A stretch of 64,000 bases of DNA, from contig CAJXSL010000001.1 of the NCBI GenBank assembly GCA_913060875.1, positions 826,464 to 890,463 of the forward strand, written 5' to 3'. Source of the DNA: an uncultured Desulfobacteraceae bacterium. Its GTDB lineage: Bacteria > Desulfobacterota > Desulfobacteria > Desulfobacterales > UBA5852. Within the stretch, counting starts at the first letter, position 1. Every line of letters starts with the position of its first letter. The notes beneath the pieces were generated by a model. It saw only the letters and a list, made by a program, of their open reading frames with translations, made no database searches and had not been told where the DNA came from. Of the stretch, positions 1-64,000 are shown one piece after another. The position numbers and the translations under genes were made by a program.

Positions 1-210
1 CAGGACATCCGGATCCTCGCCCAGGTCCTCGGCCAGAGCCCGTATCTTGTCCTCGGTGAGGTAGGCTTTCAGATCGCCCCGCTCGATCTTGCTGAGATAG
101 GACGGCTCGACCCCCATCCGCATGGCGACCTGTCTCACGGAATAGCTGCGGTCCTGGGCTTTGAGCCGCTCGCGCTTGTCACGAATATATTGACCGAATG
201 TGTTTTTCAT
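1..210 (-). CDS. XRE-family helix-turn-helix regulator, 3' part cut by window edge
   Basis: This is the first 70 codons of a small DNA-binding regulator; the rest lies outside the window. The translation starts MKNTFGQYIRDKRERLK and carries the XRE/Cro HTH core (SVRQVAMRMG, then PSYLSKIERG), so it very probably binds DNA as a dimer. The ATG at 210 has no Shine-Dalgarno sequence. A consensus -10 box ends only 7 bases before it, so the mRNA is probably leaderless. A near-palindrome covers the same promoter, which suggests autorepression. It lies on the same strand as, and 73 bases downstream of, the CARF/sigma-54 gene that ends the conflict operon, so it may be a second regulator of that island. 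The family call is firm. The target genes are inferred. Confidence 0.85.
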   Translation of the reverse strand, partial: MKNTFGQYIRDKRERLKAQDRSYSVRQVAMRMGVEPSYLSKIERGDLKAYLTEDKIRALAEDLGEDPDVL

Positions 211-212
211 AC

Positions 213-232
213 TGTGTAGTATATAGTACACA
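213..232. promoter_or_regulatory. Putative XRE operator, near-palindrome over the -10 box
   Basis: The 20-base site has arms TGTGTA and TACACA around a TATATA centre, with one mismatched pair at 219/226. It covers the -10 hexamer and lies 3 bases before the start codon. That placement suits autorepression by the XRE protein. The binding itself is inferred. Confidence 0.6.
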
Positions 233-246
233 AAATAAGCTGTCAA
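218..246 (-). promoter_or_regulatory. Sigma-70 promoter of the XRE gene
   Basis: Read on the minus strand, TTGACA (246-241) is followed by exactly 17 bases and TATACT (223-218). This is a near-perfect sigma-70 promoter. The predicted transcription start falls at about 210-212, on or next to the A of the ATG at 210, which implies a leaderless transcript. Confidence 0.8.
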
Positions 247-282
247 CAACCATTCAGAGTTTTTTTCCCGATTTGCTGAAAC

Positions 283-1923
283 TTATTGATATTTTGTTTT
301 CTCGGATAACTGAACCCATTCACGAAGGGTTTTTACTGTCACATCCACGAGAGATCCAGCTGACACGCCTCTCATTCTGGCAACACGTCGTACTTCTGAT
401 CCGATCCAAGACTGAAACACTTGTTGAACGGCTTTGGTCGTAAGTGGTTTGGCTGAGTCAAGCAAGTCGTCCAATGGGGAGTTGTTTACAAAACGAAAGG
501 CTACTTCCCTTGCCATATCGCTATTGATGGGTTTGGTTACGGAATCAAACGATGTCGGTAACCATTTTTTCAATTCAGATTCGTCGGGCGGAGTTGAGGT
601 GTGCCAATGGGCTAAAATGCGCCATCCAATAGCATACAGATTGCGCAAATTACCAGGCAAAGGGTGATTTCGAAGGAATTGCACCACTGTCTCGTGTCCG
701 ACTTCGGGCAGAGCAAAGTCGACACCGGCTTCGTTACATACTGATTCAAAAACGTCACGCCACAACCATGACAAATCCTCGGGTATCTCTCGGAGGGAAG
801 GGGCACGCATTCGAATGAGGGCGATGCGGTCAAAGAAATCCTGGTCTAAACGGTCCCGGAGGTTCTCCAGGGGGATATTGGTAGCGGTGATCAAACGGAA
901 CTGACTTTGTTTCCATCGGGTCTCACCGAGGGGCTGATAGCGTCCCTCTTCAATAGCCTTGATGAGCAGGCGTTGCATTTCTCGCGAAATATCCCCCACC
1001 TCATCAAGGAACAGAGTGTCGCCGTTGGCATTTGCCAGGAGCCCTTGTTTGGTTTCGGAAGCCCCTGTGAAAGCTCCCTTTACATAGCCGAAAAGCTCGG
1101 CACGCATTGTTGCCGGCTGGTACTGGCCACAGGCGATGGCAGGCCAGCCCTCGTCGAGATCCGCTTTGCGAAAGGGGCTGTTGAAACGGATCCAGTTGGC
1201 AAGGGTCGTTTTGCCGGTTCCTCTTTCCCCGAGAATCATTACAGGGACTCGGAGGCTCGCTACCTTTTCTGCCTCCGAATAGAATCGCTTTAGCACGTCA
1301 CTTCGGAATTGAGCCGGATCCCAGGAAATTTTTTCTGAACTGACAGATGTCTCCTTGGGGCGGGTTTTTCGGTATTTTTTGTAAAATGTTTCGATTCCGA
1401 TTTGGATTTGCTTTACCGCCGAGCGGTCCATGCGGTCTCCGGGGCGAATGGATTTCAGGAGTTGGAACGGTTCCCGAATAAAACCGGTTTCACCCATCAA
1501 TACCCAGATCGTTTGCATGGACGGGGTACCCGGGCTCGTGTGGATGAGGAGTTCTCTGTTTGGAAACCGGTTTCGGATATGCGGTATTTCTTTGCGCAGA
1601 AAATCGAATATCGATGTATGGTCAGTGGGGTCGGAACCATTCCAGACTATTTTTTCGCAAGTGATGGTGGGGTCCTGCTCCAGGATTTCACTAAAGGTGG
1701 CATTCACTCGCTCAAGGGAGGCGCTTTCGTTACGACAGAGCATCACCACATGATCTACCTTTCCTTTATATCGGGAATCCGCATCGAAAAGAAACGCAAG
1801 GGTGGGGCCGGGAATGGGACGTCCCGCAGAGTCGATTCGGTACTTTCCCGTTTTTCGATTTCGTTCATAGGGGTCATTGTTGAATGCGACCCAGCTTACA
1901 AGCACACCGCTGCGATTTTTCAT
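283..1923 (-). CDS. RtcR-like CARF-domain / sigma-54 AAA+ transcriptional activator
   Basis: This 546-aa protein has an N-terminal CARF-type sensor of about 170 residues and a bacterial enhancer-binding AAA+ domain. The CARF signature LLIHTSPGTPSMQ, near residue 125, matches the LIHITTGTH segment of E. coli RtcR. The AAA+ domain has Walker A GERGTGKTT near residue 233, GYVKGAFTGA (the sigma-54-contacting loop) near 281, and Walker B TLFLDEVGD. The C-terminus may hold an HTH. The ATG at 1923 is chosen because it overlaps the upstream stop as ATGA and has GGAGAG before it. RtcR is known to respond to RNA ends or tRNA fragments through its CARF domain. A similar cue here is inferred. It is the last gene of the operon headed by a -24/-12 promoter, so positive autoregulation is likely. 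Confidence 0.85.
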   Translation of the reverse strand: MKNRSGVLVSWVAFNNDPYERNRKTGKYRIDSAGRPIPGPTLAFLFDADSRYKGKVDHVVMLCRNESASLERVNATFSEILEQDPTITCEKIVWNGSDPTDHTSIFDFLRKEIPHIRNRFPNRELLIHTSPGTPSMQTIWVLMGETGFIREPFQLLKSIRPGDRMDRSAVKQIQIGIETFYKKYRKTRPKETSVSSEKISWDPAQFRSDVLKRFYSEAEKVASLRVPVMILGERGTGKTTLANWIRFNSPFRKADLDEGWPAIACGQYQPATMRAELFGYVKGAFTGASETKQGLLANANGDTLFLDEVGDISREMQRLLIKAIEEGRYQPLGETRWKQSQFRLITATNIPLENLRDRLDQDFFDRIALIRMRAPSLREIPEDLSWLWRDVFESVCNEAGVDFALPEVGHETVVQFLRNHPLPGNLRNLYAIGWRILAHWHTSTPPDESELKKWLPTSFDSVTKPINSDMAREVAFRFVNNSPLDDLLDSAKPLTTKAVQQVFQSWIGSEVRRVARMRGVSAGSLVDVTVKTLREWVQLSEKTKYQ

Positions 1924-4016
1924 GAAGTCAGCTCTCCATTTGTTTCCTGATTGCCGCAATGAGGACAGAGGAAACGGTTTTTACCCAGCGGAAGAGCCAG
2001 AATGTCGCAACCGTAACGCCGGTCTGCGTCGAGAAGGCCTTCAGAAGGGTCATTACCCGGAAAGTCCAGAAACGGGTAAGCATTACCGCAGATACCACAT
2101 CGTCGAAGCCCCCAGCGCGAATTACATCCACTGCAGTGGCAGTAAAACAGGCCGTCTTCCGCCTGAAAGTTCCAGGTTGATACGGACGAATCGCATATGG
2201 GACAATTTAGCAAACAGGCAGCATGCTCCAGGCTGGATTTGATGTTTTTAGACAACTGGATATCCATATCGATACCCTCGCGTTCAAGGGCCAACTCATG
2301 CTTGAGGTGTTTGCGATCCGTCCCTTTGGCTGTCAAGATTTTCTGTCGCAGCCCGCCAGCCTTCTGTTGCATTGTTGAAATTCGTTCTTGAAGTGCGGGC
2401 CAGTGTATGGCCTCATCGCCCCCAGGCTCAATAATTGCGGCCTGCTGTTTCCAAATTCCAAGCCACTCCGGCACATCGCCTGGGTTTACCCATCCAGGCT
2501 GAAGTGGGATACAAAAGGGATAGGCGTTGTAAAGGGCGGACCAGACGTGCCAGCGGATGGCGCAGGCAACTCGTTCTACGCTTTCAAGGTCCCACGGAGC
2601 TGCCGCGGCAAACATGGGGCCCGACCTTTCGCCGCGATTTCCGAGACTGCGAAGGCGCAGGCGATCTTTGATTGGGATTCGGCGGTTTTCATCCGCAGGT
2701 AGGCCGACGATCAGGAGATTGGTATCTTGGGGAACTTGTTTCAGCCACCGCCCAATGATCCCGCTTCCTTCGAGAATTGCTGGGAGAGGAATAATTCGCA
2801 TTGCTTCGGGATTAAAAATTGTTTTGATGAAAATATGGTGCTGGTCACGTGATAGGGTCAACCGGCCGGCGGGGCCGTCAAGATGGCATAAGCCTGTTTC
2901 TGCCAGGGTGGATTCTACACTTTCCGGAGCGGGTCGATACCCGAGGGCGCCCAGCGACCGGATTACGACCAGAAAAACAAACGATTGGAAGGACTGGGCA
3001 AGTTCCTGATCATTGAACCATTTGGTTTCCGGATCGGGTTCGATTGTTTTGACGTGCTCTTCCCAAGCGGTCCAGAGTTTTGCCACATGCCGATATACGC
3101 TGTCATGGGTGAGGACATTTGTCATCCTGAGCCGAATTTTGGCAGTTTTTCTGTGACCGATTCGTCGATAAAGTGGGCTGCCTTTCAATGCAAGCACGCG
3201 TCGGCGGAGCGAGACCAGTCTATTCAATAAATCTTTCGCCCCGCTGAGGCTGCCAGATTCCTCCTGGGCATCACCCCAGAGTTGCAGCACACGTTGGGCG
3301 CGTCGGTAATTAGCACTGTTTTCGAGCACCTCCTGGTAGTCTTGGCGACATCGAAACAGCTCGACCACACGCCGTACGGCTTTGATTCGACGCAACAAGA
3401 ACAGGTCGAGGTGGTCCACAAGCGTTACGGCCACCTGGTTTTCATAGATGCCGTAGAATTCGTCATTGATCAGGCTCAAGACCCGCTTTGGCCGGACCCC
3501 CCATAGGGTGCGGCGTTCCCAGTCTTCGGACCGTGCCGCCAGAATCGCGGATGCACGGGGGGAGGGCCTTTTGCACCTGGAAACGATGAGTCGTTCTTCC
3601 TCGGTTTTGAGGTGCGTGCGGGGCCGCTGGCAGGCAGCCTCCAGATAATCGATGCCGGACCTGATGTCTTGCTCCAATTGTGTTTCGACCAGTGCTTCGT
3701 CGATGGTGAGTGATAAGGGGGAGGTATGGATCCAGCTTTCCCAAAGAAATCCCTCGATGGTTCGAATTCCTCGTCCCATTTGACGAATAGTGTGCGCGGC
3801 GTCCTCGTCAAGCAGAAGGCGCGTGTCTGCGCGCAACATGCCTAATTTGGGAGAACTGAAACGACCATCGGAATCCGGTATTAGCAAGTTCCCCCGATTG
3901 ATGTGAGTGCCGCGAAGGGGGATGCTGATATCACTGTCGTAACGCCATTGGCCGGGAATAATGGGCATTCCAGGCCGATCACGGTGCTCGCCTGTGAGGG
4001 TATCGATCCAATCCAT
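1920..4016 (-). CDS. DUF2357 / McrC-like protein with C-terminal zinc ribbons
   Basis: This 698-aa protein is probably the nuclease-side partner of the McrB-like ATPase encoded just upstream. Residues of about 70-260 resemble DUF2357, with RPKRVLSLINDEFYGIYENQ matching the conserved segment before the helical part. The middle, around QSFQSFVFLVVIRSLGALGY, is placed like the start of the PD-(D/E)XK domain of McrC/DUF524 proteins, but I could not assign catalytic residues with certainty. The last 130 residues contain several Cys pairs (CPICDSS, CHCSGC, CGICGN, CPHCGN), which are zinc ribbons likely to bind nucleic acid or a partner. The start has GGAG before it and lies 11 bases after the ATPase stop. 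The nuclease role is inferred from family and pairing. Confidence 0.65.
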   Translation of the reverse strand: MDWIDTLTGEHRDRPGMPIIPGQWRYDSDISIPLRGTHINRGNLLIPDSDGRFSSPKLGMLRADTRLLLDEDAAHTIRQMGRGIRTIEGFLWESWIHTSPLSLTIDEALVETQLEQDIRSGIDYLEAACQRPRTHLKTEEERLIVSRCKRPSPRASAILAARSEDWERRTLWGVRPKRVLSLINDEFYGIYENQVAVTLVDHLDLFLLRRIKAVRRVVELFRCRQDYQEVLENSANYRRAQRVLQLWGDAQEESGSLSGAKDLLNRLVSLRRRVLALKGSPLYRRIGHRKTAKIRLRMTNVLTHDSVYRHVAKLWTAWEEHVKTIEPDPETKWFNDQELAQSFQSFVFLVVIRSLGALGYRPAPESVESTLAETGLCHLDGPAGRLTLSRDQHHIFIKTIFNPEAMRIIPLPAILEGSGIIGRWLKQVPQDTNLLIVGLPADENRRIPIKDRLRLRSLGNRGERSGPMFAAAAPWDLESVERVACAIRWHVWSALYNAYPFCIPLQPGWVNPGDVPEWLGIWKQQAAIIEPGGDEAIHWPALQERISTMQQKAGGLRQKILTAKGTDRKHLKHELALEREGIDMDIQLSKNIKSSLEHAACLLNCPICDSSVSTWNFQAEDGLFYCHCSGCNSRWGLRRCGICGNAYPFLDFPGNDPSEGLLDADRRYGCDILALPLGKNRFLCPHCGNQETNGELTS

Positions 4017-4027
4017 AAAACAGTCTC

Positions 4028-6427
4028 CTACAGGTGGCGCTGCTGTTCTTCAATAAAGTTTAAAGCAGCGTCAGCACCGCGATTTGTATCAGGCCAGCTC
4101 TCCTCCAGAGTTTCTTTCAGGGTATCGAGATCTTCTTCAAGGATATCGTGTCGGCCGTCTATTTTACGGATGATGCGGGATGTGACCATTTGGTCCAAAG
4201 CTTCTCCGAGGCTTCCGCCGCTGGAAAGAACGACGGGGACGAATTGTTTGATCTGTTTTTCAAGTCGACCACCCCAACCGATCCCGAACCTATCGCCCAT
4301 GGTATCCCTGAGGTAATCCTCCATCCAGTGAAGGGCGTTTTCAGCCGCATCGGCGTGTTCCTCAAAGGATTTTTCGAAGGCATCCAACAAGGCCTTATAC
4401 GCAACAGGTTCGCGTGGAGGCCGATCCTCAAGGTCAAAGGCAACTGGACGGCCAGGCAGTTCGAGAACAAATGAACGATCATAGGTCTTGTCGGCAAAAT
4501 CCTTTGTGGTTTCATCGTGGTTCGCTGTGCCGACGAACCAGACATTGTCAGGTAGGGGGAGAAAACGGCCTGCCGGTAGCCCCGAAGGCGCCTGGCCGTT
4601 TGGGCAGAAGGGCATCAGTTCGAATCGTCGATCTGCAAGCTTGTCGCGTTCCAATACGTCGAGCAGGTCAGCAGCGTACTGCTCGGGATGGGATAGGTTC
4701 ATCTCGTCCAGCAGGATTATGGCGAAACGGTCGCGCCATTGGGGAAGTTGGGCTTTATAAAGGGCCTGAACGAAGGAAGATTCGTGGTAGCGCTTTTCGA
4801 AGGCGTTGTGATAGCCGAATAGATCGTTGCGGTCTCGCCACCCGGCCTGAACGGAAACCGTTTCACAGAATCCGCCTACAGCGGCGGCGAAAGCGCGCGG
4901 AAGGCTGCTCTTGCCGATGCCACTGATTCCCTGTAGAAGGTGCATCCGGCTCATGGCCAAACCGCCAAGAAAGGCGCGGATATCTTCTTGCCGGTAATAA
5001 AGTTCGGGTCGCTCGCCCTTAGGATCCAGGCCGATTCGATGCCGGAGATCCTCTACAAAATCCGCGAGATCCAGTTTCGAGCCGTCCTGGGGTCGATAAA
5101 GATGTGATTGCTGCGTGTTGAGAGCCTGGTCCTCGTCCATTTTAACGAACTGGGGGAATACCGTTCGATCGCGATGTTTGTCGAGACGTTCCTCGAGATC
5201 ATGTTGGAGATCGTCGAGGGCGGTTTTCAAAAGGTTTTGGTTTTGTTCGAGGGCTCGGTTCCGTTCCTGCAGGATTTCCTGGGAATCGACTTCGATATGG
5301 AGTCGCTCCAACCGGGATTTCAGCCGACCGTTTTCATTGAGCAGTTTTGACCGATCCCTTTCCCATTCAGATTTGTCGCTTCTCAGTTGCAGCAATTCCT
5401 CGGTTTCCGCCGGTGTGGGTCTTTCGGCAAGCTCCGCCTCGAGCCTCTTGATTTGGCTGCGTAGCCCGTTGATTTCCCGCTCTACTTCCTTAGGACTCTT
5501 GTGCTCCATGAGGCGGGCGGCAGCTTCCTGTTCAGCAAGCGATGCTTCAAGGTTAGAAAGGCGTTCCCGCAGGGCCTTCTTGTCCCGGTTTGAAGCTGCC
5601 AGGTCTTCTTCCATATCTGCGACCTGTTTGGCAACACGGTCGCGAATGTGCGTTTCGACTTCCTTTTTGAGCTCTTCCGCGTCCTCCATGGCCCAAGCGG
5701 CTTCACGCTCGCGCTTTTCCAGGGTCAGCTGCTTTTCCCGAAGTTGGTTTTCGCAATCCATGATTTGTGTTTCCCGCCGCGCAAACTCATCCTCAAGCTG
5801 CTTGCGGCGATCAGCAAGGTTTTGACGAAATTGCTCCAACTGGTTATCGAGCTGTTCCAAGTGGGCCTGTTCGCGCTCTGCGGATTTTTCCAGCAATTTA
5901 TGGTTGCGGTCCAGCAGCTTCTGGTGGACGTCCTTTAGTTTTTTCAGCATATTTTCACGGCGCTCAACAAAGCCTGAATCTGCATCGGTTTCCCGTGCCG
6001 TGATCGATTCTTCACGATCAGTCAGTTCCTTCCGACGCGTTTCGAGTGTATCGCGATCTTTAGCAAACTGCTCCAATTCAAGATCGAGATGAGTTTTGGA
6101 CTCCTCCAATTCGCTCCGGAGTGCCTTCAGTGCTGTTTCCTCAGCATCAAGACATTCCTTTTCCTGCGTATAGGCGGTTATCAGCACCTGAAGGCGACGC
6201 CGGAGATGTTTCTCATCCTCCCCCGGCGTTTCTATCGCATCAGGGTTTGGCAAGTTGATACCGGCGCTTGATGCGTCAGACTCGAGGCGGTCGATAGGGA
6301 TTTCGTGGGGAGTTGTTCGATTCAAGGTTCTTCCTGAGGAAGTCACTGTTTTGCCTGCCGAAGGGGAGGCTGCTGCCGATAGGTTGTTGCCATTTTTCTT
6401 GCCGTGTTTTTTCTTTTTTTTTGCCAT
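4028..6427 (-). CDS. Coiled-coil McrB-like AAA+ NTPase (CnuB-like)
   Basis: This 799-aa protein has a Lys-rich start (MAKKKKKHGKKNG), a very long charged coiled coil at about residues 75-430, and a C-terminal AAA+ domain of the McrB/MoxR type. Walker A is GISGIGKSS near residue 500. Walker B is FAIILLDEMNLSH near 570. A sensor segment VGTANHDET near 630 resembles the McrB motif. Type IV restriction McrB proteins are motors that form rings and drive a McrC-type nuclease; the DUF2357 gene downstream supplies that partner. Fusion of McrB to long coiled coils is the defining feature of the systems described as CoCoNuTs. Whether it uses GTP or ATP cannot be told by eye. The ATG at 6427 has an AAGGA ribosome site. 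Confidence 0.8.
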   Translation of the reverse strand: MAKKKKKHGKKNGNNLSAAASPSAGKTVTSSGRTLNRTTPHEIPIDRLESDASSAGINLPNPDAIETPGEDEKHLRRRLQVLITAYTQEKECLDAEETALKALRSELEESKTHLDLELEQFAKDRDTLETRRKELTDREESITARETDADSGFVERRENMLKKLKDVHQKLLDRNHKLLEKSAEREQAHLEQLDNQLEQFRQNLADRRKQLEDEFARRETQIMDCENQLREKQLTLEKREREAAWAMEDAEELKKEVETHIRDRVAKQVADMEEDLAASNRDKKALRERLSNLEASLAEQEAAARLMEHKSPKEVEREINGLRSQIKRLEAELAERPTPAETEELLQLRSDKSEWERDRSKLLNENGRLKSRLERLHIEVDSQEILQERNRALEQNQNLLKTALDDLQHDLEERLDKHRDRTVFPQFVKMDEDQALNTQQSHLYRPQDGSKLDLADFVEDLRHRIGLDPKGERPELYYRQEDIRAFLGGLAMSRMHLLQGISGIGKSSLPRAFAAAVGGFCETVSVQAGWRDRNDLFGYHNAFEKRYHESSFVQALYKAQLPQWRDRFAIILLDEMNLSHPEQYAADLLDVLERDKLADRRFELMPFCPNGQAPSGLPAGRFLPLPDNVWFVGTANHDETTKDFADKTYDRSFVLELPGRPVAFDLEDRPPREPVAYKALLDAFEKSFEEHADAAENALHWMEDYLRDTMGDRFGIGWGGRLEKQIKQFVPVVLSSGGSLGEALDQMVTSRIIRKIDGRHDILEEDLDTLKETLEESWPDTNRGADAALNFIEEQQRHL

Positions 6428-6484
6428 GATCGTCCTTACTGATGAGTCTTGGAGAACGGTTTATTTAAAATTAATGAGCTCAGG

Positions 6485-8023
6485 TTATTCAGATGGAACG
6501 GCGTCCAACAGTTCCCGGCAAAGGCGAGTAGCCGTTTCGACATCCTTTTGGAGATCTGCCAGGGTGTGCTGGCTATCGCCTCCATGGATCTCATCTCCTG
6601 CGGCATTTGCGATAGCGTCAAGGTCGCGAATCCAAGCCGGTGAGAATTTCGCCAGGCGTTGCAGCGGATGATGCTCGTCGTCCGCTGCGGCTAAAAGAAA
6701 AGTGGCGCATAAGGGGCGTAAATTGGAAAGGCTTGGGCGTAAACAGGCGGCTTTCACCGTACCAGGTTTGGCATTTACGATGGCTTCCGGAATCGGGGGA
6801 TGGAATCCGGCAGCTTCTGCACAGGCTCCAATGACGCGTCGGGTCGTGTCTTTGGGAAGCCATTTGTTTCCGGCATAAAGCTTTTTCCAGGCGTTTCCCG
6901 GTGCATGCTGAGCACGCAAAATCCGCATAGCCTGTTCAAGGGCTTGACGTACCTTCAGATAGACCCCGTCAAGTTGGAAGCGGATGTCGCGGCCGTCAGC
7001 GTATTCCTGTTCCAGGCGTATGCGATCCATAACCGCCAGCTCCAGGCGATCGCGCACGGTATTCTCTCCGGCGAGTGTGCTGCGGGGCATGCAACGACTA
7101 AGCTCCTCCCTGGCTTGGTCCCTTAGAAGCTCCTGCATCCTAAGCCATTCCTGCCGGTGGCCTTCCATGGCTTCGCCGGTGATCCTGTCCAAAAGGTCCC
7201 GAAAACCACCTCCTGCCGAGGATCGAATTTTTTCCAACTGCGAACGAAGGGTCGTGGACGCGCCGAAGCCGAAGGGGTCTGCGACATACCAAGGCTCTTC
7301 CGTCATCTCCATCTCATCAGGAACATAAACGAAGGTAAGAAGATGGTAATCCTCGGGCTGTTCATGAATGAAGGAAATTTGGTGCACAACCGACGAAGAC
7401 AACGCTTCGAGTTCTTGCTCGGCCTGACGGATACGACGGACGTGCTTTCTATGCCGTCTTACAGCCGCCAAAATTTCTGCAGGTTTCGGCATAACGGGTG
7501 GTGCACTTCCTCTACGGACTATGGTTGCCCGTTTCGGCTTGGGATTGCCTTTTGTTCCCAGCTGAACCCAGGGCCGTCCCTCATCGTCAGCTTCCACCTC
7601 GGCGTTCATGAGGTTTATTACAAAGCGAGGCAGGAGTTCTCCAGTCCAGGTGTCCTGAAAAACCCAGCCGACTCGCATTTCTTCTGGTGAGAATTCCGCG
7701 TCAGTTAGGAGTTGGTGACCGCGTTCCGTGACTTGGCCGTCCTTTTCGAGCATCCCCATCTCAGTGAGTTCCTGGCCGACAATCCCTATAAGATCAGGAT
7801 CGATACCAAGAAGCTCCCCGGCCTGCTGATGCTGACGAATGCCGGCGATATGGAAACGCAGGACCGCGCGCTGAAGTATATTGAACTGCCGGTCGTAGGG
7901 TGCGGGGGTGACCACCTGCCATGCCCGCACCGGCCAGAGAAGGAAGTTTCTTTGCTTCCAACGCAGCCCCCTGCGATGAAGCGAGGGGTGGAAGTCCAAT
8001 ACGCGATCAGGTATAAAGTCCAT
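6485..8023 (-). CDS. Conflict-operon protein of unknown function, possible N-terminal winged helix
   Basis: I do not recognise this 512-aa protein. Residues of about 40-110 look like a winged-helix domain (FNILQRAVLRFHIAG, then LTEMGMLEKDGQVTERG). The middle has a conserved-looking stretch, YHLLTFVYVPDEM then WYVADPFGFG, typical of a folded beta-rich domain, and the C-terminal half is mainly helical. There are no transmembrane segments or signal peptide. The ATG at 8023 is preferred over the upstream GTG because GGAGG lies 6 bases before it. The gene overlaps the helicase stop by 17 bases, so the two are translationally coupled. Its place between the helicase and the McrB-like ATPase suggests a structural or target-recognition subunit. 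That role is inference. Confidence 0.75.
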   Translation of the reverse strand: MDFIPDRVLDFHPSLHRRGLRWKQRNFLLWPVRAWQVVTPAPYDRQFNILQRAVLRFHIAGIRQHQQAGELLGIDPDLIGIVGQELTEMGMLEKDGQVTERGHQLLTDAEFSPEEMRVGWVFQDTWTGELLPRFVINLMNAEVEADDEGRPWVQLGTKGNPKPKRATIVRRGSAPPVMPKPAEILAAVRRHRKHVRRIRQAEQELEALSSSVVHQISFIHEQPEDYHLLTFVYVPDEMEMTEEPWYVADPFGFGASTTLRSQLEKIRSSAGGGFRDLLDRITGEAMEGHRQEWLRMQELLRDQAREELSRCMPRSTLAGENTVRDRLELAVMDRIRLEQEYADGRDIRFQLDGVYLKVRQALEQAMRILRAQHAPGNAWKKLYAGNKWLPKDTTRRVIGACAEAAGFHPPIPEAIVNAKPGTVKAACLRPSLSNLRPLCATFLLAAADDEHHPLQRLAKFSPAWIRDLDAIANAAGDEIHGGDSQHTLADLQKDVETATRLCRELLDAVPSE

Positions 8024-11000
8024 CGTTTCCTCCACACAGTTCTATGAATCTATACAGGCCGGGGACCTCTTCCCTTCCTGACGCTGAGGTAAACATGGCT
8101 CTGTCGCCAACCGCCACAAGGAGCCGCTTCTGGCGGCTCATGGCGACACAAAGGCGGTTGGGTAGCCTAAGGTGGCCGAATTTTCGTATGATATCCAGTT
8201 CTGTATCCGTTTTGAAATCGTTTGCGCGCGTCACTGAGAGGAACACCACATCGAACTCCTTGCCCTGGAAAGCATCCACGGTACCGACCCGGAGACGTTC
8301 CTCTCTTCCGCCGTCCTCCCGAACGAGCGTGCGAAAACGTGGTAGAATGTCGAGAGCTTCTGTGTCCGGGTTTATACCGGCGATTCCTTTATCCTCAAGG
8401 GCCTTGAGCAGGCAGTCCACCTGGGCGCGATAAAAGGTGATGACGCCGATGCTCAGACCGGTGTCGAGACCATTTAGGAGGCGGTGGACCTCTCCGGCAA
8501 TCCAACGTGCCTCGGCAGGGCGCGACTTGCTTCGCCCGGAGTGTTCCCTGCCCTTGTTGAGGGGAATATCCTTCCAAGCGGCGCACACAGGATGGTTCCC
8601 GCGGAGATAGCCGGGGAGTTGGTGCCGAAATTCCTCAGCAGGACGGGGTGATTTAAAACCGCCTTCGTCTCGATAGAAGACATCACTGACGAACTGGCCA
8701 AGGGTGGGATGCATCCGGAACTGGCTGTCGAGGGTAATTACGCGGGGAATGCCGTCCCTATTTTCCTGTCCCTGCAGCTCATCAAAGAGCTTCTGAAAAA
8801 GACTCTCGCGCATGGCCTTTCGTGAAGCGGCATCTGCGCTTTGTGAGAGAACCCGCTCCACGTCAGGCTCAAGAAGGTGCGGTAACTGGCGCTGGTCACC
8901 CACGAGGATGATGCGGCGACCGGCCAGGGACATGGGGATGAAAAGATCCAAGGGGTTGGCACGGGCGGCCTCGTCGACAATTATGTTGTCAAATTCCGTG
9001 CTGCCGATCTCACCTCCTTTGGCATCAATCATGTGATATCCTACTGACTGCTGGCAGGTGGACGCATAGACTGCGGCATACTGTTTGAGCATCCGTGCCG
9101 TACCGACAGGGTCATTGGAGAGGGCTTCGGCGTACTCGGCAAGTACGTCGGGCACGCTGCCGAAACTGCCTTGAAGGCGTGTATGGAGGGCCTCGACGGC
9201 AGCGTTCAGGGCCGAGAGCGTGTCCGGATCGGTTCGGCGTCTTTCACCGGGGACCTCTGCTGGAATCAAGCGGTCGAGCAGAACCGCTTTCATACGCTCG
9301 AGATCCTCAAGGCGATCGAAGGATCCACCTGGAGAGACATCGGCGGCAGCCTCGAGCAGGTTGCGGTCCTCATCTGAGAGAAGAGGGGTGAGTCGACGAA
9401 GTGCCTGATGCGCTTTGCGCGGACCGTCATCGGCGAATGCTGTCTGGGTTGTACGGAGGCCTTTGGCGCACTTGAGCATCAGTTCGTGGTCCAAGCTGTC
9501 GCCATTGTGTGGAACGGCCCCTGCTGGCCGTCGAAGTGCTCTGAGGCGTTCCCATAGGGGGGTCGGAAGTGTCCCGACCGGCAAATCGACAAGGTCATTC
9601 ACAAGCGCGCGTGCCTCTTCCTCAGAGTATATGCCGGCGGCGTATCCGGCGACTCTATCCCGGTACTTGCGATATTCGCGCAGCGGCCGTTCTTCCGGCA
9701 TCTCCGAAAGCTTGGCTTGAATGTACTCGCGGGTGTCAAGGGCCCAGCGTTGGAGACGGTCTTCGGTAGTTGTTGTGCCCCGGCGCCCTCCGAAGCGCAT
9801 GGGAGGGAGGCCGTAAACGCGGGTTTTGTCCGCCGCGTTGTCTACGGCGTCATGTTGAAAGCTGGTGAGCAGCGTTCGCCCCCCGACACCTGGGTTGTCG
9901 GAAGCAAGATCAGCGAGTCCCGCCTGGATGGCCGTGATCACCTTTGTCTTGCCGGTTCCAGGTGGACCCTGGATTACTGCAATATCAGGGGTGTTCAGGG
10001 CGATATGGATCGCTTGACGCTGAGCGGGTGTGGGTTCGTGATCGAAAATTGACCGAATTTTGGGGGTAAAGGCGGGAACCTTGGCTCTGCGCTGAGCCGG
10101 CGCCGGACGGCCCTCTATGATAAGCCCCAACTGAGGAAGCCGGGCGTCCGCGGACTGGATACGTTTGACGGCGTTTTCACGACGGGACAAGCGTGACCTG
10201 TCCCCGTGCAAAGCGCTAAACAGCACCCCCCTTTTAGGAGGGAGGATATCGCTGTCATCGTCCAACGGACGGAGGAGGAGTTCCCGGTTTTCAAAGTGTA
10301 TATCCTCAAGGGTTCCAACCGCTGTACGAAACCGTATCGGGTTTTCGGACGCTTCTGACGGAGCGCTTTCCCCTATCAATTCTGGGGGTGGATTTCTCTC
10401 CGCCTCCAGTGTCAAGTTTTCCCAGTCTCCGAGTTTAGAGCGGAATTCTTGGAGCGCCTTGAGATGGGGTACGGTAAAACGCCACAGGCCGTTAGGGCGA
10501 ATCTCGAATGTTTGGTAGGTAAGCCATCCCAGTTCCCTGGCGCGGCGGACGATGCTGTCACGCTCAAGATCCTGGTATTTCATCCAGAGGGCTAAATAGC
10601 TGTTGGTTTCTTTTACGATTTGTGTGATCTGGGCACTGATGGTGCGACGCATCTTGCCGGCAACTGTGGCATCCTCGAACTTCATGTCCGCTTCCATGAG
10701 AAACTCGGGCGGGTGGAATCCTTGCGCTTTGCCGTTAAGCCTGCCCACTCCCTCAACCCTTAGAGTGTCTTCTCGGGGCACAATATCGACCCTAACGCGA
10801 TTACCGAGCAGACGGAATCGACTGTCGGTGCCAGGCGAACCTGTAGCGATGGCCCGTGGAAAAGTGTCTTTTGTTGATGGGGGCAGGAAAACCTTTTCAG
10901 ACAACCATCGGCAGGCTTCTGTTGTGTCCATTTTTCGGTTTGCAAGCTTGCATACGCGTTCGACGGCCAATTCGTCGACCCCAAACGAAACGGTTTCCGG

Positions 11001-11306
11001 CCAAAAGGGGCCGACGCGGAACTCGTGAATGTTAATGGCCACAACGCTGCCATTGATGGCGGCAATCCAGCAAAGTCGTGGCGGGTCGGTCCGCCGGAGG
11101 AATGAGAGCCTCCGACGTGCTTGGTCGCCTTCAGGGTATATGGCGAGACCCTTGTCCTGACCGACGAACAACAGCGTCTCATCCGTGGTCTCGGGAAAAA
11201 CGAGGCGAACTTCCTTTTCCACATCGGCGGATTTGAGCAGCATGTTTGACTCAATGGTGATTTTGATTGTCGTCGGATTACCATGCTGGAGACGGGAAAT
11301 CTTCAT
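8007..11306 (-). CDS. UPF1/DNA2-like superfamily 1 helicase
   Basis: This 1099-aa protein has all main SF1 helicase motifs in its C-terminal two thirds: QGPPGTGKTKV (Walker A, about residue 447), IIVDEAARANP (motif II, about 775), VGDQRQLPHLL (motif III), DSQFRMHP (motif IV), VGTVDAFQGKE (motif V) and VAMSRQKRL (motif VI, about 1055). The order and wording fit the UPF1/DNA2/NAM7 group, which unwinds RNA or DNA 5' to 3'. The first 400 residues are unassigned. I see no added nuclease domain. The ATG at 11306 overlaps the kinase stop as ATGA and has AAAGGAG 7 bases before it, so the longer frame to 11381 is rejected. An SF1 helicase of this type is a known CoCoNuT component (CnuH). Confidence 0.88.
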   Translation of the reverse strand: MKISRLQHGNPTTIKITIESNMLLKSADVEKEVRLVFPETTDETLLFVGQDKGLAIYPEGDQARRRLSFLRRTDPPRLCWIAAINGSVVAINIHEFRVGPFWPETVSFGVDELAVERVCKLANRKMDTTEACRWLSEKVFLPPSTKDTFPRAIATGSPGTDSRFRLLGNRVRVDIVPREDTLRVEGVGRLNGKAQGFHPPEFLMEADMKFEDATVAGKMRRTISAQITQIVKETNSYLALWMKYQDLERDSIVRRARELGWLTYQTFEIRPNGLWRFTVPHLKALQEFRSKLGDWENLTLEAERNPPPELIGESAPSEASENPIRFRTAVGTLEDIHFENRELLLRPLDDDSDILPPKRGVLFSALHGDRSRLSRRENAVKRIQSADARLPQLGLIIEGRPAPAQRRAKVPAFTPKIRSIFDHEPTPAQRQAIHIALNTPDIAVIQGPPGTGKTKVITAIQAGLADLASDNPGVGGRTLLTSFQHDAVDNAADKTRVYGLPPMRFGGRRGTTTTEDRLQRWALDTREYIQAKLSEMPEERPLREYRKYRDRVAGYAAGIYSEEEARALVNDLVDLPVGTLPTPLWERLRALRRPAGAVPHNGDSLDHELMLKCAKGLRTTQTAFADDGPRKAHQALRRLTPLLSDEDRNLLEAAADVSPGGSFDRLEDLERMKAVLLDRLIPAEVPGERRRTDPDTLSALNAAVEALHTRLQGSFGSVPDVLAEYAEALSNDPVGTARMLKQYAAVYASTCQQSVGYHMIDAKGGEIGSTEFDNIIVDEAARANPLDLFIPMSLAGRRIILVGDQRQLPHLLEPDVERVLSQSADAASRKAMRESLFQKLFDELQGQENRDGIPRVITLDSQFRMHPTLGQFVSDVFYRDEGGFKSPRPAEEFRHQLPGYLRGNHPVCAAWKDIPLNKGREHSGRSKSRPAEARWIAGEVHRLLNGLDTGLSIGVITFYRAQVDCLLKALEDKGIAGINPDTEALDILPRFRTLVREDGGREERLRVGTVDAFQGKEFDVVFLSVTRANDFKTDTELDIIRKFGHLRLPNRLCVAMSRQKRLLVAVGDRAMFTSASGREEVPGLYRFIELCGGNDGLYT

Positions 11307-12697
11307 GATGCCGCTCCTTTGTAAAGCGTGAAGGTGGCCACGCGGTGGATGTCCAAGGGGGTTTCGGGTACGAGCCACCACCAGGATTTGCCTTTTTGAA
11401 GGGCGACGCGTTCTGTACGTCCGTCGAGCGGAACAGATTTGCCATCCCGGCGGTGGGCCAGACGCGTTGCAGAGGCTTCAGTCCCCTTGAGGACAAGAGT
11501 GTGGCCTTTCAGGCAGGCACTGATCCTGATCGTATCCGAGCAAGTTCCCTTCAGATGTCGATCAGCGAGCTTGGTCCAACGATCGTGCTGGACCATTGTT
11601 CGTGCTACCGCGGAAGGCTTGCCGGGCTGGTTGCAGACGACCTGGTAAGGGGTTCTGGAGTCGTCAGTCAGTGAAGTGTCCCGATGGTAAAAGGTGATGA
11701 TTGCAAATGAGGGGCGCGGTTCGTCGCACCAGGGGCACTTGGCACAGGTAAAGTAATAGCTGCTGTTGCATGCTGGGCAGACCAGGGTTTGATCTGCGGC
11801 CTGGTGAAGACTATCGGCCCATGCGCCGGCCGAGGGGCGGTTTTGCCTTTCCAGACGGCTATCTGCGAAGCATCTCCCAGCATAGCTTTGAAGCGGTGGG
11901 GTTAAAACCATCTCCATTGGAAGGCCGTGTATTGGTGCGTTGCTGTTGTCGTTTGTGTCGCCGATCCAGGGCAGTTCCCCGCGAAAGGCCTTTTCCTCGT
12001 TTTCCGGTTCGCTGTTGTGAACCAACTCCCCGATAAATGGATGGGTTACGCAAAGGGTTTCGAAAACGATGGTGGCAAGAGACCATGCGTCGGTTAGGGA
12101 GTCGGCACCCGGGTGACCGCGGAACAGTTCGGGCGCGGCATAGCCTGGCGTGTAGACGGCCCGGGGGCTGACCCCTTGGTAAACGTTGTCGCAATCGATG
12201 AGCCAAACCTCATTGGATTCCTGGGTTTCGGACATAAAGATGTTCCCCGGGGAGGCATCCCCGTATGTGAGGCCGGCGGCGTGGAGGTCCCGGAAAAGTT
12301 CCGCTGTACGGGCAAGGAGTCTAAGGCGACGTTTCAGGCTGCCCGTTTTCAAGTACCAGGAGGAGAAGTCTCCCTCCAGATCCCTAGGGACGTTCACCAG
12401 TGTTTTCAATGGAACCATCCCGGTCATCAGCTCCATCACATATCCCACAAAGGGTTCGGCCAGAGCTCGCAGGGGGCGGGCCACCTTGAGTCGCTGAAGA
12501 GGCAGTCGGCGAAGGCGCGCGATATTTTCACGGACTCGTTCGCGGGCGGAAGGTTGGCGGACTCCCAAAAGTTTTACAGCCAGATCCTTGCCGCGGACGG
12601 CGTAGACGGCGCCTTGACCGCCTTGGCCCAGGAGGCGGTCGAGGGGGTAGTGAACACCGTCGACATCCACGACTGCATCAGGGGAGTTGATAGTCAT
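11303..12697 (-). CDS. TerY-P-type Ser/Thr kinase with C-terminal zinc ribbon
   Basis: This 464-aa protein is a eukaryotic-like kinase. The Gly loop is GQGGQGAVYAV (about residues 24-34), followed by the lysine motif LAVKLL. The catalytic loop is YGDASPGNIF near residue 146 and the metal-binding motif is LIDCDN near 167, the divergent form of HRD/DFG typical of kinases in TerY-P triads. A zinc ribbon (CPAC, then CAKCPWC) follows at about 305-322, also typical of those kinases. It overlaps the PP2C gene as ATGA and has an AAGGAGG site. It probably phosphorylates components of the complex, with the PP2C protein reversing this. The substrate is not known. Confidence 0.88.
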   Translation of the reverse strand: MTINSPDAVVDVDGVHYPLDRLLGQGGQGAVYAVRGKDLAVKLLGVRQPSARERVRENIARLRRLPLQRLKVARPLRALAEPFVGYVMELMTGMVPLKTLVNVPRDLEGDFSSWYLKTGSLKRRLRLLARTAELFRDLHAAGLTYGDASPGNIFMSETQESNEVWLIDCDNVYQGVSPRAVYTPGYAAPELFRGHPGADSLTDAWSLATIVFETLCVTHPFIGELVHNSEPENEEKAFRGELPWIGDTNDNSNAPIHGLPMEMVLTPPLQSYAGRCFADSRLERQNRPSAGAWADSLHQAADQTLVCPACNSSYYFTCAKCPWCDEPRPSFAIITFYHRDTSLTDDSRTPYQVVCNQPGKPSAVARTMVQHDRWTKLADRHLKGTCSDTIRISACLKGHTLVLKGTEASATRLAHRRDGKSVPLDGRTERVALQKGKSWWWLVPETPLDIHRVATFTLYKGAAS

Positions 12698-13404
12698 TTA
12701 TTCCTCCTTGAGAACTGCAAAACAGCGATGGTTTTATCGTCTATATGCCGCGGGGTTGGCCAGCGGCGCAGTGCGGTGGCCAGTGCCCGCCACCGACGCT
12801 GCGGGGCTTGCAGCCCGATATCCTTTTCCAGCCAGTTGACGAAGTCCTCAAATCGCTCCGGCAAGAGGTCGTCGGCTACACCGTCGGTGCTCAGCACGAC
12901 TGCTCGAATGTCTGTGTTTAAGGGGGCTGTGGACCAGGCGGTGATATTTCTGGAGACCCCCAACCCTTCGGTCTGGTTGCTAAAATGGTTTGGGTCGCGA
13001 TTTTGGAGCGAACGAACGCCTGTGTCGTTGCGGATGAGGACAAGACCATCGCCAAGCTGCCCCACAATCCCCATGCCGTTTTGATCTGCAGCGGCAAACA
13101 AGCAGGTGCAAGCGCATTCCGCGGGGGGTAGGGGGGCGACCCGAGCCCGCCAGAATAGATGGATCATCGAGACAAGAATCTCTGGCGGCGCCGCAGGATT
13201 GCGCCGCCACTGCCTCAGGGCGTCGACAGTGGCCCGGCAGGCAGCCATTGCCCCTTCGCGGGCAAAGGGACGGGAGCCCATCCCATCGCTCACCACGACC
13301 ACCCTCATGTTACCGACGTGGGCGTGAAGCCAGGCGTCCTGGTTGGGTAGGCCCTCAGCCTTGTGGGCGGGGCCCTGTACCGAGGTTCCGAAAACGTTCA
13401 TCAT
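12694..13404 (-). CDS. PP2C-family protein phosphatase
   Basis: This 236-aa, metal-dependent Ser/Thr phosphatase of the PPM/PP2C fold carries the metal-binding motifs VVVSDGMGSRP, VGQLGDGLVLI and VLSTDGVADDL in the right order, and its length suits a single domain. There is no membrane segment. It sits between the vWA and kinase genes, as in TerY-P triads, and its stop codon overlaps the kinase start, so the kinase and its likely antagonist are made together. Two ATG codons in a row occur at the 5' end, and either could start the protein (13404 or 13401). Confidence 0.88.
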   Translation of the reverse strand: MMNVFGTSVQGPAHKAEGLPNQDAWLHAHVGNMRVVVVSDGMGSRPFAREGAMAACRATVDALRQWRRNPAAPPEILVSMIHLFWRARVAPLPPAECACTCLFAAADQNGMGIVGQLGDGLVLIRNDTGVRSLQNRDPNHFSNQTEGLGVSRNITAWSTAPLNTDIRAVVLSTDGVADDLLPERFEDFVNWLEKDIGLQAPQRRWRALATALRRWPTPRHIDDKTIAVLQFSRRNK

Positions 13405-13412
13405 CGCCTCGG

Positions 13413-14087
13413 TTACAGCAGTTCCATTCCATCAAGGTCGGACAGTAAGAAATCGTTCGCCATCGTAGCATTAGGATTCATGCTGCGGGAACGTGAGCAC
13501 ATGCTCATCGTTACTGCTTTGAAGAACATCTTGATCTGACGAGCGTCAGAGGCGCCGTAGACACGGCCTTCGGGATTGTCCAGAAATCGTCTAAGCACAT
13601 CAGCATCGGCATCTTCTCCGATACCCAAAGCAAATCGCTGGGCTTTGAGGGCACGTTCGGATTTTAATAACCGATCGAGGGCTGGTTCCCACATGTCGTT
13701 GGGTTGACCGTCGGAAACCAGGACGATAGCGGGAGTATAAGCGCGTCCGGATATTTTATCATGGTCCTCAATAAGTTCCCTTACCAGATCGAAGGCGCCG
13801 CCCATGGGGGTCATGCCGTTGGCAGAAAGCGGCTGAAAATCCAGTTTCGAAGCTGAAATTGGATCTTGGTGAATCTGGGCCGCGCTGCCGAATGTGATGA
13901 TACCTACGTGGATTTCGGCCTTGCCCTCGTCCTCTTCGGCAAAAGTGTCAATCATGTCAGCCAGTGCAGTGTTCAGGGCTTCGATTTTTCCGTCAACGCT
14001 CATGCTGCCGCTGGTATCGGCGAGAATGAGAACCGGGAGGGGACGAGCCATTGCGGCAGTGAAAGATTTCAATGTGCGAGTGGTCAT
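13413..14087 (-). CDS. TerY-like von Willebrand factor A protein
   Basis: This 224-aa vWA protein has an intact MIDAS: DTSGSMS near residue 24, a central Thr-Pro segment (NGMTPMGGAF), and VLVSDGQPND. TerY-type vWA proteins are thought to act as metal-dependent adaptors in kinase/phosphatase triads. The ATG at 14087 is preferred. An in-frame TTG at 14117 directly after the DUF4258 stop would add ten residues with no family support. It is followed after 8 bases by the PP2C gene. The exact partner bound by the MIDAS is unknown. Confidence 0.88.
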   Translation of the reverse strand: MTTRTLKSFTAAMARPLPVLILADTSGSMSVDGKIEALNTALADMIDTFAEEDEGKAEIHVGIITFGSAAQIHQDPISASKLDFQPLSANGMTPMGGAFDLVRELIEDHDKISGRAYTPAIVLVSDGQPNDMWEPALDRLLKSERALKAQRFALGIGEDADADVLRRFLDNPEGRVYGASDARQIKMFFKAVTMSMCSRSRSMNPNATMANDFLLSDLDGMELL

Positions 14088-14118
14088 TGGCCTTTTCCCT
14101 TTAATCGAATAGTTCAAG

Positions 14119-14436
14119 TTATACCCGCCGGGACCGGCGGGAGCATTTTTCGCGAATGTTGAGGTTCTGATTGCGATAGACCGTCATCACGACGCCTTCT
14201 GGACTGCAGATCACATGGACGCCTTCATAGTCCCGGAGGTCAACGCCGCGTTTTTCGGCTTGGCGGACCTCTTTTTTCCCGATGACGTGTACCTTGGCTT
14301 TTCTTACTCGGCACTTCCGACCGTATGCCATTACTGCCTGAATGTCGGGTATGGCGATCCCTCTTTGGGCCATCCGGCGTAGGGAGTGGTTAGTAAGAGA
14401 GGGCAGTTTATACTGTTTGGGCAAAGAGCTTATCAT
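14119..14436 (-). CDS. DUF4258 family small basic protein, first gene of the conflict operon
   Basis: This 105-aa basic protein has the DUF4258 layout: an N-terminal LTNHSLRRMAQRGI helix, a core KVHVIGKKEVR, and a final GVHVICSPEGVVMTVYRN strand pair. DUF4258 proteins are small and partly resemble BrnT/RelE-type toxins, but activity here is unproven. The ATG at 14436 is chosen over the longer frame to 14568 because AAGGAGG lies 5 bases upstream and because the predicted sigma-54 transcription start (about 14457) lies inside the longer frame. It leads the operon, so it is the first product made on induction. Confidence 0.75.
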   Translation of the reverse strand: MISSLPKQYKLPSLTNHSLRRMAQRGIAIPDIQAVMAYGRKCRVRKAKVHVIGKKEVRQAEKRGVDLRDYEGVHVICSPEGVVMTVYRNQNLNIREKCSRRSRRV

Positions 14437-14468
14437 GGCTACCTCCTTGTGTTTGCCCAACAGTATTT

Positions 14469-14483
14469 GCATCTGGTATGCCA
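14469..14483 (-). promoter_or_regulatory. Sigma-54 (-24/-12) promoter of the conflict operon
   Basis: On the minus strand TGGCAT, ACCAG, ATGCA is read. The GG at -24 (14482-14481) and the GC at -12 (14470-14469) have exactly the consensus spacing. The predicted start is near 14457, about 20 bases before the DUF4258 ATG with its strong ribosome site. The sequence above it is AT-rich, which would suit IHF bending. The activator is probably the RtcR-like protein encoded at the end of the operon. Confidence 0.72.
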
Positions 14484-14880
14484 AAAGGGGTGGTTGGATT
14501 TTAAGTGCTTGAATTATAATTAAATTATTGATTTGCGATGTTTTATGGTTTGATGGTGGTGAAAACATTTATTTTCTGTATGCGAACAAAAAAGTTCTGA
14601 TCAAAATTTAATTTTAGCTGTTTCCCAAAAAAATATTCAATTGGTCTAAAGTCCATGCGCACAGATTTTTATTGGCCTGCGCTCCTATGGAGAGTAGCCG
14701 ACATTTGAAAAGCTCATATTTAGGTACCGAAAAGGTAGATATGAGCATTAGCTCTATTCTACCGTTTTTTGGTAGAAACTCAACTTTTGAATACAGCGTA
14801 CGTGAAAAAGACTTGGCCATCGAGGAAATGCGGAAAAGGTTGAATCGCTGCCGGGCGCAGGAAGAGGTGGGCATGTTCGG
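14484..14880. other. AT-rich intergenic region upstream of the conflict operon
   Basis: The region holds no gene I can support. Bases 14500-14640 are very AT-rich and would contain any enhancer sites of the sigma-54 promoter, but I see no clear inverted repeat. Short frames on either strand (for example 14672-14884) match nothing I recognise. Confidence 0.5.
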
Positions 14881-14909
14881 TTGACAATCAATATCTTTAA
14901 TTGAATAAA
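14881..14909 (+). promoter_or_regulatory. Possible sigma-70 promoter upstream of the nucleotidyltransferase remnant
   Basis: TTGACA at 14881-14886 is followed after 17 bases by AATAAA, a weak -10 match. It could drive the pseudogene and the intact gene at 15105. It is a single candidate with a poor -10 box. Confidence 0.35.
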
Positions 14910-14962
14910 TAGATACAAAAAATTGTTTGAATACATACAATAAATTGTACATATAGGTTCTT

Positions 14963-15112
14963 GTGGATTACAGACTAAATAAAAACAGGCTGCTTGATAT
15001 TCTTGGTGATTATAACTGATTCCTCAAGCGCAAGGTTCACCTGATCGCTTGCGGCGGTACGGCCATCAATTATTACATGGGTTTATTGAAAGAAAGGGGT
15101 CTCTATGGCTGA
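14963..15112 (+). pseudogene. Degraded nucleotidyltransferase (DUF6036-like) N-terminal remnant
   Basis: From a GTG at 14963 the frame reads DYRLNKNRLLDILGDYN, then a TGA at 15017-15019, then FLKRKVHLIACGGTAINYYM and a stop at 15110. The segment HLIACGGTA is the hallmark N-terminal motif of DUF6036/AbiEii-like nucleotidyltransferases, which normally continue for over 100 more residues with the metal-binding Asp residues. Here only the first 45 or so codons remain, with an internal stop, so it cannot be active. It runs straight into the gene at 15105, which is likely the old partner of the lost enzyme. Confidence 0.7.
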
Positions 15113-15776
15113 CCACAAGCTTTTGAGCAGTTTGTCGAAGCTCGGTTTCCCGATGTTCGAGCCCGCCGAACAACTGGATGTCAACGAGACCCTGGCCGAG
15201 GTCGTCAAAAGCGACGATACACGCCTATGGGAGGGCTTTCCGGTGCTGTTGGCCAACGCCGCGGATACCTATCAGTTTGCACCGGACCTGGTCGAGCAGC
15301 ACTTGGATAACCAATGGCAGAAACATCATTTCCGCCGCCTGATGCTCTTTTCCGGGGCCTTGTTCTCGCTTTATCACTTGTCATTCACTTGGTGGAACAC
15401 GCTTAAAAAAAGCTTTTCCGAACAGGAGAAGGATTTGGTTCGGACCTGGAAAATGGATTTGGTCCGAGACCATGCTGTCCAATGGGATGATGCCGTACTC
15501 GATTCAGAACGCGTCAAAGGGCTTTTCGAGCTCTATTTCGAGAAAAAGGCGGAAACGGACAAGCGACGCAAGGAAAAACATGCGGAATTCTCTCTGGAGT
15601 ACGCCTTGTCCCAGGTGTTTTCGCCCAAGCAGAAGGAGTTGTTCAGGAAGAAGCTGGGAGGTCTCCCCCTGACCAAGACCGAGAAAGAATATTATTCACG
15701 GACGGTCAAAAAGAAGGTGGTAGCCCTCGCTAATGACGGGCTGCACAGCCTGGCGAAAAAACTCTTGGAGCTTTGA
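15105..15776 (+). CDS. Hypothetical protein, probable partner of a lost nucleotidyltransferase
   Basis: This 223-aa soluble, charged, mostly helical protein has no signal peptide or membrane segment. I do not recognise a named domain. Distinct segments are DTRLWEGFPVLLANA near the N-terminus, a central LFSGALFSLYHLSF, and a C-terminal basic part (LTKTEKEYYSRTVKKKVVALAN) resembling the tail of some small regulators. AAAGGGG precedes the ATG. It follows directly on the nucleotidyltransferase remnant. In intact loci a two-gene arrangement of this kind would suit a toxin-antitoxin-like pair, but that is inference. The frame is open and its codon use matches nearby coding sequence, so it is probably still expressed. 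Confidence 0.7.
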   Translation: MADHKLLSSLSKLGFPMFEPAEQLDVNETLAEVVKSDDTRLWEGFPVLLANAADTYQFAPDLVEQHLDNQWQKHHFRRLMLFSGALFSLYHLSFTWWNTLKKSFSEQEKDLVRTWKMDLVRDHAVQWDDAVLDSERVKGLFELYFEKKAETDKRRKEKHAEFSLEYALSQVFSPKQKELFRKKLGGLPLTKTEKEYYSRTVKKKVVALANDGLHSLAKKLLEL

Positions 15777-15799
15777 TTGGTTTGCCCCCTGGCTTCCTT

Positions 15800-16110
15800 T
15801 TTTTGTGCCCTCCATCATCCTTGCCCTGATAACCGCAGGTGCCTGCACGGAACAGGGTAACTGATTTTTTCCGCCACAGATCGCCACAGATTCACACAGG
15901 TATAAACCACCCGGAGGAGCGGTCGCGCGCAACAGAATGCCCCGGCCGCCGGCCGGAAAAAAACTTGTCCTGTTTTTTTGAATTCAATCTGTGTTCATCC
16001 GTGTTCATCAGTGTCCCAATAGGTTTTCCGCCGTTATGCCGTCTCGCGAAGCGACTAACATTGGTAGTGCAAATCAGTGCATATCAGTGCAAATCTGTGG
16101 CTGCATATTG
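15800..16110. repeat. Intergenic repeat block (CACAGAT / ACACGGAT family)
   Basis: There are runs of short imperfect repeats such as CCACAGATCGCCACAGATT at 15875-15893, TGTGTTCATCCGTGTTCATC near 15990, and GTGCAAATCAGTGCATATCA near 16066. The piece CCGCCGTTATGCCGTCTCGC near 16030 is the reverse complement of part of the tandem units at 35.7-36.05 kb. A GC hairpin (CCGGCC and GGCCGG arms) lies near 15945-15960. No gene is supported here. Confidence 0.7.
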
Positions 16111-16251
16111 CCGTTAAAGCTTTTTTTGCGAGCTGAGCGGCTTTGCGTAAGGAATGCCGGCCTTGTCCCATAAATATGGAGAAAATATAAATTTAGGGGG
16201 CAATCGTTTAAATCCTCGAAAGTATCCTGTCGGCAACCGCACTACAGCGGT

Positions 16252-17799
16252 TTATCCATAGTGTGCACCCCGGCCAAAAGCGATGCCCAGCTTTCGCATG
16301 CGGTGGCGCAGCGTGGCCGGATGGACGCCCAGTTTTTCGGCCGCCCCACCGGGACCGCTGATTTTGCCCCGGGTGAGGGCAAGCACCTTCTGGATGTGAC
16401 GGGTCAGGAGATCATCCATGCGCAGGGAAGCACCGTCGGGGGACGAATTTTCTTGCGGAAAATTTTCCAGCTGCAGGGCGCCCAGGTCGTCAAATCGCAG
16501 CGGCGCATCCCGATGGATGATCATCGCGCGTTCGATGGTGTTCTCCAGTTCCCGGACGTTACCGGGCCAATGGTAGGCGGTTAACCTTTTCAGGGCCCCA
16601 ATGGCCAGTTCCGGGAAATTTTCAAATCCCATTTTGCGGTATTTCTTCTGCATGAAATAATTGACCAGCGCCGGAATATCGCCCTTTCGCTTTCTCAGGG
16701 GCGGGATCGCAATGGGAAAGACCTGAAGCCGGAAGTAAAGATCCTTGCGAAAACGCTTCTTGCGCACCAGCGCTTCCAGATTACGGTTGGTGGCCGCCAC
16801 GACCCGGATATCCACCCGGATGCTCTCTGTCCCGCCCACCGGCTCGAACTCTTTTTCCTGCAGGACGCGCAGAAGCCGAAGCTGGGCGGCGGCCGGAAGT
16901 TCTCCGATCTCATCCAAAAAAATGGTCCCCTTGTGCGACCTTTCAAAGCGCCCGCGCCTTTTTTCGAGGGCCCCGGTGAAGGCCCCCTTGACATGGCCGA
17001 AGAGTTCGCTGTCGATAAGGGCTTCGGGAATCGCGCCGCAATTGACTTTGATAAACGGGCCCGTGCTTCGCCTGGAATAATTGTGCACGGCATTGGCGAT
17101 CACCTCCTTGCCCGCACCGGTTTCCCCGAGCAACAGCACCGGGCTTTCCCGCCGGGCAACCTGGTACACCTGCTGCATGACGTGGCTGAGGCCGTTGTCC
17201 GCGCCCACAATTTCTTCGTTTTTTTGAAAGCGCAGTTCATTTTGCAGGTATCGGTTGTCGTCGGTCAGAAGATTTTTCAGTTCCAACAGTTCCGTGTAGC
17301 GGCGGCTGTTGGAAATGGCAATGGAAAACGGGGCCTGCAGGAGCCGCACCAGATCCAGATGCCTTTGGGTAAACCGATGCCATCCCCGCGCACTGAATCC
17401 CACCACGCCCACCTCCTGGCCATCGATGGCAAGACGCAAAATCATGGCGGAGAGTTTCCCTTTCAGACCGACAATCCGGGCCATCTCTTTCCCCAGGGGG
17501 TGTTGATCGGCCTGGTTTAAAATCAACTCTTCGGGAAGATTCAGGCCGGTTCCAATATAGCGCCAGATGACGTCCGGATGGGAAAAGCGAATATCCAGCC
17601 GACGCCCACCCCTGTGGTCGGCCATGGCGAATACCGTACCGCTTTTTTTCCGGGGGGAGATGTAGTGCAGATAGATACCGTCGGCATCGATGGAGCGTTT
17701 TAAATAGTTGAAGCAATCGGCCAGCGCCGTTTCCACCTGGATGGATCCGCAGATGCGCAGGGTCGCCTCTCGGAAAAATTCGTTTTCATCCATGACCAT
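16252..17799 (-). CDS. GAF-domain sigma-54-dependent transcriptional activator
   Basis: This 515-aa activator has an N-terminal GAF-like sensor (about residues 10-170), a sigma-54 AAA+ domain and a Fis-type HTH. Motifs are LLLGETGAGKEVIANAVHN (Walker A), ELFGHVKGAFTGA (sigma-54 loop), GTIFLDEIGELP (Walker B), the arginine region RKDLYFRLQVFPI, and a C-terminal HTH in GGAAEKLGVHPATLRHRMRK. It is divergent from the acyl-CoA operon that starts at 18080. The 280-base gap between them holds a -24/-12-like site and a palindrome, so it probably activates that operon in response to an acid or CoA-ester ligand bound by GAF. A GGGAGG site precedes the ATG. The ligand is unknown. Confidence 0.9.
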   Translation of the reverse strand: MVMDENEFFREATLRICGSIQVETALADCFNYLKRSIDADGIYLHYISPRKKSGTVFAMADHRGGRRLDIRFSHPDVIWRYIGTGLNLPEELILNQADQHPLGKEMARIVGLKGKLSAMILRLAIDGQEVGVVGFSARGWHRFTQRHLDLVRLLQAPFSIAISNSRRYTELLELKNLLTDDNRYLQNELRFQKNEEIVGADNGLSHVMQQVYQVARRESPVLLLGETGAGKEVIANAVHNYSRRSTGPFIKVNCGAIPEALIDSELFGHVKGAFTGALEKRRGRFERSHKGTIFLDEIGELPAAAQLRLLRVLQEKEFEPVGGTESIRVDIRVVAATNRNLEALVRKKRFRKDLYFRLQVFPIAIPPLRKRKGDIPALVNYFMQKKYRKMGFENFPELAIGALKRLTAYHWPGNVRELENTIERAMIIHRDAPLRFDDLGALQLENFPQENSSPDGASLRMDDLLTRHIQKVLALTRGKISGPGGAAEKLGVHPATLRHRMRKLGIAFGRGAHYG

Positions 17800-17822
17800 G
17801 GGTCGCCACCTCCCGCAACAAT

Positions 17823-17836
17823 TGTCATATACGACA
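17823..17836. promoter_or_regulatory. Possible enhancer palindrome for the GAF/sigma-54 activator
   Basis: The site TGTCATATACGACA is a 14-base palindrome with one mismatched pair. A further ATATGACA follows at 17858-17865. It lies about 100 bases above the candidate sigma-54 promoter, a normal enhancer distance. Binding is inferred. Confidence 0.45.
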
Positions 17837-17937
17837 TATATATCACGAAAAAATTAAATATGACAAATTTAATGCGAAATATGGCATGTCGCCGTTTCGG
17901 ATTTCTTAACACTTCGGAATTATTCAAATATTTTTCA

Positions 17938-17952
17938 TGGCACACAATTTGA
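17938..17952 (+). promoter_or_regulatory. Candidate sigma-54 promoter of the 18-24 kb acyl-CoA operon
   Basis: TGGCAC, ACAAT, TTGA has a perfect -24 half and correct spacing, but the conserved C of the -12 GC is A. It faces the operon, with the predicted start near 17965 and a leader of about 115 bases. Confidence 0.45.
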
Positions 17953-18079
17953 GAGGTTTCACATCACCTGGGCAAGCTTTTATACGCACGGGCGGCGGTT
18001 CGGAACAGACCCGGGGCCGGAGCGCACTTCGGGTCCCTACGGGTGCCCCTTTTTTTTCAACCTGCTTGGAGAAGATGCA

Positions 18080-18853
18080 ATGAATTTCAAAACGATTCTA
18101 TGGGAACAAAAAGAGAACATCGGCATTCTCACCTTGAACCGGCCCGAAACCATCAATGCCCTGAACCGGACCATGGTGGAGGAGCTCGAGCAGGTTTTTG
18201 ACGGCCTGGAGCGGGATCCAACCATCCGGGTGCTGATCCTGACCGGCGCCGGGGATAAAGGGTTTTGCTCGGGCATGGACATGAAGGAATCGGCCGCCGC
18301 CCTTTTCGAAGCCTCGCCCGAACGGATCTTCCGGTTTCAGAGCCGAGCCTCACGACTCTACTACCGGATGCGCACCATCCCCCAGCCTGTCATTGCCGCC
18401 GTTCACGGGGCGGCATCCGGCGCCGGGTTCAGCTTTGCCATGGCGTCGGACCTGAGAATGATAACCCCCGAAACGCGGTTCAACGCCGCCTATATCAATA
18501 TCGGCCTCGGGGGGGCCGACCTGGCCAGCAGTTTTTTTCTGCCCCGCCAAATCGGTTCGGGCAGGGCCAACGAATTTCTCTACAGCGGCGGTTTCATGAG
18601 CGCCGAAGAGGCGATGCAACTCGGCTTTGCCAGCCGCCTGGTTCCCCGGGAGCGCCTGATGGACGAGGCTTTCGGGATGGCGCAAAACCTGACGGAGAAA
18701 AGTGTTTTGGGCCTTCAAATGACCAAAGAGGCCATTAACCAGAATCTATGCGCGGGTTCCCTTGAACAGGCCCTGGCCATGGAAAATCGGAATCAGGCGT
18801 TCATGATCGCCGCCATGAAAATAGAATTTGCCGCATCGAATCCGGAGCATTAG
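18080..18853 (+). CDS. Crotonase-family protein lacking both hydratase glutamates
   Basis: This 257-aa protein has the crotonase fold, with oxyanion-hole segments KGFCSGMDMKE and HGAASGAGFSFAMASD. In true enoyl-CoA hydratases two Glu residues do catalysis, one in GGGCE and one in GQPEI. Here they are replaced: the first position reads SGAGF and the second FNAAYINIG. It therefore probably catalyses another crotonase reaction (isomerase, hydrolase or ring-related chemistry) on an acyl-CoA. It is the first gene of the operon with a CoA ligase and two acyl-CoA dehydrogenases. GGAG precedes the ATG. The fold is certain; the reaction is not. Confidence 0.85.
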   Translation: MNFKTILWEQKENIGILTLNRPETINALNRTMVEELEQVFDGLERDPTIRVLILTGAGDKGFCSGMDMKESAAALFEASPERIFRFQSRASRLYYRMRTIPQPVIAAVHGAASGAGFSFAMASDLRMITPETRFNAAYINIGLGGADLASSFFLPRQIGSGRANEFLYSGGFMSAEEAMQLGFASRLVPRERLMDEAFGMAQNLTEKSVLGLQMTKEAINQNLCAGSLEQALAMENRNQAFMIAAMKIEFAASNPEH

Positions 18854-18878
18854 CCCGGATATTTCACGCGTTCGCGAT

Positions 18879-18990
18879 GTTCATTGGCAAGGCATAAGGG
18901 ACGCCGCTGTACGCCTGTACCGCAAGTGCCTGATAACGCCGCCAATGGGCATCTCGGGCGCGCCCGCAGGGCGCCGTGGATCGATTGAAC
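18879..18990. repeat. Intergenic repeat with inverted CATTGGC / GCCAATG pair
   Basis: The sequence ATTTCACGCGTTCGCGATGT, then CATTGGCAAG and GCCAATGGGCATCTCGGGCG, recurs with few changes at 56298-56372 after the ligase. The inverted CATTGGC/GCCAATG pair could form a hairpin. It is non-coding and sits between two genes of the operon. Confidence 0.65.
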
Positions 18991-19038
18991 CGGGATGAAA
19001 GGCAACATCGCCAATTTTTTGCGTGAAAGGAGGCGGTT

Positions 19039-20613
19039 GTGAATTTACCTGCGTTGGCGGAAGAATCCGCCGCACGTCTGGGTGAAAGAAGGGAACTGGT
19101 CTTTGAGGGTCAGGATTATACCAATCTGCAATTTTTGGACGCGTCCTGTCGGCTGCGGCGCAGTTTCGCCGGTCTCGGGCTTGGCCGGGGGGAAGTGGCG
19201 GCCGTGTGCCTTCTGAACAACCCCGTGGTTTTTCCGGTTTTCCAGGGAATTTTCCGCACCGGTGCGATCGCGGTGCCCGTGATGTTCACCCTCACACCCC
19301 ATGAATTGCGCCATGTATTGGGCGACTGCCGGGCCCAGGGCGTGGTGACGGATGAAGCCAGCTTCGAAAAAATTCGGGCGATTGCCCCGGAAGTCAAGAC
19401 CTTGAAATGGATCGTCATCGTCGGCGGCCAGGACGATCCCAATGCTTCGGTTCCGGAATACGGCCTGGCGCCGATGCTCGCCAATGCCCCTGATCCGCAT
19501 TTTCCGGCCATCGATCCTGACGATGCGGCGCTGATGCTCTATACGTCCGGAACCACGGGCAAATCAAAGGGTGTCGTCCTGAGCCATCGCAACCTGGTGC
19601 ACGCCGCCCGGGCTGCCGTGGCCGCCTCCGAACTGGAGCGTTATGAGCGGCAGATCGTGGTCAATGCCCTGCCCATGGCGCATATTTTCGGGCTGGCCGT
19701 GATGAACACCGCCTTTCTGATGCCCCGGCGCCTGGCACACAGTTATATCGTCCAGATGCCATGGTTCGATACGGAACCGTTCATGCATCTGATCCAGACC
19801 CATCGGGCCACCACCATCACGGTTGTGCCGACCATGCTGGTCCTGCTGCTCCATCATCCCAAAATCCATGACTACGACCTGACATCGCTGGTGGACGTCG
19901 TCTCCGGGGCGGCCCCGCTTCCCGTGGAGCTGGGCCAGGCCTTTGCCCGGCTGGCCGACATCGGGTTTGTCCGTGAAATTTACGGCTGTACCGAGTGTGC
20001 GGGGTTGGGCTCCAGCCCTCTGGCTTCCGAGCCTTTTCGCCCGGGGTCGGCCGGCAAGGCCTATATGGGCATGGAACTGAAGATCGTTGACGAAGCCGAA
20101 ACGCCGCTTGGGCCTGAAGAGCGCGGTGAAATTGTCGTCAAGGGGCCGGCGGTTATGAAGGGCTACCTGAACCGTCCGGAAGAGACGGCCGCGGCCCTGC
20201 GGGATGGGTGGCTGCATACCGGTGATATCGGGTACCTTGACGAAGAGGGCTATCTTTACATCGTGGACCGCCAAAAAGACATGATTATCCGGGCCGGTGA
20301 AAACATTTATCCCTGCGAATTGGAAGCGATCTTCTATGCCCATGCCGCGGTTGCCGAGGCCGCGGTGGTGGGCACGCCCGACCCGGTATACGGTGAAAAA
20401 GTGGTGGCTTTCGTCGTTTTGAAGCCGGGTACAGAGGCCACGGAAAAGGAATTGCTCGATTTCGTCAAGACACGGACCGCTGAATTCAAGGCGCCGTCGA
20501 AAATCTGTTTTATCGAAGCCATTCCCAAAAGCCTGGTGGGGAAAGTTCTCAAACGGGAGTTGAGGGAAAGATTGCGCGTCGAACAACGCTCAACCCATCA
20601 TGGCACCCGATAA
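19039..20613 (+). CDS. AMP-forming acyl-CoA synthetase (CoA ligase)
   Basis: This 524-aa member of the adenylate-forming superfamily activates a carboxylic acid to its CoA ester with ATP. Visible motifs are the P-loop LMLYTSGTTGKSKGVV (about residue 165), the core EIYGCTECAGLG, the hinge-region aspartate YLDEEGYLYIVDRQKDMI and the C-terminal catalytic Lys in KSLVGKVLKREL. The start is GTG with AAAGGAGG seven bases before it. It follows the crotonase gene and precedes two dehydrogenases, so it probably provides the entry step of the pathway. The chain length or ring type of the acid cannot be read from sequence alone. Confidence 0.92.
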   Translation: MNLPALAEESAARLGERRELVFEGQDYTNLQFLDASCRLRRSFAGLGLGRGEVAAVCLLNNPVVFPVFQGIFRTGAIAVPVMFTLTPHELRHVLGDCRAQGVVTDEASFEKIRAIAPEVKTLKWIVIVGGQDDPNASVPEYGLAPMLANAPDPHFPAIDPDDAALMLYTSGTTGKSKGVVLSHRNLVHAARAAVAASELERYERQIVVNALPMAHIFGLAVMNTAFLMPRRLAHSYIVQMPWFDTEPFMHLIQTHRATTITVVPTMLVLLLHHPKIHDYDLTSLVDVVSGAAPLPVELGQAFARLADIGFVREIYGCTECAGLGSSPLASEPFRPGSAGKAYMGMELKIVDEAETPLGPEERGEIVVKGPAVMKGYLNRPEETAAALRDGWLHTGDIGYLDEEGYLYIVDRQKDMIIRAGENIYPCELEAIFYAHAAVAEAAVVGTPDPVYGEKVVAFVVLKPGTEATEKELLDFVKTRTAEFKAPSKICFIEAIPKSLVGKVLKRELRERLRVEQRSTHHGTR

Positions 20614-20649
20614 CGCACGCCAACATCATCTGCGATGGAAGAGGGGATT

Positions 20650-21816
20650 ATGGATTTTGATTTTACGCCGGCGGAAAAGACCATTTTAAAGGACGTCCGA
20701 AGCTTTCTCGAAACGGAAACAACCCCCGCCCTGTTAGAGGAAACCCACCGACTCGGACATATTTACGGCGGGAGCGAGGCGCGCCGATTTATCAGAAAAT
20801 TTGCCGCCAACGGCTGGTTGACACCGAATTGGCCCGCCGCCCGGGGGGGACTCGATGCTTCCGCTGTCCTCAATGCCGCGATTCGCGCCGAAATGGCCCG
20901 GGCCGGCATACCGGTGGTTTTTGTGGCGGCCCACATGGCCGGCCCCACCATCATGCACTTTGCCAATGAGGGCATGAAAGACCAGTGGCTGCTGCCCATT
21001 GCCCGTGGCGAGGTCGAGTTTGCCCTGGGCTATACCGAGCCCCAGGCCGGTTCGGATCTCTCCGCTCTGGATATCCGGGCCGTGGACAAGGGGGATCATT
21101 TTCTCCTCAACGGCCAGAAATCTTTCAACACCTCTGCGCATTTGGCTGATTTCCACTGGCTGGCCACCCTCACGGATCCGGACGCCAAACGATACCACGG
21201 CATGTCGATGATGATTGTGGATTTAAAAAGCCCGGGGATCGAGGTCCGCCCCATGGAGACCATGGCCGGCTGGCAGACCAATGAGGTGTTTTATAACGAT
21301 GTGCGGGTGCCCAAAGAGAACCTGGTGGGGGATCTCAATTGCGGTTTTTTGTACCTCATGACGGCCCTGGATTATGAGCGGATGTATCCCCTGGCAGCCT
21401 TTGAACGGATCTTCGATATGCTGGTGGCGCATGCCAAAGCGACCCATGTCAACGGTCGGGCGCTATCCAAAGACCCCTTGATCCGGCAGCAGCTGGCCCA
21501 GCTCAAGATCGAATTGGAAGCCGATCGGCTGCTCTATTACCGCCTGGCCCACATGATCGACAGCGGCCAGACCCCAAATTACCAAGCCTCCATGCAGAAG
21601 GTATTCGCCACGGAAACGGCCCAGAAGATCACCCGCACGGGCATGGCGATCCTGGGTCCCTACGGGCAATTGCAAAACGGCTCCAAGTGGGCGGTCCTGT
21701 CCGGCATGATGGAGTGGTATTACCGCACCAGCGTGGTGGAGACCATCTATGCCGGCACATCCGAGATCCAGCGTAATATTATTGCCTTGCGGGGGCTCAA
21801 ACTCCCTTCCAAGTAG
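20650..21816 (+). CDS. Acyl-CoA dehydrogenase (LCAD/IVD-type catalytic Glu)
   Basis: This 388-aa flavoprotein oxidises an acyl-CoA to its enoyl-CoA and passes electrons to ETF. FAD/substrate motifs are LGYTEPQAGSDLSALDIRA and the C-terminal YAGTSEIQRNIIALRG. The MCAD catalytic Glu position (YEGT) is Ala here. A Glu in LDYERMYPLA instead occupies the site used by isovaleryl- and long-chain dehydrogenases. The ATG at 20650 has GAGGGG before it; the frame from 20635 is longer but less likely. It is adjacent to a second dehydrogenase, and the two may form a mixed tetramer like paired FadE proteins of steroid degraders (inference). Confidence 0.92.
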   Translation: MDFDFTPAEKTILKDVRSFLETETTPALLEETHRLGHIYGGSEARRFIRKFAANGWLTPNWPAARGGLDASAVLNAAIRAEMARAGIPVVFVAAHMAGPTIMHFANEGMKDQWLLPIARGEVEFALGYTEPQAGSDLSALDIRAVDKGDHFLLNGQKSFNTSAHLADFHWLATLTDPDAKRYHGMSMMIVDLKSPGIEVRPMETMAGWQTNEVFYNDVRVPKENLVGDLNCGFLYLMTALDYERMYPLAAFERIFDMLVAHAKATHVNGRALSKDPLIRQQLAQLKIELEADRLLYYRLAHMIDSGQTPNYQASMQKVFATETAQKITRTGMAILGPYGQLQNGSKWAVLSGMMEWYYRTSVVETIYAGTSEIQRNIIALRGLKLPSK

Positions 21817-21835
21817 AAAAGGAGGCACCCATCCG

Positions 21836-22960
21836 ATGAATTTCGACCTGAGTCCGGAACAAAATATTTTAAAGGAATCCGCCCACAAGCTCCTGGCCCG
21901 CCAATGCACCAGCGAGGTTGTACGGGAGATGGCCCGCAGTGAAAAAGGATTTTCCGCGCAACTCTGGGACACCATGGCCGATCTGGGCTGGATGAGTCTC
22001 TTGATTCCGGAAGCGCACGGCGGCTCCGGGGTCAACCCGCTGGACCTGGCGGTGGTCCTTTACGAAATGGGATATCACGGCCTGGCCGGCCCCTTTTTTG
22101 CCACGGTTGTCATGGGCGGGGCGGCCGTCCTGGAAGCCGGCCGCGGGGAACAGAAGCAAGAGATTCTCCCGCTGGTGGCCGACGGAAAACTCAAGCTGAC
22201 GCTGGCCTGGCTCGAGACCGCGGGCACCTATGCCCCCGAAGGCATCCAGCTTGCCGCTGTCCAAGAGGACGGCGCGTATGTGCTGACCGGCACGAAACTC
22301 TTTGTTCCCGATGCCGCCGCGGCCGATTGTATCATCTGCGCATCCCGTACCGCTGAGGCCGGCGATGGGATCAGCCTGTTTATGGTGGACGCCACATCAC
22401 CGGGAATCGCCATTACACGGCTGGATACCCTTGGCCATGACCGCCAGTACGAGGTGGTCCTGGACCATGTCCGGGTGCCGGCCTCGAATCTGCTGGGGCC
22501 AAAAGGCGGGGCCTGGCCGGTCCTGGAGAAAATACTGCTCCAGGCTGCGGTGGCGAAGTCGGCCGAGATGAGCGGCGGGGCCTACCGGGTCATGGATATT
22601 GTCATTCCCTATGCCAGGGGCCGCAAACAGTTCGGCAAACCCATCGGGGCTTTTCAGGCGATTCAACACCACTGCGCGAATATGCTGACCCTGGCCGAGA
22701 CCATGAAATTCCTCACTTTCCAGGCGGCCTGGCGAATGACCCAAGGCCTGCCCTGTGCCGTCCAGGCGGCCATATGCAAGGCCTGGGCAAGCGATGCCTA
22801 TGGCAAGCTGGTGGCGCTGGGCCACCAGGTGGTCGGTGGGGTCGGTTTCATGGAAGAGTTTGATCTGCAGCTCTTTTTCCGTCAGGCTAAGACGGCCGAA
22901 CTGCTTTGCGGTGATGCCCGTTTCCACCGCGAGCGCGTGGCCCGGGCCATGGATCTGTAA
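21836..22960 (+). CDS. Acyl-CoA dehydrogenase, second of a pair
   Basis: This 374-aa protein has the acyl-CoA dehydrogenase fold (MNFDLSPEQNILKESA start, FAD-binding helix RKQFGKPIGAFQAIQHHCAN, end QAKTAELLCGDARFHRERVA). The usual YEGT motif is absent and the N-terminal and middle domains are divergent, as in non-catalytic or beta subunits of paired dehydrogenases. The ATG at 21836 has AAAAGGAGG upstream and begins 19 bases after the preceding gene. It may pair with the upstream dehydrogenase. Individual activity is uncertain. Confidence 0.9.
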   Translation: MNFDLSPEQNILKESAHKLLARQCTSEVVREMARSEKGFSAQLWDTMADLGWMSLLIPEAHGGSGVNPLDLAVVLYEMGYHGLAGPFFATVVMGGAAVLEAGRGEQKQEILPLVADGKLKLTLAWLETAGTYAPEGIQLAAVQEDGAYVLTGTKLFVPDAAAADCIICASRTAEAGDGISLFMVDATSPGIAITRLDTLGHDRQYEVVLDHVRVPASNLLGPKGGAWPVLEKILLQAAVAKSAEMSGGAYRVMDIVIPYARGRKQFGKPIGAFQAIQHHCANMLTLAETMKFLTFQAAWRMTQGLPCAVQAAICKAWASDAYGKLVALGHQVVGGVGFMEEFDLQLFFRQAKTAELLCGDARFHRERVARAMDL

Positions 22961-22991
22961 AAACTGTCATGTATAAAGGAGAAATCGAAGG

Positions 22992-23774
22992 ATGAAACGC
23001 GTTGTTGTGGATAGCGACGGCCATGTGTTGACCGTGGGGCTGGATCGGACGGAAAAGCGCAATGCCGTCGACCCGCTGATGTTCGGTGAATTGGGCCAGG
23101 CATTGGCCCGGCTGGAGAAGGACCCTCATCTGCGCTGCGGTCTCCTCTATGCCCGCGGCGAACACTTTACCGCCGGTCTGGATCTGATGCATTGGGCCGA
23201 GCCCCTGAGTAAGGGCGCCTTTCCCGATCTGCCCGACGACGCCGTGGATCCCCTGGGGCTCGACACCGCCAACCGTTTGAACAAGCCGCTGGTGATGGCG
23301 GTCCAGGGGACCTGCCTGACCATCGGCATCGAGCTGATGCTGGCCGCTGATATCCGGGTGGCCGCCGGGAACACCCGCTTCGGCCAAATCGAAATCAAAC
23401 GCGGTCTTTACCCGGTGGGCGGCGCAACCCTGCGGCTCGGCCAGGAAATCGGGTGGGGCAACGCCATGCGGTACCTCCTTACGGCAGACGAATTCGGGGC
23501 TGATGAGGCCTACCGCCTGGGCCTGGTCCAGGCCGTCGTGGAACCGGGCCGGCAGTTTGACCGCGCCCTGGAGATTGCCCACCGTGTGGCGACCCGGGCG
23601 CCACTGGGGGTCTACGCCACCCTGGCCTCGGCCCGGTGTGCAAAGGAAGACGGTCTGAAAGCTGCCGCGGCCCGCCTGCTGCCGGACTTGATGCGGATTA
23701 TGCCCAGCGAGGATGTGCAGGAGGGCTTGAACGCGTTTTTAGAGCGGCGGGAGGCCGCTTTTATCGGGCGTTGA
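22992..23774 (+). CDS. Enoyl-CoA hydratase (crotonase family)
   Basis: This 260-aa crotonase-fold protein keeps both catalytic Glu positions: TIGIELMLAADIRVAAG for the first and FGQIEIKRGLYP for the second. It probably hydrates an enoyl-CoA to a 3-hydroxyacyl-CoA downstream of the dehydrogenases. An AAGGAG site lies before the ATG. It is the last gene of the five-gene operon, which lacks its own hydroxyacyl-CoA dehydrogenase and thiolase; these may be supplied by the cluster at 38-53 kb. Confidence 0.88.
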   Translation: MKRVVVDSDGHVLTVGLDRTEKRNAVDPLMFGELGQALARLEKDPHLRCGLLYARGEHFTAGLDLMHWAEPLSKGAFPDLPDDAVDPLGLDTANRLNKPLVMAVQGTCLTIGIELMLAADIRVAAGNTRFGQIEIKRGLYPVGGATLRLGQEIGWGNAMRYLLTADEFGADEAYRLGLVQAVVEPGRQFDRALEIAHRVATRAPLGVYATLASARCAKEDGLKAAAARLLPDLMRIMPSEDVQEGLNAFLERREAAFIGR

Positions 23775-23799
23775 GCAGCACCTTCGTTGCATGTGTTCC

Positions 23800-24035
23800 C
23801 CGGCCGCTGGCCGGAAAACCACGTGTCTCACGCCAAGACGCAAAGAACGCAAAGGACACCAGAAAGATAGGTTGTTTTTGGCCTTCGGCCGAAGCAAGTC
23901 ATTTCGATTTCTGGATTTGGCAAAACCAGAAATCGAAAAATGCAATTCACGCCTTTCTTTGCGCTCTTTGCGTCTTTGCGTGAAACTTTTTGGTTTGCTT
24001 TTGCCCTTCTTGGCGTGAGACTCGCTGTTGGAGGA
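23800..24035. repeat. CGCAAAG-type hairpin repeat, copy 1
   Basis: The left arm is CACGCCAAGACGCAAAGAAC and the right arm CTTTGCGCTCTTTGCGTCTT. They are made of a repeated 9-10-base unit and are complementary, so they form a long imperfect hairpin. A nested pair TTTCGATTTCTGG / CCAGAAATCGAAA lies inside, and a GC hairpin (CCGGCC GCT GGCCGG) precedes it near 23809-23823. A diverged copy is at 36085-36275. It lies just after the operon and may also end transcription, but no T-run is present. Confidence 0.7.
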
Positions 24036-24093
24036 CTCGTCGGGGCCAGGCCGACCTACTTGACAGGACTAGTCCCGTTTCATAATCTGAGCC

Positions 24094-24276
24094 ATGGCCT
24101 GTCCACTGCGCATCACATATCCCGGTGCTCTCTACCCCATCACCTCACGCGGCAACGAGCGCAAATCCATTTGTAAAAGCAGAGCAGACCGTCAGCAATT
24201 CCTGGCTTACTGTGAATCTGCAACCGGACGCTGCCGTGCCGACTTGAGGAGCGAAAGGTCGGAGATGACGTCCTAA
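24094..24276 (+). pseudogene. REP-associated tyrosine transposase (Y1/IS200-like) remnant
   Basis: The first 35 or so codons (ACPLRITYPGALYPITSRGN, then ERKSICKSRADRQQF) match the conserved start of RAYT/Y1 transposases, which normally run over 200 residues. The frame then degenerates and stops at 24276, so no HUH or Tyr catalytic motif remains. It is a dead fragment directly upstream of the sensor kinase. Confidence 0.75.
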
Positions 24277-24306
24277 ACCGGATTGGCCTCATATCACGGG
24301 ATCGCC

Positions 24307-26934
24307 ATGTTTCAATTGCGCTCCATTCGCAGGAATCTCCTGATTATCGTGTTGCTGGCCATCATGCCGGCCCTGGCGATTATTCTCTATTCCGGGCTGG
24401 AGGAGCGGCGTCGCTCCATCGAAGACGTCCGGCAGGATACCCTGCTGTTGACCCATTCGATGGCCGAATCCCAGCAGGAATTCAGCCGCTCCGTCCGGCA
24501 GGTGCTGGCGACCCTGGCTCTCCTGCCGCAGGTTCAATGCCTTGATCGGGAGCCGTGCCGGGAGATTATGGGGGCGATGCTCGAACAGCACCCGGATTTT
24601 CTCAACATCGCCCTGACGGACAGGCAAGGCATCGTGCAGGTCGCCGGCAGATCCCTGCGGATCACCGATCTATCCGACCGTAAACATGTGCGCGCGGCAA
24701 TGGAACGGGAAGCTTTTTCCGTGGGCGAATACATCATGTCCCGGACCGGCACGGGGACGCCGGCCTTTGCATTCGCCTATCCGGTTTACGACCCGGACAG
24801 GCAGCTCAGGGGCGTGCTGACGGCGGCCATCCGGCTGGCCGATTTCGCCAACTTTTACGACATCTCCAATCTGCCGGAAAAATCCTTTGTGGCCGTGACG
24901 GACCACCGGGGAATTCGCCTTTTTTATTATCCGCCTCATAAAGACACCAATCCCATCGGTCAACCGATCAAAAAGACTTCCTGGGAAAAAGCCCGCCGGG
25001 CCGGCGCACCCGGCATCTTTGCGGGCAGCGGCTCCGACGGCGTTCGACGCATATTTGCGTTCGAGCCGGTGCGCTTCGCGCCCGAAGAGCCCCCCTATAT
25101 GTATGTCTGGACCGGCATCCCCGAGGCCCATGTCCTGGCGCCGGCCGACGCGAGCCTGAAGCGCAACTTGTTGCTGCTGGTCGCCGCGGCCGTGCTGGCC
25201 CTTTGTATCGCCATGCTCATCGCAAAGAAAACCCTGATCGCCCCTATAGAAAGCCTGGTGGGACTTTCCCGTCGATATGCGCGGGGGGATCTCGATGCCC
25301 GCAGCACGCCTGCGGCGGCCCCCGACGAGCTTCTCACCCTGACAAGGGCGTTTCACGATATGGCCGATACCCTTGCCAGGAACCAGCGGACCCTGCAAGA
25401 GAGCGAAGACCGTTTCCGGCGGCTATTCGAATATGCCCCGGAAGCCTACTATTTGAGCGATTTTGAGGGCCGCTTTATCGATGGCAACAAAAAGGCCGAG
25501 GAACTGCTCGGGTATCGGCGGAAGGACCTGATGGGGAAGAGCTTTCCTGAGGTCAATTTGATGCTGAAAGAAGAAGTGCCGAAGGCCCTCGAACTGTTGG
25601 CGCAAAATCTGGAGGGTAAACCGACCGGCCCCGATGAATTCCGGTTGCGAAGGCAAGACGGCGCCCTGGTCACGGTGGAGGTCAGTACCATTCCGATTAT
25701 GATCGGGGACGAGGATATCGTGCTCGGTATCGCCCGGGATATCACCGAACGCAAGCGGGCGGCCGAGGCTCTGAGAGAGAGTGAAGAAAAGCTCGCCCGA
25801 TCGAAAAAAATGGAGTCCCTGGGACTTTTGGCCGGGGGGGTTGCGCACGACCTGAACAATGTCCTCTCCGGCATCGTGAGCTACCCCGAACTGCTCTTGC
25901 TGGACTTGCCGCCGGACAGCAGATTGCGAAAGCCCATCGAGACCATCCAGGAGTCCGGCCAGCGAGCGGTGGACATCGTCCAGGACCTGCTGACCGTGGC
26001 AAGGGGGGTGGCCATGCCCAGGCAGCCCGTGAACATCAACGACCTGCTCGACACCTACCTGGGGTCCCCTGAATTCGATCATATCAAACAGCTTCACCCC
26101 GGTGTGGTCGTCAGGACCGAACTGGCCGGAGACCTGTTCCACATCAGCGGATCGCCGGTCCATATCGGCAAAGCGCTGATGAACCTCGTGTCCAACGCCG
26201 TGGAGTCCATCGAAGGCCGCGGCCAGGTCACCCTCGCGACCGCGAACCGCTATCTGGACCGACCGCTCCAGGGATATGACGATGTCGCCCTCGGTGAATA
26301 TGTGGTCCTGTCTGTTTCGGACGATGGCCTGGGCATTCCCCCGGAGGATCTCAAGCGGATTTTCGAACCCTTCTACACCAAAAAAGTCATGGGCCGCAGC
26401 GGCACCGGTCTGGGGCTGGCCGTCGTCTGGAACATCATGATGGACCACAAGGGCTATATCGATGTGCGGACCAGCCGGAAAGGCACTGCCTTCGAGCTCT
26501 ACTTTCCGGCCACCCGGGAAGCCTTGCCCGGCAGGGAGCTTGCCCCTGCCGCCGAAAGTTATCGCGGCAGCGGCCAGTCGATCCTGGTGGTCGACGATGA
26601 ACCCAGCCAGCGGGACATTGCCTGCCGGATGCTGGACGTTCTCGGATATCGTACCCGGGCGGTTGCCAGCGGTGAAGAGGCCCTGGCCCATCTCAAATCC
26701 CGAACGGTGGACCTGGTACTGCTCGACATGATCATGGCGCCCGGCATGGGCGGCCGTGAGACCTACGAGCAGATCGTCAAGATGCATCCCGGCCAAAAGG
26801 CGGTTATCGTCAGCGGATTTGCCGAGACGGAAGATGTGCTGGAAGCCCAACGGCTCGGTGCCGGCCCATTTCTCAAGAAGCCGGTTACGCTGGAGAAGCT
26901 GGGGGTTGCGGTCCGGCAGGAGCTTGGCAAGTGA
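24307..26934 (+). CDS. Hybrid sensor histidine kinase (Cache-HAMP-PAS-HisKA-HATPase-REC)
   Basis: This is an 875-aa inner-membrane sensor. A first membrane helix (LLIIVLLAIMPALAIIL) is followed by a periplasmic Cache-like sensor of about 250 residues and a second helix near 281-300 (LLLLVAAAVLALCIAML). Then come HAMP, a PAS domain (about 365-480), the phospho-accepting His in LAGGVAHDLNNVLSG (about 513), an ATPase domain with GTGLGLAVVWNI, and a C-terminal receiver with Asp in LVLLDMIM (about 806). The ATG at 24307 is preferred over an upstream TTG. No cognate regulator gene is adjacent, so it probably signals to a distant partner. The ligand is unknown. Confidence 0.9.
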   Translation: MFQLRSIRRNLLIIVLLAIMPALAIILYSGLEERRRSIEDVRQDTLLLTHSMAESQQEFSRSVRQVLATLALLPQVQCLDREPCREIMGAMLEQHPDFLNIALTDRQGIVQVAGRSLRITDLSDRKHVRAAMEREAFSVGEYIMSRTGTGTPAFAFAYPVYDPDRQLRGVLTAAIRLADFANFYDISNLPEKSFVAVTDHRGIRLFYYPPHKDTNPIGQPIKKTSWEKARRAGAPGIFAGSGSDGVRRIFAFEPVRFAPEEPPYMYVWTGIPEAHVLAPADASLKRNLLLLVAAAVLALCIAMLIAKKTLIAPIESLVGLSRRYARGDLDARSTPAAAPDELLTLTRAFHDMADTLARNQRTLQESEDRFRRLFEYAPEAYYLSDFEGRFIDGNKKAEELLGYRRKDLMGKSFPEVNLMLKEEVPKALELLAQNLEGKPTGPDEFRLRRQDGALVTVEVSTIPIMIGDEDIVLGIARDITERKRAAEALRESEEKLARSKKMESLGLLAGGVAHDLNNVLSGIVSYPELLLLDLPPDSRLRKPIETIQESGQRAVDIVQDLLTVARGVAMPRQPVNINDLLDTYLGSPEFDHIKQLHPGVVVRTELAGDLFHISGSPVHIGKALMNLVSNAVESIEGRGQVTLATANRYLDRPLQGYDDVALGEYVVLSVSDDGLGIPPEDLKRIFEPFYTKKVMGRSGTGLGLAVVWNIMMDHKGYIDVRTSRKGTAFELYFPATREALPGRELAPAAESYRGSGQSILVVDDEPSQRDIACRMLDVLGYRTRAVASGEEALAHLKSRTVDLVLLDMIMAPGMGGRETYEQIVKMHPGQKAVIVSGFAETEDVLEAQRLGAGPFLKKPVTLEKLGVAVRQELGK

Positions 26935-26984
26935 CCGAAGGCCCCTCACCGAATTCTTTGCGCCCAGAAGCTAAAGGCGAAAAA

Positions 26985-27180
26985 CCTAATGGGACACGGA
27001 TGAGCACGGGTAAACGCAGATTTAAAAGCGAGTGTTTGGCGCTTCGCGCAACAGCGGAACGGCGAAAACCCTAATGGGACACAGATGGACGCGGATGGAA
27101 AGGGATAGACCGCATTCTCACGCTAAGCCGCTAAGCTCGCCAGGAACGGCGGATGGGGCACGGATACCCACAGATAAGGG
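26985..27180. repeat. Intergenic ACACGGAT-family repeats
   Basis: Two partial units of the family are seen (GGGACACGGATGAGCACGGG at 26990 and GGGACACAGATGGACGCGG near 27076), each followed by sequence shared with the tandem units at 35.7 kb. A short CACGCTAAGCCGCTAAGCTC piece at 27119 resembles the CGCAAAG element. No gene is seen. Confidence 0.65.
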
Positions 27181-27181
27181 T

Positions 27182-27334
27182 AAGCGGTTCTCTGCAAAGC
27201 GCCAGTCGACAAAAATTTACCACGAAGCGCACGAAGAAAAACCGGCCAGAGCAGATGAATCCCTTCGTGTCCCTCGTGATCTTCATGGTTCAAGCGGTTG
27301 TACTTAACCAAACGGGGCCTTTTCGGATAACCGC
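27182..27334. mobile_element. MITE-like element 2, copy 1 (153 bp, CACGAAG hairpin)
   Basis: The ends are inverted repeats (left GCGGTTCTCTG, right CGGATAACCGC, 9 of 11 paired). An 8-base direct repeat ATAAGGGT flanks it exactly (27174-27181 and 27335-27342), as a target duplication would. The interior has CCACGAAGCGCACGAAG arms complementary to CTTCGTG units around a loop. A second copy is at 41493-41653. There is no coding capacity, so movement would need a transposase in trans. Confidence 0.7.
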
Positions 27335-27342
27335 ATAAGGGT

Positions 27343-27638
27343 GAAGCTCCAGCATCCAGTAACCGGGATGTCCCGATGATCGGGGTGGGGTATCGTCCTC
27401 CCCGACGGCCGACGCTTTACATCGCCGCAAAGCTAACTAACTTTCCTTGCAGTCACGAAAGGCATGACAAACGGCACGCATGTGCCCGGTGGGTGTAGAT
27501 CACGCGACCCAGCCTCGGAGCGGCACAAGTCGCGCTCAGGACCTTCGCCCGTTCACGTGGCCATCTTCCCCGCTCGGCCCCAAGAAACCATCGCACGGTG
27601 GTTGGAATGATTCACAGCACCCACGAAAGAGGTACGCG
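27343..27638. other. Leader region upstream of aceE
   Basis: This is non-coding sequence before aceE. It contains a perfect 13-base palindrome CCCGATGATCGGG near 27373-27385 and several GC-rich inverted repeats. The open frame continues upstream of the aceE start to 27480, but that part has no ribosome site and no family match. No clear promoter or known riboswitch is recognised. Confidence 0.5.
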
Positions 27639-30299
<2,661 letters not shown>

Positions 30300-30310
30300 A
30301 GGAGGCCCCC

Positions 30311-31555
30311 ATGGCCATTGAAAAAATACGGATCCCGGATTTTTCCGACGTAGACGATATTATCGTCACCGAAGTGTATGTGGCCGCCGGTGATGCGGTG
30401 CAGGAAGAAGACCCCCTCGTGGCGCTCGAAAGCGAAAAGGCCGTGATGGACATCCCCAGCCCCTATGCGGGCACCCTCGTGGAAGTGTTTCTTGCGGAAG
30501 GCGACACGGTGAAGACCGACGACCTCATCGCCACCATCGAGGTGGCGGGTGCTGATGCGGACACGGCTGAGCCGGCTGATGACGCGATAGAAGATGCGGC
30601 CGAAACTGCTGCCGAAGACACGCCGGAACCGGCTGCGCCGGAGGACAGCGAACCGTCGCCGGCCCCCCCGGAGGTCTCCCATGCCACCCCGTCGGTGCGG
30701 GCCTACGCCCGTGAGCGGGGTGTGGACCTCGCCACTGTCAGCGGCAGCGGCCCGAAAGGCCGGATCCTCAAAACGGATGTGGAGCAGGCAATGCTCCCGG
30801 CGGCACCTGCCGGCCGGGCGCCGGCGGCGGAAAAGCCGCTGGAAGACTTCAGCGTGTACGGGCCCGTGGAAGAGGTCGCGCTCGGCCGCATTCAGAAGAT
30901 ATCGGGGCCCCACCTGCAGCACAGCTGGACCACCATCCCCCACGTCACCCACTTCGACGAAGCGGACATCACGGAACTGGAAACGTTTCGCCGGCAGGTG
31001 AACGCCGAGGCCGGACCCGACGGGCCCAAATACAGCCCGCTCGTCTTTGTCATCAAGGCGGTGGTGGCCACCCTGAAGGCCTTTCCGGTGTTCAACGGCT
31101 CACTGGTGCCCGGCGGCGAGCGGATCATCCTCAAGAAGTACTACAACATCGGCATTGCCGTCGATACCCCCAACGGGCTTGTGGTGCCCGTGGTCAAGGA
31201 TGCCGATCGCAAGGGGATCCGCGAGATGGCCCTCGATCTGAAAACCTTGAGCGAGAATGCCCGGGCCGGCAAACTGGCCATCCCCGACATCAAAGGGGGC
31301 ACCTTCACCATTTCGAGCCTGGGCGGGATCGGCGGCACCGGCTTTACCCCCATCATCTCCAGCCCCCAGGTGGCCATTCTCGGGCTGTCCCGCAGTTTCC
31401 ATAAACCGGTGTGGGACGGTGAGGCCTTCCGGCCGCGCCTGACCCTGCCGTTTTCGCTGTCCTACGATCACCGGGTGATCGACGGCGCCGAGGCGGCGCG
31501 CTTCTGCCGGGCGCTGGGCCGCAACATCGAGGACCTCAGGCGCACATTGCTCTGA
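30311..31555 (+). CDS. aceF: Dihydrolipoamide acetyltransferase E2 of pyruvate dehydrogenase
   Basis: This 414-aa protein has one lipoyl domain (lipoylated Lys in LESEKAVMDIPSPYAGTLVE, about residue 43) and an Ala/Pro/Glu-rich linker. A peripheral-subunit-binding domain (SVRAYARERGVDLATVSGSG) follows, then a catalytic domain with the active His in SLSYDHRVIDGAEAARF (about 385). E. coli AceF has three lipoyl domains; here there is one. AAAGGAGG stands before the ATG, 11 bases after aceE. It moves the acetyl group to CoA and forms the core of the complex. Confidence 0.95.
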   Translation: MAIEKIRIPDFSDVDDIIVTEVYVAAGDAVQEEDPLVALESEKAVMDIPSPYAGTLVEVFLAEGDTVKTDDLIATIEVAGADADTAEPADDAIEDAAETAAEDTPEPAAPEDSEPSPAPPEVSHATPSVRAYARERGVDLATVSGSGPKGRILKTDVEQAMLPAAPAGRAPAAEKPLEDFSVYGPVEEVALGRIQKISGPHLQHSWTTIPHVTHFDEADITELETFRRQVNAEAGPDGPKYSPLVFVIKAVVATLKAFPVFNGSLVPGGERIILKKYYNIGIAVDTPNGLVVPVVKDADRKGIREMALDLKTLSENARAGKLAIPDIKGGTFTISSLGGIGGTGFTPIISSPQVAILGLSRSFHKPVWDGEAFRPRLTLPFSLSYDHRVIDGAEAARFCRALGRNIEDLRRTLL

Positions 31556-31692
31556 GGCCTGTCGCCGGCACAACCAACCCGGCAGCGTGTCGCTGCTGGG
31601 GCGGGTCAGAAGCATCGGACCACCGCCCCGGCACCAGGACGCATCGGAAGAAAAACCATGATCCCGCAGTTCGCAACCAGGAGATATGCCCC

Positions 31693-33108
31693 ATGACCGA
31701 TACCCTTGCAGTGGACCTGGCGGTTCTCGGCGGCGGCCCCGGCGGCTACACGGCCGCTTTTCGCGCCGCCGATTTAGGCCTGAATGTATGCCTCATCGAA
31801 AAGCAGCCGCGCCTGGGCGGGGTCTGCCTCAATGTCGGCTGTATCCCTTCCAAGACGCTGCTGCATTGCGCCGGCGTGATGGAAGAGGCGGCCGGCCTGG
31901 GCGACTTCGGCATTGCCTACGCGGCGCCGACGATCGATATCGATGCGCTCCGGGCCAGGAAAGATGCCGTCATCGATCAGTTGACCGGCGGCCTCGACAA
32001 GCTGTGCAAAGCCCGCAAGATCACCCGGATCACCGGCGCCGGGCGGTTTACCGATGCCAACACCCTCGCGGTTTCCGGTGCGGACGATGTGTCTGAGGTT
32101 GCTTTCAAGCACGCCGTTATCGCCACGGGCTCACGGCCCTTGCGCCTGCCCGGAAGCCCGGACGATCCCCGGATCTGGACGTCCACCGATGCCCTGGCCC
32201 TCCGGACGATCCCCGAACGGCTGATGATTATCGGCGGGGGCGTCATCGGGCTCGAGATGGCCCAGGTGTACGAGGGCCTCGGCAGCACGATCACCATCGT
32301 CGAGATGCTGGACCAGTTGATCCCGCCGGCCGACAAGGATCTCGTCCAGCCGCTGTTCCTGAAACTGAAAAAACGGCACCGGATCCACACCCGCACCAGG
32401 GTCACGAAGATGGAAGCCGAAGACCAGGGTATCCTGGTCAGCTACGAAGGGCCGAAAATCGCCGAAACCGAGCCCTTCGATGCCGTGCTGACGGCCATTG
32501 GCCGGCGCCCCAACACAGAGGACGTGGGGCTCGCAGAAATCGGCGTGGGGCTGACGGAGCAGGGGTTTGTCGAGGCCGACGATCAGATGCGCACCGCGGT
32601 GCCCCACATCTTTGCCATCGGCGACGTCCTCGGCGACCCCATGCTGGCGCACAAAGCCACCCACCAGGGGAAAGTGGCCGCCGAAGTCATCGCGGGTCAC
32701 GAAGCGGCCTTTGCCCCGCTCGGCATTCCGTCGGTCGCCTACACCAGCCCGGAGATTGCCTGGATCGGCCTTACCGAAAAAGAGGCCAAGGCGTCGGGCG
32801 TCGACTACGACAAGGGTAAATTTTCCTGGGGCGCCAGCGGCAGGGCGCTGAGTTCGGGCAGTGCGACCGGTGCCAGCAAGGTCCTGTTCGACAAGAAGAC
32901 CGGCCGGATCATCGGCGCCGGGATCTGCGGTGCGCACGCCGGTGAGTTGATCCACGAAGCGGTCCTGGCCCTCGAGATGGGCGCCGACGCCGAAGACATC
33001 AGCAAAACCATCCACGCCCACCCGACCCTGTCGGAAACCTTCGCCTTGGCCGCCGAGATGGTCGACGGCTCCATCACCGACGCGCTGCCCCCGAAGAGGA
33101 CGTCATGA
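31693..33108 (+). CDS. lpdA: Dihydrolipoamide dehydrogenase E3
   Basis: This 471-aa flavoprotein re-oxidises dihydrolipoamide with NAD. It has the FAD motif VLGGGPGGYTAAF, the redox-active Cys pair in GGVCLNVGCIPSKTLLH, the NAD motif IIGGGVIGLEMA, the FAD-binding IFAIGDVLGDPMLAHKA and the C-terminal active-site His/Glu in IHAHPTLSETF. AGGAG precedes the ATG. The 137-base gap after aceF has no clear terminator, so it is likely in the same operon. Its last bases overlap the PEP carboxylase start as ATGA. Confidence 0.95.
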   Translation: MTDTLAVDLAVLGGGPGGYTAAFRAADLGLNVCLIEKQPRLGGVCLNVGCIPSKTLLHCAGVMEEAAGLGDFGIAYAAPTIDIDALRARKDAVIDQLTGGLDKLCKARKITRITGAGRFTDANTLAVSGADDVSEVAFKHAVIATGSRPLRLPGSPDDPRIWTSTDALALRTIPERLMIIGGGVIGLEMAQVYEGLGSTITIVEMLDQLIPPADKDLVQPLFLKLKKRHRIHTRTRVTKMEAEDQGILVSYEGPKIAETEPFDAVLTAIGRRPNTEDVGLAEIGVGLTEQGFVEADDQMRTAVPHIFAIGDVLGDPMLAHKATHQGKVAAEVIAGHEAAFAPLGIPSVAYTSPEIAWIGLTEKEAKASGVDYDKGKFSWGASGRALSSGSATGASKVLFDKKTGRIIGAGICGAHAGELIHEAVLALEMGADAEDISKTIHAHPTLSETFALAAEMVDGSITDALPPKRTS

Positions 33109-35651
33109 ACAATTCCGCCAAGCTGAAAATATTTGAACAGGCGGTCAAGAATAAGTTCGATGTCTACAACAGTTTGTTTTTGAATCTCCCGTTCCGGGGG
33201 ATCGGCAACATCGGCATGCTCATTCCTTTGCTGCAGCATGTGTGCAAACAGGGCTTTGACGCGGGACAAGAGCCCCTCGGGATCCTGGACAGCTTTTTCG
33301 ACGTCCACACCGGCCTGAAGACGGAACAGGAGAAGATCGATTTCATGTTCCATGTCATCCGGTATGTGGAACGGCAGATCGTGCTGTACGACAGCGCCGA
33401 AGATGCCGCCTTCGAACAGCTGGTGCCGCTCGACGACCACCTGTCGCTCAAGGACTGCCTCACCTTGCTGGCCGGCAATGAAAAGAGCTGCCGCCTGTCC
33501 GACGACCTGTCCTGCTTCAGCGCCCGGCTGGTGTTTACGGCCCACCCCACCCAGTTCTACTCGCCGTCGGTCCTGAATATCATCGGCCGGCTGAAAGCGA
33601 TGATCGCCCGCAACGATATCGACCAGATCGATCTCAAACTGCAGCAGCTGGGACTGACCTCCCTGATCAATGCCCGCAAGCCCACCCCCTTTGACGAAGC
33701 CCGGAACATCATCTACCTGTTCCGCCACGTGTACTACGAGGCCGTGGGGGAGCTTTATGGGACGGTGAAAAAGACGGTCCGGGACACCTGCTTCGACTGC
33801 CCCGCCATCGTGCAGCTGGGTTTCTGGCCGGGCGGCGACCGGGACGGCAATCCCTTCGTGACCGCGGAAACCACCATGGCGGTGGCCGACGAACTGCGCA
33901 TGAACCTGATGAAGTGCTATTATGGCGATGTGGCGCGGCTGGCCCGGAAACTGACCTTCAAGGGGGTGGAGGATGTCCTCGAGAAGCTGAGAAACCGGCT
34001 TTACGCGGCCATGTTCGACCCGGCCCGGACAATCGCCTATGACGAGATCATGACTCCCCTCGCGGATATCAGGGCGTTTCTTGTCGCGCACTACAACAGC
34101 CTCTACCTCGACGAGCTGGAAAGCCTGATGGACAAGGTCACCATCTTCAAGACGCATTTTGCCGCCCTCGATATCCGGCAGAACCATGACGTCCACCGGA
34201 AAACCGTGGAAGCCATCCTGAAAAAGGAGAACCTGATCGCCCAAAGTCTGGACGAGTTGGAAGAGGCCGAGTTGATTGCCCTCCTGCTGCGCGACGACAT
34301 AGCCGTGGCCCCCGACCCGTTCGACGATGCGCTGATCAAGGACACGATTCAATCGATTGCCGCCATGAAGCAGATCCAGGCTAAAAACGGGAGCGAGGGG
34401 TGCAACCGCTATATTATCAGTCATGCCGAGGATATCTACGCGGTCCTGTTCGTGTTCAGTCTGCTGCGGTGGTGCGGGTGGGGTCAAGAAGACGTGCCGG
34501 TGGACATCATTCCGCTGTTCGAGTCCATGGACGGCATGCAGAACGCCGGCGCCATCATGCAGGCCCTTTTTGAACTGCCGCCCTACCGGGCGCATGTCGC
34601 CCAACGCCGGAACCGGCAGACCCTCATGCTGGGGTTCTCGGACGGCACCAAGGACGGCGGGTATCTCCAGGCCAACTGGTCCATCTACACCACCAAGGAG
34701 GCATTGTCTACGGTGTGCGACGACCACGGTATCCAGGCCATCTTCTTTGACGGCCGGGGCGGCCCGCCTGCGCGGGGGGGCGGCAAGACCCACCGCTTCT
34801 ACGCGTCCCACGGCAAACAGATCGCCAACCATGCCATCCAGCTCACCATCCAGGGACAGACCATTACCAGCGTGTACGGTTCCAAAGCCCATTTCAAGCA
34901 CAATTGCGAACAATTGCTGACCGCCGGGCTGTCCACGCGGTTGTTTGAAAAAGAGAATACGATTTCCCCGGAAGACCGGCAGGTGATCGGGGAGCTGGCC
35001 CGGTTGAGCTTCGCGAAGTACACGGATCTTAAAAACCATCCCATGTTCATTCCCTACCTGGAAAACAAGAGCACGCTGAAATTCTACGGCCAAACCAATA
35101 TTGGCAGCCGGCCATCCAGAAGGGGCAACAAGGAGCGCCTGGATTTCGATGACCTGCGGGCGATTCCTTTCGTGGGGGCCTGGAGCCAGTTGAAGCAGAA
35201 CGTTCCGGGGTACTACGGCATCGGGACGGCCCTCCGGGCCCTGGTGGCGGAAGGCCAGACCGATCGCTTGAAGCACCTGTTCGATGAGGTGCCCTTTTTC
35301 AAGGCCCTGATCCTCAACAGCATGATGGCCTTGTCCAAATGTTACTTCGAATTGACCGCGTATATGGCCGGGGATGAGGCCTACGGTGAATTCTGGACCA
35401 TGCTTTTCGACGAATACCGGCTTTCCAAAGAAATGGTCCTGCTGATTTCAGGGTACCAGGAGTTGATGGAAGAGGAAGTGGTATCGCAGCGATCCATCGC
35501 CATTCGGGAGCGCATCGTGCTGCCCCTGCTGGTCATCCAGCAATACGCATTGCAGAAAATCGAGACGGATGCCGCGCACACGCCGCTCTACACGAAGATG
35601 GTGGAGCGGTCCCTCTACGGCAATATCAACGCCAGCCGCAATTCCGCATAG
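33105..35651 (+). CDS. ppc: Phosphoenolpyruvate carboxylase
   Basis: This 848-aa enzyme makes oxaloacetate from PEP and bicarbonate. Conserved sites are LVFTAHPTQF (catalytic His, about 146), FWPGGDRDGNPFVT, MLGFSDGTKDGG (Lys), FFDGRGGPPARGGG (GRGG loop), TNIGSRPSRRG and RAIPFVGAWSQ. The substitutions against E. coli Ppc (GYSDS to GFSDG, RAIPWIF to RAIPFVG) place it in a divergent subgroup. The C-terminus ends NASRNSA rather than the usual NTG, so the allosteric tail may differ. The ATG overlaps the lpdA stop as ATGA, so it is co-translated with the pyruvate dehydrogenase genes. That would balance acetyl-CoA and oxaloacetate supply. Confidence 0.9.
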   Translation: MNNSAKLKIFEQAVKNKFDVYNSLFLNLPFRGIGNIGMLIPLLQHVCKQGFDAGQEPLGILDSFFDVHTGLKTEQEKIDFMFHVIRYVERQIVLYDSAEDAAFEQLVPLDDHLSLKDCLTLLAGNEKSCRLSDDLSCFSARLVFTAHPTQFYSPSVLNIIGRLKAMIARNDIDQIDLKLQQLGLTSLINARKPTPFDEARNIIYLFRHVYYEAVGELYGTVKKTVRDTCFDCPAIVQLGFWPGGDRDGNPFVTAETTMAVADELRMNLMKCYYGDVARLARKLTFKGVEDVLEKLRNRLYAAMFDPARTIAYDEIMTPLADIRAFLVAHYNSLYLDELESLMDKVTIFKTHFAALDIRQNHDVHRKTVEAILKKENLIAQSLDELEEAELIALLLRDDIAVAPDPFDDALIKDTIQSIAAMKQIQAKNGSEGCNRYIISHAEDIYAVLFVFSLLRWCGWGQEDVPVDIIPLFESMDGMQNAGAIMQALFELPPYRAHVAQRRNRQTLMLGFSDGTKDGGYLQANWSIYTTKEALSTVCDDHGIQAIFFDGRGGPPARGGGKTHRFYASHGKQIANHAIQLTIQGQTITSVYGSKAHFKHNCEQLLTAGLSTRLFEKENTISPEDRQVIGELARLSFAKYTDLKNHPMFIPYLENKSTLKFYGQTNIGSRPSRRGNKERLDFDDLRAIPFVGAWSQLKQNVPGYYGIGTALRALVAEGQTDRLKHLFDEVPFFKALILNSMMALSKCYFELTAYMAGDEAYGEFWTMLFDEYRLSKEMVLLISGYQELMEEEVVSQRSIAIRERIVLPLLVIQQYALQKIETDAAHTPLYTKMVERSLYGNINASRNSA

Positions 35652-35697
35652 GACAGTGTGCGGCCACAGATCTATTATGGGTTGCGCTGAACAGCTT

Positions 35698-36090
35698 TAA
35701 TGGGACACGGATGGACACGGGTAAACGCAGATTTAACAGCGCGTGTTTGTCGCTTCGCGAAAAGACGAAAAACCTTAGAAATTCAATTGGCCACAGATCT
35801 TCACTGACGGGCACGGATTTCCTAAAAGAAGTGTTAAGCGCTTCGCGCAACGGCATAACGGCGGAAACCTTAATGGGACACAGATGTACACGGGTGGACA
35901 CAGATTTAAGGGCGAATGTTATGGCGCTTCGCGCAACGGCAAAAACCTTAAAAATTCAATGGGCCACAGATTTTCACAGATGGACACTGATTTTCCACAG
36001 AGAGGGTTTAAGCGCTTCGCGCAACGGCATAACGGCGGAAAACCGTTTTGGGACACAGATGGACGCTGGTGGACACGGATAAACCCCTTT
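35698..36090. repeat. Tandem higher-order repeat of about 174 bases (ACACGGAT family)
   Basis: Two full units (35701-35873 and 35874-36048) and the start of a third lie head to tail. Each begins TGGGACACRGATG, contains GATTTA followed by CGCTTCGCG, a central CCACAGATYTTCAC, and ends GCTTCGCGCAACGGCATAAC. Parts of the unit occur at 16.0, 26.99-27.1, 59.15 and 62.9 kb. No gene is supported; the open frames here are chance products of the repeats. Confidence 0.8.
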
Positions 36091-36275
36091 CTCGCGCCAA
36101 GCCGCCAAGCTCGCAAAGAACTCCTTAAGAGACTGCTCCAATTTCTGATTCGGATGAATCCAGAAATTGGAACGCTTGCATTGGCCGGCGGCCAAATAAA
36201 ACCCCTTATGGTTTTGACCTTCTTTGCGTTCTTGGCGCCTTTGCGTGAGGCAAATTGCTTTTGATGTTTTTTTGC
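36091..36275. repeat. CGCAAAG-type hairpin repeat, copy 2
   Basis: The left arm is CGCCAAGCCGCCAAGCTCGC and the right arm CTTTGCGTTCTTGGCGCCTT. The nested pair CCAATTTCTG / CAGAAATTGG and the short hairpin TTGGCCGGCGGCCAA repeat the layout of copy 1 near 23.9 kb. Confidence 0.65.
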
Positions 36276-36364
36276 GCTAAATCGCTTAGCCCGAAAACTT
36301 CATGATATGTTCGCGTCTATAGTAAGTATTTAAGGCTATGCTCAACCCGCATGAAATGTTCAGG

Positions 36365-36832
36365 CTATTTCCGGCTCTCCGGCGCCTGCCGCTTTTGCTC
36401 CCGCCGTTTCTGGCGTTCTTCCCGCCATTGGCGTTGAATTTCGGTGAGTTTCTGGAAGCGCTCGTGCCCCAGAACTTCGCGTGACTTCAGCAGGAAATCG
36501 AATCGTTCCGCCGCCAGGTCGGAACGGGCGGACTCCATTTTACGATTTTGCTCCCGGATGGCGGCCGCATCGATTTCAGGGCGACCCAGCAGCGCTTCCA
36601 GTTTAAAACGCTCCGCCTCCACCCGTCCCCTGATTGCCAGCATACGGCGGCGTGACTCGATATAGGCGTCGTCCAGCGTCGTGATCTCTACCGGGGTAAG
36701 CTTCAGCAGGGTGATGATCGCGTCGCTCTGCCACCATCGCCACTTGGAGGCACCGCGGGCCATTGCCGGCCCCGCCATTGCCAGCACGGTGACGATAACC
36801 ACCACGATTCCGAGTGCGCGTTTAAGTGTCAT
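36365..36832 (-). CDS. Spy/CpxP-like periplasmic protein
   Basis: This 155-aa secreted protein begins with a signal peptide (LGIVVVIVTVLAMAGPAMA, cleavage likely after AMA). The mature part is helical and charged, with LTPVEITTLDDAYIESRRRM and LGHERFQKLTEIQRQW, which suit the LTXXQ helices of Spy/CpxP-like chaperones or metal-stress sensors. The ATG at 36832 is chosen to give the signal peptide; AGAGG lies ten bases before it. It is preceded on the same strand by the anti-sigma-like gene, so the pair probably forms an envelope-stress unit. Confidence 0.75.
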   Translation of the reverse strand: MTLKRALGIVVVIVTVLAMAGPAMARGASKWRWWQSDAIITLLKLTPVEITTLDDAYIESRRRMLAIRGRVEAERFKLEALLGRPEIDAAAIREQNRKMESARSDLAAERFDFLLKSREVLGHERFQKLTEIQRQWREERQKRREQKRQAPESRK

Positions 36833-36955
36833 ACGACCATTCCTCTCTCTGCATGAACCCTGCAAGCGGTTCCAAAATCCGGGCGGACACCCGATGGCTG
36901 CGTTCCGGTCTTCTGCAAAATAATCTCATCATGTTGAAGGTGCATCGTTTTTTCA

Positions 36956-37528
36956 TCAGGCTGTGCCTTGCTCCCGCCGGCTCTCCCGGTCCGGCGGGCC
37001 GGACGGATCCCAATCATCCGTATCTTCCGGCGAAGGCACCATCCAGTCGATGAATTCGTCCAGATCCTCGATGGAGCGATCCCCCGGCAGGGCGGCCAAC
37101 TGCCGGTATTTTTCCGGCAGGGCGTCTTCCACCAGGATGTCGATGGCTTCCATCAGTTGATCGTCATTTTCAAACGTTTCCGCCACCATGGGCATGGGCG
37201 TTTGGGACATGCGGGTGAAGGGCCCCCAGAGGGTGACGGCGAAAACCAGGCCCCCCAACACCCCCAGCGCCAAGGCGGGCCTGACGTACCGGCGGCCGAA
37301 CGGCGCATTGTCTTCCGGCATCCTGATGGTTCGCCGCGGTTCAGGTGCCATTTGGCGGGCCATCCGCCCCAGGCGACGATAATCAGCGGCCAGATCCTCG
37401 GCCTGGCGTCGGCAATGCCGGCAGGCATCAAGGTGTGCCTGCCGGGCGGGGTCCAAAACCGACGGATCGACGACGGCCCGCAGCACTTCAGCATCGGTCA
37501 AGTGTTTATCGGGATCGCGATGTTTCAT
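36956..37528 (-). CDS. Zinc-finger anti-sigma-factor-like membrane protein
   Basis: This 190-aa protein has a cytoplasmic N-terminus with the ZAS-type motif HLDACRHCRRQ. A single membrane helix follows (YVRPALALGVLGGLVFAVTLW, about residues 90-110), then a periplasmic Asp/Glu-rich tail. This is the layout of anti-sigma factors that hold an ECF sigma factor. The ATG at 37528 has CGGAGG before it. No sigma gene is present upstream in the 380 bases to the next gene, so its partner must be elsewhere or lost. It is followed by the Spy-like gene. Confidence 0.75.
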   Translation of the reverse strand: MKHRDPDKHLTDAEVLRAVVDPSVLDPARQAHLDACRHCRRQAEDLAADYRRLGRMARQMAPEPRRTIRMPEDNAPFGRRYVRPALALGVLGGLVFAVTLWGPFTRMSQTPMPMVAETFENDDQLMEAIDILVEDALPEKYRQLAALPGDRSIEDLDEFIDWMVPSPEDTDDWDPSGPPDRESRREQGTA

Positions 37529-37911
37529 AGCCCCTCCGGGAGGCCATCCAATCTTTATTCGTATGTTACGCATAAAAAATTCGGTAACTTATCCGACTCC
37601 ACATAAGGCTGCCCACCCCTTGGTGGCGTGCGCACGGGGTGACAAGCCGTTGTTAACCCGTCAGACGTGCGGTCATTTCAATTTGTCTACAAAACACGGT
37701 TTTCTATGGAAAAACCAAAAGGTTGGCTGTGTCCGGGGAATAAAACAGGCAGGCCGGGCTTGCGGCCAGGGACGATAAAGCACCGGGGTACCGGAAAGTT
37801 CAATGGGCTGCGGATGAACACTGAGTAAATGAAAAATTTTAGTACGGTGGTCAGGGACACCGCCGGTTGTGTCATCAATACCGCTTCGATTTCACGCGGC
37901 TGCGAATCGCA
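37529..37911. other. Intergenic region between the anti-sigma gene and the DUF35 gene
   Basis: I see no gene in this stretch. It contains a spaced inverted pair GTTAC / GTAAC around 37571-37594 upstream of the anti-sigma gene, and a fragment of the CACAGATG-type repeats near 37800-37825. Short frames here match nothing. Confidence 0.4.
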
Positions 37912-38331
37912 TCATACGGGTTCAGACGCCAATGGCGTGAATTTCGGTAATGTTATCTCTTCGTTAACATCTTCCCAGATCACGCTCACCGGCATGTCGC
38001 ATTTTATTTGGTCGATTTGGCAGTCGACAATATTGGTCAGGAGGCGGGGCCCTTCGTCCAGCGCGACGACAGCGACCGCATAAGGCAAGTTGGTGGTAAA
38101 GGCCGTGTGGTACGCAACATGGTAGACCGCAAACGTGTATATCCTGCCGGTTCCTTTCGAAATCAACCAACCGCTATCCGTGGAATGGCACGCGGGGCAG
38201 AGATCAGACGGCGGCCATCGGACATGGCCACAATCCTTGCACCGCTGAAACCGTAGTTCATGCACGCGACACCCCTCCCAGAAGGGGCGGTTGTCGGCAT
38301 TTATTTTCGGCAAGGGTTTATTGTAGGACAT
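37912..38331 (-). CDS. DUF35 / OB-fold zinc-ribbon acyl-CoA-associated protein
   Basis: This 139-aa protein has an N-terminal rubredoxin-like zinc ribbon (CKDCGHVRWPPSDLCPAC) followed by an OB-fold (YTFAVYHVAYHTAF, LPYAVAVVALDEGPRLLTNI). DUF35 proteins usually sit with thiolase- or HMG-CoA-synthase-like partners and bind CoA or stabilise the complex. The thiolase-like gene ends 3 bases upstream, which fits exactly. It is the last gene of the long minus-strand catabolic cluster. Confidence 0.88.
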   Translation of the reverse strand: MSYNKPLPKINADNRPFWEGCRVHELRFQRCKDCGHVRWPPSDLCPACHSTDSGWLISKGTGRIYTFAVYHVAYHTAFTTNLPYAVAVVALDEGPRLLTNIVDCQIDQIKCDMPVSVIWEDVNEEITLPKFTPLASEPV

Positions 38332-38334
38332 GGA

Positions 38335-39504
38335 TTACAGCCTCCTTAACAGGGTGCATGTATGGCTTTGCAAAATGCCGCCATTGTCGCTGCACAGGAT
38401 GATTTCGGGGGATTTTGTCCGTGTTTGGGGGCCGAGTTGGCGTTCCCCGCACCGGCCCATGATCTGCATGGCGCCCTCGGCAAGCGGTGTCAGCCCCATG
38501 AAGTAGGCTTCCGAAAGCTGTCCGCCAGAGGTGTTGACCGGCATCCTGCCGCCGGGCGCGATCGTTCCGCCCGCAAGCCAATCGTGTCCCTCACCGGGTT
38601 TGAAAAAGCCGTAGTCCTGGAGGGTGATCTCCACGGTATAGGTAAAACAGTCATAAATTTGGCATGCGTCCACGTCATCGAGGGTAATGCCCGCCATGGC
38701 GAAGGCGGCTTCGCCTGCCTGCCGGGCACCGGTGGGCCCGGCCATCCAACTGGACTGGGCAATGGCTGTCGAGGGATTGTGCTGGCCCATGCCCATGATC
38801 AACGCCGGCGGCTGCCTCAGATCTTGCGCCCGTTCAAGCGACGTTACAATGATGGCCCGTCCCCCATCGGTAATCAGGCAGTTGTCCGGCAGGCGCAGCG
38901 GCTCGACCACCCACCGGGCGTTGTCGTAATCCGCTTCGGTCAATGCCTTGCTTTGCATCAAGGCATTTGGATTGAGGTTGGCCCACTTGCGTTGACCTAC
39001 AGCAATCTTTTTCCATGTTTCAGGTCCGGTGCCGAATTCGTGCATGGCCCTTCTGGCGGCCAGGGCATACCCGCCGGTGGCGCCAAAATGGCCGAAGACA
39101 GCATCCTCACCTGAAAGATCGTTGAGCATTTGTTTCATGCTGTCGTTCGAGAAAGCGTTGTGACCATAGGAGATAAGGACGTAGCGGCATATGCCGGATT
39201 CGAGCGCGCCAACTGCGTGCTGCAGGTGACTCCTCGATCAGTTGGCGTCCTGGCTCATGAATGCCGGTGCGATCCCCAGATGCTGGGCCACAAGCGTGGG
39301 CGTCAGGTCGTATTCGTTAGAGGCGGCGGGGAAGTGGCGGTAGCAGATGAAGCCGTCTATATCGTTTTTGCGCAACCCGGCATCTCTGATGGCATTGGCC
39401 GAAGCTTCCAAATGGAAACTGAGGGATGTTCTTCCGGGGACACGTCCTTGAGGCGTGTATCCCACGCCTACGATGGCATACTTGTCTTTGATCGATGACA
39501 TCAT
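38335..39504 (-). pseudogene. Thiolase-like gene interrupted by one in-frame UGA (nonsense or selenocysteine)
   Basis: Both parts are in the same frame. The first 88 codons from ATG 39504 (GGAGG before it; KDKYAIVGVGYTPQGRVPG) end at TGA 39240-39238. The frame then continues SRSHLQHAVGALESGICRYV to the stop at 38335, giving 390 codons, the normal length for DUF35-linked thiolases. The C-terminal half has CQIYDCFTYTVEI and MPVNTSGGQLSEAY. When aligned by eye on the LQxA helix, the UGA falls at the nucleophile Cys/Ser position. It is either a one-base nonsense mutation or a selenocysteine codon. If translated only from an internal start, the product would lack the N-terminal fold. Confidence 0.7.
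39200..39237 (-). other. Possible stem-loop directly after the in-frame UGA
   Basis: Directly after the TGA, TCGAG (39237-39233) can pair with CTCGA (39204-39200). An inner CTGC-AGCAC-GCAG hairpin lies between them. The position would suit a bacterial SECIS element, but the loop lacks the GGU of the E. coli type, so this is weak support. Confidence 0.3.
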
Positions 39505-39679
39505 CCGGCCTCCATCTTTAGGGTGAAAATTATCAAAGGCGTTCATTGCGCGCCCGACAGGGCGAAGTTTCCAACAGATGGATCATGTGAACATTATGCC
39601 CATCGTGTCGGGTGTAAAACGACCCATTTGGCACCTGTCATTTGGAGTATTGGAGGCGTGGCAACCGCTCCAAGCGTTT

Positions 39680-40093
39680 CTATTGACGTGCCTTGCGGAT
39701 CGTTTTTATGACGCGGGCCGAGGCGATAATTTCCCCGGACACGGTCACCTTGACATCGATAAAGCAGACGCTCTTCCCCATTTTGACCACTTCGGACCGG
39801 AAGTCCACCACATCGCCCAATCGGGCGGAGCGCATGACGGATATCTGGATGTCGTGGGTTACGGCTGCGGTGTTTTCATCCAGCAGGCTGACAAGGCCGC
39901 CGTAGGCGCAAACATCGCAGAGGACATAGATGGCCCCGCCGTGGAGTATCCCGGCCGAATTGATGACATTTTCGGTCAAGGTAACGGACAAGGCCCCGCA
40001 GCCCTTGTCGGAGGTTATGGACGTCACCCCCAGGAATTGGTGGAAGGGGTGTTCCGGTATGGCGTTCAATCGGTCGTTCATTTTCGAATCCAT
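39680..40093 (-). CDS. PaaI-type hotdog thioesterase
   Basis: This 137-aa hotdog-fold protein carries the PaaI signature SAGILHGGAIYVLCDVCAYGG, in which the HGG segment and following helix form the active site, then AAVTHDIQISVMRSA. Such enzymes hydrolyse acyl-CoA esters, often to rescue CoA trapped as dead-end products. The ATG at 40093 is preferred to longer frames. It lies between the hydroxyacyl-CoA dehydrogenase and the thiolase-like gene of the catabolic cluster. Confidence 0.85.
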   Translation of the reverse strand: MDSKMNDRLNAIPEHPFHQFLGVTSITSDKGCGALSVTLTENVINSAGILHGGAIYVLCDVCAYGGLVSLLDENTAAVTHDIQISVMRSARLGDVVDFRSEVVKMGKSVCFIDVKVTVSGEIIASARVIKTIRKARQ

Positions 40094-40175
40094 TGTAAAT
40101 CTGGTTCCTTGCAACGTTAGATTTTTTGGTTCTTCTCCCAATTAGTTGGGAGAAAGGGTCCAAGGGGTCTAGGAT

Positions 40176-40341
40176 TCAAGTGGCCAAGGGTTTGTTTTCT
40201 GGAGATTTAATCAGAGCTTTCAGCATTCGCTCGATTGGCCCCATTTCCACTGCTAATTTGGGAAAACGTTTCGATACATTATATGGATGCAAACAAAGCG
40301 CATATGTTTTTTGCCACACTTGCCATTCTTTGTAATTTTTT
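40176..40341 (-). pseudogene. Four-helix-bundle (23S rRNA IVS-type) protein remnant with internal deletion
   Basis: The frame reads KEWQVWQKTYALCLHPYNVS, KRFPK, then EMGPIERMLKALIKSPENKP and a stop. The first part matches helix 1 of four-helix-bundle proteins of the IVS family (VWQKA, then LTKxFP) and the last part matches their C-terminus (RMLxxLIRSLKTKPLAT). The 70-80 residues between are missing and a TAA precedes the first codon. Flanks carry GGTCCAAGGGGTCT-like and CCTTGACCCCTTGACG sequences. The product is not functional. Confidence 0.65.
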
Positions 40342-40468
40342 AGTATTTCACTTGGATCCTTGACCCCTTGACGCCTGGAACCCTTATGATCCCGAGATGC
40401 CCGATCGGTAATACCCTGTGACCCAATTGCTCATTTGCACCAACTATTCGGGAGAAGACCCGATTTTT

Positions 40469-41431
40469 TTAACGGCCCTCTTTTTCATCCGGCCGGCGCA
40501 TGGAAAGGATTTTCAGCAGGGTTTCATCCCGTTGCTTCACGAAGCCCCGGCGTTTGGCTTCCGGCCAGTCGTGAAAGCCCTGGCCGGTTTTGGCGCCCAG
40601 TTTGTTCTCCCGGCACATGGTGTCCAGGACCGGCGACGGCGTGGTGGTCGATGACAAGAAGGGAAAAAGGTAGGCGTGCACCTCCCGGGACAGATCGATC
40701 CCGGCGAGGTCGGCGGTTTCCAGGGGGCCCAGAAAGGCGCAACGCAGGCCGAAACCGTTTTTGACGACCTTGTCGATGTCCGCCGGGTGGGCGATGCCCA
40801 TTTCGACCATGGCGACGGCTTCGCGCCACATGGCATGCTGCAGCCGGTTGCCCAGAAAACCGGGCACGTCTTTCAGCACGCGGACCGGATCCTTGCCCGC
40901 GGATTGAAGCAGTTCACAAACGGTTTCAAAGACCTCGTTCGACGTCGCTTCCCCCTTGATGACTTCCACGCAGGGCAGGACATGGGGCGGGTTCCAGTAA
41001 TGCGTGCCCAGGAACCGTTCGCGGTGATCCAAGCCCTGACTGATGTCGGTAATGCTTATGGCGGAGGTGTTGCTGCAAAAAATGGCGTCTTCGGCCGCGT
41101 AAGATTCGATTTCCCTGAACACGGCGATTTTGAGGTCCAGTTTTTCGCTGACCGCTTCGATGATGACCTGAGCGCCATCGGTCAGGCCTGGCAGGGTCGT
41201 ACAGAGGGTGATGTTGTTCAGGCCGGCGGCAATTGCTTCCGGCGTGACCAGGCCCAATTCTTCAAAAACCACGGCGTTTTCCCGGATGCGATCCGGGACG
41301 GCAAGGAGCATCGTTGGATCGACGTCATAAATGTTTACCTGAAACCCGTGGAAGGCAAACACCTGGGCAATCCCATGCCCCATCAGTCCGGCGCCCACGA
41401 TTCCGATTGTGTTGATGTCCTTTGCCTGCAT
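40469..41431 (-). CDS. 3-hydroxyacyl-CoA dehydrogenase
   Basis: This 320-aa NAD-dependent enzyme oxidises a 3-hydroxyacyl-CoA to the 3-ketoacyl-CoA. The Rossmann motif is IGIVGAGLMGHGIAQVFA. The catalytic His is in FLGTHYWNPPHVLPCVEVI, with Glu in the following segment and Asn in CSNTSAISI. The WNPP wording (instead of FNPV) marks a subgroup that may prefer branched or other unusual substrates; that is inference. AGGAG precedes the ATG. It is a second such dehydrogenase in the cluster besides the gene at 49280. Confidence 0.9.
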   Translation of the reverse strand: MQAKDINTIGIVGAGLMGHGIAQVFAFHGFQVNIYDVDPTMLLAVPDRIRENAVVFEELGLVTPEAIAAGLNNITLCTTLPGLTDGAQVIIEAVSEKLDLKIAVFREIESYAAEDAIFCSNTSAISITDISQGLDHRERFLGTHYWNPPHVLPCVEVIKGEATSNEVFETVCELLQSAGKDPVRVLKDVPGFLGNRLQHAMWREAVAMVEMGIAHPADIDKVVKNGFGLRCAFLGPLETADLAGIDLSREVHAYLFPFLSSTTTPSPVLDTMCRENKLGAKTGQGFHDWPEAKRRGFVKQRDETLLKILSMRRPDEKEGR

Positions 41432-41492
41432 GTGTTTTCTCCTCCCGGTGAACGCCTACGCAATCTATCCCGAACATTGCATGAAAATTTTT

Positions 41493-41653
41493 AACGGTTC
41501 TCTGGAAAGCTCCCGTCAACAAGAATTTACCACGAAGAGCACGAAGAGCACGAAGAAAAACCGGCCAGAGCAGATGAAACCCTTCGTGCCCTTCGTGATC
41601 TTCGTGGTTCAAGCTGTTGCACTTAACCAGACTTGGCCTTTTCGGATAACCGC
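41493..41653. mobile_element. MITE-like element 2, copy 2 (161 bp, CACGAAG hairpin)
   Basis: It is homologous along its whole length to copy 1 at 27182-27334, with the same inverted ends (AACGGTTCTCTG and GATAACCGC). The direct repeat AAAATTTTT flanks it (41484-41492 and 41654-41662). The interior arms CACGAAGAGCACGAAGAGC and CTTCGTGCCCTTCGTG pair as a long hairpin and have one more unit than copy 1, explaining most of the size difference. Confidence 0.75.
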
Positions 41654-41700
41654 AAAATTTTTAATCCAAAGTTGATGGAATCGTAAAAAGTGTCCTATCT

Positions 41701-41795
41701 GTCATTCCGGATCCCGGATCGGCGTCCGGGACAGGCTTTGACCCGGAATCTCAAACATATTGACATCAACAGATTCCGGCTTTCGCCGGAATGAC
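41701..41795. repeat. ATTCCGG inverted-repeat element
   Basis: The ends GTCATTCCGG and CCGGAATGAC are perfect 10-base inverted repeats. A second inner hairpin ATTCCGGCTTTCGCCGGAAT closes the right end. This type of element is common between genes in many bacteria. It lies just after the acyl-CoA dehydrogenase gene and could fold in RNA. Confidence 0.75.
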
Positions 41796-41835
41796 GTTGA
41801 AATGGGGAATGCGACTTTTTTCGACCTCATCAAGG

Positions 41836-43641
41836 TTAATCGTTGAAATAGTCGGGGTTCATTGCCACGGTAACAGGATCGTCGTCCTGCAAGCGGACGG
41901 CCAGGCCCTTGATCTTGGGCAGTTCATAGCCAAAAAAATAGGCGCAGGTGTAGAGCTTACCCTTGTAGAAACTGGTTTGCGAACGCGATGTTTTGCCGGC
42001 CAGGGCGCGTTTGGCCGCCAGGGCCTGCAGAAGCCACTGCCATGCGATGGTGACGATGCCGAAAAAGTCCAGGTAGAGGGTGGCATCGGCCAGGAACACT
42101 TCCGGGCCCTGTGCTGTCATGCTGCCGGTCAAATGCCGGGTCACCTGATCGAGCAGGGCCATGGCCTCCTCGAGTTGGCGCCCCCGGGCCGCGAGATCTT
42201 CGTCGTCCCGGCAGGCCGTGATGGTTTCAGCGACTTCTTCGGTGAATAGCGTGTAGGCCCGGCCGTCTTGCATGCGCACTTTGCGGCCCAGCAGATCGAG
42301 GCCCTGGATACCGGTGGTGCCTTCGTGGATGGGGTGGATGCGCATGTCCCGGTAATACTGCTCCACCGGAAAATCTTCACAATAACCATAGCCGCCGAAG
42401 CACTGCAGGGCCTGGCTGACCGCGTGAATCCCCATTTCGGAGGGGTAGGATTTGGCGATGGGCGTCAGGATATCCAGAAGCAGATCCCATTTGGGCTTGT
42501 CGGGCGCTTCGGCCGTCAGGGCCTTGTCGGCATAGACGCTGCACTGCAGCAGCAGGGACAGGGCGCCTTCGAAGACCGCCCGCTGGAACAGGAGCATGCG
42601 CTTGACGTCGGCGTGCTCGATGATCGGCACCGGCGGCGCCAGAGGATCCTTGGCCGCGGGCTTGCGGCCCTGGGGGCGTTCCCGGGCGTAATCCAGGGCG
42701 GCATAATAGGCGGCAGAGGCGATGGCGGCCGCGCCCAATCCCACGCCGATGCGGGCCTCGTTCATCATCTGGAACATGTAGATCAAGCCCTTGTGGGGCT
42801 CGCCGACCAGGTAGCCGTGGCAGTCCCCTTTGTCGCCGATGCTGAGTTCGACGATGGGGGTACCGCGATACCCGAGCTTGTGGTAGACCTGTGAAACGGT
42901 GATATCGTTGTCCACCAGGCCGCCCCGGGCATCCGGGCGCTTTTTGGGCACCACGAAAAGGGAGATGCCCTTCACGCCGGGAGGGGCGCCTTCGATTTTG
43001 GCCAGCATGAGGTGCACCACGTTTTCCACACCGTCATGGTCCCCGGCCGAGATGAAAATTTTCTGCCCCTGGATGCGATAGTCCCCGTTTCCGGAGGGAA
43101 CGGCCGTGGTCGTTATATCGGCAAGGGAACTTCCGGCGGCCGGCTCGGTCAGGGCCATGGTGCCCTGCCATGCGCCGTCTAGCATTTTGGGAACGTAGGT
43201 GTCGATCAGGTCCTGCGAGGCAAAGGATACGATCAAACGGGCGGCACCGCTGGTCAGTTCCGGGTACACCCCGGCCGAATAGTTGGCCGCAAAAAAGATG
43301 AAGCGACAGGCGCTGGCGACGCTGACGGGCAATTGCTCCCCATCGAATTGGCTCGGGAAGCTGGCACCGATCCACCCGCCTTGCCCGACTTCCCGCATGA
43401 TGGGTTTGACCGCCGGGTGCACCCGGACCTGCATGTCCACCAGTTCCGGCGGGTGGCGGTCCATCTCTTCGAGGCAGGGCCACATGAGATCCCGGGCGAT
43501 TCGCAGGGTCTCGTTCAGCACCATGTCGAAGGTTTTGCGGTTGTGCATCCTGTAATAGGGACGGCGGGTGAGCGCCGCCGCGTCGAAGACGTCGTACAAC
43601 AAGAATTTCAGATTGCGTTCGCTGACAAACTTAGCGGCCAC
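41836..43641 (-). CDS. Acyl-CoA dehydrogenase, large type with C-terminal extension
   Basis: This 601-aa flavoprotein is about 200 residues longer than usual. It has the central motif MALTEPAAGSSLADITTTA, the substrate loop CFGGYGYCEDFPVEQYYRD and catalytic-region IHEGTTGIQGLDLLGRK, in which the Glu of the HEGT segment is kept. The C-terminal part is the extra helical domain found in DmdC-like and other large dehydrogenases. The start is GTG with AAAGGAG before it. It probably performs the acyl-CoA oxidation step for the cluster that contains the Liv transporter and TetR-linked ligase. Confidence 0.93.
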   Translation of the reverse strand: MAAKFVSERNLKFLLYDVFDAAALTRRPYYRMHNRKTFDMVLNETLRIARDLMWPCLEEMDRHPPELVDMQVRVHPAVKPIMREVGQGGWIGASFPSQFDGEQLPVSVASACRFIFFAANYSAGVYPELTSGAARLIVSFASQDLIDTYVPKMLDGAWQGTMALTEPAAGSSLADITTTAVPSGNGDYRIQGQKIFISAGDHDGVENVVHLMLAKIEGAPPGVKGISLFVVPKKRPDARGGLVDNDITVSQVYHKLGYRGTPIVELSIGDKGDCHGYLVGEPHKGLIYMFQMMNEARIGVGLGAAAIASAAYYAALDYARERPQGRKPAAKDPLAPPVPIIEHADVKRMLLFQRAVFEGALSLLLQCSVYADKALTAEAPDKPKWDLLLDILTPIAKSYPSEMGIHAVSQALQCFGGYGYCEDFPVEQYYRDMRIHPIHEGTTGIQGLDLLGRKVRMQDGRAYTLFTEEVAETITACRDDEDLAARGRQLEEAMALLDQVTRHLTGSMTAQGPEVFLADATLYLDFFGIVTIAWQWLLQALAAKRALAGKTSRSQTSFYKGKLYTCAYFFGYELPKIKGLAVRLQDDDPVTVAMNPDYFND

Positions 43642-43746
43642 AGGATCTCCTTTGGGTTGGGGCTATGATGGTGTCTATCGGTCATGTCGCCTGTCCAGAC
43701 TTCCGGATGGCATTGCGCCGGGGGTCGTGATGGTCTTTCGATACGG

Positions 43747-44139
43747 CTATTTTACGGCCAGGACAGGGCAGGGCGCGTTTAGAATAACGTATTGGGCGGT
43801 GGAACCGAACATCAGTTTCCCGACCTTGGAACGCTTCTTGATGCCGATAATCAGTTCTTCGGCATCTTGTTCCCGGGCGAACAGCACGATGTCTTCCCCG
43901 GCCGTCAAGCCCCGGATCAACAGGTGGGTTTCGCAGTCGATCCCCTGGGCGTCGAATTCGGATTTGACCTTTTCCAGATTGGATTCGGCCTTGCGAACCT
44001 CGTCTTTGGACTCGCCGGCTCCCCCTTCCAGCGACGTGGCCACAAGGATACGCGCCGTGAATGCCGCCGCATGCTGTTTGGCTTTATCGAGGGCCAGTTT
44101 GGCCGCACTGGAATTGTCATACGCAACGATGATGTTCAT
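43747..44139 (-). CDS. Universal stress protein (UspA family)
   Basis: This 130-aa cytoplasmic protein has the Usp fold: strand MNIIVAYDNSSAAKLALDKA, a middle variable loop, and an ATP-binding end GIKKRSKVGKLMFGSTAQYV that follows the G-x2-G-x9-G-S/T rule loosely. ATP-binding Usps act in stress survival and sometimes regulate partner proteins. It lies between the binding-protein gene and the dehydrogenase gene, on the same strand. Confidence 0.9.
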   Translation of the reverse strand: MNIIVAYDNSSAAKLALDKAKQHAAAFTARILVATSLEGGAGESKDEVRKAESNLEKVKSEFDAQGIDCETHLLIRGLTAGEDIVLFAREQDAEELIIGIKKRSKVGKLMFGSTAQYVILNAPCPVLAVK

Positions 44140-44300
44140 ATCCTGATAAATGCTCCCCTGTTATTGAATAAACGATACCTTCTTTTCCGGTGTTGCGGAT
44201 CTTTCAATACGATCCGCGGTGGCATGGTCGGCCGGGCGGTATTCAGGGCGATGCCTCTGCCACGCCCGGCCGATGCCTGCCCGCCTCTCCGCGAAGATTA

Positions 44301-44518
44301 GAAGCGATCTCAAAACAGTTTTTTCGCCCGATATCGGCGTTGTGCCCTCGTCTCAAGTCCTCGACATGCTTGAGTATGTACCCCAAGGGTACTTCCTTCG
44401 GGGCGCCTATGCGGGTTGCACCCACCGTTGAAGGCTCAATCAGATGGGAAGTCCCGCTTTACGGGAATTCTCGGTCACGCCGTATCTCGAACGAAAACCC
44501 TAATTTTGAGATGGCTTA
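44301..44518. mobile_element. MITE 1, copy a (218 bp, TA target duplication)
   Basis: The ends are 15-base inverted repeats (left GAAGCGATCTCAAAA, right TTTTGAGATGGCTTA), flanked by TA on both sides (44299-44300, 44519-44520), as in Tc1/mariner/IS630-type elements. The interior is about 90% identical by eye to copy b at 56050 and has small hairpins (GTACCC-CAA-GGGTAC; TCCCG-CTTTA-CGGGA). There is no coding capacity. Its right end lies inside the binding-protein gene and now supplies its last codons and stop. Confidence 0.85.
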
Positions 44519-45729
44519 TAGTTAAAGCCCTTGCAGCCGGTTTCCGCCGGGGGAACCGAGATGTCCTCCGCCGAAATCATGGTCGGTATGCCGACGAAAG
44601 GATGGTCGAAAAACGGGGATTCCGGAACGATTTCACCCACCCACGCGGGGACCTGGGCCTGGTGATCCTCCGGACGCATATACTGCTTCCCAGCCGGACC
44701 GTCGTAGGTCAAACCTTCCCATGCATTGATGATGGCATCCACATCGTCGGCCGTCCCTGCTTTTTTGACGGCCTCGGCCCAGAACATGACCGCGAGGTAG
44801 GATTTGGCGTGCAGCCAGGACGGATAATTGCCATTGGCCTTCTGGTAGGCGGCCACGAAATCCTTGTTCTTCTGGGTCGGGATGCTGAGCATATAGACGG
44901 CGGCCGTCACGTTGCCGATCACGGCGGCGGGATCGCCGATGGCCCGGATGGCAATGAAGTCGTTTAGAAAATAGCAAGCAAACTGAGCATCCAACCCCAT
45001 GGGTTTGGCCTGCTTGATCAGGAGCTGGAGGTCGTTGCCCCAGTTGGAGGTAAAGATGATGTCCGGCTTGGCGGCGATAATCTGCGTGATATAGGGGGCG
45101 TAATCGATTTCGCCGATTTTGTGGTAAAGCTCGCCGACCAGTTCGACCTGGGGGTTGAGTTCCAGGAGTTTTTTCTTGAAGGCCGCCACGGCCTCGTGGC
45201 CGAAACTGTAATCCTGGGCAATCATGAAGACGCGTTTCTTGTTGTTGTCGGCCACCCATTTGGCCAGTGCATTGGAATGCATATCCGTGTTGAGGCTCGT
45301 CCGGAAGAAGTTGCGGCTGCAGTTGGCGCCGCTGAGGCTGGCCGCCTCGGCCCCCCAGGAGATCGCAATGGCATTGTTCTCGTTGGCAACCGATACCATG
45401 GCCGCCATGACGCCGCTGCTGGCCCCCTCGCCGAAGAATTTGATGTCTTCTTTCAGGATGGCCTTGCGCATCTTGCGGGTGGCGACATCGGGCTTGATCT
45501 CGGAATCGATGGCGATGATTTCGACCTGGCGTCCCAGCAGGCCACCGTTGCGGTTGATTTCATCGGCCGCCGCCTGGGCCCCGGCCAGGTAACGGTCGCC
45601 AATGTCCTTGAACTTGCCGGAACTCGGCTCGACCACGCCGAATTTGATGGGATCCGCAGCCTGCAAGGGCGCGGCCAAACAGAAGGCCAGTACCAGCGCG
45701 ATGGAAACCAGCAGAAATGTCCTTTGCAT
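44500..45729 (-). CDS. Liv-type ABC transporter periplasmic binding protein
   Basis: This 409-aa secreted protein has a signal peptide (FLLVSIALVLAFCLAAPLQA) and the type I periplasmic binding fold of the LivJ/LivK family (IKFGVVEPSSGKFKDIGDRY, LAGAQAAADEINRNGGLLGR). ABC importers of this family carry amino acids, amides or aromatic and other carboxylic acids. The ATG at 45729 has AAAGGAG. The C-terminus ends GFN followed by YKPSQN, and these last six codons and the TAG come from the MITE end; the reconstructed original gene stopped with TAA right after GFN. It follows the four transporter genes and completes the importer. Confidence 0.92.
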   Translation of the reverse strand: MQRTFLLVSIALVLAFCLAAPLQAADPIKFGVVEPSSGKFKDIGDRYLAGAQAAADEINRNGGLLGRQVEIIAIDSEIKPDVATRKMRKAILKEDIKFFGEGASSGVMAAMVSVANENNAIAISWGAEAASLSGANCSRNFFRTSLNTDMHSNALAKWVADNNKKRVFMIAQDYSFGHEAVAAFKKKLLELNPQVELVGELYHKIGEIDYAPYITQIIAAKPDIIFTSNWGNDLQLLIKQAKPMGLDAQFACYFLNDFIAIRAIGDPAAVIGNVTAAVYMLSIPTQKNKDFVAAYQKANGNYPSWLHAKSYLAVMFWAEAVKKAGTADDVDAIINAWEGLTYDGPAGKQYMRPEDHQAQVPAWVGEIVPESPFFDHPFVGIPTMISAEDISVPPAETGCKGFNYKPSQN

Positions 45730-45931
45730 GATGTTCTCCTTTGTTCGTTTCTCGGTCAGGGTTGACTTTTGGGAGTCCGTGTGACGCGAAATTTCAGGAC
45801 AACCGTTACGCTCTTTCATTTTATGATGGCCGACCTGTGGCACGGCGTGCCGGTGAAACGTCTATAGGGTCGGTTGCGTTCACCCCCTTTCCGCTCCCGC
45901 CCGGTTCAAAACCGGACGGTCGGATGCCGCC

Positions 45932-46648
45932 TCAAACTTCCAGATATTCCTTGCGAAGATCATCAGCGGCCAGCAGGGCCTCCCGATCGCCCTCGAAAAC
46001 AATGCGGCCTTTGCCCATGATGTAGAACCGATGGGCCAGCTTGATGGCCGCTTTGAAATTTTGTTCCACGAGAAGAATCGTAACGCCGGCCTGGCTGACA
46101 CCCTCCAGCATCTCCATTACCATTTTGACGATCAGGGGCGCCAACCCTTCGGTGGGTTCGTCGATCAGCAGCAGCTCCGGGTTTCCCATGAGCGTGCGGG
46201 CAATCGTCAGCATCTGCTGTTCGCCGCCGGACAGATGATTGCCCATCTGGTTTTTGCGTTCATACAACCGGGGGAAGTATTCAAATATTCGATCCAGATC
46301 CCACTTCAACCCGTTGCCGGAATTATGCCGGCGTTTTTCCTGGAGCCCGATCAGGAGGTTTTCTTTGACGGTCAGGCCGGCAAAGATGCGTCTTTCCTCG
46401 GGAACGACACCGATGCCTTGGCGGGAAATTTGAAAAGGATGCTTCCCGGCCAACTCCTCGCCATTGAACCGGACACTCCCCCGGCGCGGCGTGACAATAC
46501 CCATGATCGAATTCAACGTCGTGGATTTGCCGACGCCGTTGCGGCCCAGGAGGCAGACGATATCCCCCCGGTCCAATTGCATGGAGACCCCATGCAGGAT
46601 ATGACTCTTGCCATAATAGCTGTGTATGTCTTCCACCTGCAGCAGCAT
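45932..46648 (-). CDS. livF: Branched-chain-type ABC transporter ATPase (LivF)
   Basis: This 238-aa ATPase has Walker A LGRNGVGKSTTLNS, the signature HLSGGEQQMLTIAR, Walker B PELLLIDEPTEGL and the switch His in LVEQN region typical of LivF. It starts at an ATG overlapping the LivG stop (TAATG). Together with LivG it powers the LivHM channel. Substrate choice is set by the binding protein at 44500. Confidence 0.93.
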   Translation of the reverse strand: MLLQVEDIHSYYGKSHILHGVSMQLDRGDIVCLLGRNGVGKSTTLNSIMGIVTPRRGSVRFNGEELAGKHPFQISRQGIGVVPEERRIFAGLTVKENLLIGLQEKRRHNSGNGLKWDLDRIFEYFPRLYERKNQMGNHLSGGEQQMLTIARTLMGNPELLLIDEPTEGLAPLIVKMVMEMLEGVSQAGVTILLVEQNFKAAIKLAHRFYIMGKGRIVFEGDREALLAADDLRKEYLEV

Positions 46649-47391
46649 TAGTCGTCCTCTCCGAGATAGGCATCTTTGACGCGCTGATCGTTGCGTATGG
46701 CTTCAGGTGTATCGGAAGCCAGAATCGTACCGTGGTGCAGAACGGAAATCGTGTCGGCCAACGAGAAGATGACGTTCATATCGTGTTCGATAATCAGAAG
46801 GGTGCGATCGGCCGTGGCAACATCAATGAGGTCGATGGCCTGCTCGGTTTCTTCGCGGGTCATGCCGGCCGTGGGCTCGTCCATCAGGATCAACTCGGGG
46901 TCGGTGGACAGCGTGATGCCGATCTCCAGGGCGCGCTGCTGGCCGTAGGAAAGTTCGCCGGCCGGTATGTCCCGTTCGTCGATCAAACCGATTTTTTCCA
47001 GAATGGCTTCGGTCCGACGGTTGACCGCGCGCATGTTCTCCGGACGCTTGAACAGGTTGTAGCGCAGTCCCTGACTGCATCTTACGCCGGCCTGGACATT
47101 CACGAAAACGCTGAGATTGTGAAACACATTGGTAATCTGGAAGGAGCGGCACATGCCCAGGCGGTTCCTGGCGTGGGGTGACAGGGAACCGATATTGTTG
47201 TCCTTGAACGCGATGTAGCCGCGCGAGGCCTTGAACCGCCCGGATATGATGTTGAACAAGGTCGTTTTCCCGGCACCGTTGGGTCCGATAATGGCATGCC
47301 GCTTTTTTGCGCGGACATCGAGATCCACACCGGTGAGAACTTCCAGACCGTTGAAATCCTTGTAGACCTGTTTGACTGCCAATAGGGACAT
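46648..47391 (-). CDS. livG: Branched-chain-type ABC transporter ATPase (LivG)
   Basis: This 247-aa ATPase has Walker A GPNGAGKTTLFNIISG, Walker B ELILMDEPTAGMT and switch His in LLIIEHDMNVIFSLAD. The signature LSYGQQRALEIGI has Tyr-Gly-Gln where SGGxQ is usual, a common LivG form. It lies two bases after livM. It pairs with LivF. Confidence 0.93.
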   Translation of the reverse strand: MSLLAVKQVYKDFNGLEVLTGVDLDVRAKKRHAIIGPNGAGKTTLFNIISGRFKASRGYIAFKDNNIGSLSPHARNRLGMCRSFQITNVFHNLSVFVNVQAGVRCSQGLRYNLFKRPENMRAVNRRTEAILEKIGLIDERDIPAGELSYGQQRALEIGITLSTDPELILMDEPTAGMTREETEQAIDLIDVATADRTLLIIEHDMNVIFSLADTISVLHHGTILASDTPEAIRNDQRVKDAYLGEDD

Positions 47392-47393
47392 GA

Positions 47394-48383
47394 TCAGGTT
47401 CCTTCAATGCCGCGGTTGGATGAGCGGAAACGTTCCCGTAACCAGTTCGCCGAGGAGGCGATGATACCGGAAACGCCTCCGGGGGCGTACATCACCATCA
47501 CGATGAAAATAAGCCCCATGAAAAACGGCCAGCGATCCGTGTATTCGCTGAGATAGTCCTGCAGGTAGATATAAAACGCCGATCCCAGCAGGGGACCGGC
47601 AAAGTGGCCGGTGCCGCCGATAAACGTCAACAGCAGGACCATGGTGGTCATGTTGACGCTGATGGCGTCCACCGACACGAACCGGAAGTGGAGGGTATAA
47701 AACGCACCGGCCAGACCGGCAAAACAGGCGGTAAAGGTGAAGAGGATCAACCGCGATACGGCCGTGTTGTAGCCGATGAACTGCATGCGATTTTCGTTTT
47801 CGCGCATCAGCAAAACCGTCTGCCCCATGGCCGTGCGGGTAAAATACCAGCAGGCCAGGATGGCGGCGCACAAGACGACCAGGGTGATATAATAGAAGGT
47901 GCTGACATCGGAGGTGTTCAAGGTCCAGAAGCCCAGGTCGATATTGGGCCGCTTGACGCTCAACCCGTCATCGCCGCCGGTTACCGCATACCATTTGAAC
48001 GCAATGGCAAAGAAAAGGCTGTTGAACGCCAGGGTCAGCAGGGCAAATGGGGTCCCCTTGACTTTCAGCAGCAGGCTGCCCACCAGAAAGCCGGCCAGGG
48101 CCGTTAGGCCGAAGGCGCATACCACGACGGCCCAAAAGGGCGTTCCTGTTACGGATGTGAGCAAGATGCCGGCCGTATAGGCGCCGATGCCGAAAAACAT
48201 GGCATGACCGAAAGACAGCATGCCGCCGTAGCCCAGCAGCAGGTTATAGGTCACCCCGAAAAGGGCAAAAATGATGATTTCGGTCAGCAGATTGATCTGG
48301 TACCGGCCGATGAGAAACGGCAAAGCGGCAAACAGCAGGAAACAGGCAACCCAGGCAACGGTGATGGCGGTTCGTTTGGTCAT
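47394..48383 (-). CDS. livM: Branched-chain-type ABC transporter permease (LivM)
   Basis: This 329-aa inner-membrane permease has about nine or ten hydrophobic segments. It carries LivM landmarks such as LLLGYGGMLSFGHAMFFGIG near residue 50 and the coupling region FTACFAGLAGAFY, then FIGGTGHFAGPLLGSAF. Its ATG overlaps the livH stop (ATGA). It forms the channel with LivH. Confidence 0.93.
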   Translation of the reverse strand: MTKRTAITVAWVACFLLFAALPFLIGRYQINLLTEIIIFALFGVTYNLLLGYGGMLSFGHAMFFGIGAYTAGILLTSVTGTPFWAVVVCAFGLTALAGFLVGSLLLKVKGTPFALLTLAFNSLFFAIAFKWYAVTGGDDGLSVKRPNIDLGFWTLNTSDVSTFYYITLVVLCAAILACWYFTRTAMGQTVLLMRENENRMQFIGYNTAVSRLILFTFTACFAGLAGAFYTLHFRFVSVDAISVNMTTMVLLLTFIGGTGHFAGPLLGSAFYIYLQDYLSEYTDRWPFFMGLIFIVMVMYAPGGVSGIIASSANWLRERFRSSNRGIEGT

Positions 48384-49243
48384 GATTGTTCGACTCCGAA
48401 AAGGCCAGAAGGTTTGACGACGAGGACCACGGCCATCAGCAAAAAAATCAGGGCCATCGAGAATTTGGGGAAGAGCAGTACGCCAAAGGACTGCAGTTCA
48501 CCGATCAGGAGGGAGGCCGCCACGGTGCCGAGCAGGCTGCCCATTCCGCCGACGACAATCACCACAAAGGCGTTGATCAGAATGTCATCGGCCATGGACG
48601 GCGATGTGGTCAGGAACGGCCCGGCGATGACACCGCCCAAACCGGACAGGGCCGCACCGAAGCCGAAAACACCCATGAAGACCAGCGGGACGTTGATGCC
48701 CAGCGCATTGACCATGGTGCGGTCGTTTACGGCTGCGCGAATGATGATGCCCAGGCGGGTTTTGTACAGGATCAGCGCCATGGCAATGCCGACGCAAATG
48801 CTGCTCAGCAGAACGAACAGGCGATAGACGGGATAGGTGACCCCGAAAAGGTTGATGCTTTCGGAGAGAAATCCGCCGATGGTGATGGAAAGGGGATAAT
48901 TGCCCCAGATCCACTTGACGGATTCGCCCAGGATATACGCCAGACCGAAGGTCAGCAGCAGTTCGTGGACATGGCCGCCCGAGTGCACCTTGCGCAGCAG
49001 AAACCGTTCCACGAGGGCTCCGATGACAAACAGCAGGATGGGGCAGATCAGCATCGACAGCCACAGGTGGCCGGTCATCATCAGCACCATATAGGAAAAA
49101 TAGGCGCCCAGCATGTAGAAGGAAGCATGGGCGAAATTCAGGACATCCATCATGCCGAAAACAAGGGTCAGGCCGGACGATACGAGAAAGAGCAGCCCGG
49201 CGTAAGCCAACCCATGCAAAAAAAAGACGAAAATCTGTTCCAT
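48380..49243 (-). CDS. livH: Branched-chain-type ABC transporter permease (LivH)
   Basis: This 287-aa inner-membrane permease carries LivH landmarks: LVFGMMDVLNFAHASFYMLG, a central ALGINVPLVFMGVFGFGAAL and VIVVGGMGSLLGTVAASLLIG. It is the first of the four transporter genes and follows the hydroxyacyl-CoA dehydrogenase by 36 bases, so transport and degradation genes are in one transcription unit. Confidence 0.93.
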   Translation of the reverse strand: MEQIFVFFLHGLAYAGLLFLVSSGLTLVFGMMDVLNFAHASFYMLGAYFSYMVLMMTGHLWLSMLICPILLFVIGALVERFLLRKVHSGGHVHELLLTFGLAYILGESVKWIWGNYPLSITIGGFLSESINLFGVTYPVYRLFVLLSSICVGIAMALILYKTRLGIIIRAAVNDRTMVNALGINVPLVFMGVFGFGAALSGLGGVIAGPFLTTSPSMADDILINAFVVIVVGGMGSLLGTVAASLLIGELQSFGVLLFPKFSMALIFLLMAVVLVVKPSGLFGVEQS

Positions 49244-49279
49244 CGCGCAGTCCTCAGGCGGTTTTAGGTGTTGGGCCCG

Positions 49280-50140
49280 TTACGATTCATAGTGCTTCCA
49301 GCCGCGTCCGGTCTTACGGCCCAGGTGATGGGCGCTGACCATTTGTTTGAGAAGGGGCCGCGGCCGGAAACGTTCGCCATAGGCATCCTGCAGAATGTGC
49401 TGCACCTGCAGGTTTAAATCGTTGCCGGTCAGGTCCATCAGGGCGTAAGGCCCGATGGGATGCCCCAGCCCGAGACGACAGGCCGTATCGATGTCTTCAA
49501 TCGAGGCAACACCCTCCTCGAGCAAACGGTTGGCCTCGATCCACATGACGTGCAGCAGACGATTGACGGCAAACCCGGTGACGTCCTTGACGCGGATGGG
49601 GGTTTTCCCGATCTGGCGGCAGACGGCCATGACCGTCGCGATGGTATCCTCTGCGGTGTCCAGGCCCGGGATGACCTCGACCAGGGGCATGAGGGATACC
49701 GGGGAGAAAAAGTGGGTCCCGATAAACCGGCCGATCCGCTCCGGGCCGACGGCCGTGGCCAGAACGGTTATGGGAATGCTCGAGGTGTTGGTGGCGAAGG
49801 TGCACGCCGGCGGGCAGATGGTGTCGAGTTCCGCAAATATCTGCTTTTTGACGTCTTCGTCTTCAAACGCCGCTTCGACCACCAGGTGGACGTTTTCGAA
49901 AAGGTCAAAATTGTCCGTCGGGGTAATACGGTCCAGGATCAGCGGTTTGTCATCGGCGTCGATTTTGTTTTTTTTCGCCAGGCGATCGAGAACACCTGCC
50001 AGACGGTTTTTCCCCTTCTCGGCCAACTCGAGGGAGGTTTCCTTTAGCATCACCTGGTGGCCGGCCATGGCAAAGCAGAGGGCGATTTCCGCCCCCATCA
50101 TTCCGGCCCCTACGACCCCTACATGGTTATCTTCCGACAT
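49280..50140 (-). CDS. 3-hydroxyacyl-CoA (3-hydroxybutyryl-CoA type) dehydrogenase
   Basis: This 286-aa NAD-dependent enzyme has the Rossmann motif VGVVGAGMMGAEIALCFA, Asn in ATNTSSIPI and the catalytic His in FIGTHFFSPVSLMPLVEVI. The C-terminal domain has GLGHPIGPYALMDLTGNDL. The ATG at 50140, with AGGAGGCGC just before it, is chosen. The frame extending upstream to 50563 overlaps the thiolase gene and has no family match. It follows the thiolase gene by 70 bases. Confidence 0.93.
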   Translation of the reverse strand: MSEDNHVGVVGAGMMGAEIALCFAMAGHQVMLKETSLELAEKGKNRLAGVLDRLAKKNKIDADDKPLILDRITPTDNFDLFENVHLVVEAAFEDEDVKKQIFAELDTICPPACTFATNTSSIPITVLATAVGPERIGRFIGTHFFSPVSLMPLVEVIPGLDTAEDTIATVMAVCRQIGKTPIRVKDVTGFAVNRLLHVMWIEANRLLEEGVASIEDIDTACRLGLGHPIGPYALMDLTGNDLNLQVQHILQDAYGERFRPRPLLKQMVSAHHLGRKTGRGWKHYES

Positions 50141-50210
50141 GCGCCTCCTCCTGGATGACCGGCGGCGTTTGACGAACGCCGCCGGACGGTTGCCTAAATT
50201 GGACCTGAAG

Positions 50211-51425
50211 CTACCAGTCGTAAACTTCCCGCTCGACGACCGTAGCGACCCCCTGGCCGCCGCCGCAGCAGGCATTGGCACACCCGTAGCGGCCTTGCTT
50301 CGATTCGAGAATCCTGGCCAGGGTGCCCACCAAACGGATGCCGGTGGCACCCAAAGGATGCCCCAGGGCCGTGCCGCCGCCCATGACGTTGACCCGCTCC
50401 GGCTGGATATCCAGTTCTTTGATGCAGTTGAGGGCGACGATGCAAAAGGCTTCGTTGATTTCCCAGAAATCGATTTCCCGGGCGGACAAGCCCGCCGTGG
50501 CAAGCGCTTTCCGGCTGGCGGGTACCGGGCCATGCCCCATAATGGTGGGATCGACCCCGGCAAAGCCGATCGACCGGATGGTCGCCAGGGGGCGGATACC
50601 CTCGGCGCGGGCCTTGTCTTTGGACATCAGGATCATCGAGGATGCGGCGGCATTCAGCGGAGAGGAATTTCCGGGGGTGATCACGCCGTCCTCCCGGAAG
50701 ACCGGTTTGAGGTTGGCCATGCCCTCCGCCGTGGCATTGGGCCGCACGGCCTGGTCGGCATCGATGGTTGCCACGCCGCCGTCCGCCTGCTCGGCGTCGA
50801 CCGGCAGGATCTCGCCGCTGAAAAAGCCCTGGGCCTGGGCCCGGGTGGCCAGGGCATGGGACCGGGCGCCCCATTCATCCAGATCTTCCCGGGTAAAATC
50901 GGTCCGGGCAAACAGTTTTTCCGCGGTCAGCCCCATGTTGACGGCCGTGGGGATATCCCAATGCCGGTACTTCTCATCATCGAACAGTTTCTGGTTTTTG
51001 GCGATAAGACTGCTTCCCCCGCCCACCATTGTCATGGGCACCCGGGTCATGTGTTCCATTCCGCCTGCCAGGACGACATCGGCAACCCCGGTGGCAATTT
51101 CCATGAAGCCGACGTGAATGCAGGCCATGGACGAACCGCACTGCTGATCGATGAATTTGGCGGCAATCGTGTCCGGCAGATTGGCCAGGAAAAGGGGATC
51201 GCGCCCGCCGAAGGTCCACTGCTCGGAGACCCCCAGGGCGGAACCCACCAGAAAATCGTCGATCTCTTCAGGGGCCACCCCGGTGCGATCGATCACTTCG
51301 GGCAACAGTTTGGCCAGCAGTTCGTCGGAGCGCAGCTTGTGAAAGCAGTCTTTGGCAGGGTCGTTGGGACGGGATCGGGATTGCGCCGTTCGCAAATAGC
51401 CGGCGATGACGACTTCTCTCATCAT
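50211..51425 (-). CDS. Acetyl-CoA acyltransferase (thiolase)
   Basis: This 404-aa degradative thiolase cleaves 3-ketoacyl-CoA with CoA. The nucleophile Cys is in FIDQQCGSSMACIHVG (about residue 93). The second catalytic His is in GGGTALGHPLGATG and the final Cys in CANACCGGGQGVA. All three sites are intact, in contrast to the thiolase-like gene at 38335. ACAGGAG precedes the start (51425 or 51422). It follows the MaoC hydratase gene. Confidence 0.94.
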   Translation of the reverse strand: MMREVVIAGYLRTAQSRSRPNDPAKDCFHKLRSDELLAKLLPEVIDRTGVAPEEIDDFLVGSALGVSEQWTFGGRDPLFLANLPDTIAAKFIDQQCGSSMACIHVGFMEIATGVADVVLAGGMEHMTRVPMTMVGGGSSLIAKNQKLFDDEKYRHWDIPTAVNMGLTAEKLFARTDFTREDLDEWGARSHALATRAQAQGFFSGEILPVDAEQADGGVATIDADQAVRPNATAEGMANLKPVFREDGVITPGNSSPLNAAASSMILMSKDKARAEGIRPLATIRSIGFAGVDPTIMGHGPVPASRKALATAGLSAREIDFWEINEAFCIVALNCIKELDIQPERVNVMGGGTALGHPLGATGIRLVGTLARILESKQGRYGCANACCGGGQGVATVVEREVYDW

Positions 51426-51537
51426 GAATCTCCTGTTCGGTAACGTTATGGATAGGATTGCCGGCGGCTGCCCGTGTAACGGGAATTACCGTGCGTCCGG
51501 CAATCTTACGCTCTCATGGCGCTTGTATTGACGCATC

Positions 51538-51960
51538 TCAGGGTCGCTTGGGCGGCGAGACGGTCGCCTGCCCGTCCACCACCACCACCCCATCCTGATT
51601 GAGGCACGTCGTTTTCAGTTCGACACGGTTGGTGCCGAGATCGATGGCGAGAACTTCCACCTGCGCCGTAACCGTGTCGCCGATATATACCGGTGCTTTG
51701 AAGTCCAGGTCCTGATGGATGTATACGGCGCCGGGGCCGGGCAGCTGGTTGGCCATGACTGCCGACAGCAGGCCGGCCACCAGGATGCCGTGGGCGATCC
51801 GGGCTTTGAAAAAGGTTTTCTCGGCGTAGGGTTGATTCACGTGGGCCGGGTTGAAGTCGCCCGTGATGCCTGCAAACAGATAGACGTCGCTTTCTGAAAT
51901 CGTTTTGCTGAACGCTGCGCTTTGACCAGGTTCCAGGTCTTCGATGGTTTTTCCGATCAC
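51538..51960 (-). CDS. MaoC-like (R)-specific enoyl-CoA hydratase
   Basis: This 140-aa hotdog hydratase has the Asp/His catalytic pair in FAGITGDFNPAHVNQPYAEK, followed by RIAHGILVAGLLSAVMAN, the standard MaoC motif. It begins at GTG 51960, which has GGGAGG five bases before it; the upstream TTG at 52005 lacks a site. It hydrates an enoyl-CoA to the (R)-3-hydroxyacyl-CoA, so the cluster has both R- and S-type hydratases. Confidence 0.88.
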   Translation of the reverse strand: MIGKTIEDLEPGQSAAFSKTISESDVYLFAGITGDFNPAHVNQPYAEKTFFKARIAHGILVAGLLSAVMANQLPGPGAVYIHQDLDFKAPVYIGDTVTAQVEVLAIDLGTNRVELKTTCLNQDGVVVVDGQATVSPPKRP

Positions 51961-52007
51961 GGGATCCTCCCGGCGCTGGGGTTCGGGTGCGCTGACCTTT
52001 CGCAAGA

Positions 52008-52787
52008 CTACCGGCCGCTGAAATTGGGTGGGCGCTTTTCAATGAAGGCGGCCATGCCCTCTTTCTGGTCCTCCGTGCCGAAAAGCATGCAGAAAAGCGA
52101 TTGCTCCAACCTGAGGCCGTCTGCGAGCGCCATGTTCAGCCCACCGTAGATGGCGGTTTTGGCGGCGCGCAGGGCGATGACCGGCCGTTGGCTCAATTGG
52201 AGGGCCAGGGCTTCGGCCTCCTTTTCCAGACGGTCCAGGGGTACGACGGTATGCACCAGGCCTGCTGCCAGGGACTCCCGGGCGTCGATCGTCTCGCCGG
52301 TCATGATCATTTTGACGGCGGGGCCGAGGCCGATGAGGCGGGGCAGCCTCTGGGTGCCGCCCCCTCCGGGAATGATGCCAAGCTTGATTTCGGGCAGTCC
52401 GAAAACAGCGTTTTCCGCGGCGATACGAAAATCGCAGCACAGGGCGACCTCGCACCCACCACCCAGGGCATAGCCGGCAATGGCCGCGATGCTGGGTTTG
52501 GAGAGCTCCGCCAGGCGTTGCTGAGCCAAATTCGAAACATCGGTCAATTCTGTTGAAAGGGGGATGTCTCCGGACGCCATGTGTTTGATATCGGCCCCGG
52601 CGGCAAAGGCGTGTCTATTGCCGGTGATGACGAGGGCCTTGATGGCGTGATCGGATTCCACCTGTTCGACGGCGGCGGCAATATCCTCAAATACCTGTGG
52701 GTTCAGTGCATTCAGTTGCTTGGGGCGGTCAAACCGCAGCCATGCGATCCCCGCACGGATTTCAAAAATGGAATGGATTAAATTCAT
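52008..52787 (-). CDS. Enoyl-CoA hydratase
   Basis: This 259-aa crotonase has both catalytic glutamates, in YALGGGCEVALCCDFRIA and VFGLPEIKLGIIPGGGG, and so is a true (S)-type hydratase. It is the first gene of the long minus-strand cluster and faces the double-TetR gene across a 350-base control region with an AT-rich palindrome. The ribosome site is weak. It hydrates the enoyl-CoA formed by the acyl-CoA dehydrogenase. Confidence 0.93.
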   Translation of the reverse strand: MNLIHSIFEIRAGIAWLRFDRPKQLNALNPQVFEDIAAAVEQVESDHAIKALVITGNRHAFAAGADIKHMASGDIPLSTELTDVSNLAQQRLAELSKPSIAAIAGYALGGGCEVALCCDFRIAAENAVFGLPEIKLGIIPGGGGTQRLPRLIGLGPAVKMIMTGETIDARESLAAGLVHTVVPLDRLEKEAEALALQLSQRPVIALRAAKTAIYGGLNMALADGLRLEQSLFCMLFGTEDQKEGMAAFIEKRPPNFSGR

Positions 52788-52854
52788 TGTGAAGCGCCCC
52801 TGATAGTAATGGTTTGTACATCCTGGCCCTGCCTGAGGGTCTTAAACAGAAATT

Positions 52855-52871
52855 AAAATGAATTTCATTTT
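52855..52871. promoter_or_regulatory. Putative TetR operator
   Basis: The 17-base perfect palindrome AAAATGAA-T-TTCATTTT lies in the divergent region, 68 bases upstream of the crotonase start. A related TGAATTTTGAATGAA follows at 52871-52885. TetR regulators of fatty-acid genes use such sites, and the adjacent double-TetR gene is the likely binder (inference). Confidence 0.6.
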
Positions 52872-53141
52872 GAATTTTGAATGAACCATATTCTATATGC
52901 TTTACCCCTGTCAAGATCAAACTTGGCTTCTGAAAAGTGTAATAATATTCATATTAAACAATAATATCGATAGCATTTTGAAGCATGTGTCGTATATTTT
53001 ATTGACAAAAAAATTAGAATATAATTCAATGTGAGGCGAAAATATTGTATGGATCGAAATGGGGTGTCATTATTTAAAAACCCTTCCGTACAGCGCCGGC
53101 GGTATTGACGGCCTTGCCGGCGGGATTTGTTGATCGCAGCC

Positions 53142-54332
53142 ATGGTGAAGAATGGGATGATACGCGACAAGCGGCAGAAGATTCTGGATGCGGCCGAGAG
53201 CATCATGTCGGCCAAGGGGCGGGGCGCCACCATCAGTGAGATAAGCGCTGCCTCGGGCGTCACCGACTCGGTGCTCTACCACTATTTCAAGAATAAAGAG
53301 GACCTGCTTTTTTCCGTCACCCAGGAACGCCTCGGAGATGCGCTCGAAAAACTGGAGGAACAGCTCCAGGGCATCATGGATCCGGCCAGTCAGCTCAGCA
53401 AGCTGATATGGTTCCAGCTTTATTACCACGACACCCATCCCGACTATGCCAATCTCCTGTTGTTCGAATGCCGTTCAAGCAAAAGCTTCATGCAGCATGA
53501 GGCCTACAACCTGATCAAGCGCTGGTCGGATATCGGGCGCCGAATCATCACGCAGGGCATTGCGGAGGGCGCCTTCCGCCAGGATCTTTCCCTGGCGATT
53601 GTCCGGGATGCGGTTTTCGGGCTGGTGGATATGGAGAATATTCAGAGCCTGGCCGCCCGGGAGATCCCCCAGGCCAACACGGATCTGGATGCCATTCTGG
53701 ATCTCGTGCTGCCGATGATCCGGCCTGTAGCTGGGCCCTCGCCGCTGGCAGCCGACAAAGCCGGCCGGATTCTGGCCTCGGCCATGGACGTGTTCGCCGC
53801 CAAAGGCTACCAGAACGCCACGATCCAGGAGATTTCAAAATCGGCCGAGGTGTCGGAAGGCACCATCTATGAGTACTTCAAAAACAAGGAAGACCTGCTT
53901 TTTTCCACGCTTGAGCGGCAATTTCGGAACAACCTGGATTTGTTGGACGAGTTGTTCGAGGTCAGGACCCCCTTGCGTAAACTGAAGCGGTTCATGCGCT
54001 ACCATTTCACCGTTTACCTGACCCAGCCGGGATTTGTGAAGATCTTCCTGTTTGACGCGATTTACAACGCCCGTTTCTACACCTCCCATGCCTATCCGCC
54101 TTTCAAGCATTATATCGAAAGTGTCTATGAAATCCTGGACGAAGGCAAGCAGGACGGCAGTATTCGTCCGGAAATCGATAACCGTGTTTTCCGAAATCTT
54201 TTTATGGGTATTTTCAGCCACATGGCCCTCAGGTGGCTGTTCACTGAAAAAGGAAGCCAGACCGATAAAATCGAGGAGATCGATGCCGCCGTTTCCATGT
54301 TGAGCCGGGCCGTTGCCGCAGCAGACCGTTAA
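53142..54332 (+). CDS. Fused double TetR-family transcriptional regulator
   Basis: This 396-aa protein has two complete TetR DNA-binding domains in one chain. The first (about residues 6-58) has KILDAAESIMSAKG and SVLYHYFKNKEDLLFS. The second (about 204-254) has RILASAMDVFAAKGYQNATI and GTIYEYFKNKEDLLFS. Each is followed by its own helical ligand/dimer domain. A usual TetR is about 200 aa, so this is a tandem fusion that could act as a pseudo-dimer. It diverges from the catabolic cluster and precedes a CoA ligase gene on the same strand. Its ligand is likely an acyl-CoA of the pathway. The start is the first plausible ATG; ATG 53157 is possible. Confidence 0.88.
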   Translation: MVKNGMIRDKRQKILDAAESIMSAKGRGATISEISAASGVTDSVLYHYFKNKEDLLFSVTQERLGDALEKLEEQLQGIMDPASQLSKLIWFQLYYHDTHPDYANLLLFECRSSKSFMQHEAYNLIKRWSDIGRRIITQGIAEGAFRQDLSLAIVRDAVFGLVDMENIQSLAAREIPQANTDLDAILDLVLPMIRPVAGPSPLAADKAGRILASAMDVFAAKGYQNATIQEISKSAEVSEGTIYEYFKNKEDLLFSTLERQFRNNLDLLDELFEVRTPLRKLKRFMRYHFTVYLTQPGFVKIFLFDAIYNARFYTSHAYPPFKHYIESVYEILDEGKQDGSIRPEIDNRVFRNLFMGIFSHMALRWLFTEKGSQTDKIEEIDAAVSMLSRAVAAADR

Positions 54333-54466
54333 ATGGATCCCGCGACCCTGAAACCGGGTCATCGTGGGCGCGCTGCCGGCCGTTTCTTCTTGCCGTTATC
54401 GTCGGGCGACCTTAGGTATTGATTGCGCTACCGGGCCGGGATACCGCCCAGAAAGGAGCCTCCCCA

Positions 54467-56050
54467 ATGAACGTTGCCATGACGCCCAGCCGCATTCTGA
54501 AACGTGCCGTAAAGCTTTACCCGGAGAAAATTGCTGTTGTGGACGGCGAAGTCCGCTGGACCTATCGCGAGGTGGAAAAACGCGTCAACAAGGTGTTTCA
54601 CGCCTTTCAAAACGCCGGGGTTTCCGAAGGGGGCCGGATTGCCATCCTGGACTACAATTCCTATCGGTACATGGAATTGTACTACGGCATGGCGCCCACC
54701 GGCCGGGTTCTCCTGCCGCTGAACATCCGGCTTTCGGCCGAGGAATATACCTATATCCTCAATGATGCCGAGGCGGAAATCATCATTTTTCAGGCCGATT
54801 TCAAACCCATGGTGGCCAGGATCAAAGACGACCTGACCCACGTCAAACAGTTCCTCATTGCCGAAGGGCCGGCGGATGAGCCCTGGATCACGGGCACCTA
54901 TGAGGCCGTCATGGAAGAAGCCTCATCCGAACCGGTGGACACCATGGTCGCGGACGAAGATGCGGTTTTGAATCTCTACTACACCAGCGGCACGACCGGC
55001 CATCCCAAAGGCGTCATGCTCACGCACCGGAATATTTACGCCAATGCCCTGACCACCATTATTGCCTTCAAACTCGAAGATGCCACCGTCTGGTACCACA
55101 TCGCGCCCTTGTTCCATCTCGCCGATGCCTTCTTTATCTGGGCGGTGACCTATCAAGGGGGCCGGCATGTCATGCAGCGCGTGTTCGACCCGGTGGCGGT
55201 GCTCGAGACGATTCAGAATGAAAAGATCTCGGCCGCGATGATGGTGCCGACCATGGTCAATTTCCTGCTCAATGTGCCTGATATGCAAAAATATGATCTG
55301 TCGCCTCTTAAATGGATCATGATCGGGGGGGCGCCCATGTCGCCCGCCAATGCCAAGCGCATGATGGAGCAGTTGGGGTGCCTCTATGTCTCGGGCTACG
55401 GGCTGACGGAAACCTGCCCGCTGCTGACAGTGGGCAACATCAAGGACACGCTCCTGAACCTGCCGGAGGAGGAGCAGCTCGGTTACCTGACGCGCACCGG
55501 TTTGGAGGTTCCGGGCGTGGACTTGAAGGTCGTGGATTCCGATGGCAATGAGGTTCCCCGCGACGGCCAGAGTGTGGGGGAAATCATCGTACAGGGCGAC
55601 AATGTCATGAGGGGCTACTGGAAACAGCCGGATGAAACCGCCAAGGCGATCCGGGGGGGCTATTTCTACACGGGCGACCTGGCCACGGTGGATGCCGAAG
55701 GGTATGTCCTCATCGTCGACCGCGCCAAAGACATCATTATCAGCGGAGGGGAAAATATTTCTTCCGTCGAGGTGGAGAACGCCCTTTACCGGCATGAAGC
55801 TGTTCTGGAATGTGCGGTGATTGCCAAACCGGATGAAAAATGGGGCGAGGTGCCCCGGGCGGTGGTCGCCCTGAAGCCAGGGGAGGAGGCCACGGAACAG
55901 GAATTGATCGCTTTTTGCCGGGAGCGCCTGGCCACCTTCAAGGCGCCCAAGGAGATCGCGTTTGTCGCCGAGCTGCCCAAAACCGGATCGGGAAAAATTC
56001 TGAAGACCAATCTCAGACAGACGTTCAACAAGGATTCCGGGTCTGACTAG
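54467..56050 (+). CDS. Long-chain-type acyl-CoA ligase (AMP-forming)
   Basis: This 527-aa adenylating enzyme has the P-loop LYYTSGTTGHPKGVML (about residue 170), VSGYGLTETCPLL, the hinge aspartate YFYTGDLATVDAEGYVLIV and the catalytic Lys in KTGSGKILKTNL. The ATG at 54467 has AAAGGAG; the earlier frame start at 54419 is rejected. It is 134 bases after the double-TetR gene. It probably activates the acid imported by the Liv system. The stop codon TAG is formed where TA meets the first base of the MITE. Confidence 0.93.
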   Translation: MNVAMTPSRILKRAVKLYPEKIAVVDGEVRWTYREVEKRVNKVFHAFQNAGVSEGGRIAILDYNSYRYMELYYGMAPTGRVLLPLNIRLSAEEYTYILNDAEAEIIIFQADFKPMVARIKDDLTHVKQFLIAEGPADEPWITGTYEAVMEEASSEPVDTMVADEDAVLNLYYTSGTTGHPKGVMLTHRNIYANALTTIIAFKLEDATVWYHIAPLFHLADAFFIWAVTYQGGRHVMQRVFDPVAVLETIQNEKISAAMMVPTMVNFLLNVPDMQKYDLSPLKWIMIGGAPMSPANAKRMMEQLGCLYVSGYGLTETCPLLTVGNIKDTLLNLPEEEQLGYLTRTGLEVPGVDLKVVDSDGNEVPRDGQSVGEIIVQGDNVMRGYWKQPDETAKAIRGGYFYTGDLATVDAEGYVLIVDRAKDIIISGGENISSVEVENALYRHEAVLECAVIAKPDEKWGEVPRAVVALKPGEEATEQELIAFCRERLATFKAPKEIAFVAELPKTGSGKILKTNLRQTFNKDSGSD

Positions 56051-56267
56051 AAGCTATCTCAAAAAAGTTTTTTCGCCCGATATCGGCGTTGTGCCCTCGT
56101 CTCAAGTCCTCGACATACTACAGTATGTACCCCAGGGGCACTTCCTTCGGGGCGCCTATGCGGGTTGCACCCACCGTTGAGGGCTTGATCAGATGGGAAG
56201 TCCCGCTTTACGGGAATTCTCGGCCACGCCGTATCTCGAACGAAAACCCTAATTTTGAGATGGCTTC
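56050..56267. mobile_element. MITE 1, copy b (218 bp, TA target duplication)
   Basis: This has the same length and orientation as copy a at 44301, with inverted ends GAAGCTATCTCAAAA and TTTTGAGATGGCTTC (14 of 15 paired) and TA on both sides (56048-56049, 56268-56269). It begins at the last base of the ligase stop codon. It shows internal hairpins and no open frame of its own. Confidence 0.88.
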
Positions 56268-56285
56268 TATAAAGAAAATGTCCGG

Positions 56286-56425
56286 GAATCAACCCGAACA
56301 TTTCACGCGTCCGCGATGTCCATTGGCAAGCCCCTGATAACACGGCCAATGGGTATCCCGGGCGTGCCCGTCGTGCGATTTTTCACCCGTGTCAATCTGT
56401 GCTCATCTGTGTCCCGCCTGATTGT
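56286..56425. repeat. Intergenic repeat, second copy of the 18.9-kb type plus ACACGGAT remnant
   Basis: The sequence ATTTCACGCGTCCGCGATGT, then CATTGGCAAG and GGCCAATGGGTATCCCGGGC, matches 18.88-18.99 kb. It is followed by GTGCTCATCTGTGTCCC, a reverse-orientation piece of the ACACGGAT family. Confidence 0.6.
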
Positions 56426-56516
56426 TTCATGTCAACTTTACAGCCGCTTCCCACGTCATACCGATCAAACAGGCCATATGGCTCTGTTCTCAAACCCCGG
56501 AACGAAGGAGACCATC

Positions 56517-56999
56517 ATGACACGGAAGCTCTTATTTATTGGTATCGCGCTGTTTGGAATCACCTTGGCTTTTGGGAGCAACGCCTGGGCTGATCGTGAC
56601 AGGGGCGATAGAGGGCACCGAAACGACAGAGGCTACCACCACAAGCACAAGAACCCGCCGGGACATCATTCCGGATGGCACAAAGGCAAGGGTAATCCGC
56701 ACAGGGACCGCTCCCAGCATCGCAAGGCGTATCGCCATAGGGATCGGGATCATCGTTGGGACCGTGATAGACATCACCGTCGGGACCGCGATCACCATTA
56801 CAGAGGGCGCCATCACCGCAAGCGCGTAGCGGAAAAGCACGTCTATCATCATTACCCCAAGCGTCACAGGCACGTGGAAAAACATGTCTATCATCATTAC
56901 CCCAAACGCCATCGTCATTTCGGCGATCGTTTCAACATCGCTGTTTCGGTGATCGATGAATTTTTTGGCGTTGGCGTGGCCGTAAGCGGATCACGCTGA
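56517..56999 (+). CDS. Secreted His/Arg-rich protein with a duplicated 15-residue unit
   Basis: This 160-aa protein starts with a clear signal peptide (KLLFIGIALFGITLAFGSNA, cut near AWA). The mature part is made mostly of His, Arg, Asp, Lys and Tyr. Near the end the unit EKHVYHHYPKRHRH occurs twice in a row, and the C-terminus is hydrophobic (FNIAVSVIDEFFGVGVAV). It could bind metals or nucleic acid in the envelope. No family is recognised. AAGGAG precedes the ATG at 56517; the open frame extends upstream but that part is not coding. Confidence 0.7.
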   Translation: MTRKLLFIGIALFGITLAFGSNAWADRDRGDRGHRNDRGYHHKHKNPPGHHSGWHKGKGNPHRDRSQHRKAYRHRDRDHRWDRDRHHRRDRDHHYRGRHHRKRVAEKHVYHHYPKRHRHVEKHVYHHYPKRHRHFGDRFNIAVSVIDEFFGVGVAVSGSR

Positions 57000-58331
57000 T
57001 TCGGGACCACCCGGGGGGGCATCCCTGCCCCCCCGACCCTTTCCATACAACTTCCCCCATGCTTAGCATGCATACGGGCTTCAGCCCGAATATTTCATCG
57101 TAGATTCAAATTTGGATTGTGCAAATGTTCCGTTAACTGACGCAAGGCATTAAACGCGTGAAATATCCGGGGTTAGGTGGGGCAAGATCCCGTTCATCTT
57201 GCCCCGTACGCCAAGGAGGAGGAAAAATCGTTAGACGGTAATCAAGGAGCCGGGTAGCAAAAAATCTTTCGGTGAGGTTGTCAGGCTACCGTGTATGATG
57301 ACGACTCCCTGATCACCACTTGGTAAAGTAGCAATCACCGTGCCAGTGTTGCCGGTTCCGGATTACCTTCAGAATTACAGCGAGATAGAAAATATAACGT
57401 CAATCAAAAATTACTTATATGACGGGAATTGTCAGTGAAAGTGCCGTGATGTGTCATGAACCGACCTCAAAAAAATCCAAGTGCCCCTGGCGGCGTTCTG
57501 GGCCAGCTCATAATGCTCACTTGTGAAAAAAGTGCCAAGCTCAAAGCGTCAAGCTGAAAGGGGATGGCGCTGCGCTCAAGAGCAAAGACTTCAGAGATTT
57601 TGTCGGCCACTGATTGACACAGATGTACACGGATATCGGAACACAGCGCACTAGTTTACCCCAGGTATTTCACGCGTTAGAGGGATTCATTTGCACTGCA
57701 TCCAGGAGCGCCGCCGTTTTTTTGCTAACGCAAGCTCCTGGGCGCGCCGGAAATGGATGTTTTGGGCGCGCTTGCAGGGTGAAATGTTCATCCCCCTTCA
57801 TTCCTTCAAACTCTGCCCCCCTGTCACGAATCACATGAACTCAGAAAAGTTACGGTGAGGGATTTTGGGCGGGAATTGACGGGATCGGGTGGGAATTGCT
57901 GGGAAATATAAATAGTTAGGCGTCCAGAGGCGGCGGGTGTGGGGCAGGAAAACAAAGAATCAGAAAAGTTACCTAAAATTCCTCCGTTTGATCCGTTTTT
58001 TACACTTAAAATCAGAAAACTTTTAGAAAAACAAGCTCATAGGCGTTGAAGAAGCGGCTGATGACCGTACTATTGAGCGCTTTGTTTGGTCTTTTGTTTT
58101 TCTTGCCGAGCGCAACGGCGTCTGCCTCACCCCTTGATGGTTTCTTTTGAGGAGCCCATGACTTTGGGAACATTGATTATAATCAAGGACGTCAAAAGAC
58201 CTGTCGGCATTGCGATTAAGATAAAAGCAGATAATAATTGGAGTATCTATTGATCTGGAATATCGGTTTAAAGTGACAACCATGGCTATTGAATGTGGAA
58301 GTCGAGAAAAGTCTCTTTCGTGGATATCGCG
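57000..58331. other. Gene-poor repeat-rich region of about 1.3 kb
   Basis: I see no convincing gene. It holds an inverted pair ATATTTCA (57089) / ACGCGTGAAATATCCGG (57155), a related CGCGTTAGAG to GTGAAATGTTC block at 57668-57790, a TCAAAGCGTCAAGCTGAAAG piece at 57540 that recurs near 59230 and 63005, and TCAGAAAAGTTAC twice (57841, 57961). A 29-codon frame at 58061-58150 looks like a signal peptide but is not supported. Confidence 0.55.
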
Positions 58332-59102
58332 ATGAATCTTTTTAAGACATACGTGGGGATCGACTATTCAGGCGCTAGGACAGCTGTGTCGCGAAACAGG
58401 GGCCTCCAGGTATTTCAGGCGACCTCGACTGCCAATCCCATGCGGGTAAAACCACCGGCGGGCAAGAAATGGAATTGGACCCGAAAGGAAGTCGCCCATT
58501 GGTGCCTTGAGCAACTTAAGGGCGGCGATCCCGTCATCATCGGGATCGATCATGGGTTTTCATTCCCCATGCGCTACATGGAGCGCTACCGGATCACCGA
58601 CTGGGATCAATTCCTGGAAGACTTCCAGCAGCACTGGCCCACGGACCAGGACGATCGCTCGGTCGAGTCCCTCCGCCATGGCAACAAACGCACCGGCCGG
58701 CATACTGATTTCCGGCTGACCGAGAACTGGACCTCGTCGGCCCAGAGTGTCTTCAAACTCGATGGCGCCGGCACGGTGGGCAAATCCACCCACTGCGGCA
58801 TTCCCTGGCTGCGGTTTATTCGGCGAAATGCCGACCCTGCCAACCGGCCCCATTTCTGGCCCTTCGACGGCTTCGACATCCCACCCGGCACATCCGTCAT
58901 CGCCGAAATCTTCCCCTCCATTTTGCGCAAGCGCTATCCCCGGCGGTACAAGACCACCGATGAGCACGACGCCATGTGCGTGACCCAGTGGGTGAAAGAC
59001 ATGGATACGCGCGGTCATTTGACCACCTATTTCAACCCGCCCCTGACCGATGAAGAACGCGAAACTGCCAGGCTGGAAGGGTGGATACTGGGGATCTACT
59101 GA
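58332..59102 (+). CDS. DUF429-like RNase H-fold protein
   Basis: This 256-aa soluble protein opens with YVGIDYSGARTAV, has a second acidic strand VIIGIDHGFSFP, then VIAEIFPSILRKRYP and DEHDAMCVTQW near the end. The spaced Asp/Glu residues on predicted strands match the pattern of DUF429, which has an RNase H-like fold and is a predicted nuclease. Activity is unproven. The ATG at 58332 is chosen because it begins the conserved first strand; the ribosome site is weak. Flanked by repeat-rich gaps, it appears to stand alone. Confidence 0.7.
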   Translation: MNLFKTYVGIDYSGARTAVSRNRGLQVFQATSTANPMRVKPPAGKKWNWTRKEVAHWCLEQLKGGDPVIIGIDHGFSFPMRYMERYRITDWDQFLEDFQQHWPTDQDDRSVESLRHGNKRTGRHTDFRLTENWTSSAQSVFKLDGAGTVGKSTHCGIPWLRFIRRNADPANRPHFWPFDGFDIPPGTSVIAEIFPSILRKRYPRRYKTTDEHDAMCVTQWVKDMDTRGHLTTYFNPPLTDEERETARLEGWILGIY

Positions 59103-59391
59103 ACGGAGTTTCTCGCCGGGCCGTGAAGGCCCCTATGATCTATAAATGGGACACAGATGAACGCGGGTAAACACTGATTCTCGGGCAATTCTTTCGCGTT
59201 TCGTTTTTATGGAAAAATCCCCAAGCTCAAAGTTTCAAGCTGAAAGAGCCGGCTTCGTTCAATAAGAATATTGGAGAATCAGTCGGGCACAGAATTCTAC
59301 AGAATCATCTCCGAATGAACCTTTTGGCGTCCTATCGCAACATAGGTTCAAGACCATTCAATATTCACTTTCGATGATAAGGAGATGAATC
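59103..59391. repeat. Repeat-containing gap before the low-complexity secreted protein
   Basis: It contains GGGACACAGATGAACGCGGG (59148) and a CCAAGCTCAAAGTTTCAAGC block (59221), both shared with the 62.9-63.1 kb gap. No gene is seen. Confidence 0.6.
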
Positions 59392-60702
59392 ATGACACCC
59401 ACCAGGAAAGCAGTGATCGTCCTTTCGGCTTCCTTCCTGATGTCTTTCGCCGCACCTGGTTTCAGCGCGGAAAAAGGCGGGCCGGCCAAGACGGCCGCAC
59501 GGTCGATGGTGGTGAAAAAGGCTGCCGCGGCAACCGTTCGCAAACCCGCTGCGCGCCAGGCCGGTCAGGTGGCCAAGACTCCGGTGACGGCCGCCGCCCG
59601 GGTGAAACTGACGGGGCTGAAGGCGCCCCGGCGTAAGGCCTCGCCGGCAGGTCTTCGTGACGTTAACCTGGAAGACCGCGTCACCCGCAACCCCGGCGGC
59701 ATCAAGCTGCCGGGCAGCGGAAACGGGCTGATGCCCGAGCATGTACGTCGCCTCAAGGACCGAATGGACATGGAAAGGGCCCGCTTTAGGGACCGGGAAC
59801 TGGGGGTGAAGACCCCGTTGCCCGACGGCATCGATCCACGGCGCGTTCCCGGGCGCGGGTGTCCGAACCGAAGCGGCGAGGAGGGGCTCGATACCTCCTA
59901 CCCGCCGGGGGATCGGGACCGGGAGAATTATATTGCCGGTGTGAAGCAGGAGTGGCGCGAGTCGGGAGTCATGCCGCCGGAAGGCATGGATGAAAGCAGG
60001 GCCGGACTGATCGAATACGAAGATGGCGATTTCGCATGGATCGAAGGCGATACGCGGATGGGACCGGACGACGAGACGGTCAACTGGGGGACGCTGGCCC
60101 CGGTGGACAGCGACGGCGGTGACGAAAAGGGCACCAAGGAAAACGCGGCGGTGGGCGATGAAGACGTCATGGACGAGGATGCCGTGGATGTCAAGAAGGA
60201 TCCCGAACCCGAAGGGGACGACCCGGACGAGATGCTTTCCCCGGCCAGCCGTTACCGGGAGGTCATGGCCAATGTCCAGCAGGCCCACCGGATGCAGGAT
60301 GCGGGCCGGGGGGATGGCCGCGGTGGCGGCAGCGGCGGTCCGGGCACCGATCCGAATGAGATCCAGCGGCGGAAAAAACTCAACGACATGTGGGGCGCCA
60401 CCCATGTGGTCCCCTACGCGGTCGCCCCGGTGGACCCGGAAGATGGTGGGCCGGATGAGGCCGGCAGCCCGGTTGGCGCAGAGGTGGCGGCATTTGCGAA
60501 CGGATACGCTCACCAGCCCACGCCGGACGGAGACGATCCGGACGATCCGCGCGCCGGCGGTGGTGAAGGAACTCTTCGCGGCCAGGCCAGCCTTGGTGAT
60601 GGACAGAGCGCGACCTTGAAAAGCCGTGCGGCCGGATCCGCTTTCTCGCCGGCGATCGGCGACGATGGCGGACCGACCGGACCGGGCGGCCCGGAATTCT
60701 AA
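59392..60702 (+). CDS. Secreted low-complexity protein of unknown function
   Basis: This 436-aa protein has a signal peptide (AVIVLSASFLMSFAAPGFSA) and a composition dominated by Gly, Asp, Pro, Ala and Arg. The first 100 residues are basic. The middle has an acidic Glu/Asp stretch (DEDVMDEDAVDVKKDPEPEG), and the end is Gly/Pro-rich (GDDGGPTGPGGPEF). No domain is recognised. There are only two Cys residues at most. It is probably largely disordered and exported to the envelope or outside. AAGGAG precedes the ATG. It stands alone between repeat-rich gaps. Confidence 0.65.
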   Translation: MTPTRKAVIVLSASFLMSFAAPGFSAEKGGPAKTAARSMVVKKAAAATVRKPAARQAGQVAKTPVTAAARVKLTGLKAPRRKASPAGLRDVNLEDRVTRNPGGIKLPGSGNGLMPEHVRRLKDRMDMERARFRDRELGVKTPLPDGIDPRRVPGRGCPNRSGEEGLDTSYPPGDRDRENYIAGVKQEWRESGVMPPEGMDESRAGLIEYEDGDFAWIEGDTRMGPDDETVNWGTLAPVDSDGGDEKGTKENAAVGDEDVMDEDAVDVKKDPEPEGDDPDEMLSPASRYREVMANVQQAHRMQDAGRGDGRGGGSGGPGTDPNEIQRRKKLNDMWGATHVVPYAVAPVDPEDGGPDEAGSPVGAEVAAFANGYAHQPTPDGDDPDDPRAGGGEGTLRGQASLGDGQSATLKSRAAGSAFSPAIGDDGGPTGPGGPEF

Positions 60703-60950
60703 CGCCACCTCAGACCAGGGCGAAGGCGGCCGCCGTGCTAAATGGAGCTGATCGGAGGCCTTCTCGCCAGGCCTGTGTCAAGCTTGGCCAGTGGGACACG
60801 GATGGTCACAGATGAGGGCTGGCAGGGGTGTTTCAATTTCCGGTTTCCCTGGAGCCGGAAATTGAAACGAATCGCTTAGCCAAAAGCCGAAAACGCTGTC
60901 TCTTGTTTTTCTGTGCCCCTTGCCGCATTGCCTGTGGCGCAAAGAAGGGG
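60703..60950. repeat. Intergenic repeats between the secreted protein and rnj
   Basis: It holds GGGACACGGATGGTCACAGA at 60782 and an inverted pair CAATTTCCGG / CCGGAAATTG at about 60834-60865, which is the inner hairpin of the CGCAAAG element. As the two genes converge here, the hairpin could help end both transcripts. Confidence 0.55.
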
Positions 60951-62579
60951 TTACACCCGGACGACGTGGGGCAAAATGACCGGTCGGGACTGGGTCTGGT
61001 GGTAGAAAAAGTCCTGCAGGGGCTTGCGGATGCTGTCCTGGTGGCGACAGCCGTTTTTCTTCAAGGACCGCTTCAGGGTGCGCTTGGCCTTTTCCATCAT
61101 ACCCTTTGAGGCATCCATCTGCAGGAACCCCTGGCTGATCAGCCGGACCTCCCCGGCCAACCGGCGCTGCCGGTCCACGGGCACATAGCACATCACCAAC
61201 CCGTTTTGGGACAGGCGCTCCCGGTCCCGCACGACCCGCTCGCCGATCTCGCCGACCAGGGAGCCATCCACGTATACATCATCGACAGACACCGGTCCTG
61301 CCAGCCAGGCGCGCTGCCCGTCGCTGACCCATGTCGCCCCGTTTTCCAGGACAAAAATGGCGTCGGGATCCAGGCCGCTTTGCTGCGCCAGGCGGGCATG
61401 CAGATGCAGGTGACGGGTTTCGCCGTGCACAGGGATCAAAAAGCGCGGCCGGACCGCTTCCAGCATGATGCGCATGTCTTCGCGGCTGCCGTGACCGGAG
61501 ACGTGTACGGTCGCCAGCTTGTCGTAGACAACGTTTGCACCGCGGCGAAACAGGTTGTTGAGCATCCGGCCGACATCTTCTTCGTTGCCTTCGATGGCGC
61601 CGCCGGAAATGACGATCGTGTCGCCCGCATGCACCTGGACGTCGCGATGCACGCCGCGGGCCATGCGGTTGAGAGCGGAATTGGGCTCGCCCTGTGAGCC
61701 GGTCGATAAAATCACGAGTTTGCCCGGCGGCACCTTCGTTTTGATGTCCACCAGCATTCCCGCGGGAATTTTAAGGTAGCCCAGGGCTTGCGCCAGTTCG
61801 GTATTCTGGATGAGGCTGCGCCCGGTCAGGGCAAGTTTGCGCTGGTGCTTGGCCGCAAGGTTGACGATCTCCTGAAAACGCGCCAGCACCGAAGCGAAGG
61901 TGGCAATAATGATACGGCTGCCGCGGGCCTCGGTAAAAATAGTGTCCAGGGCCGACGTCACCAGCTGCTCGGTGGGGGTGCGGCCCGGTCGGTCGGCATT
62001 GGTGCTGTCCGCCAGCAATGCGAGCACGCCGTTGGGGGTCAATGCCTTCAGCCGCTTCAAATCAGTGGTGCGGCCGCCGGCCGGCGTTTCATCCAGCTTG
62101 TAATCACCCGTATGCACGACCGCGCCCACCGGGGTGTCGATGACAAGTCCCACGGAAGCGGGAATGGAGTGCGCTACGGCAAAGGGGCTCACCCGGAAGG
62201 GGCCCAGATGAATCGTCTGCCGATCGTCGAAACGCTCCAGCGCCACATGGTCCAGACCCGCCTCTTCCAGTTGGCGCCCCACCATGCCCAAGGTCAAATC
62301 CGTGCCGTAAACGGGGACATCCACCTGCTTGAGCAGGTAGGAAAGGCCGCCGATGTGATCCAGGTGGCCATGGGTCAGCACGATCCCGCGCAACATGGCC
62401 TGGTTCTCGATAATGTAATCGAAGTCGGGCAGCACGAGATCGATTCCGTACAAATCGTTTTCCGGGAACATGATCCCGCAATCGACGATGATCATGTTGC
62501 GGCCGTATTCGAGCAAGGTCATGTTCTTGCCGATTTCACCCAGGCCGCCGATGGGAATAATTTTTAAACGTTTACGCAT
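60951..62579 (-). CDS. rnj: Ribonuclease J (metallo-beta-lactamase / beta-CASP)
   Basis: This 542-aa RNA-processing enzyme of the RNase J family has combined endo- and 5'-exonuclease activity. Metal-binding motifs are LTHGHLDHIGG (about residue 74) and HTGDYKLDETP. The beta-CASP domain has STNADRPGRTPTE and ATFASVLARFQE, and SGHGSREDM and IPVHGETRHLHLHA complete the site. The length fits RNase J. GGAGAAG precedes the ATG. Convergent with the secreted-protein gene. It is a housekeeping mRNA- and rRNA-maturation enzyme. Confidence 0.95.
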   Translation of the reverse strand: MRKRLKIIPIGGLGEIGKNMTLLEYGRNMIIVDCGIMFPENDLYGIDLVLPDFDYIIENQAMLRGIVLTHGHLDHIGGLSYLLKQVDVPVYGTDLTLGMVGRQLEEAGLDHVALERFDDRQTIHLGPFRVSPFAVAHSIPASVGLVIDTPVGAVVHTGDYKLDETPAGGRTTDLKRLKALTPNGVLALLADSTNADRPGRTPTEQLVTSALDTIFTEARGSRIIIATFASVLARFQEIVNLAAKHQRKLALTGRSLIQNTELAQALGYLKIPAGMLVDIKTKVPPGKLVILSTGSQGEPNSALNRMARGVHRDVQVHAGDTIVISGGAIEGNEEDVGRMLNNLFRRGANVVYDKLATVHVSGHGSREDMRIMLEAVRPRFLIPVHGETRHLHLHARLAQQSGLDPDAIFVLENGATWVSDGQRAWLAGPVSVDDVYVDGSLVGEIGERVVRDRERLSQNGLVMCYVPVDRQRRLAGEVRLISQGFLQMDASKGMMEKAKRTLKRSLKKNGCRHQDSIRKPLQDFFYHQTQSRPVILPHVVRV

Positions 62580-63267
62580 AATTTTTTTGTACTTCTCCTT
62601 TGCCGTTCTTGATAACAGCTTGATCCAGGCGAATGACCCCGAACGCCATGCCCCAGCGCCCGCAATTCCCCGGCGGGGGCGGTAAGATCAAAAGATCCAT
62701 TTATTACGACAGAAAATCTTATTGATGGTTGCTATGTTTTTTCGAAGGCAGGGTCGATTGGACTCATGTGGTTTAGGCAGGAGTTTTTAGGCCTACGGAA
62801 AATCAATAGGGTATATTGCGACAGAATTAGGTTTATGTCAAGTTCCCATGTAAGCAACCTGTACCCATGGCCGCAGGCGTGGCGTGAGAGAATTCAATCT
62901 CAGACCAAGCCGGCAAAAAAACAGATGGGACACGGATAAACGCGGATGAACACAGATTTAACGGCAAGTTAATTGGGCTTCGCTCCTATGGAAAGATCCC
63001 CAGGCTCAAAGCCTCAAGCTGAAAGGGGCGGCTTTACTAAAATAGCAAAAGAATCAGGAACTCAATTGGCCACAGATCGGCACAGGTTGGCACGGATGAA
63101 TCCATCCGACCTTTTCCCCAGGAGTTGCCCACGCGCATGCAAGGCATCAGTAACAAAAAATTATCAGCAGATGATACTAAAAATGCACGCCGTTCGCTGG
63201 CGGAAATTCATTTACAAATGGGGTGGGTGCGCTTATGTTTCTGAAATCTCACACAATCATCAATGCT
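62580..63267. repeat. Repeat-rich gap between rnj and the transpeptidase gene
   Basis: It contains GGGACACGGATAAACGCGGA (62928), CCAGGCTCAAAGCCTCAAGC (63001) and CCACAGATCGGCACAGGTTG (63070). The first 250 bases hold the unmarked rnj promoter region. No gene is supported. Confidence 0.6.
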
Positions 63268-63296
63268 TTGAAATTACCGGCCGGGGTTGGTATATT
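63268..63296 (+). promoter_or_regulatory. Sigma-70 promoter of the transpeptidase gene
   Basis: TTGAAA (63268-63273), 17 bases, then TATATT (63291-63296) is close to consensus. The start near 63303 gives a leader of about 113 bases before the ATG, with an inverted GAGCCC / GGGCT pair inside it. Confidence 0.65.
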
Positions 63297-63415
63297 TCAT
63301 GCTAAATTGTATCGGTTTGGCGATGCCTCAGAGCCCTGGGGGCTGGCATGGTCCCATTTTGAAACCGCCTGTAAGGGGTGCGTTTTAACCTTTCGCTATC
63401 GAAACTGTAGATTCC

Positions 63416-64000
63416 ATGATCCGTTCCCGAATGATTGACGCGGCTCCCTTTTTCAATCGAGTTTACCTGCCCATCCTGTGCCTTTTGGCCCTGACATTGT
63501 CGGGCTGTGCCAATATGCAGGGATTCCTGGAGAAATCGCTGCCTTTCCCCGTGGCTTCGGCGGATAAAGTCGAAAGCAACGACTTTGTGGTGGTCCGCGA
63601 TGATGATGTCGTCGGCCGGCTGGCGTCGGTACGGCTGGCAAAGGGGGATACGCTGCCGGATATTGCGCGGCACTTCAGCCTGGGCATCAATACCGTCAGT
63701 GCCGCCAATCCGGGGACCGACGTGTGGGTGCCGGAGGCCGGAGACCGTATCCTGCTGCCCATGAGCTTCATCCTGCCCGACGCCCCCCGGAAAGGCATCG
63801 TCATCAACTTGGCCGCGATGCGGCTCTTTCACTTTAAAAAAGAGGTGGACCGGATGGCTGTCTCGACCTATCCGGTCGGTGTCGGCACCGCGGAGCGGCC
63901 TACCCCCATGGGCAAAATGTATATCAGCCGTAAAAAACACCGGCCCACCTGGTACGTACCGGCTTCGATTGCGGCCGATCATCGTAAAAAGGGCGATCCC
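63416..64000 (+). CDS. LysM lipoprotein L,D-transpeptidase, truncated by window end
   Basis: The 195 codons present start with a lipoprotein signal (VYLPILCLLALTLSGC, lipobox LSGC). They continue through a LysM-like segment (VRLAKGDTLPDIARHFSLGI, then NPGTDVWVPEAGDRILLP) and enter a YkuD transpeptidase domain (GIVINLAAMRLFHFKK, then TYPVGVGTAERPTPMGK). The catalytic HxG-SHGC part lies beyond the edge. Such ErfK/YbiS-type enzymes cross-link peptidoglycan or attach lipoprotein to it. ATG 63416 and ATG 63431 are both possible starts; the first gives a more basic N-region. Confidence 0.88.
   Translation, partial: MIRSRMIDAAPFFNRVYLPILCLLALTLSGCANMQGFLEKSLPFPVASADKVESNDFVVVRDDDVVGRLASVRLAKGDTLPDIARHFSLGINTVSAANPGTDVWVPEAGDRILLPMSFILPDAPRKGIVINLAAMRLFHFKKEVDRMAVSTYPVGVGTAERPTPMGKMYISRKKHRPTWYVPASIAADHRKKGDP

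Follow-up and report, generated by a model that had tools for sequence, protein, structure and literature searches.

The closest described systems are the Type II CoCoNuTs of Bell et al. 2024 (PMC11090510, Fig. 8), which share with the locus analysed here their core genes and gene order, a TerY-P triad, an NxD GTPase, an inactive McrC nuclease, an RtcR homolog and an upstream BrnT-like gene. The same authors reported that Type II systems can come with RtcR homologs and, upstream, with BrnT-like toxins of the RelE family, and they proposed that RtcR homologs switch CoCoNuTs on (PMC11090510). The McrC nuclease motif is missing in all Type II systems. Our locus lies in a 64,000-nucleotide stretch of DNA (the window) from an uncultured Desulfobacteraceae bacterium, and it differs from the published type in that its RtcR gene is 3′ rather than 5′, its HEPN arginine is absent and its CnuC keeps extra CxxC pairs. 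The first two of these features are what is unusual in this operon, and both go beyond the published description. A plasmid locus, on pPNAP01 of Polaromonas naphthalenivorans (NC_008757, L094), encodes in one direction a sigma-54 regulator, DUF4258, VWA, PP2C, kinase, helicase, CnuE, AAA ATPase and CnuC; unlike the window operon, it places the regulator first and has an intact HEPN motif, RNKGSH.

Gene content and class of the operon

Nine co-directional, tightly packed genes run from 14436 to 283 on the minus strand (ORFs checked in the window), most of them overlapping or separated by less than 12 nt, with a maximum gap of 57 nt between cnuE and cnuB. Profile matches in the nine ORFs comprise DUF4258, VWA, PP2C_2, Pkinase, AAA_11/AAA_12, AAA_5 and CARF/Sigma54_activat. 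The locus is a complete, textbook Type II CoCoNuT (VWA, PP2C, kinase-ZnR, CnuH, CnuE, CnuB and CnuC) with two accessories beside this core: a DUF4258 protein that resembles BrnT/RelE, and a CARF/sigma-54 activator of the RtcR type. A first-pass annotation made from the sequence alone had described nine tightly packed genes on one strand with these domains, and the ORFs, the Pfam and PADLOC matches and a motif check agree with it. Its assignment to CoCoNuTs with a TerY-P triad also holds: the NxD signature, coiled coil, McrC/DUF2357 protein, CnuH, CnuE and triad are all present. Its suggestion that DUF4258 at the head and a CARF/sigma-54 gene at the tail mark an undescribed variant mostly describes what is already known for Type II CoCoNuTs (PMC11090510); it did see the tail position of the activator gene but missed the loss of the HEPN arginine.

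The first gene encodes a 105-residue DUF4258 protein (14119..14436, minus strand; Pfam PF14076, E=3.5e-6), BrnT/RelE-like and placed in the BECR-fold superfamily (PMC11980606). Its start was refined to ATG 14436, downstream of a Shine–Dalgarno sequence of the AAGGAGGT type (14441..14448, minus strand), and residues H17, R21, R25, T85 and R88 are invariant among 29 relatives. The TerY-P triad follows on the same strand: a TerY-like VWA protein with a MIDAS (13413..14117; PF00092, E=7e-12; DTSGS motif), whose ORF opens at TTG 14117 with ATG 14087 the likelier start; a PP2C phosphatase (12694..13404; PF13672, E=1e-38); and a Ser/Thr kinase with a C-terminal zinc ribbon (11303..12697; PF00069, E=6e-13; CPAC/CAKC motifs). 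The MIDAS residues, the PP2C catalytic Asp/Gly and the zinc-ribbon columns C307, C310, C321 and C324 are invariant in relatives. The PP2C protein found no match in the phage collection searched.

CnuB (4028..6427, minus strand; AAA_5, E=4e-7) joins a coiled coil of ~350 residues, seen from composition alone as Pro/Gly-poor charged helical stretches at 70–312 and 368–425, to a McrB-like GTPase with the motif GISGIGKS. Its signature is NxD instead of NxxD (N636-H-D638, within TANHDET), and N636 and D638 are 100% conserved in relatives. CnuC (1920..4016, minus strand; 698 aa) is a McrC/DUF2357 homolog with an inactivated PD-(D/E)xK region and four CxxC pairs. The window protein itself has no Pfam match to DUF2357 and none to Hsp70; it adjoins CnuB, its orthologs L091 and L092 exceed the PF09823 cut-off, and plasmid orthologs are annotated DUF2357. 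That the longer CnuC of this branch might retain an active McrC nuclease was considered and rejected, as the clade alignment has no conserved D...ExK; the alignment does keep the CxxC pairs of the zinc ribbon. The motor and nuclease envisaged by the first-pass annotation need correcting: the nuclease of McrC is inactivated, and the arginine is gone from the HEPN motif.

Type III-A CoCoNuTs, such as that of Klebsiella plasmid L093, have CnuH and TerY-P homologs in common with the window but also CnuCD with Hsp70, two HEPN domains and the CARF nuclease Can2, which the window lacks; with neither Hsp70/HEAT nor a second HEPN, assignment to this type is ruled out. Mokosh and MADS were rejected, their PADLOC matches being confined to the generic helicase and kinase. 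Rfam and tRNA searches across the window gave no matches.

A survey of co-occurrence, which the first-pass annotation had called for, found the core order VWA-PP2C-kinase-CnuH-CnuE-CnuB-CnuC in nearly all 80 relatives with enough flanking sequence, and also on plasmids. Distribution is patchy: two other genomes among 395 of the phylum carry the operon, none of the 95 nearest relatives has a full-length system, and looking for further close relatives within the phylum gave two loci that are probably L010 and L075 again. Next to the operon lies a defence island. The defence function of the operon is inferred. One could instead see the operon as answering stress, or controlling RNA quality, when the translation machinery is damaged, with phage defence not its main role, since RtcR, an SmpB-like OB fold and a UPF1-like helicase belong to RNA repair and surveillance and the host genome also encodes RtcB; the patchy distribution, defence-island neighbourhood and plasmid carriage argue against this, and we regard it as unlikely.

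CnuE, CnuH and the RNase step

The protein that had first been listed as an unknown 512-residue product is present but not unknown: it is CnuE (6485..8035, minus strand), whose AF2 model (pLDDT 90) has an elongated winged helix and a C-terminal HEPN-like domain. Foldseek gave a clear MarR-type wHTH and a weak HEPN match (2hsb), Pfam recognized the wHTH in 47/68 family members and HEPN in 3/68, and the CnuE profile, searched against PDB sequences, did not find HEPN. In the window protein, A479 replaces the catalytic arginine of RxxxxH, and E367 and H484 are invariant. All 61 relatives outside the branch have the arginine, as against none of the 16 members inside it (the window and 15 relatives), where A, G, V or C occupies the position with no consistent replacement. 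HEPN RNases generally need both the arginine and the histidine. With the catalytic arginine gone, the RNase step of this branch is, judged from sequence, probably weak or done elsewhere.

It is possible, but in our view doubtful, that the R-less domain is still an active RNase for which the invariant His and Glu suffice, so that CnuE would be the effector and DUF4258 an accessory or regulator. Complete conservation of H484 and E367 within the branch argues for retained function, and the HEPN survey includes families that have the H without the R, their inactivity being unproven. Bell et al. 2024 found RxxxxH of Type II HEPN conserved in most cases and not strictly required (PMC11090510). Against this stand the invariance of the arginine in the 61 other relatives, its erratic substitutes and the general need for both residues.

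CnuH (8007..11381, minus strand; AAA_11/AAA_12) combines an SmpB/HIRAN-like OB fold with a UPF1-like SF1 helicase carrying Walker A GPPGTGKT and then DEA. Its ORF runs from GTG 11381, with ATG 11306, which overlaps the kinase stop, the likelier start; the AF2 model (pLDDT 88) matches UPF1, HIRAN and SmpB in Foldseek, all weakly. Bell et al. 2024 assign a RelE-like RTL domain to Type II CnuH (PMC11090510), which would allow the HEPN-like domain to be RNA-binding or structural and the RTL domain to be the RNase, activated by the helicase at ribosomes. The AF2 model of CnuH 1–429 shows a confident N-terminal half that is SmpB/HIRAN-like and UPF1-like, which favours this reading; the RelE fold is absent among the top 50 Foldseek matches, however, and the catalytic-type residues that this region gained in the R-less branch are limited to arginines R190 and R245, so we hold it to be improbable. 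No obvious compensating catalytic residues appear in CnuH, CnuC, CnuB or the TerY-P proteins of this branch.

For the RNase step being done elsewhere, the DUF4258 gene is of interest. Among loci with enough upstream sequence, it heads the operon in 11/12 R-less and 15/52 R-containing loci (Fisher p=9e-5, a value inflated by the association representing one or a few evolutionary events). The R-less Verrucomicrobial locus L009 lacks DUF4258 and has a GmrSD-type gene in its place.

Sigma-54 promoter and RtcR-type activator

A -24/-12 sigma-54-like promoter, TGGCATACCAGATGCA (14468..14483, minus strand), stands 47 nt ahead of the first start codon. It departs from the consensus at two positions, and at two mismatches the window holds 26 such sites against 33 expected, so that the simple consensus alone is not rarer than chance; the promoter is credible because of its operon-head position and its recurrence in relatives, not its consensus match. 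At 32 RtcR-linked loci, a promoter search was significant (p<0.05) on the sense strand in 27, and scores of at least 11 occurred in 24/32 sense versus 1/32 antisense. In three of the five misses the site precedes DUF4258, RtcR being the second gene, and after correction for gene order a site stands at the operon head in 30/32. Sigma-54 sites ahead of RtcR-linked CoCoNuT operons go beyond the published description and support the sigma-54 control first proposed for this operon; the host genome encodes rpoN and RtcB.

Dyads 60–100 nt upstream of the sigma-54 sites are enriched in relatives (14 versus about 2.4 expected), as expected of an activator-binding site. None upstream of the window promoter passes the criterion of that enrichment test; the window candidate, at 14538–14544/14562–14568, has just 7-nt arms around a 17-nt gap and may be chance.

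The last gene (283..1923, minus strand) encodes an RtcR-type activator with CARF and sigma-54 AAA domains, the GAFTGA motif being at residue 295. The PADLOC profile RtcR_PspF1--CARF_AAA_HTH (E=4e-137) covers residues 17–550, including the C-terminal HTH, which has no separate Pfam match. The RtcR-RtcBA RNA repair operon has a CARF-AAA+ sigma-54 activator in common with the window, whereas the window regulator would control defence-type genes and its NCBIfam RtcR match (2e-53) falls below the curated cut-off. No canonical RtcR was found by Pfam in the host genome.

The start of rtcR, ATG 1923, overlaps the cnuC stop as ATGA, and on this sequence evidence the gene is translationally coupled to cnuC. 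Just one other relative has RtcR as the last operon gene: L076 of Endozoicomonas ascidiicola, like the window in that DUF4258 opens the operon, RtcR closes it on the same strand and a sigma-54 site precedes DUF4258, and unlike it in its intact HEPN motif, RNAVAH, and distant CnuH clade. That rarity, and an RtcR in which Pfam detects no terminal HTH, would suit a chance insertion that does not control the operon, the promoter being constitutive. We consider this very unlikely given the ATGA coupling, the sigma-54 site at the head and the RtcR tree, in which the window protein groups with the RtcRs of its CnuH clade-mates L006, L007, L010 and L075. A last, coupled RtcR in an operon that it probably controls instead implies positive feedback.

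A proposed self-amplifying switch for RNA-targeting immunity

Taken as a whole, the locus is probably a Type II CoCoNuT anti-phage operon controlled by its own RtcR-type activator. In this model, scarce RtcR would sense an RNA-damage signal through its CARF domain during infection, by analogy 2′,3′-cyclic-phosphate tRNA fragments, although what RtcR binds is contested even for the model system. Activated RtcR would then drive transcription by sigma-54 RNA polymerase from the -24/-12 site before DUF4258 and, as the last coupled gene of the operon, raise its own level, giving a switch-like response. The products may act on RNA and ribosomes, with CnuB and CnuC as a GTP-driven coiled-coil scaffold bearing an inactive nuclease fold, CnuH binding and unwinding target RNA through its SmpB-like OB fold and UPF1-like helicase, CnuE as a bridge to it, and the VWA/PP2C/kinase-ZnR triad tuning activity through phosphorylation. 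The DUF4258 BECR-fold protein at the operon head would be the best candidate for the RNase step, and the outcome could be dormancy or abortive infection. More tentatively, and with the odds against it, the branch may have given up both nucleases (McrC PD-(D/E)xK and HEPN RxxxxH) and handed killing to the RelE-like DUF4258 under a self-amplifying RtcR/sigma-54 switch.

The recurrent -24/-12 sites and the dyads 60–100 nt upstream of them offer a concrete model of regulation, in which the sensing of RNA damage is tied to RNA-targeting immunity. Loss of the HEPN arginine puts to the test the core tenet that CoCoNuTs have HEPN as their effector: should R-less loci still defend, the effector work may fall to a different component.

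A Type II CoCoNuT operon

The first 14.5 kb of the window hold nine genes, all on the minus strand (14436 to 283). Searches with Pfam and PADLOC identified DUF4258, VWA, PP2C, a kinase, a UPF1-like helicase, an AAA_5 ATPase and a CARF/sigma-54 activator (RtcR) among the proteins of the operon. The two without a Pfam match are the 516-aa protein, which is CnuE, and the McrC homolog, orthologs of which exceed the DUF2357 cut-off in Deinococcus and Pseudanabaena. Refined starts place DUF4258 at ATG 14436, behind a strong Shine–Dalgarno sequence, and RtcR at ATG 1923, in an ATGA overlap with the cnuC stop codon. Open reading frames, domain matches, orthologs and starts thus bear out the co-directional nine-gene operon and domains proposed in the first-pass annotation.

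Type II CoCoNuTs are defined by CnuB (an NxD McrB with a coiled coil), CnuC (a DUF2357 McrC with an inactivated nuclease), CnuH (UPF1-like with an SmpB-like OB domain) and CnuE (winged helix plus HEPN), usually accompanied by a TerY-P triad (Bell et al. 2024, PMC11090510). According to the same paper, RtcR homologs often occur with them, as do BrnT-like toxins of the RelE family encoded upstream. The window operon has the core features, but its HEPN motif is incomplete, and for the RTL domain expected in CnuH there was no structural match among the best 50. Using CnuH as the query, we collected 80 relatives and mapped their loci (numbered L) using iterated profiles of all nine proteins. The order VWA-PP2C-kinase-CnuH-CnuE-CnuB-CnuC is nearly universal where the flank is long enough, and the same nine families occur together on a Polaromonas plasmid, with the activator as the first gene. 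The operon is therefore a member of an already known system, Type II CoCoNuT.

Probable sigma-54 control and the place of RtcR

A −24/−12 element, TGGCATACCAGATGCA (14483-14468, minus strand), lies 47 nt ahead of the operon's first start. Because a simple sigma-54 consensus occurs no more often than chance across the whole window, we examined this promoter element in relatives, scanning 300 bases upstream of the first gene with a weight matrix approximated from the known consensus, against Markov-shuffled controls. Sense-strand sites at p<0.05 occur in 27/32 RtcR-linked loci, the window among them (p=0.01), with fewer than 32 independent cases because L075 is identical to L078 and some loci are closely related; they also occur in 17/37 other loci, in which RtcR may be located outside the flank. 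On the sense strand, 24 of the 32 RtcR-linked loci score at least 11, versus 1 of the 32 on the antisense strand. Once the sites ahead of DUF4258 in L040, L075 and L078 (gene order DUF4258-RtcR-VWA) are counted, two of the 32 remain exceptions. The scan found no site in actinobacterial relatives. Seven loci from Pseudomonas, Marinobacter and kin (L036, L039, L041, L046, L047, L057 and L060) have sites ahead of VWA and no RtcR within 10 kb; their activator may sit beyond the flank.

Imperfect dyads are enriched 60–100 nt upstream of the sigma-54 sites (14 observed versus ~2.4 expected by local shuffling), where an activator would bind; upstream of the window's own site no dyad passed the same test. 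RpoN and RtcB each have a single gene in the genome.

Nearly all linked relatives have RtcR on the 5′ side of the operon, as a divergent gene in L016-L018. L015 has it downstream and convergent, and the window and Endozoicomonas (L076) alone have it as the final co-directional gene. In the RtcR tree, the window groups with L006, L007, L010, L075 and others of its own CnuH neighbourhood, which fits a rearrangement inside the system, not an insertion from elsewhere. The place of this sigma-54 activator at the end of the operon it would activate implies positive feedback; a search for internal promoters in the operon found no strong one.

The DUF4258 head gene and loss of the HEPN arginine

Window CnuE has A479 at the arginine position of the HEPN RxxxxH motif. 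That arginine is present in 61/61 loci outside and 0/16 inside the set containing the window, whereas H484 and E367 do not vary in either group; a Deinococcus plasmid locus likewise lacks it (CGEAAH). The R-less loci sit inside a single 19-row clade of the CnuH tree (support 99) that includes three cyanobacteria retaining the arginine, and the CnuB tree requires two changes; the change thus occurred once or a few times. The automatic CnuH-tree count scored L003-L005 as arginine-containing, owing to an arginine six positions before the histidine; because L002 has lysine there, it is not the motif residue. CnuC is likewise inactive. Since a HEPN survey lists other families that keep the histidine and lack the arginine (PMC3710099), R-less HEPN may, by analogy, still be active.

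DUF4258, placed in the BECR-fold RelE/ParE superfamily (PMC11980606), heads 11/12 R-less loci with enough upstream sequence versus 15/52 other loci (raw counts that ignore kinship); its H17, R21, R25, T85 and R88 are invariant among relatives. In the twelfth R-less locus, the Verrucomicrobial L009, a GmrSD_N-type gene (5300-7111) directly precedes VWA in place of DUF4258.

Genomic setting and a possible mechanism

Downstream of the operon in the genome lie AbiE, a C5 methyltransferase with Vsr and an SspFGH-like set; at this locus (L087, G000:C1:806600-826500), AbiEi/AbiEii, the methyltransferase and Vsr, and SspF-, SspG- and SspH/HerA-like genes run in one direction over 1784-17243. The region beside the operon is a defence island. 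Homologs are scarce in the phylum, with 2 others among 395 genomes. Elsewhere in the window, an XRE-type HTH gene (1-246, minus strand) extends past the start of the window; a sigma-70 promoter matching at 11/12 positions (TTGACA-17-TATACT, 246-218, minus strand) precedes it. A divergent 223-aa protein upstream of the operon (15105-15776, plus strand) has no Pfam or PADLOC match, and a GAF/sigma-54 activator (16252-17799, minus strand) adjoins genes of acyl-CoA metabolism and is independent of the CoCoNuT. At 57330-57345 (minus strand) lies TGGCACGGTGATTGCT, a perfect match to the sigma-54 consensus; among the listed minus-strand ORFs of more than 120 aa, 56918-56532 is the only one just downstream.

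Salmonella RtcR binds 5′ tRNA halves with a cyclic phosphate (PMC7790460), whereas work in E. coli disputes the sufficiency of such a ligand and finds RtcAB needed (PMC9650030). Going beyond the sequence facts, we infer a mechanism in which RtcR would sense RNA ends, sigma-54 polymerase would then fire at the operon, and RtcR would raise its own level. The CnuB/C/H/E machine, tuned by the TerY-P triad, would act on translation-associated RNA, with DUF4258 as a candidate, probable RNase.
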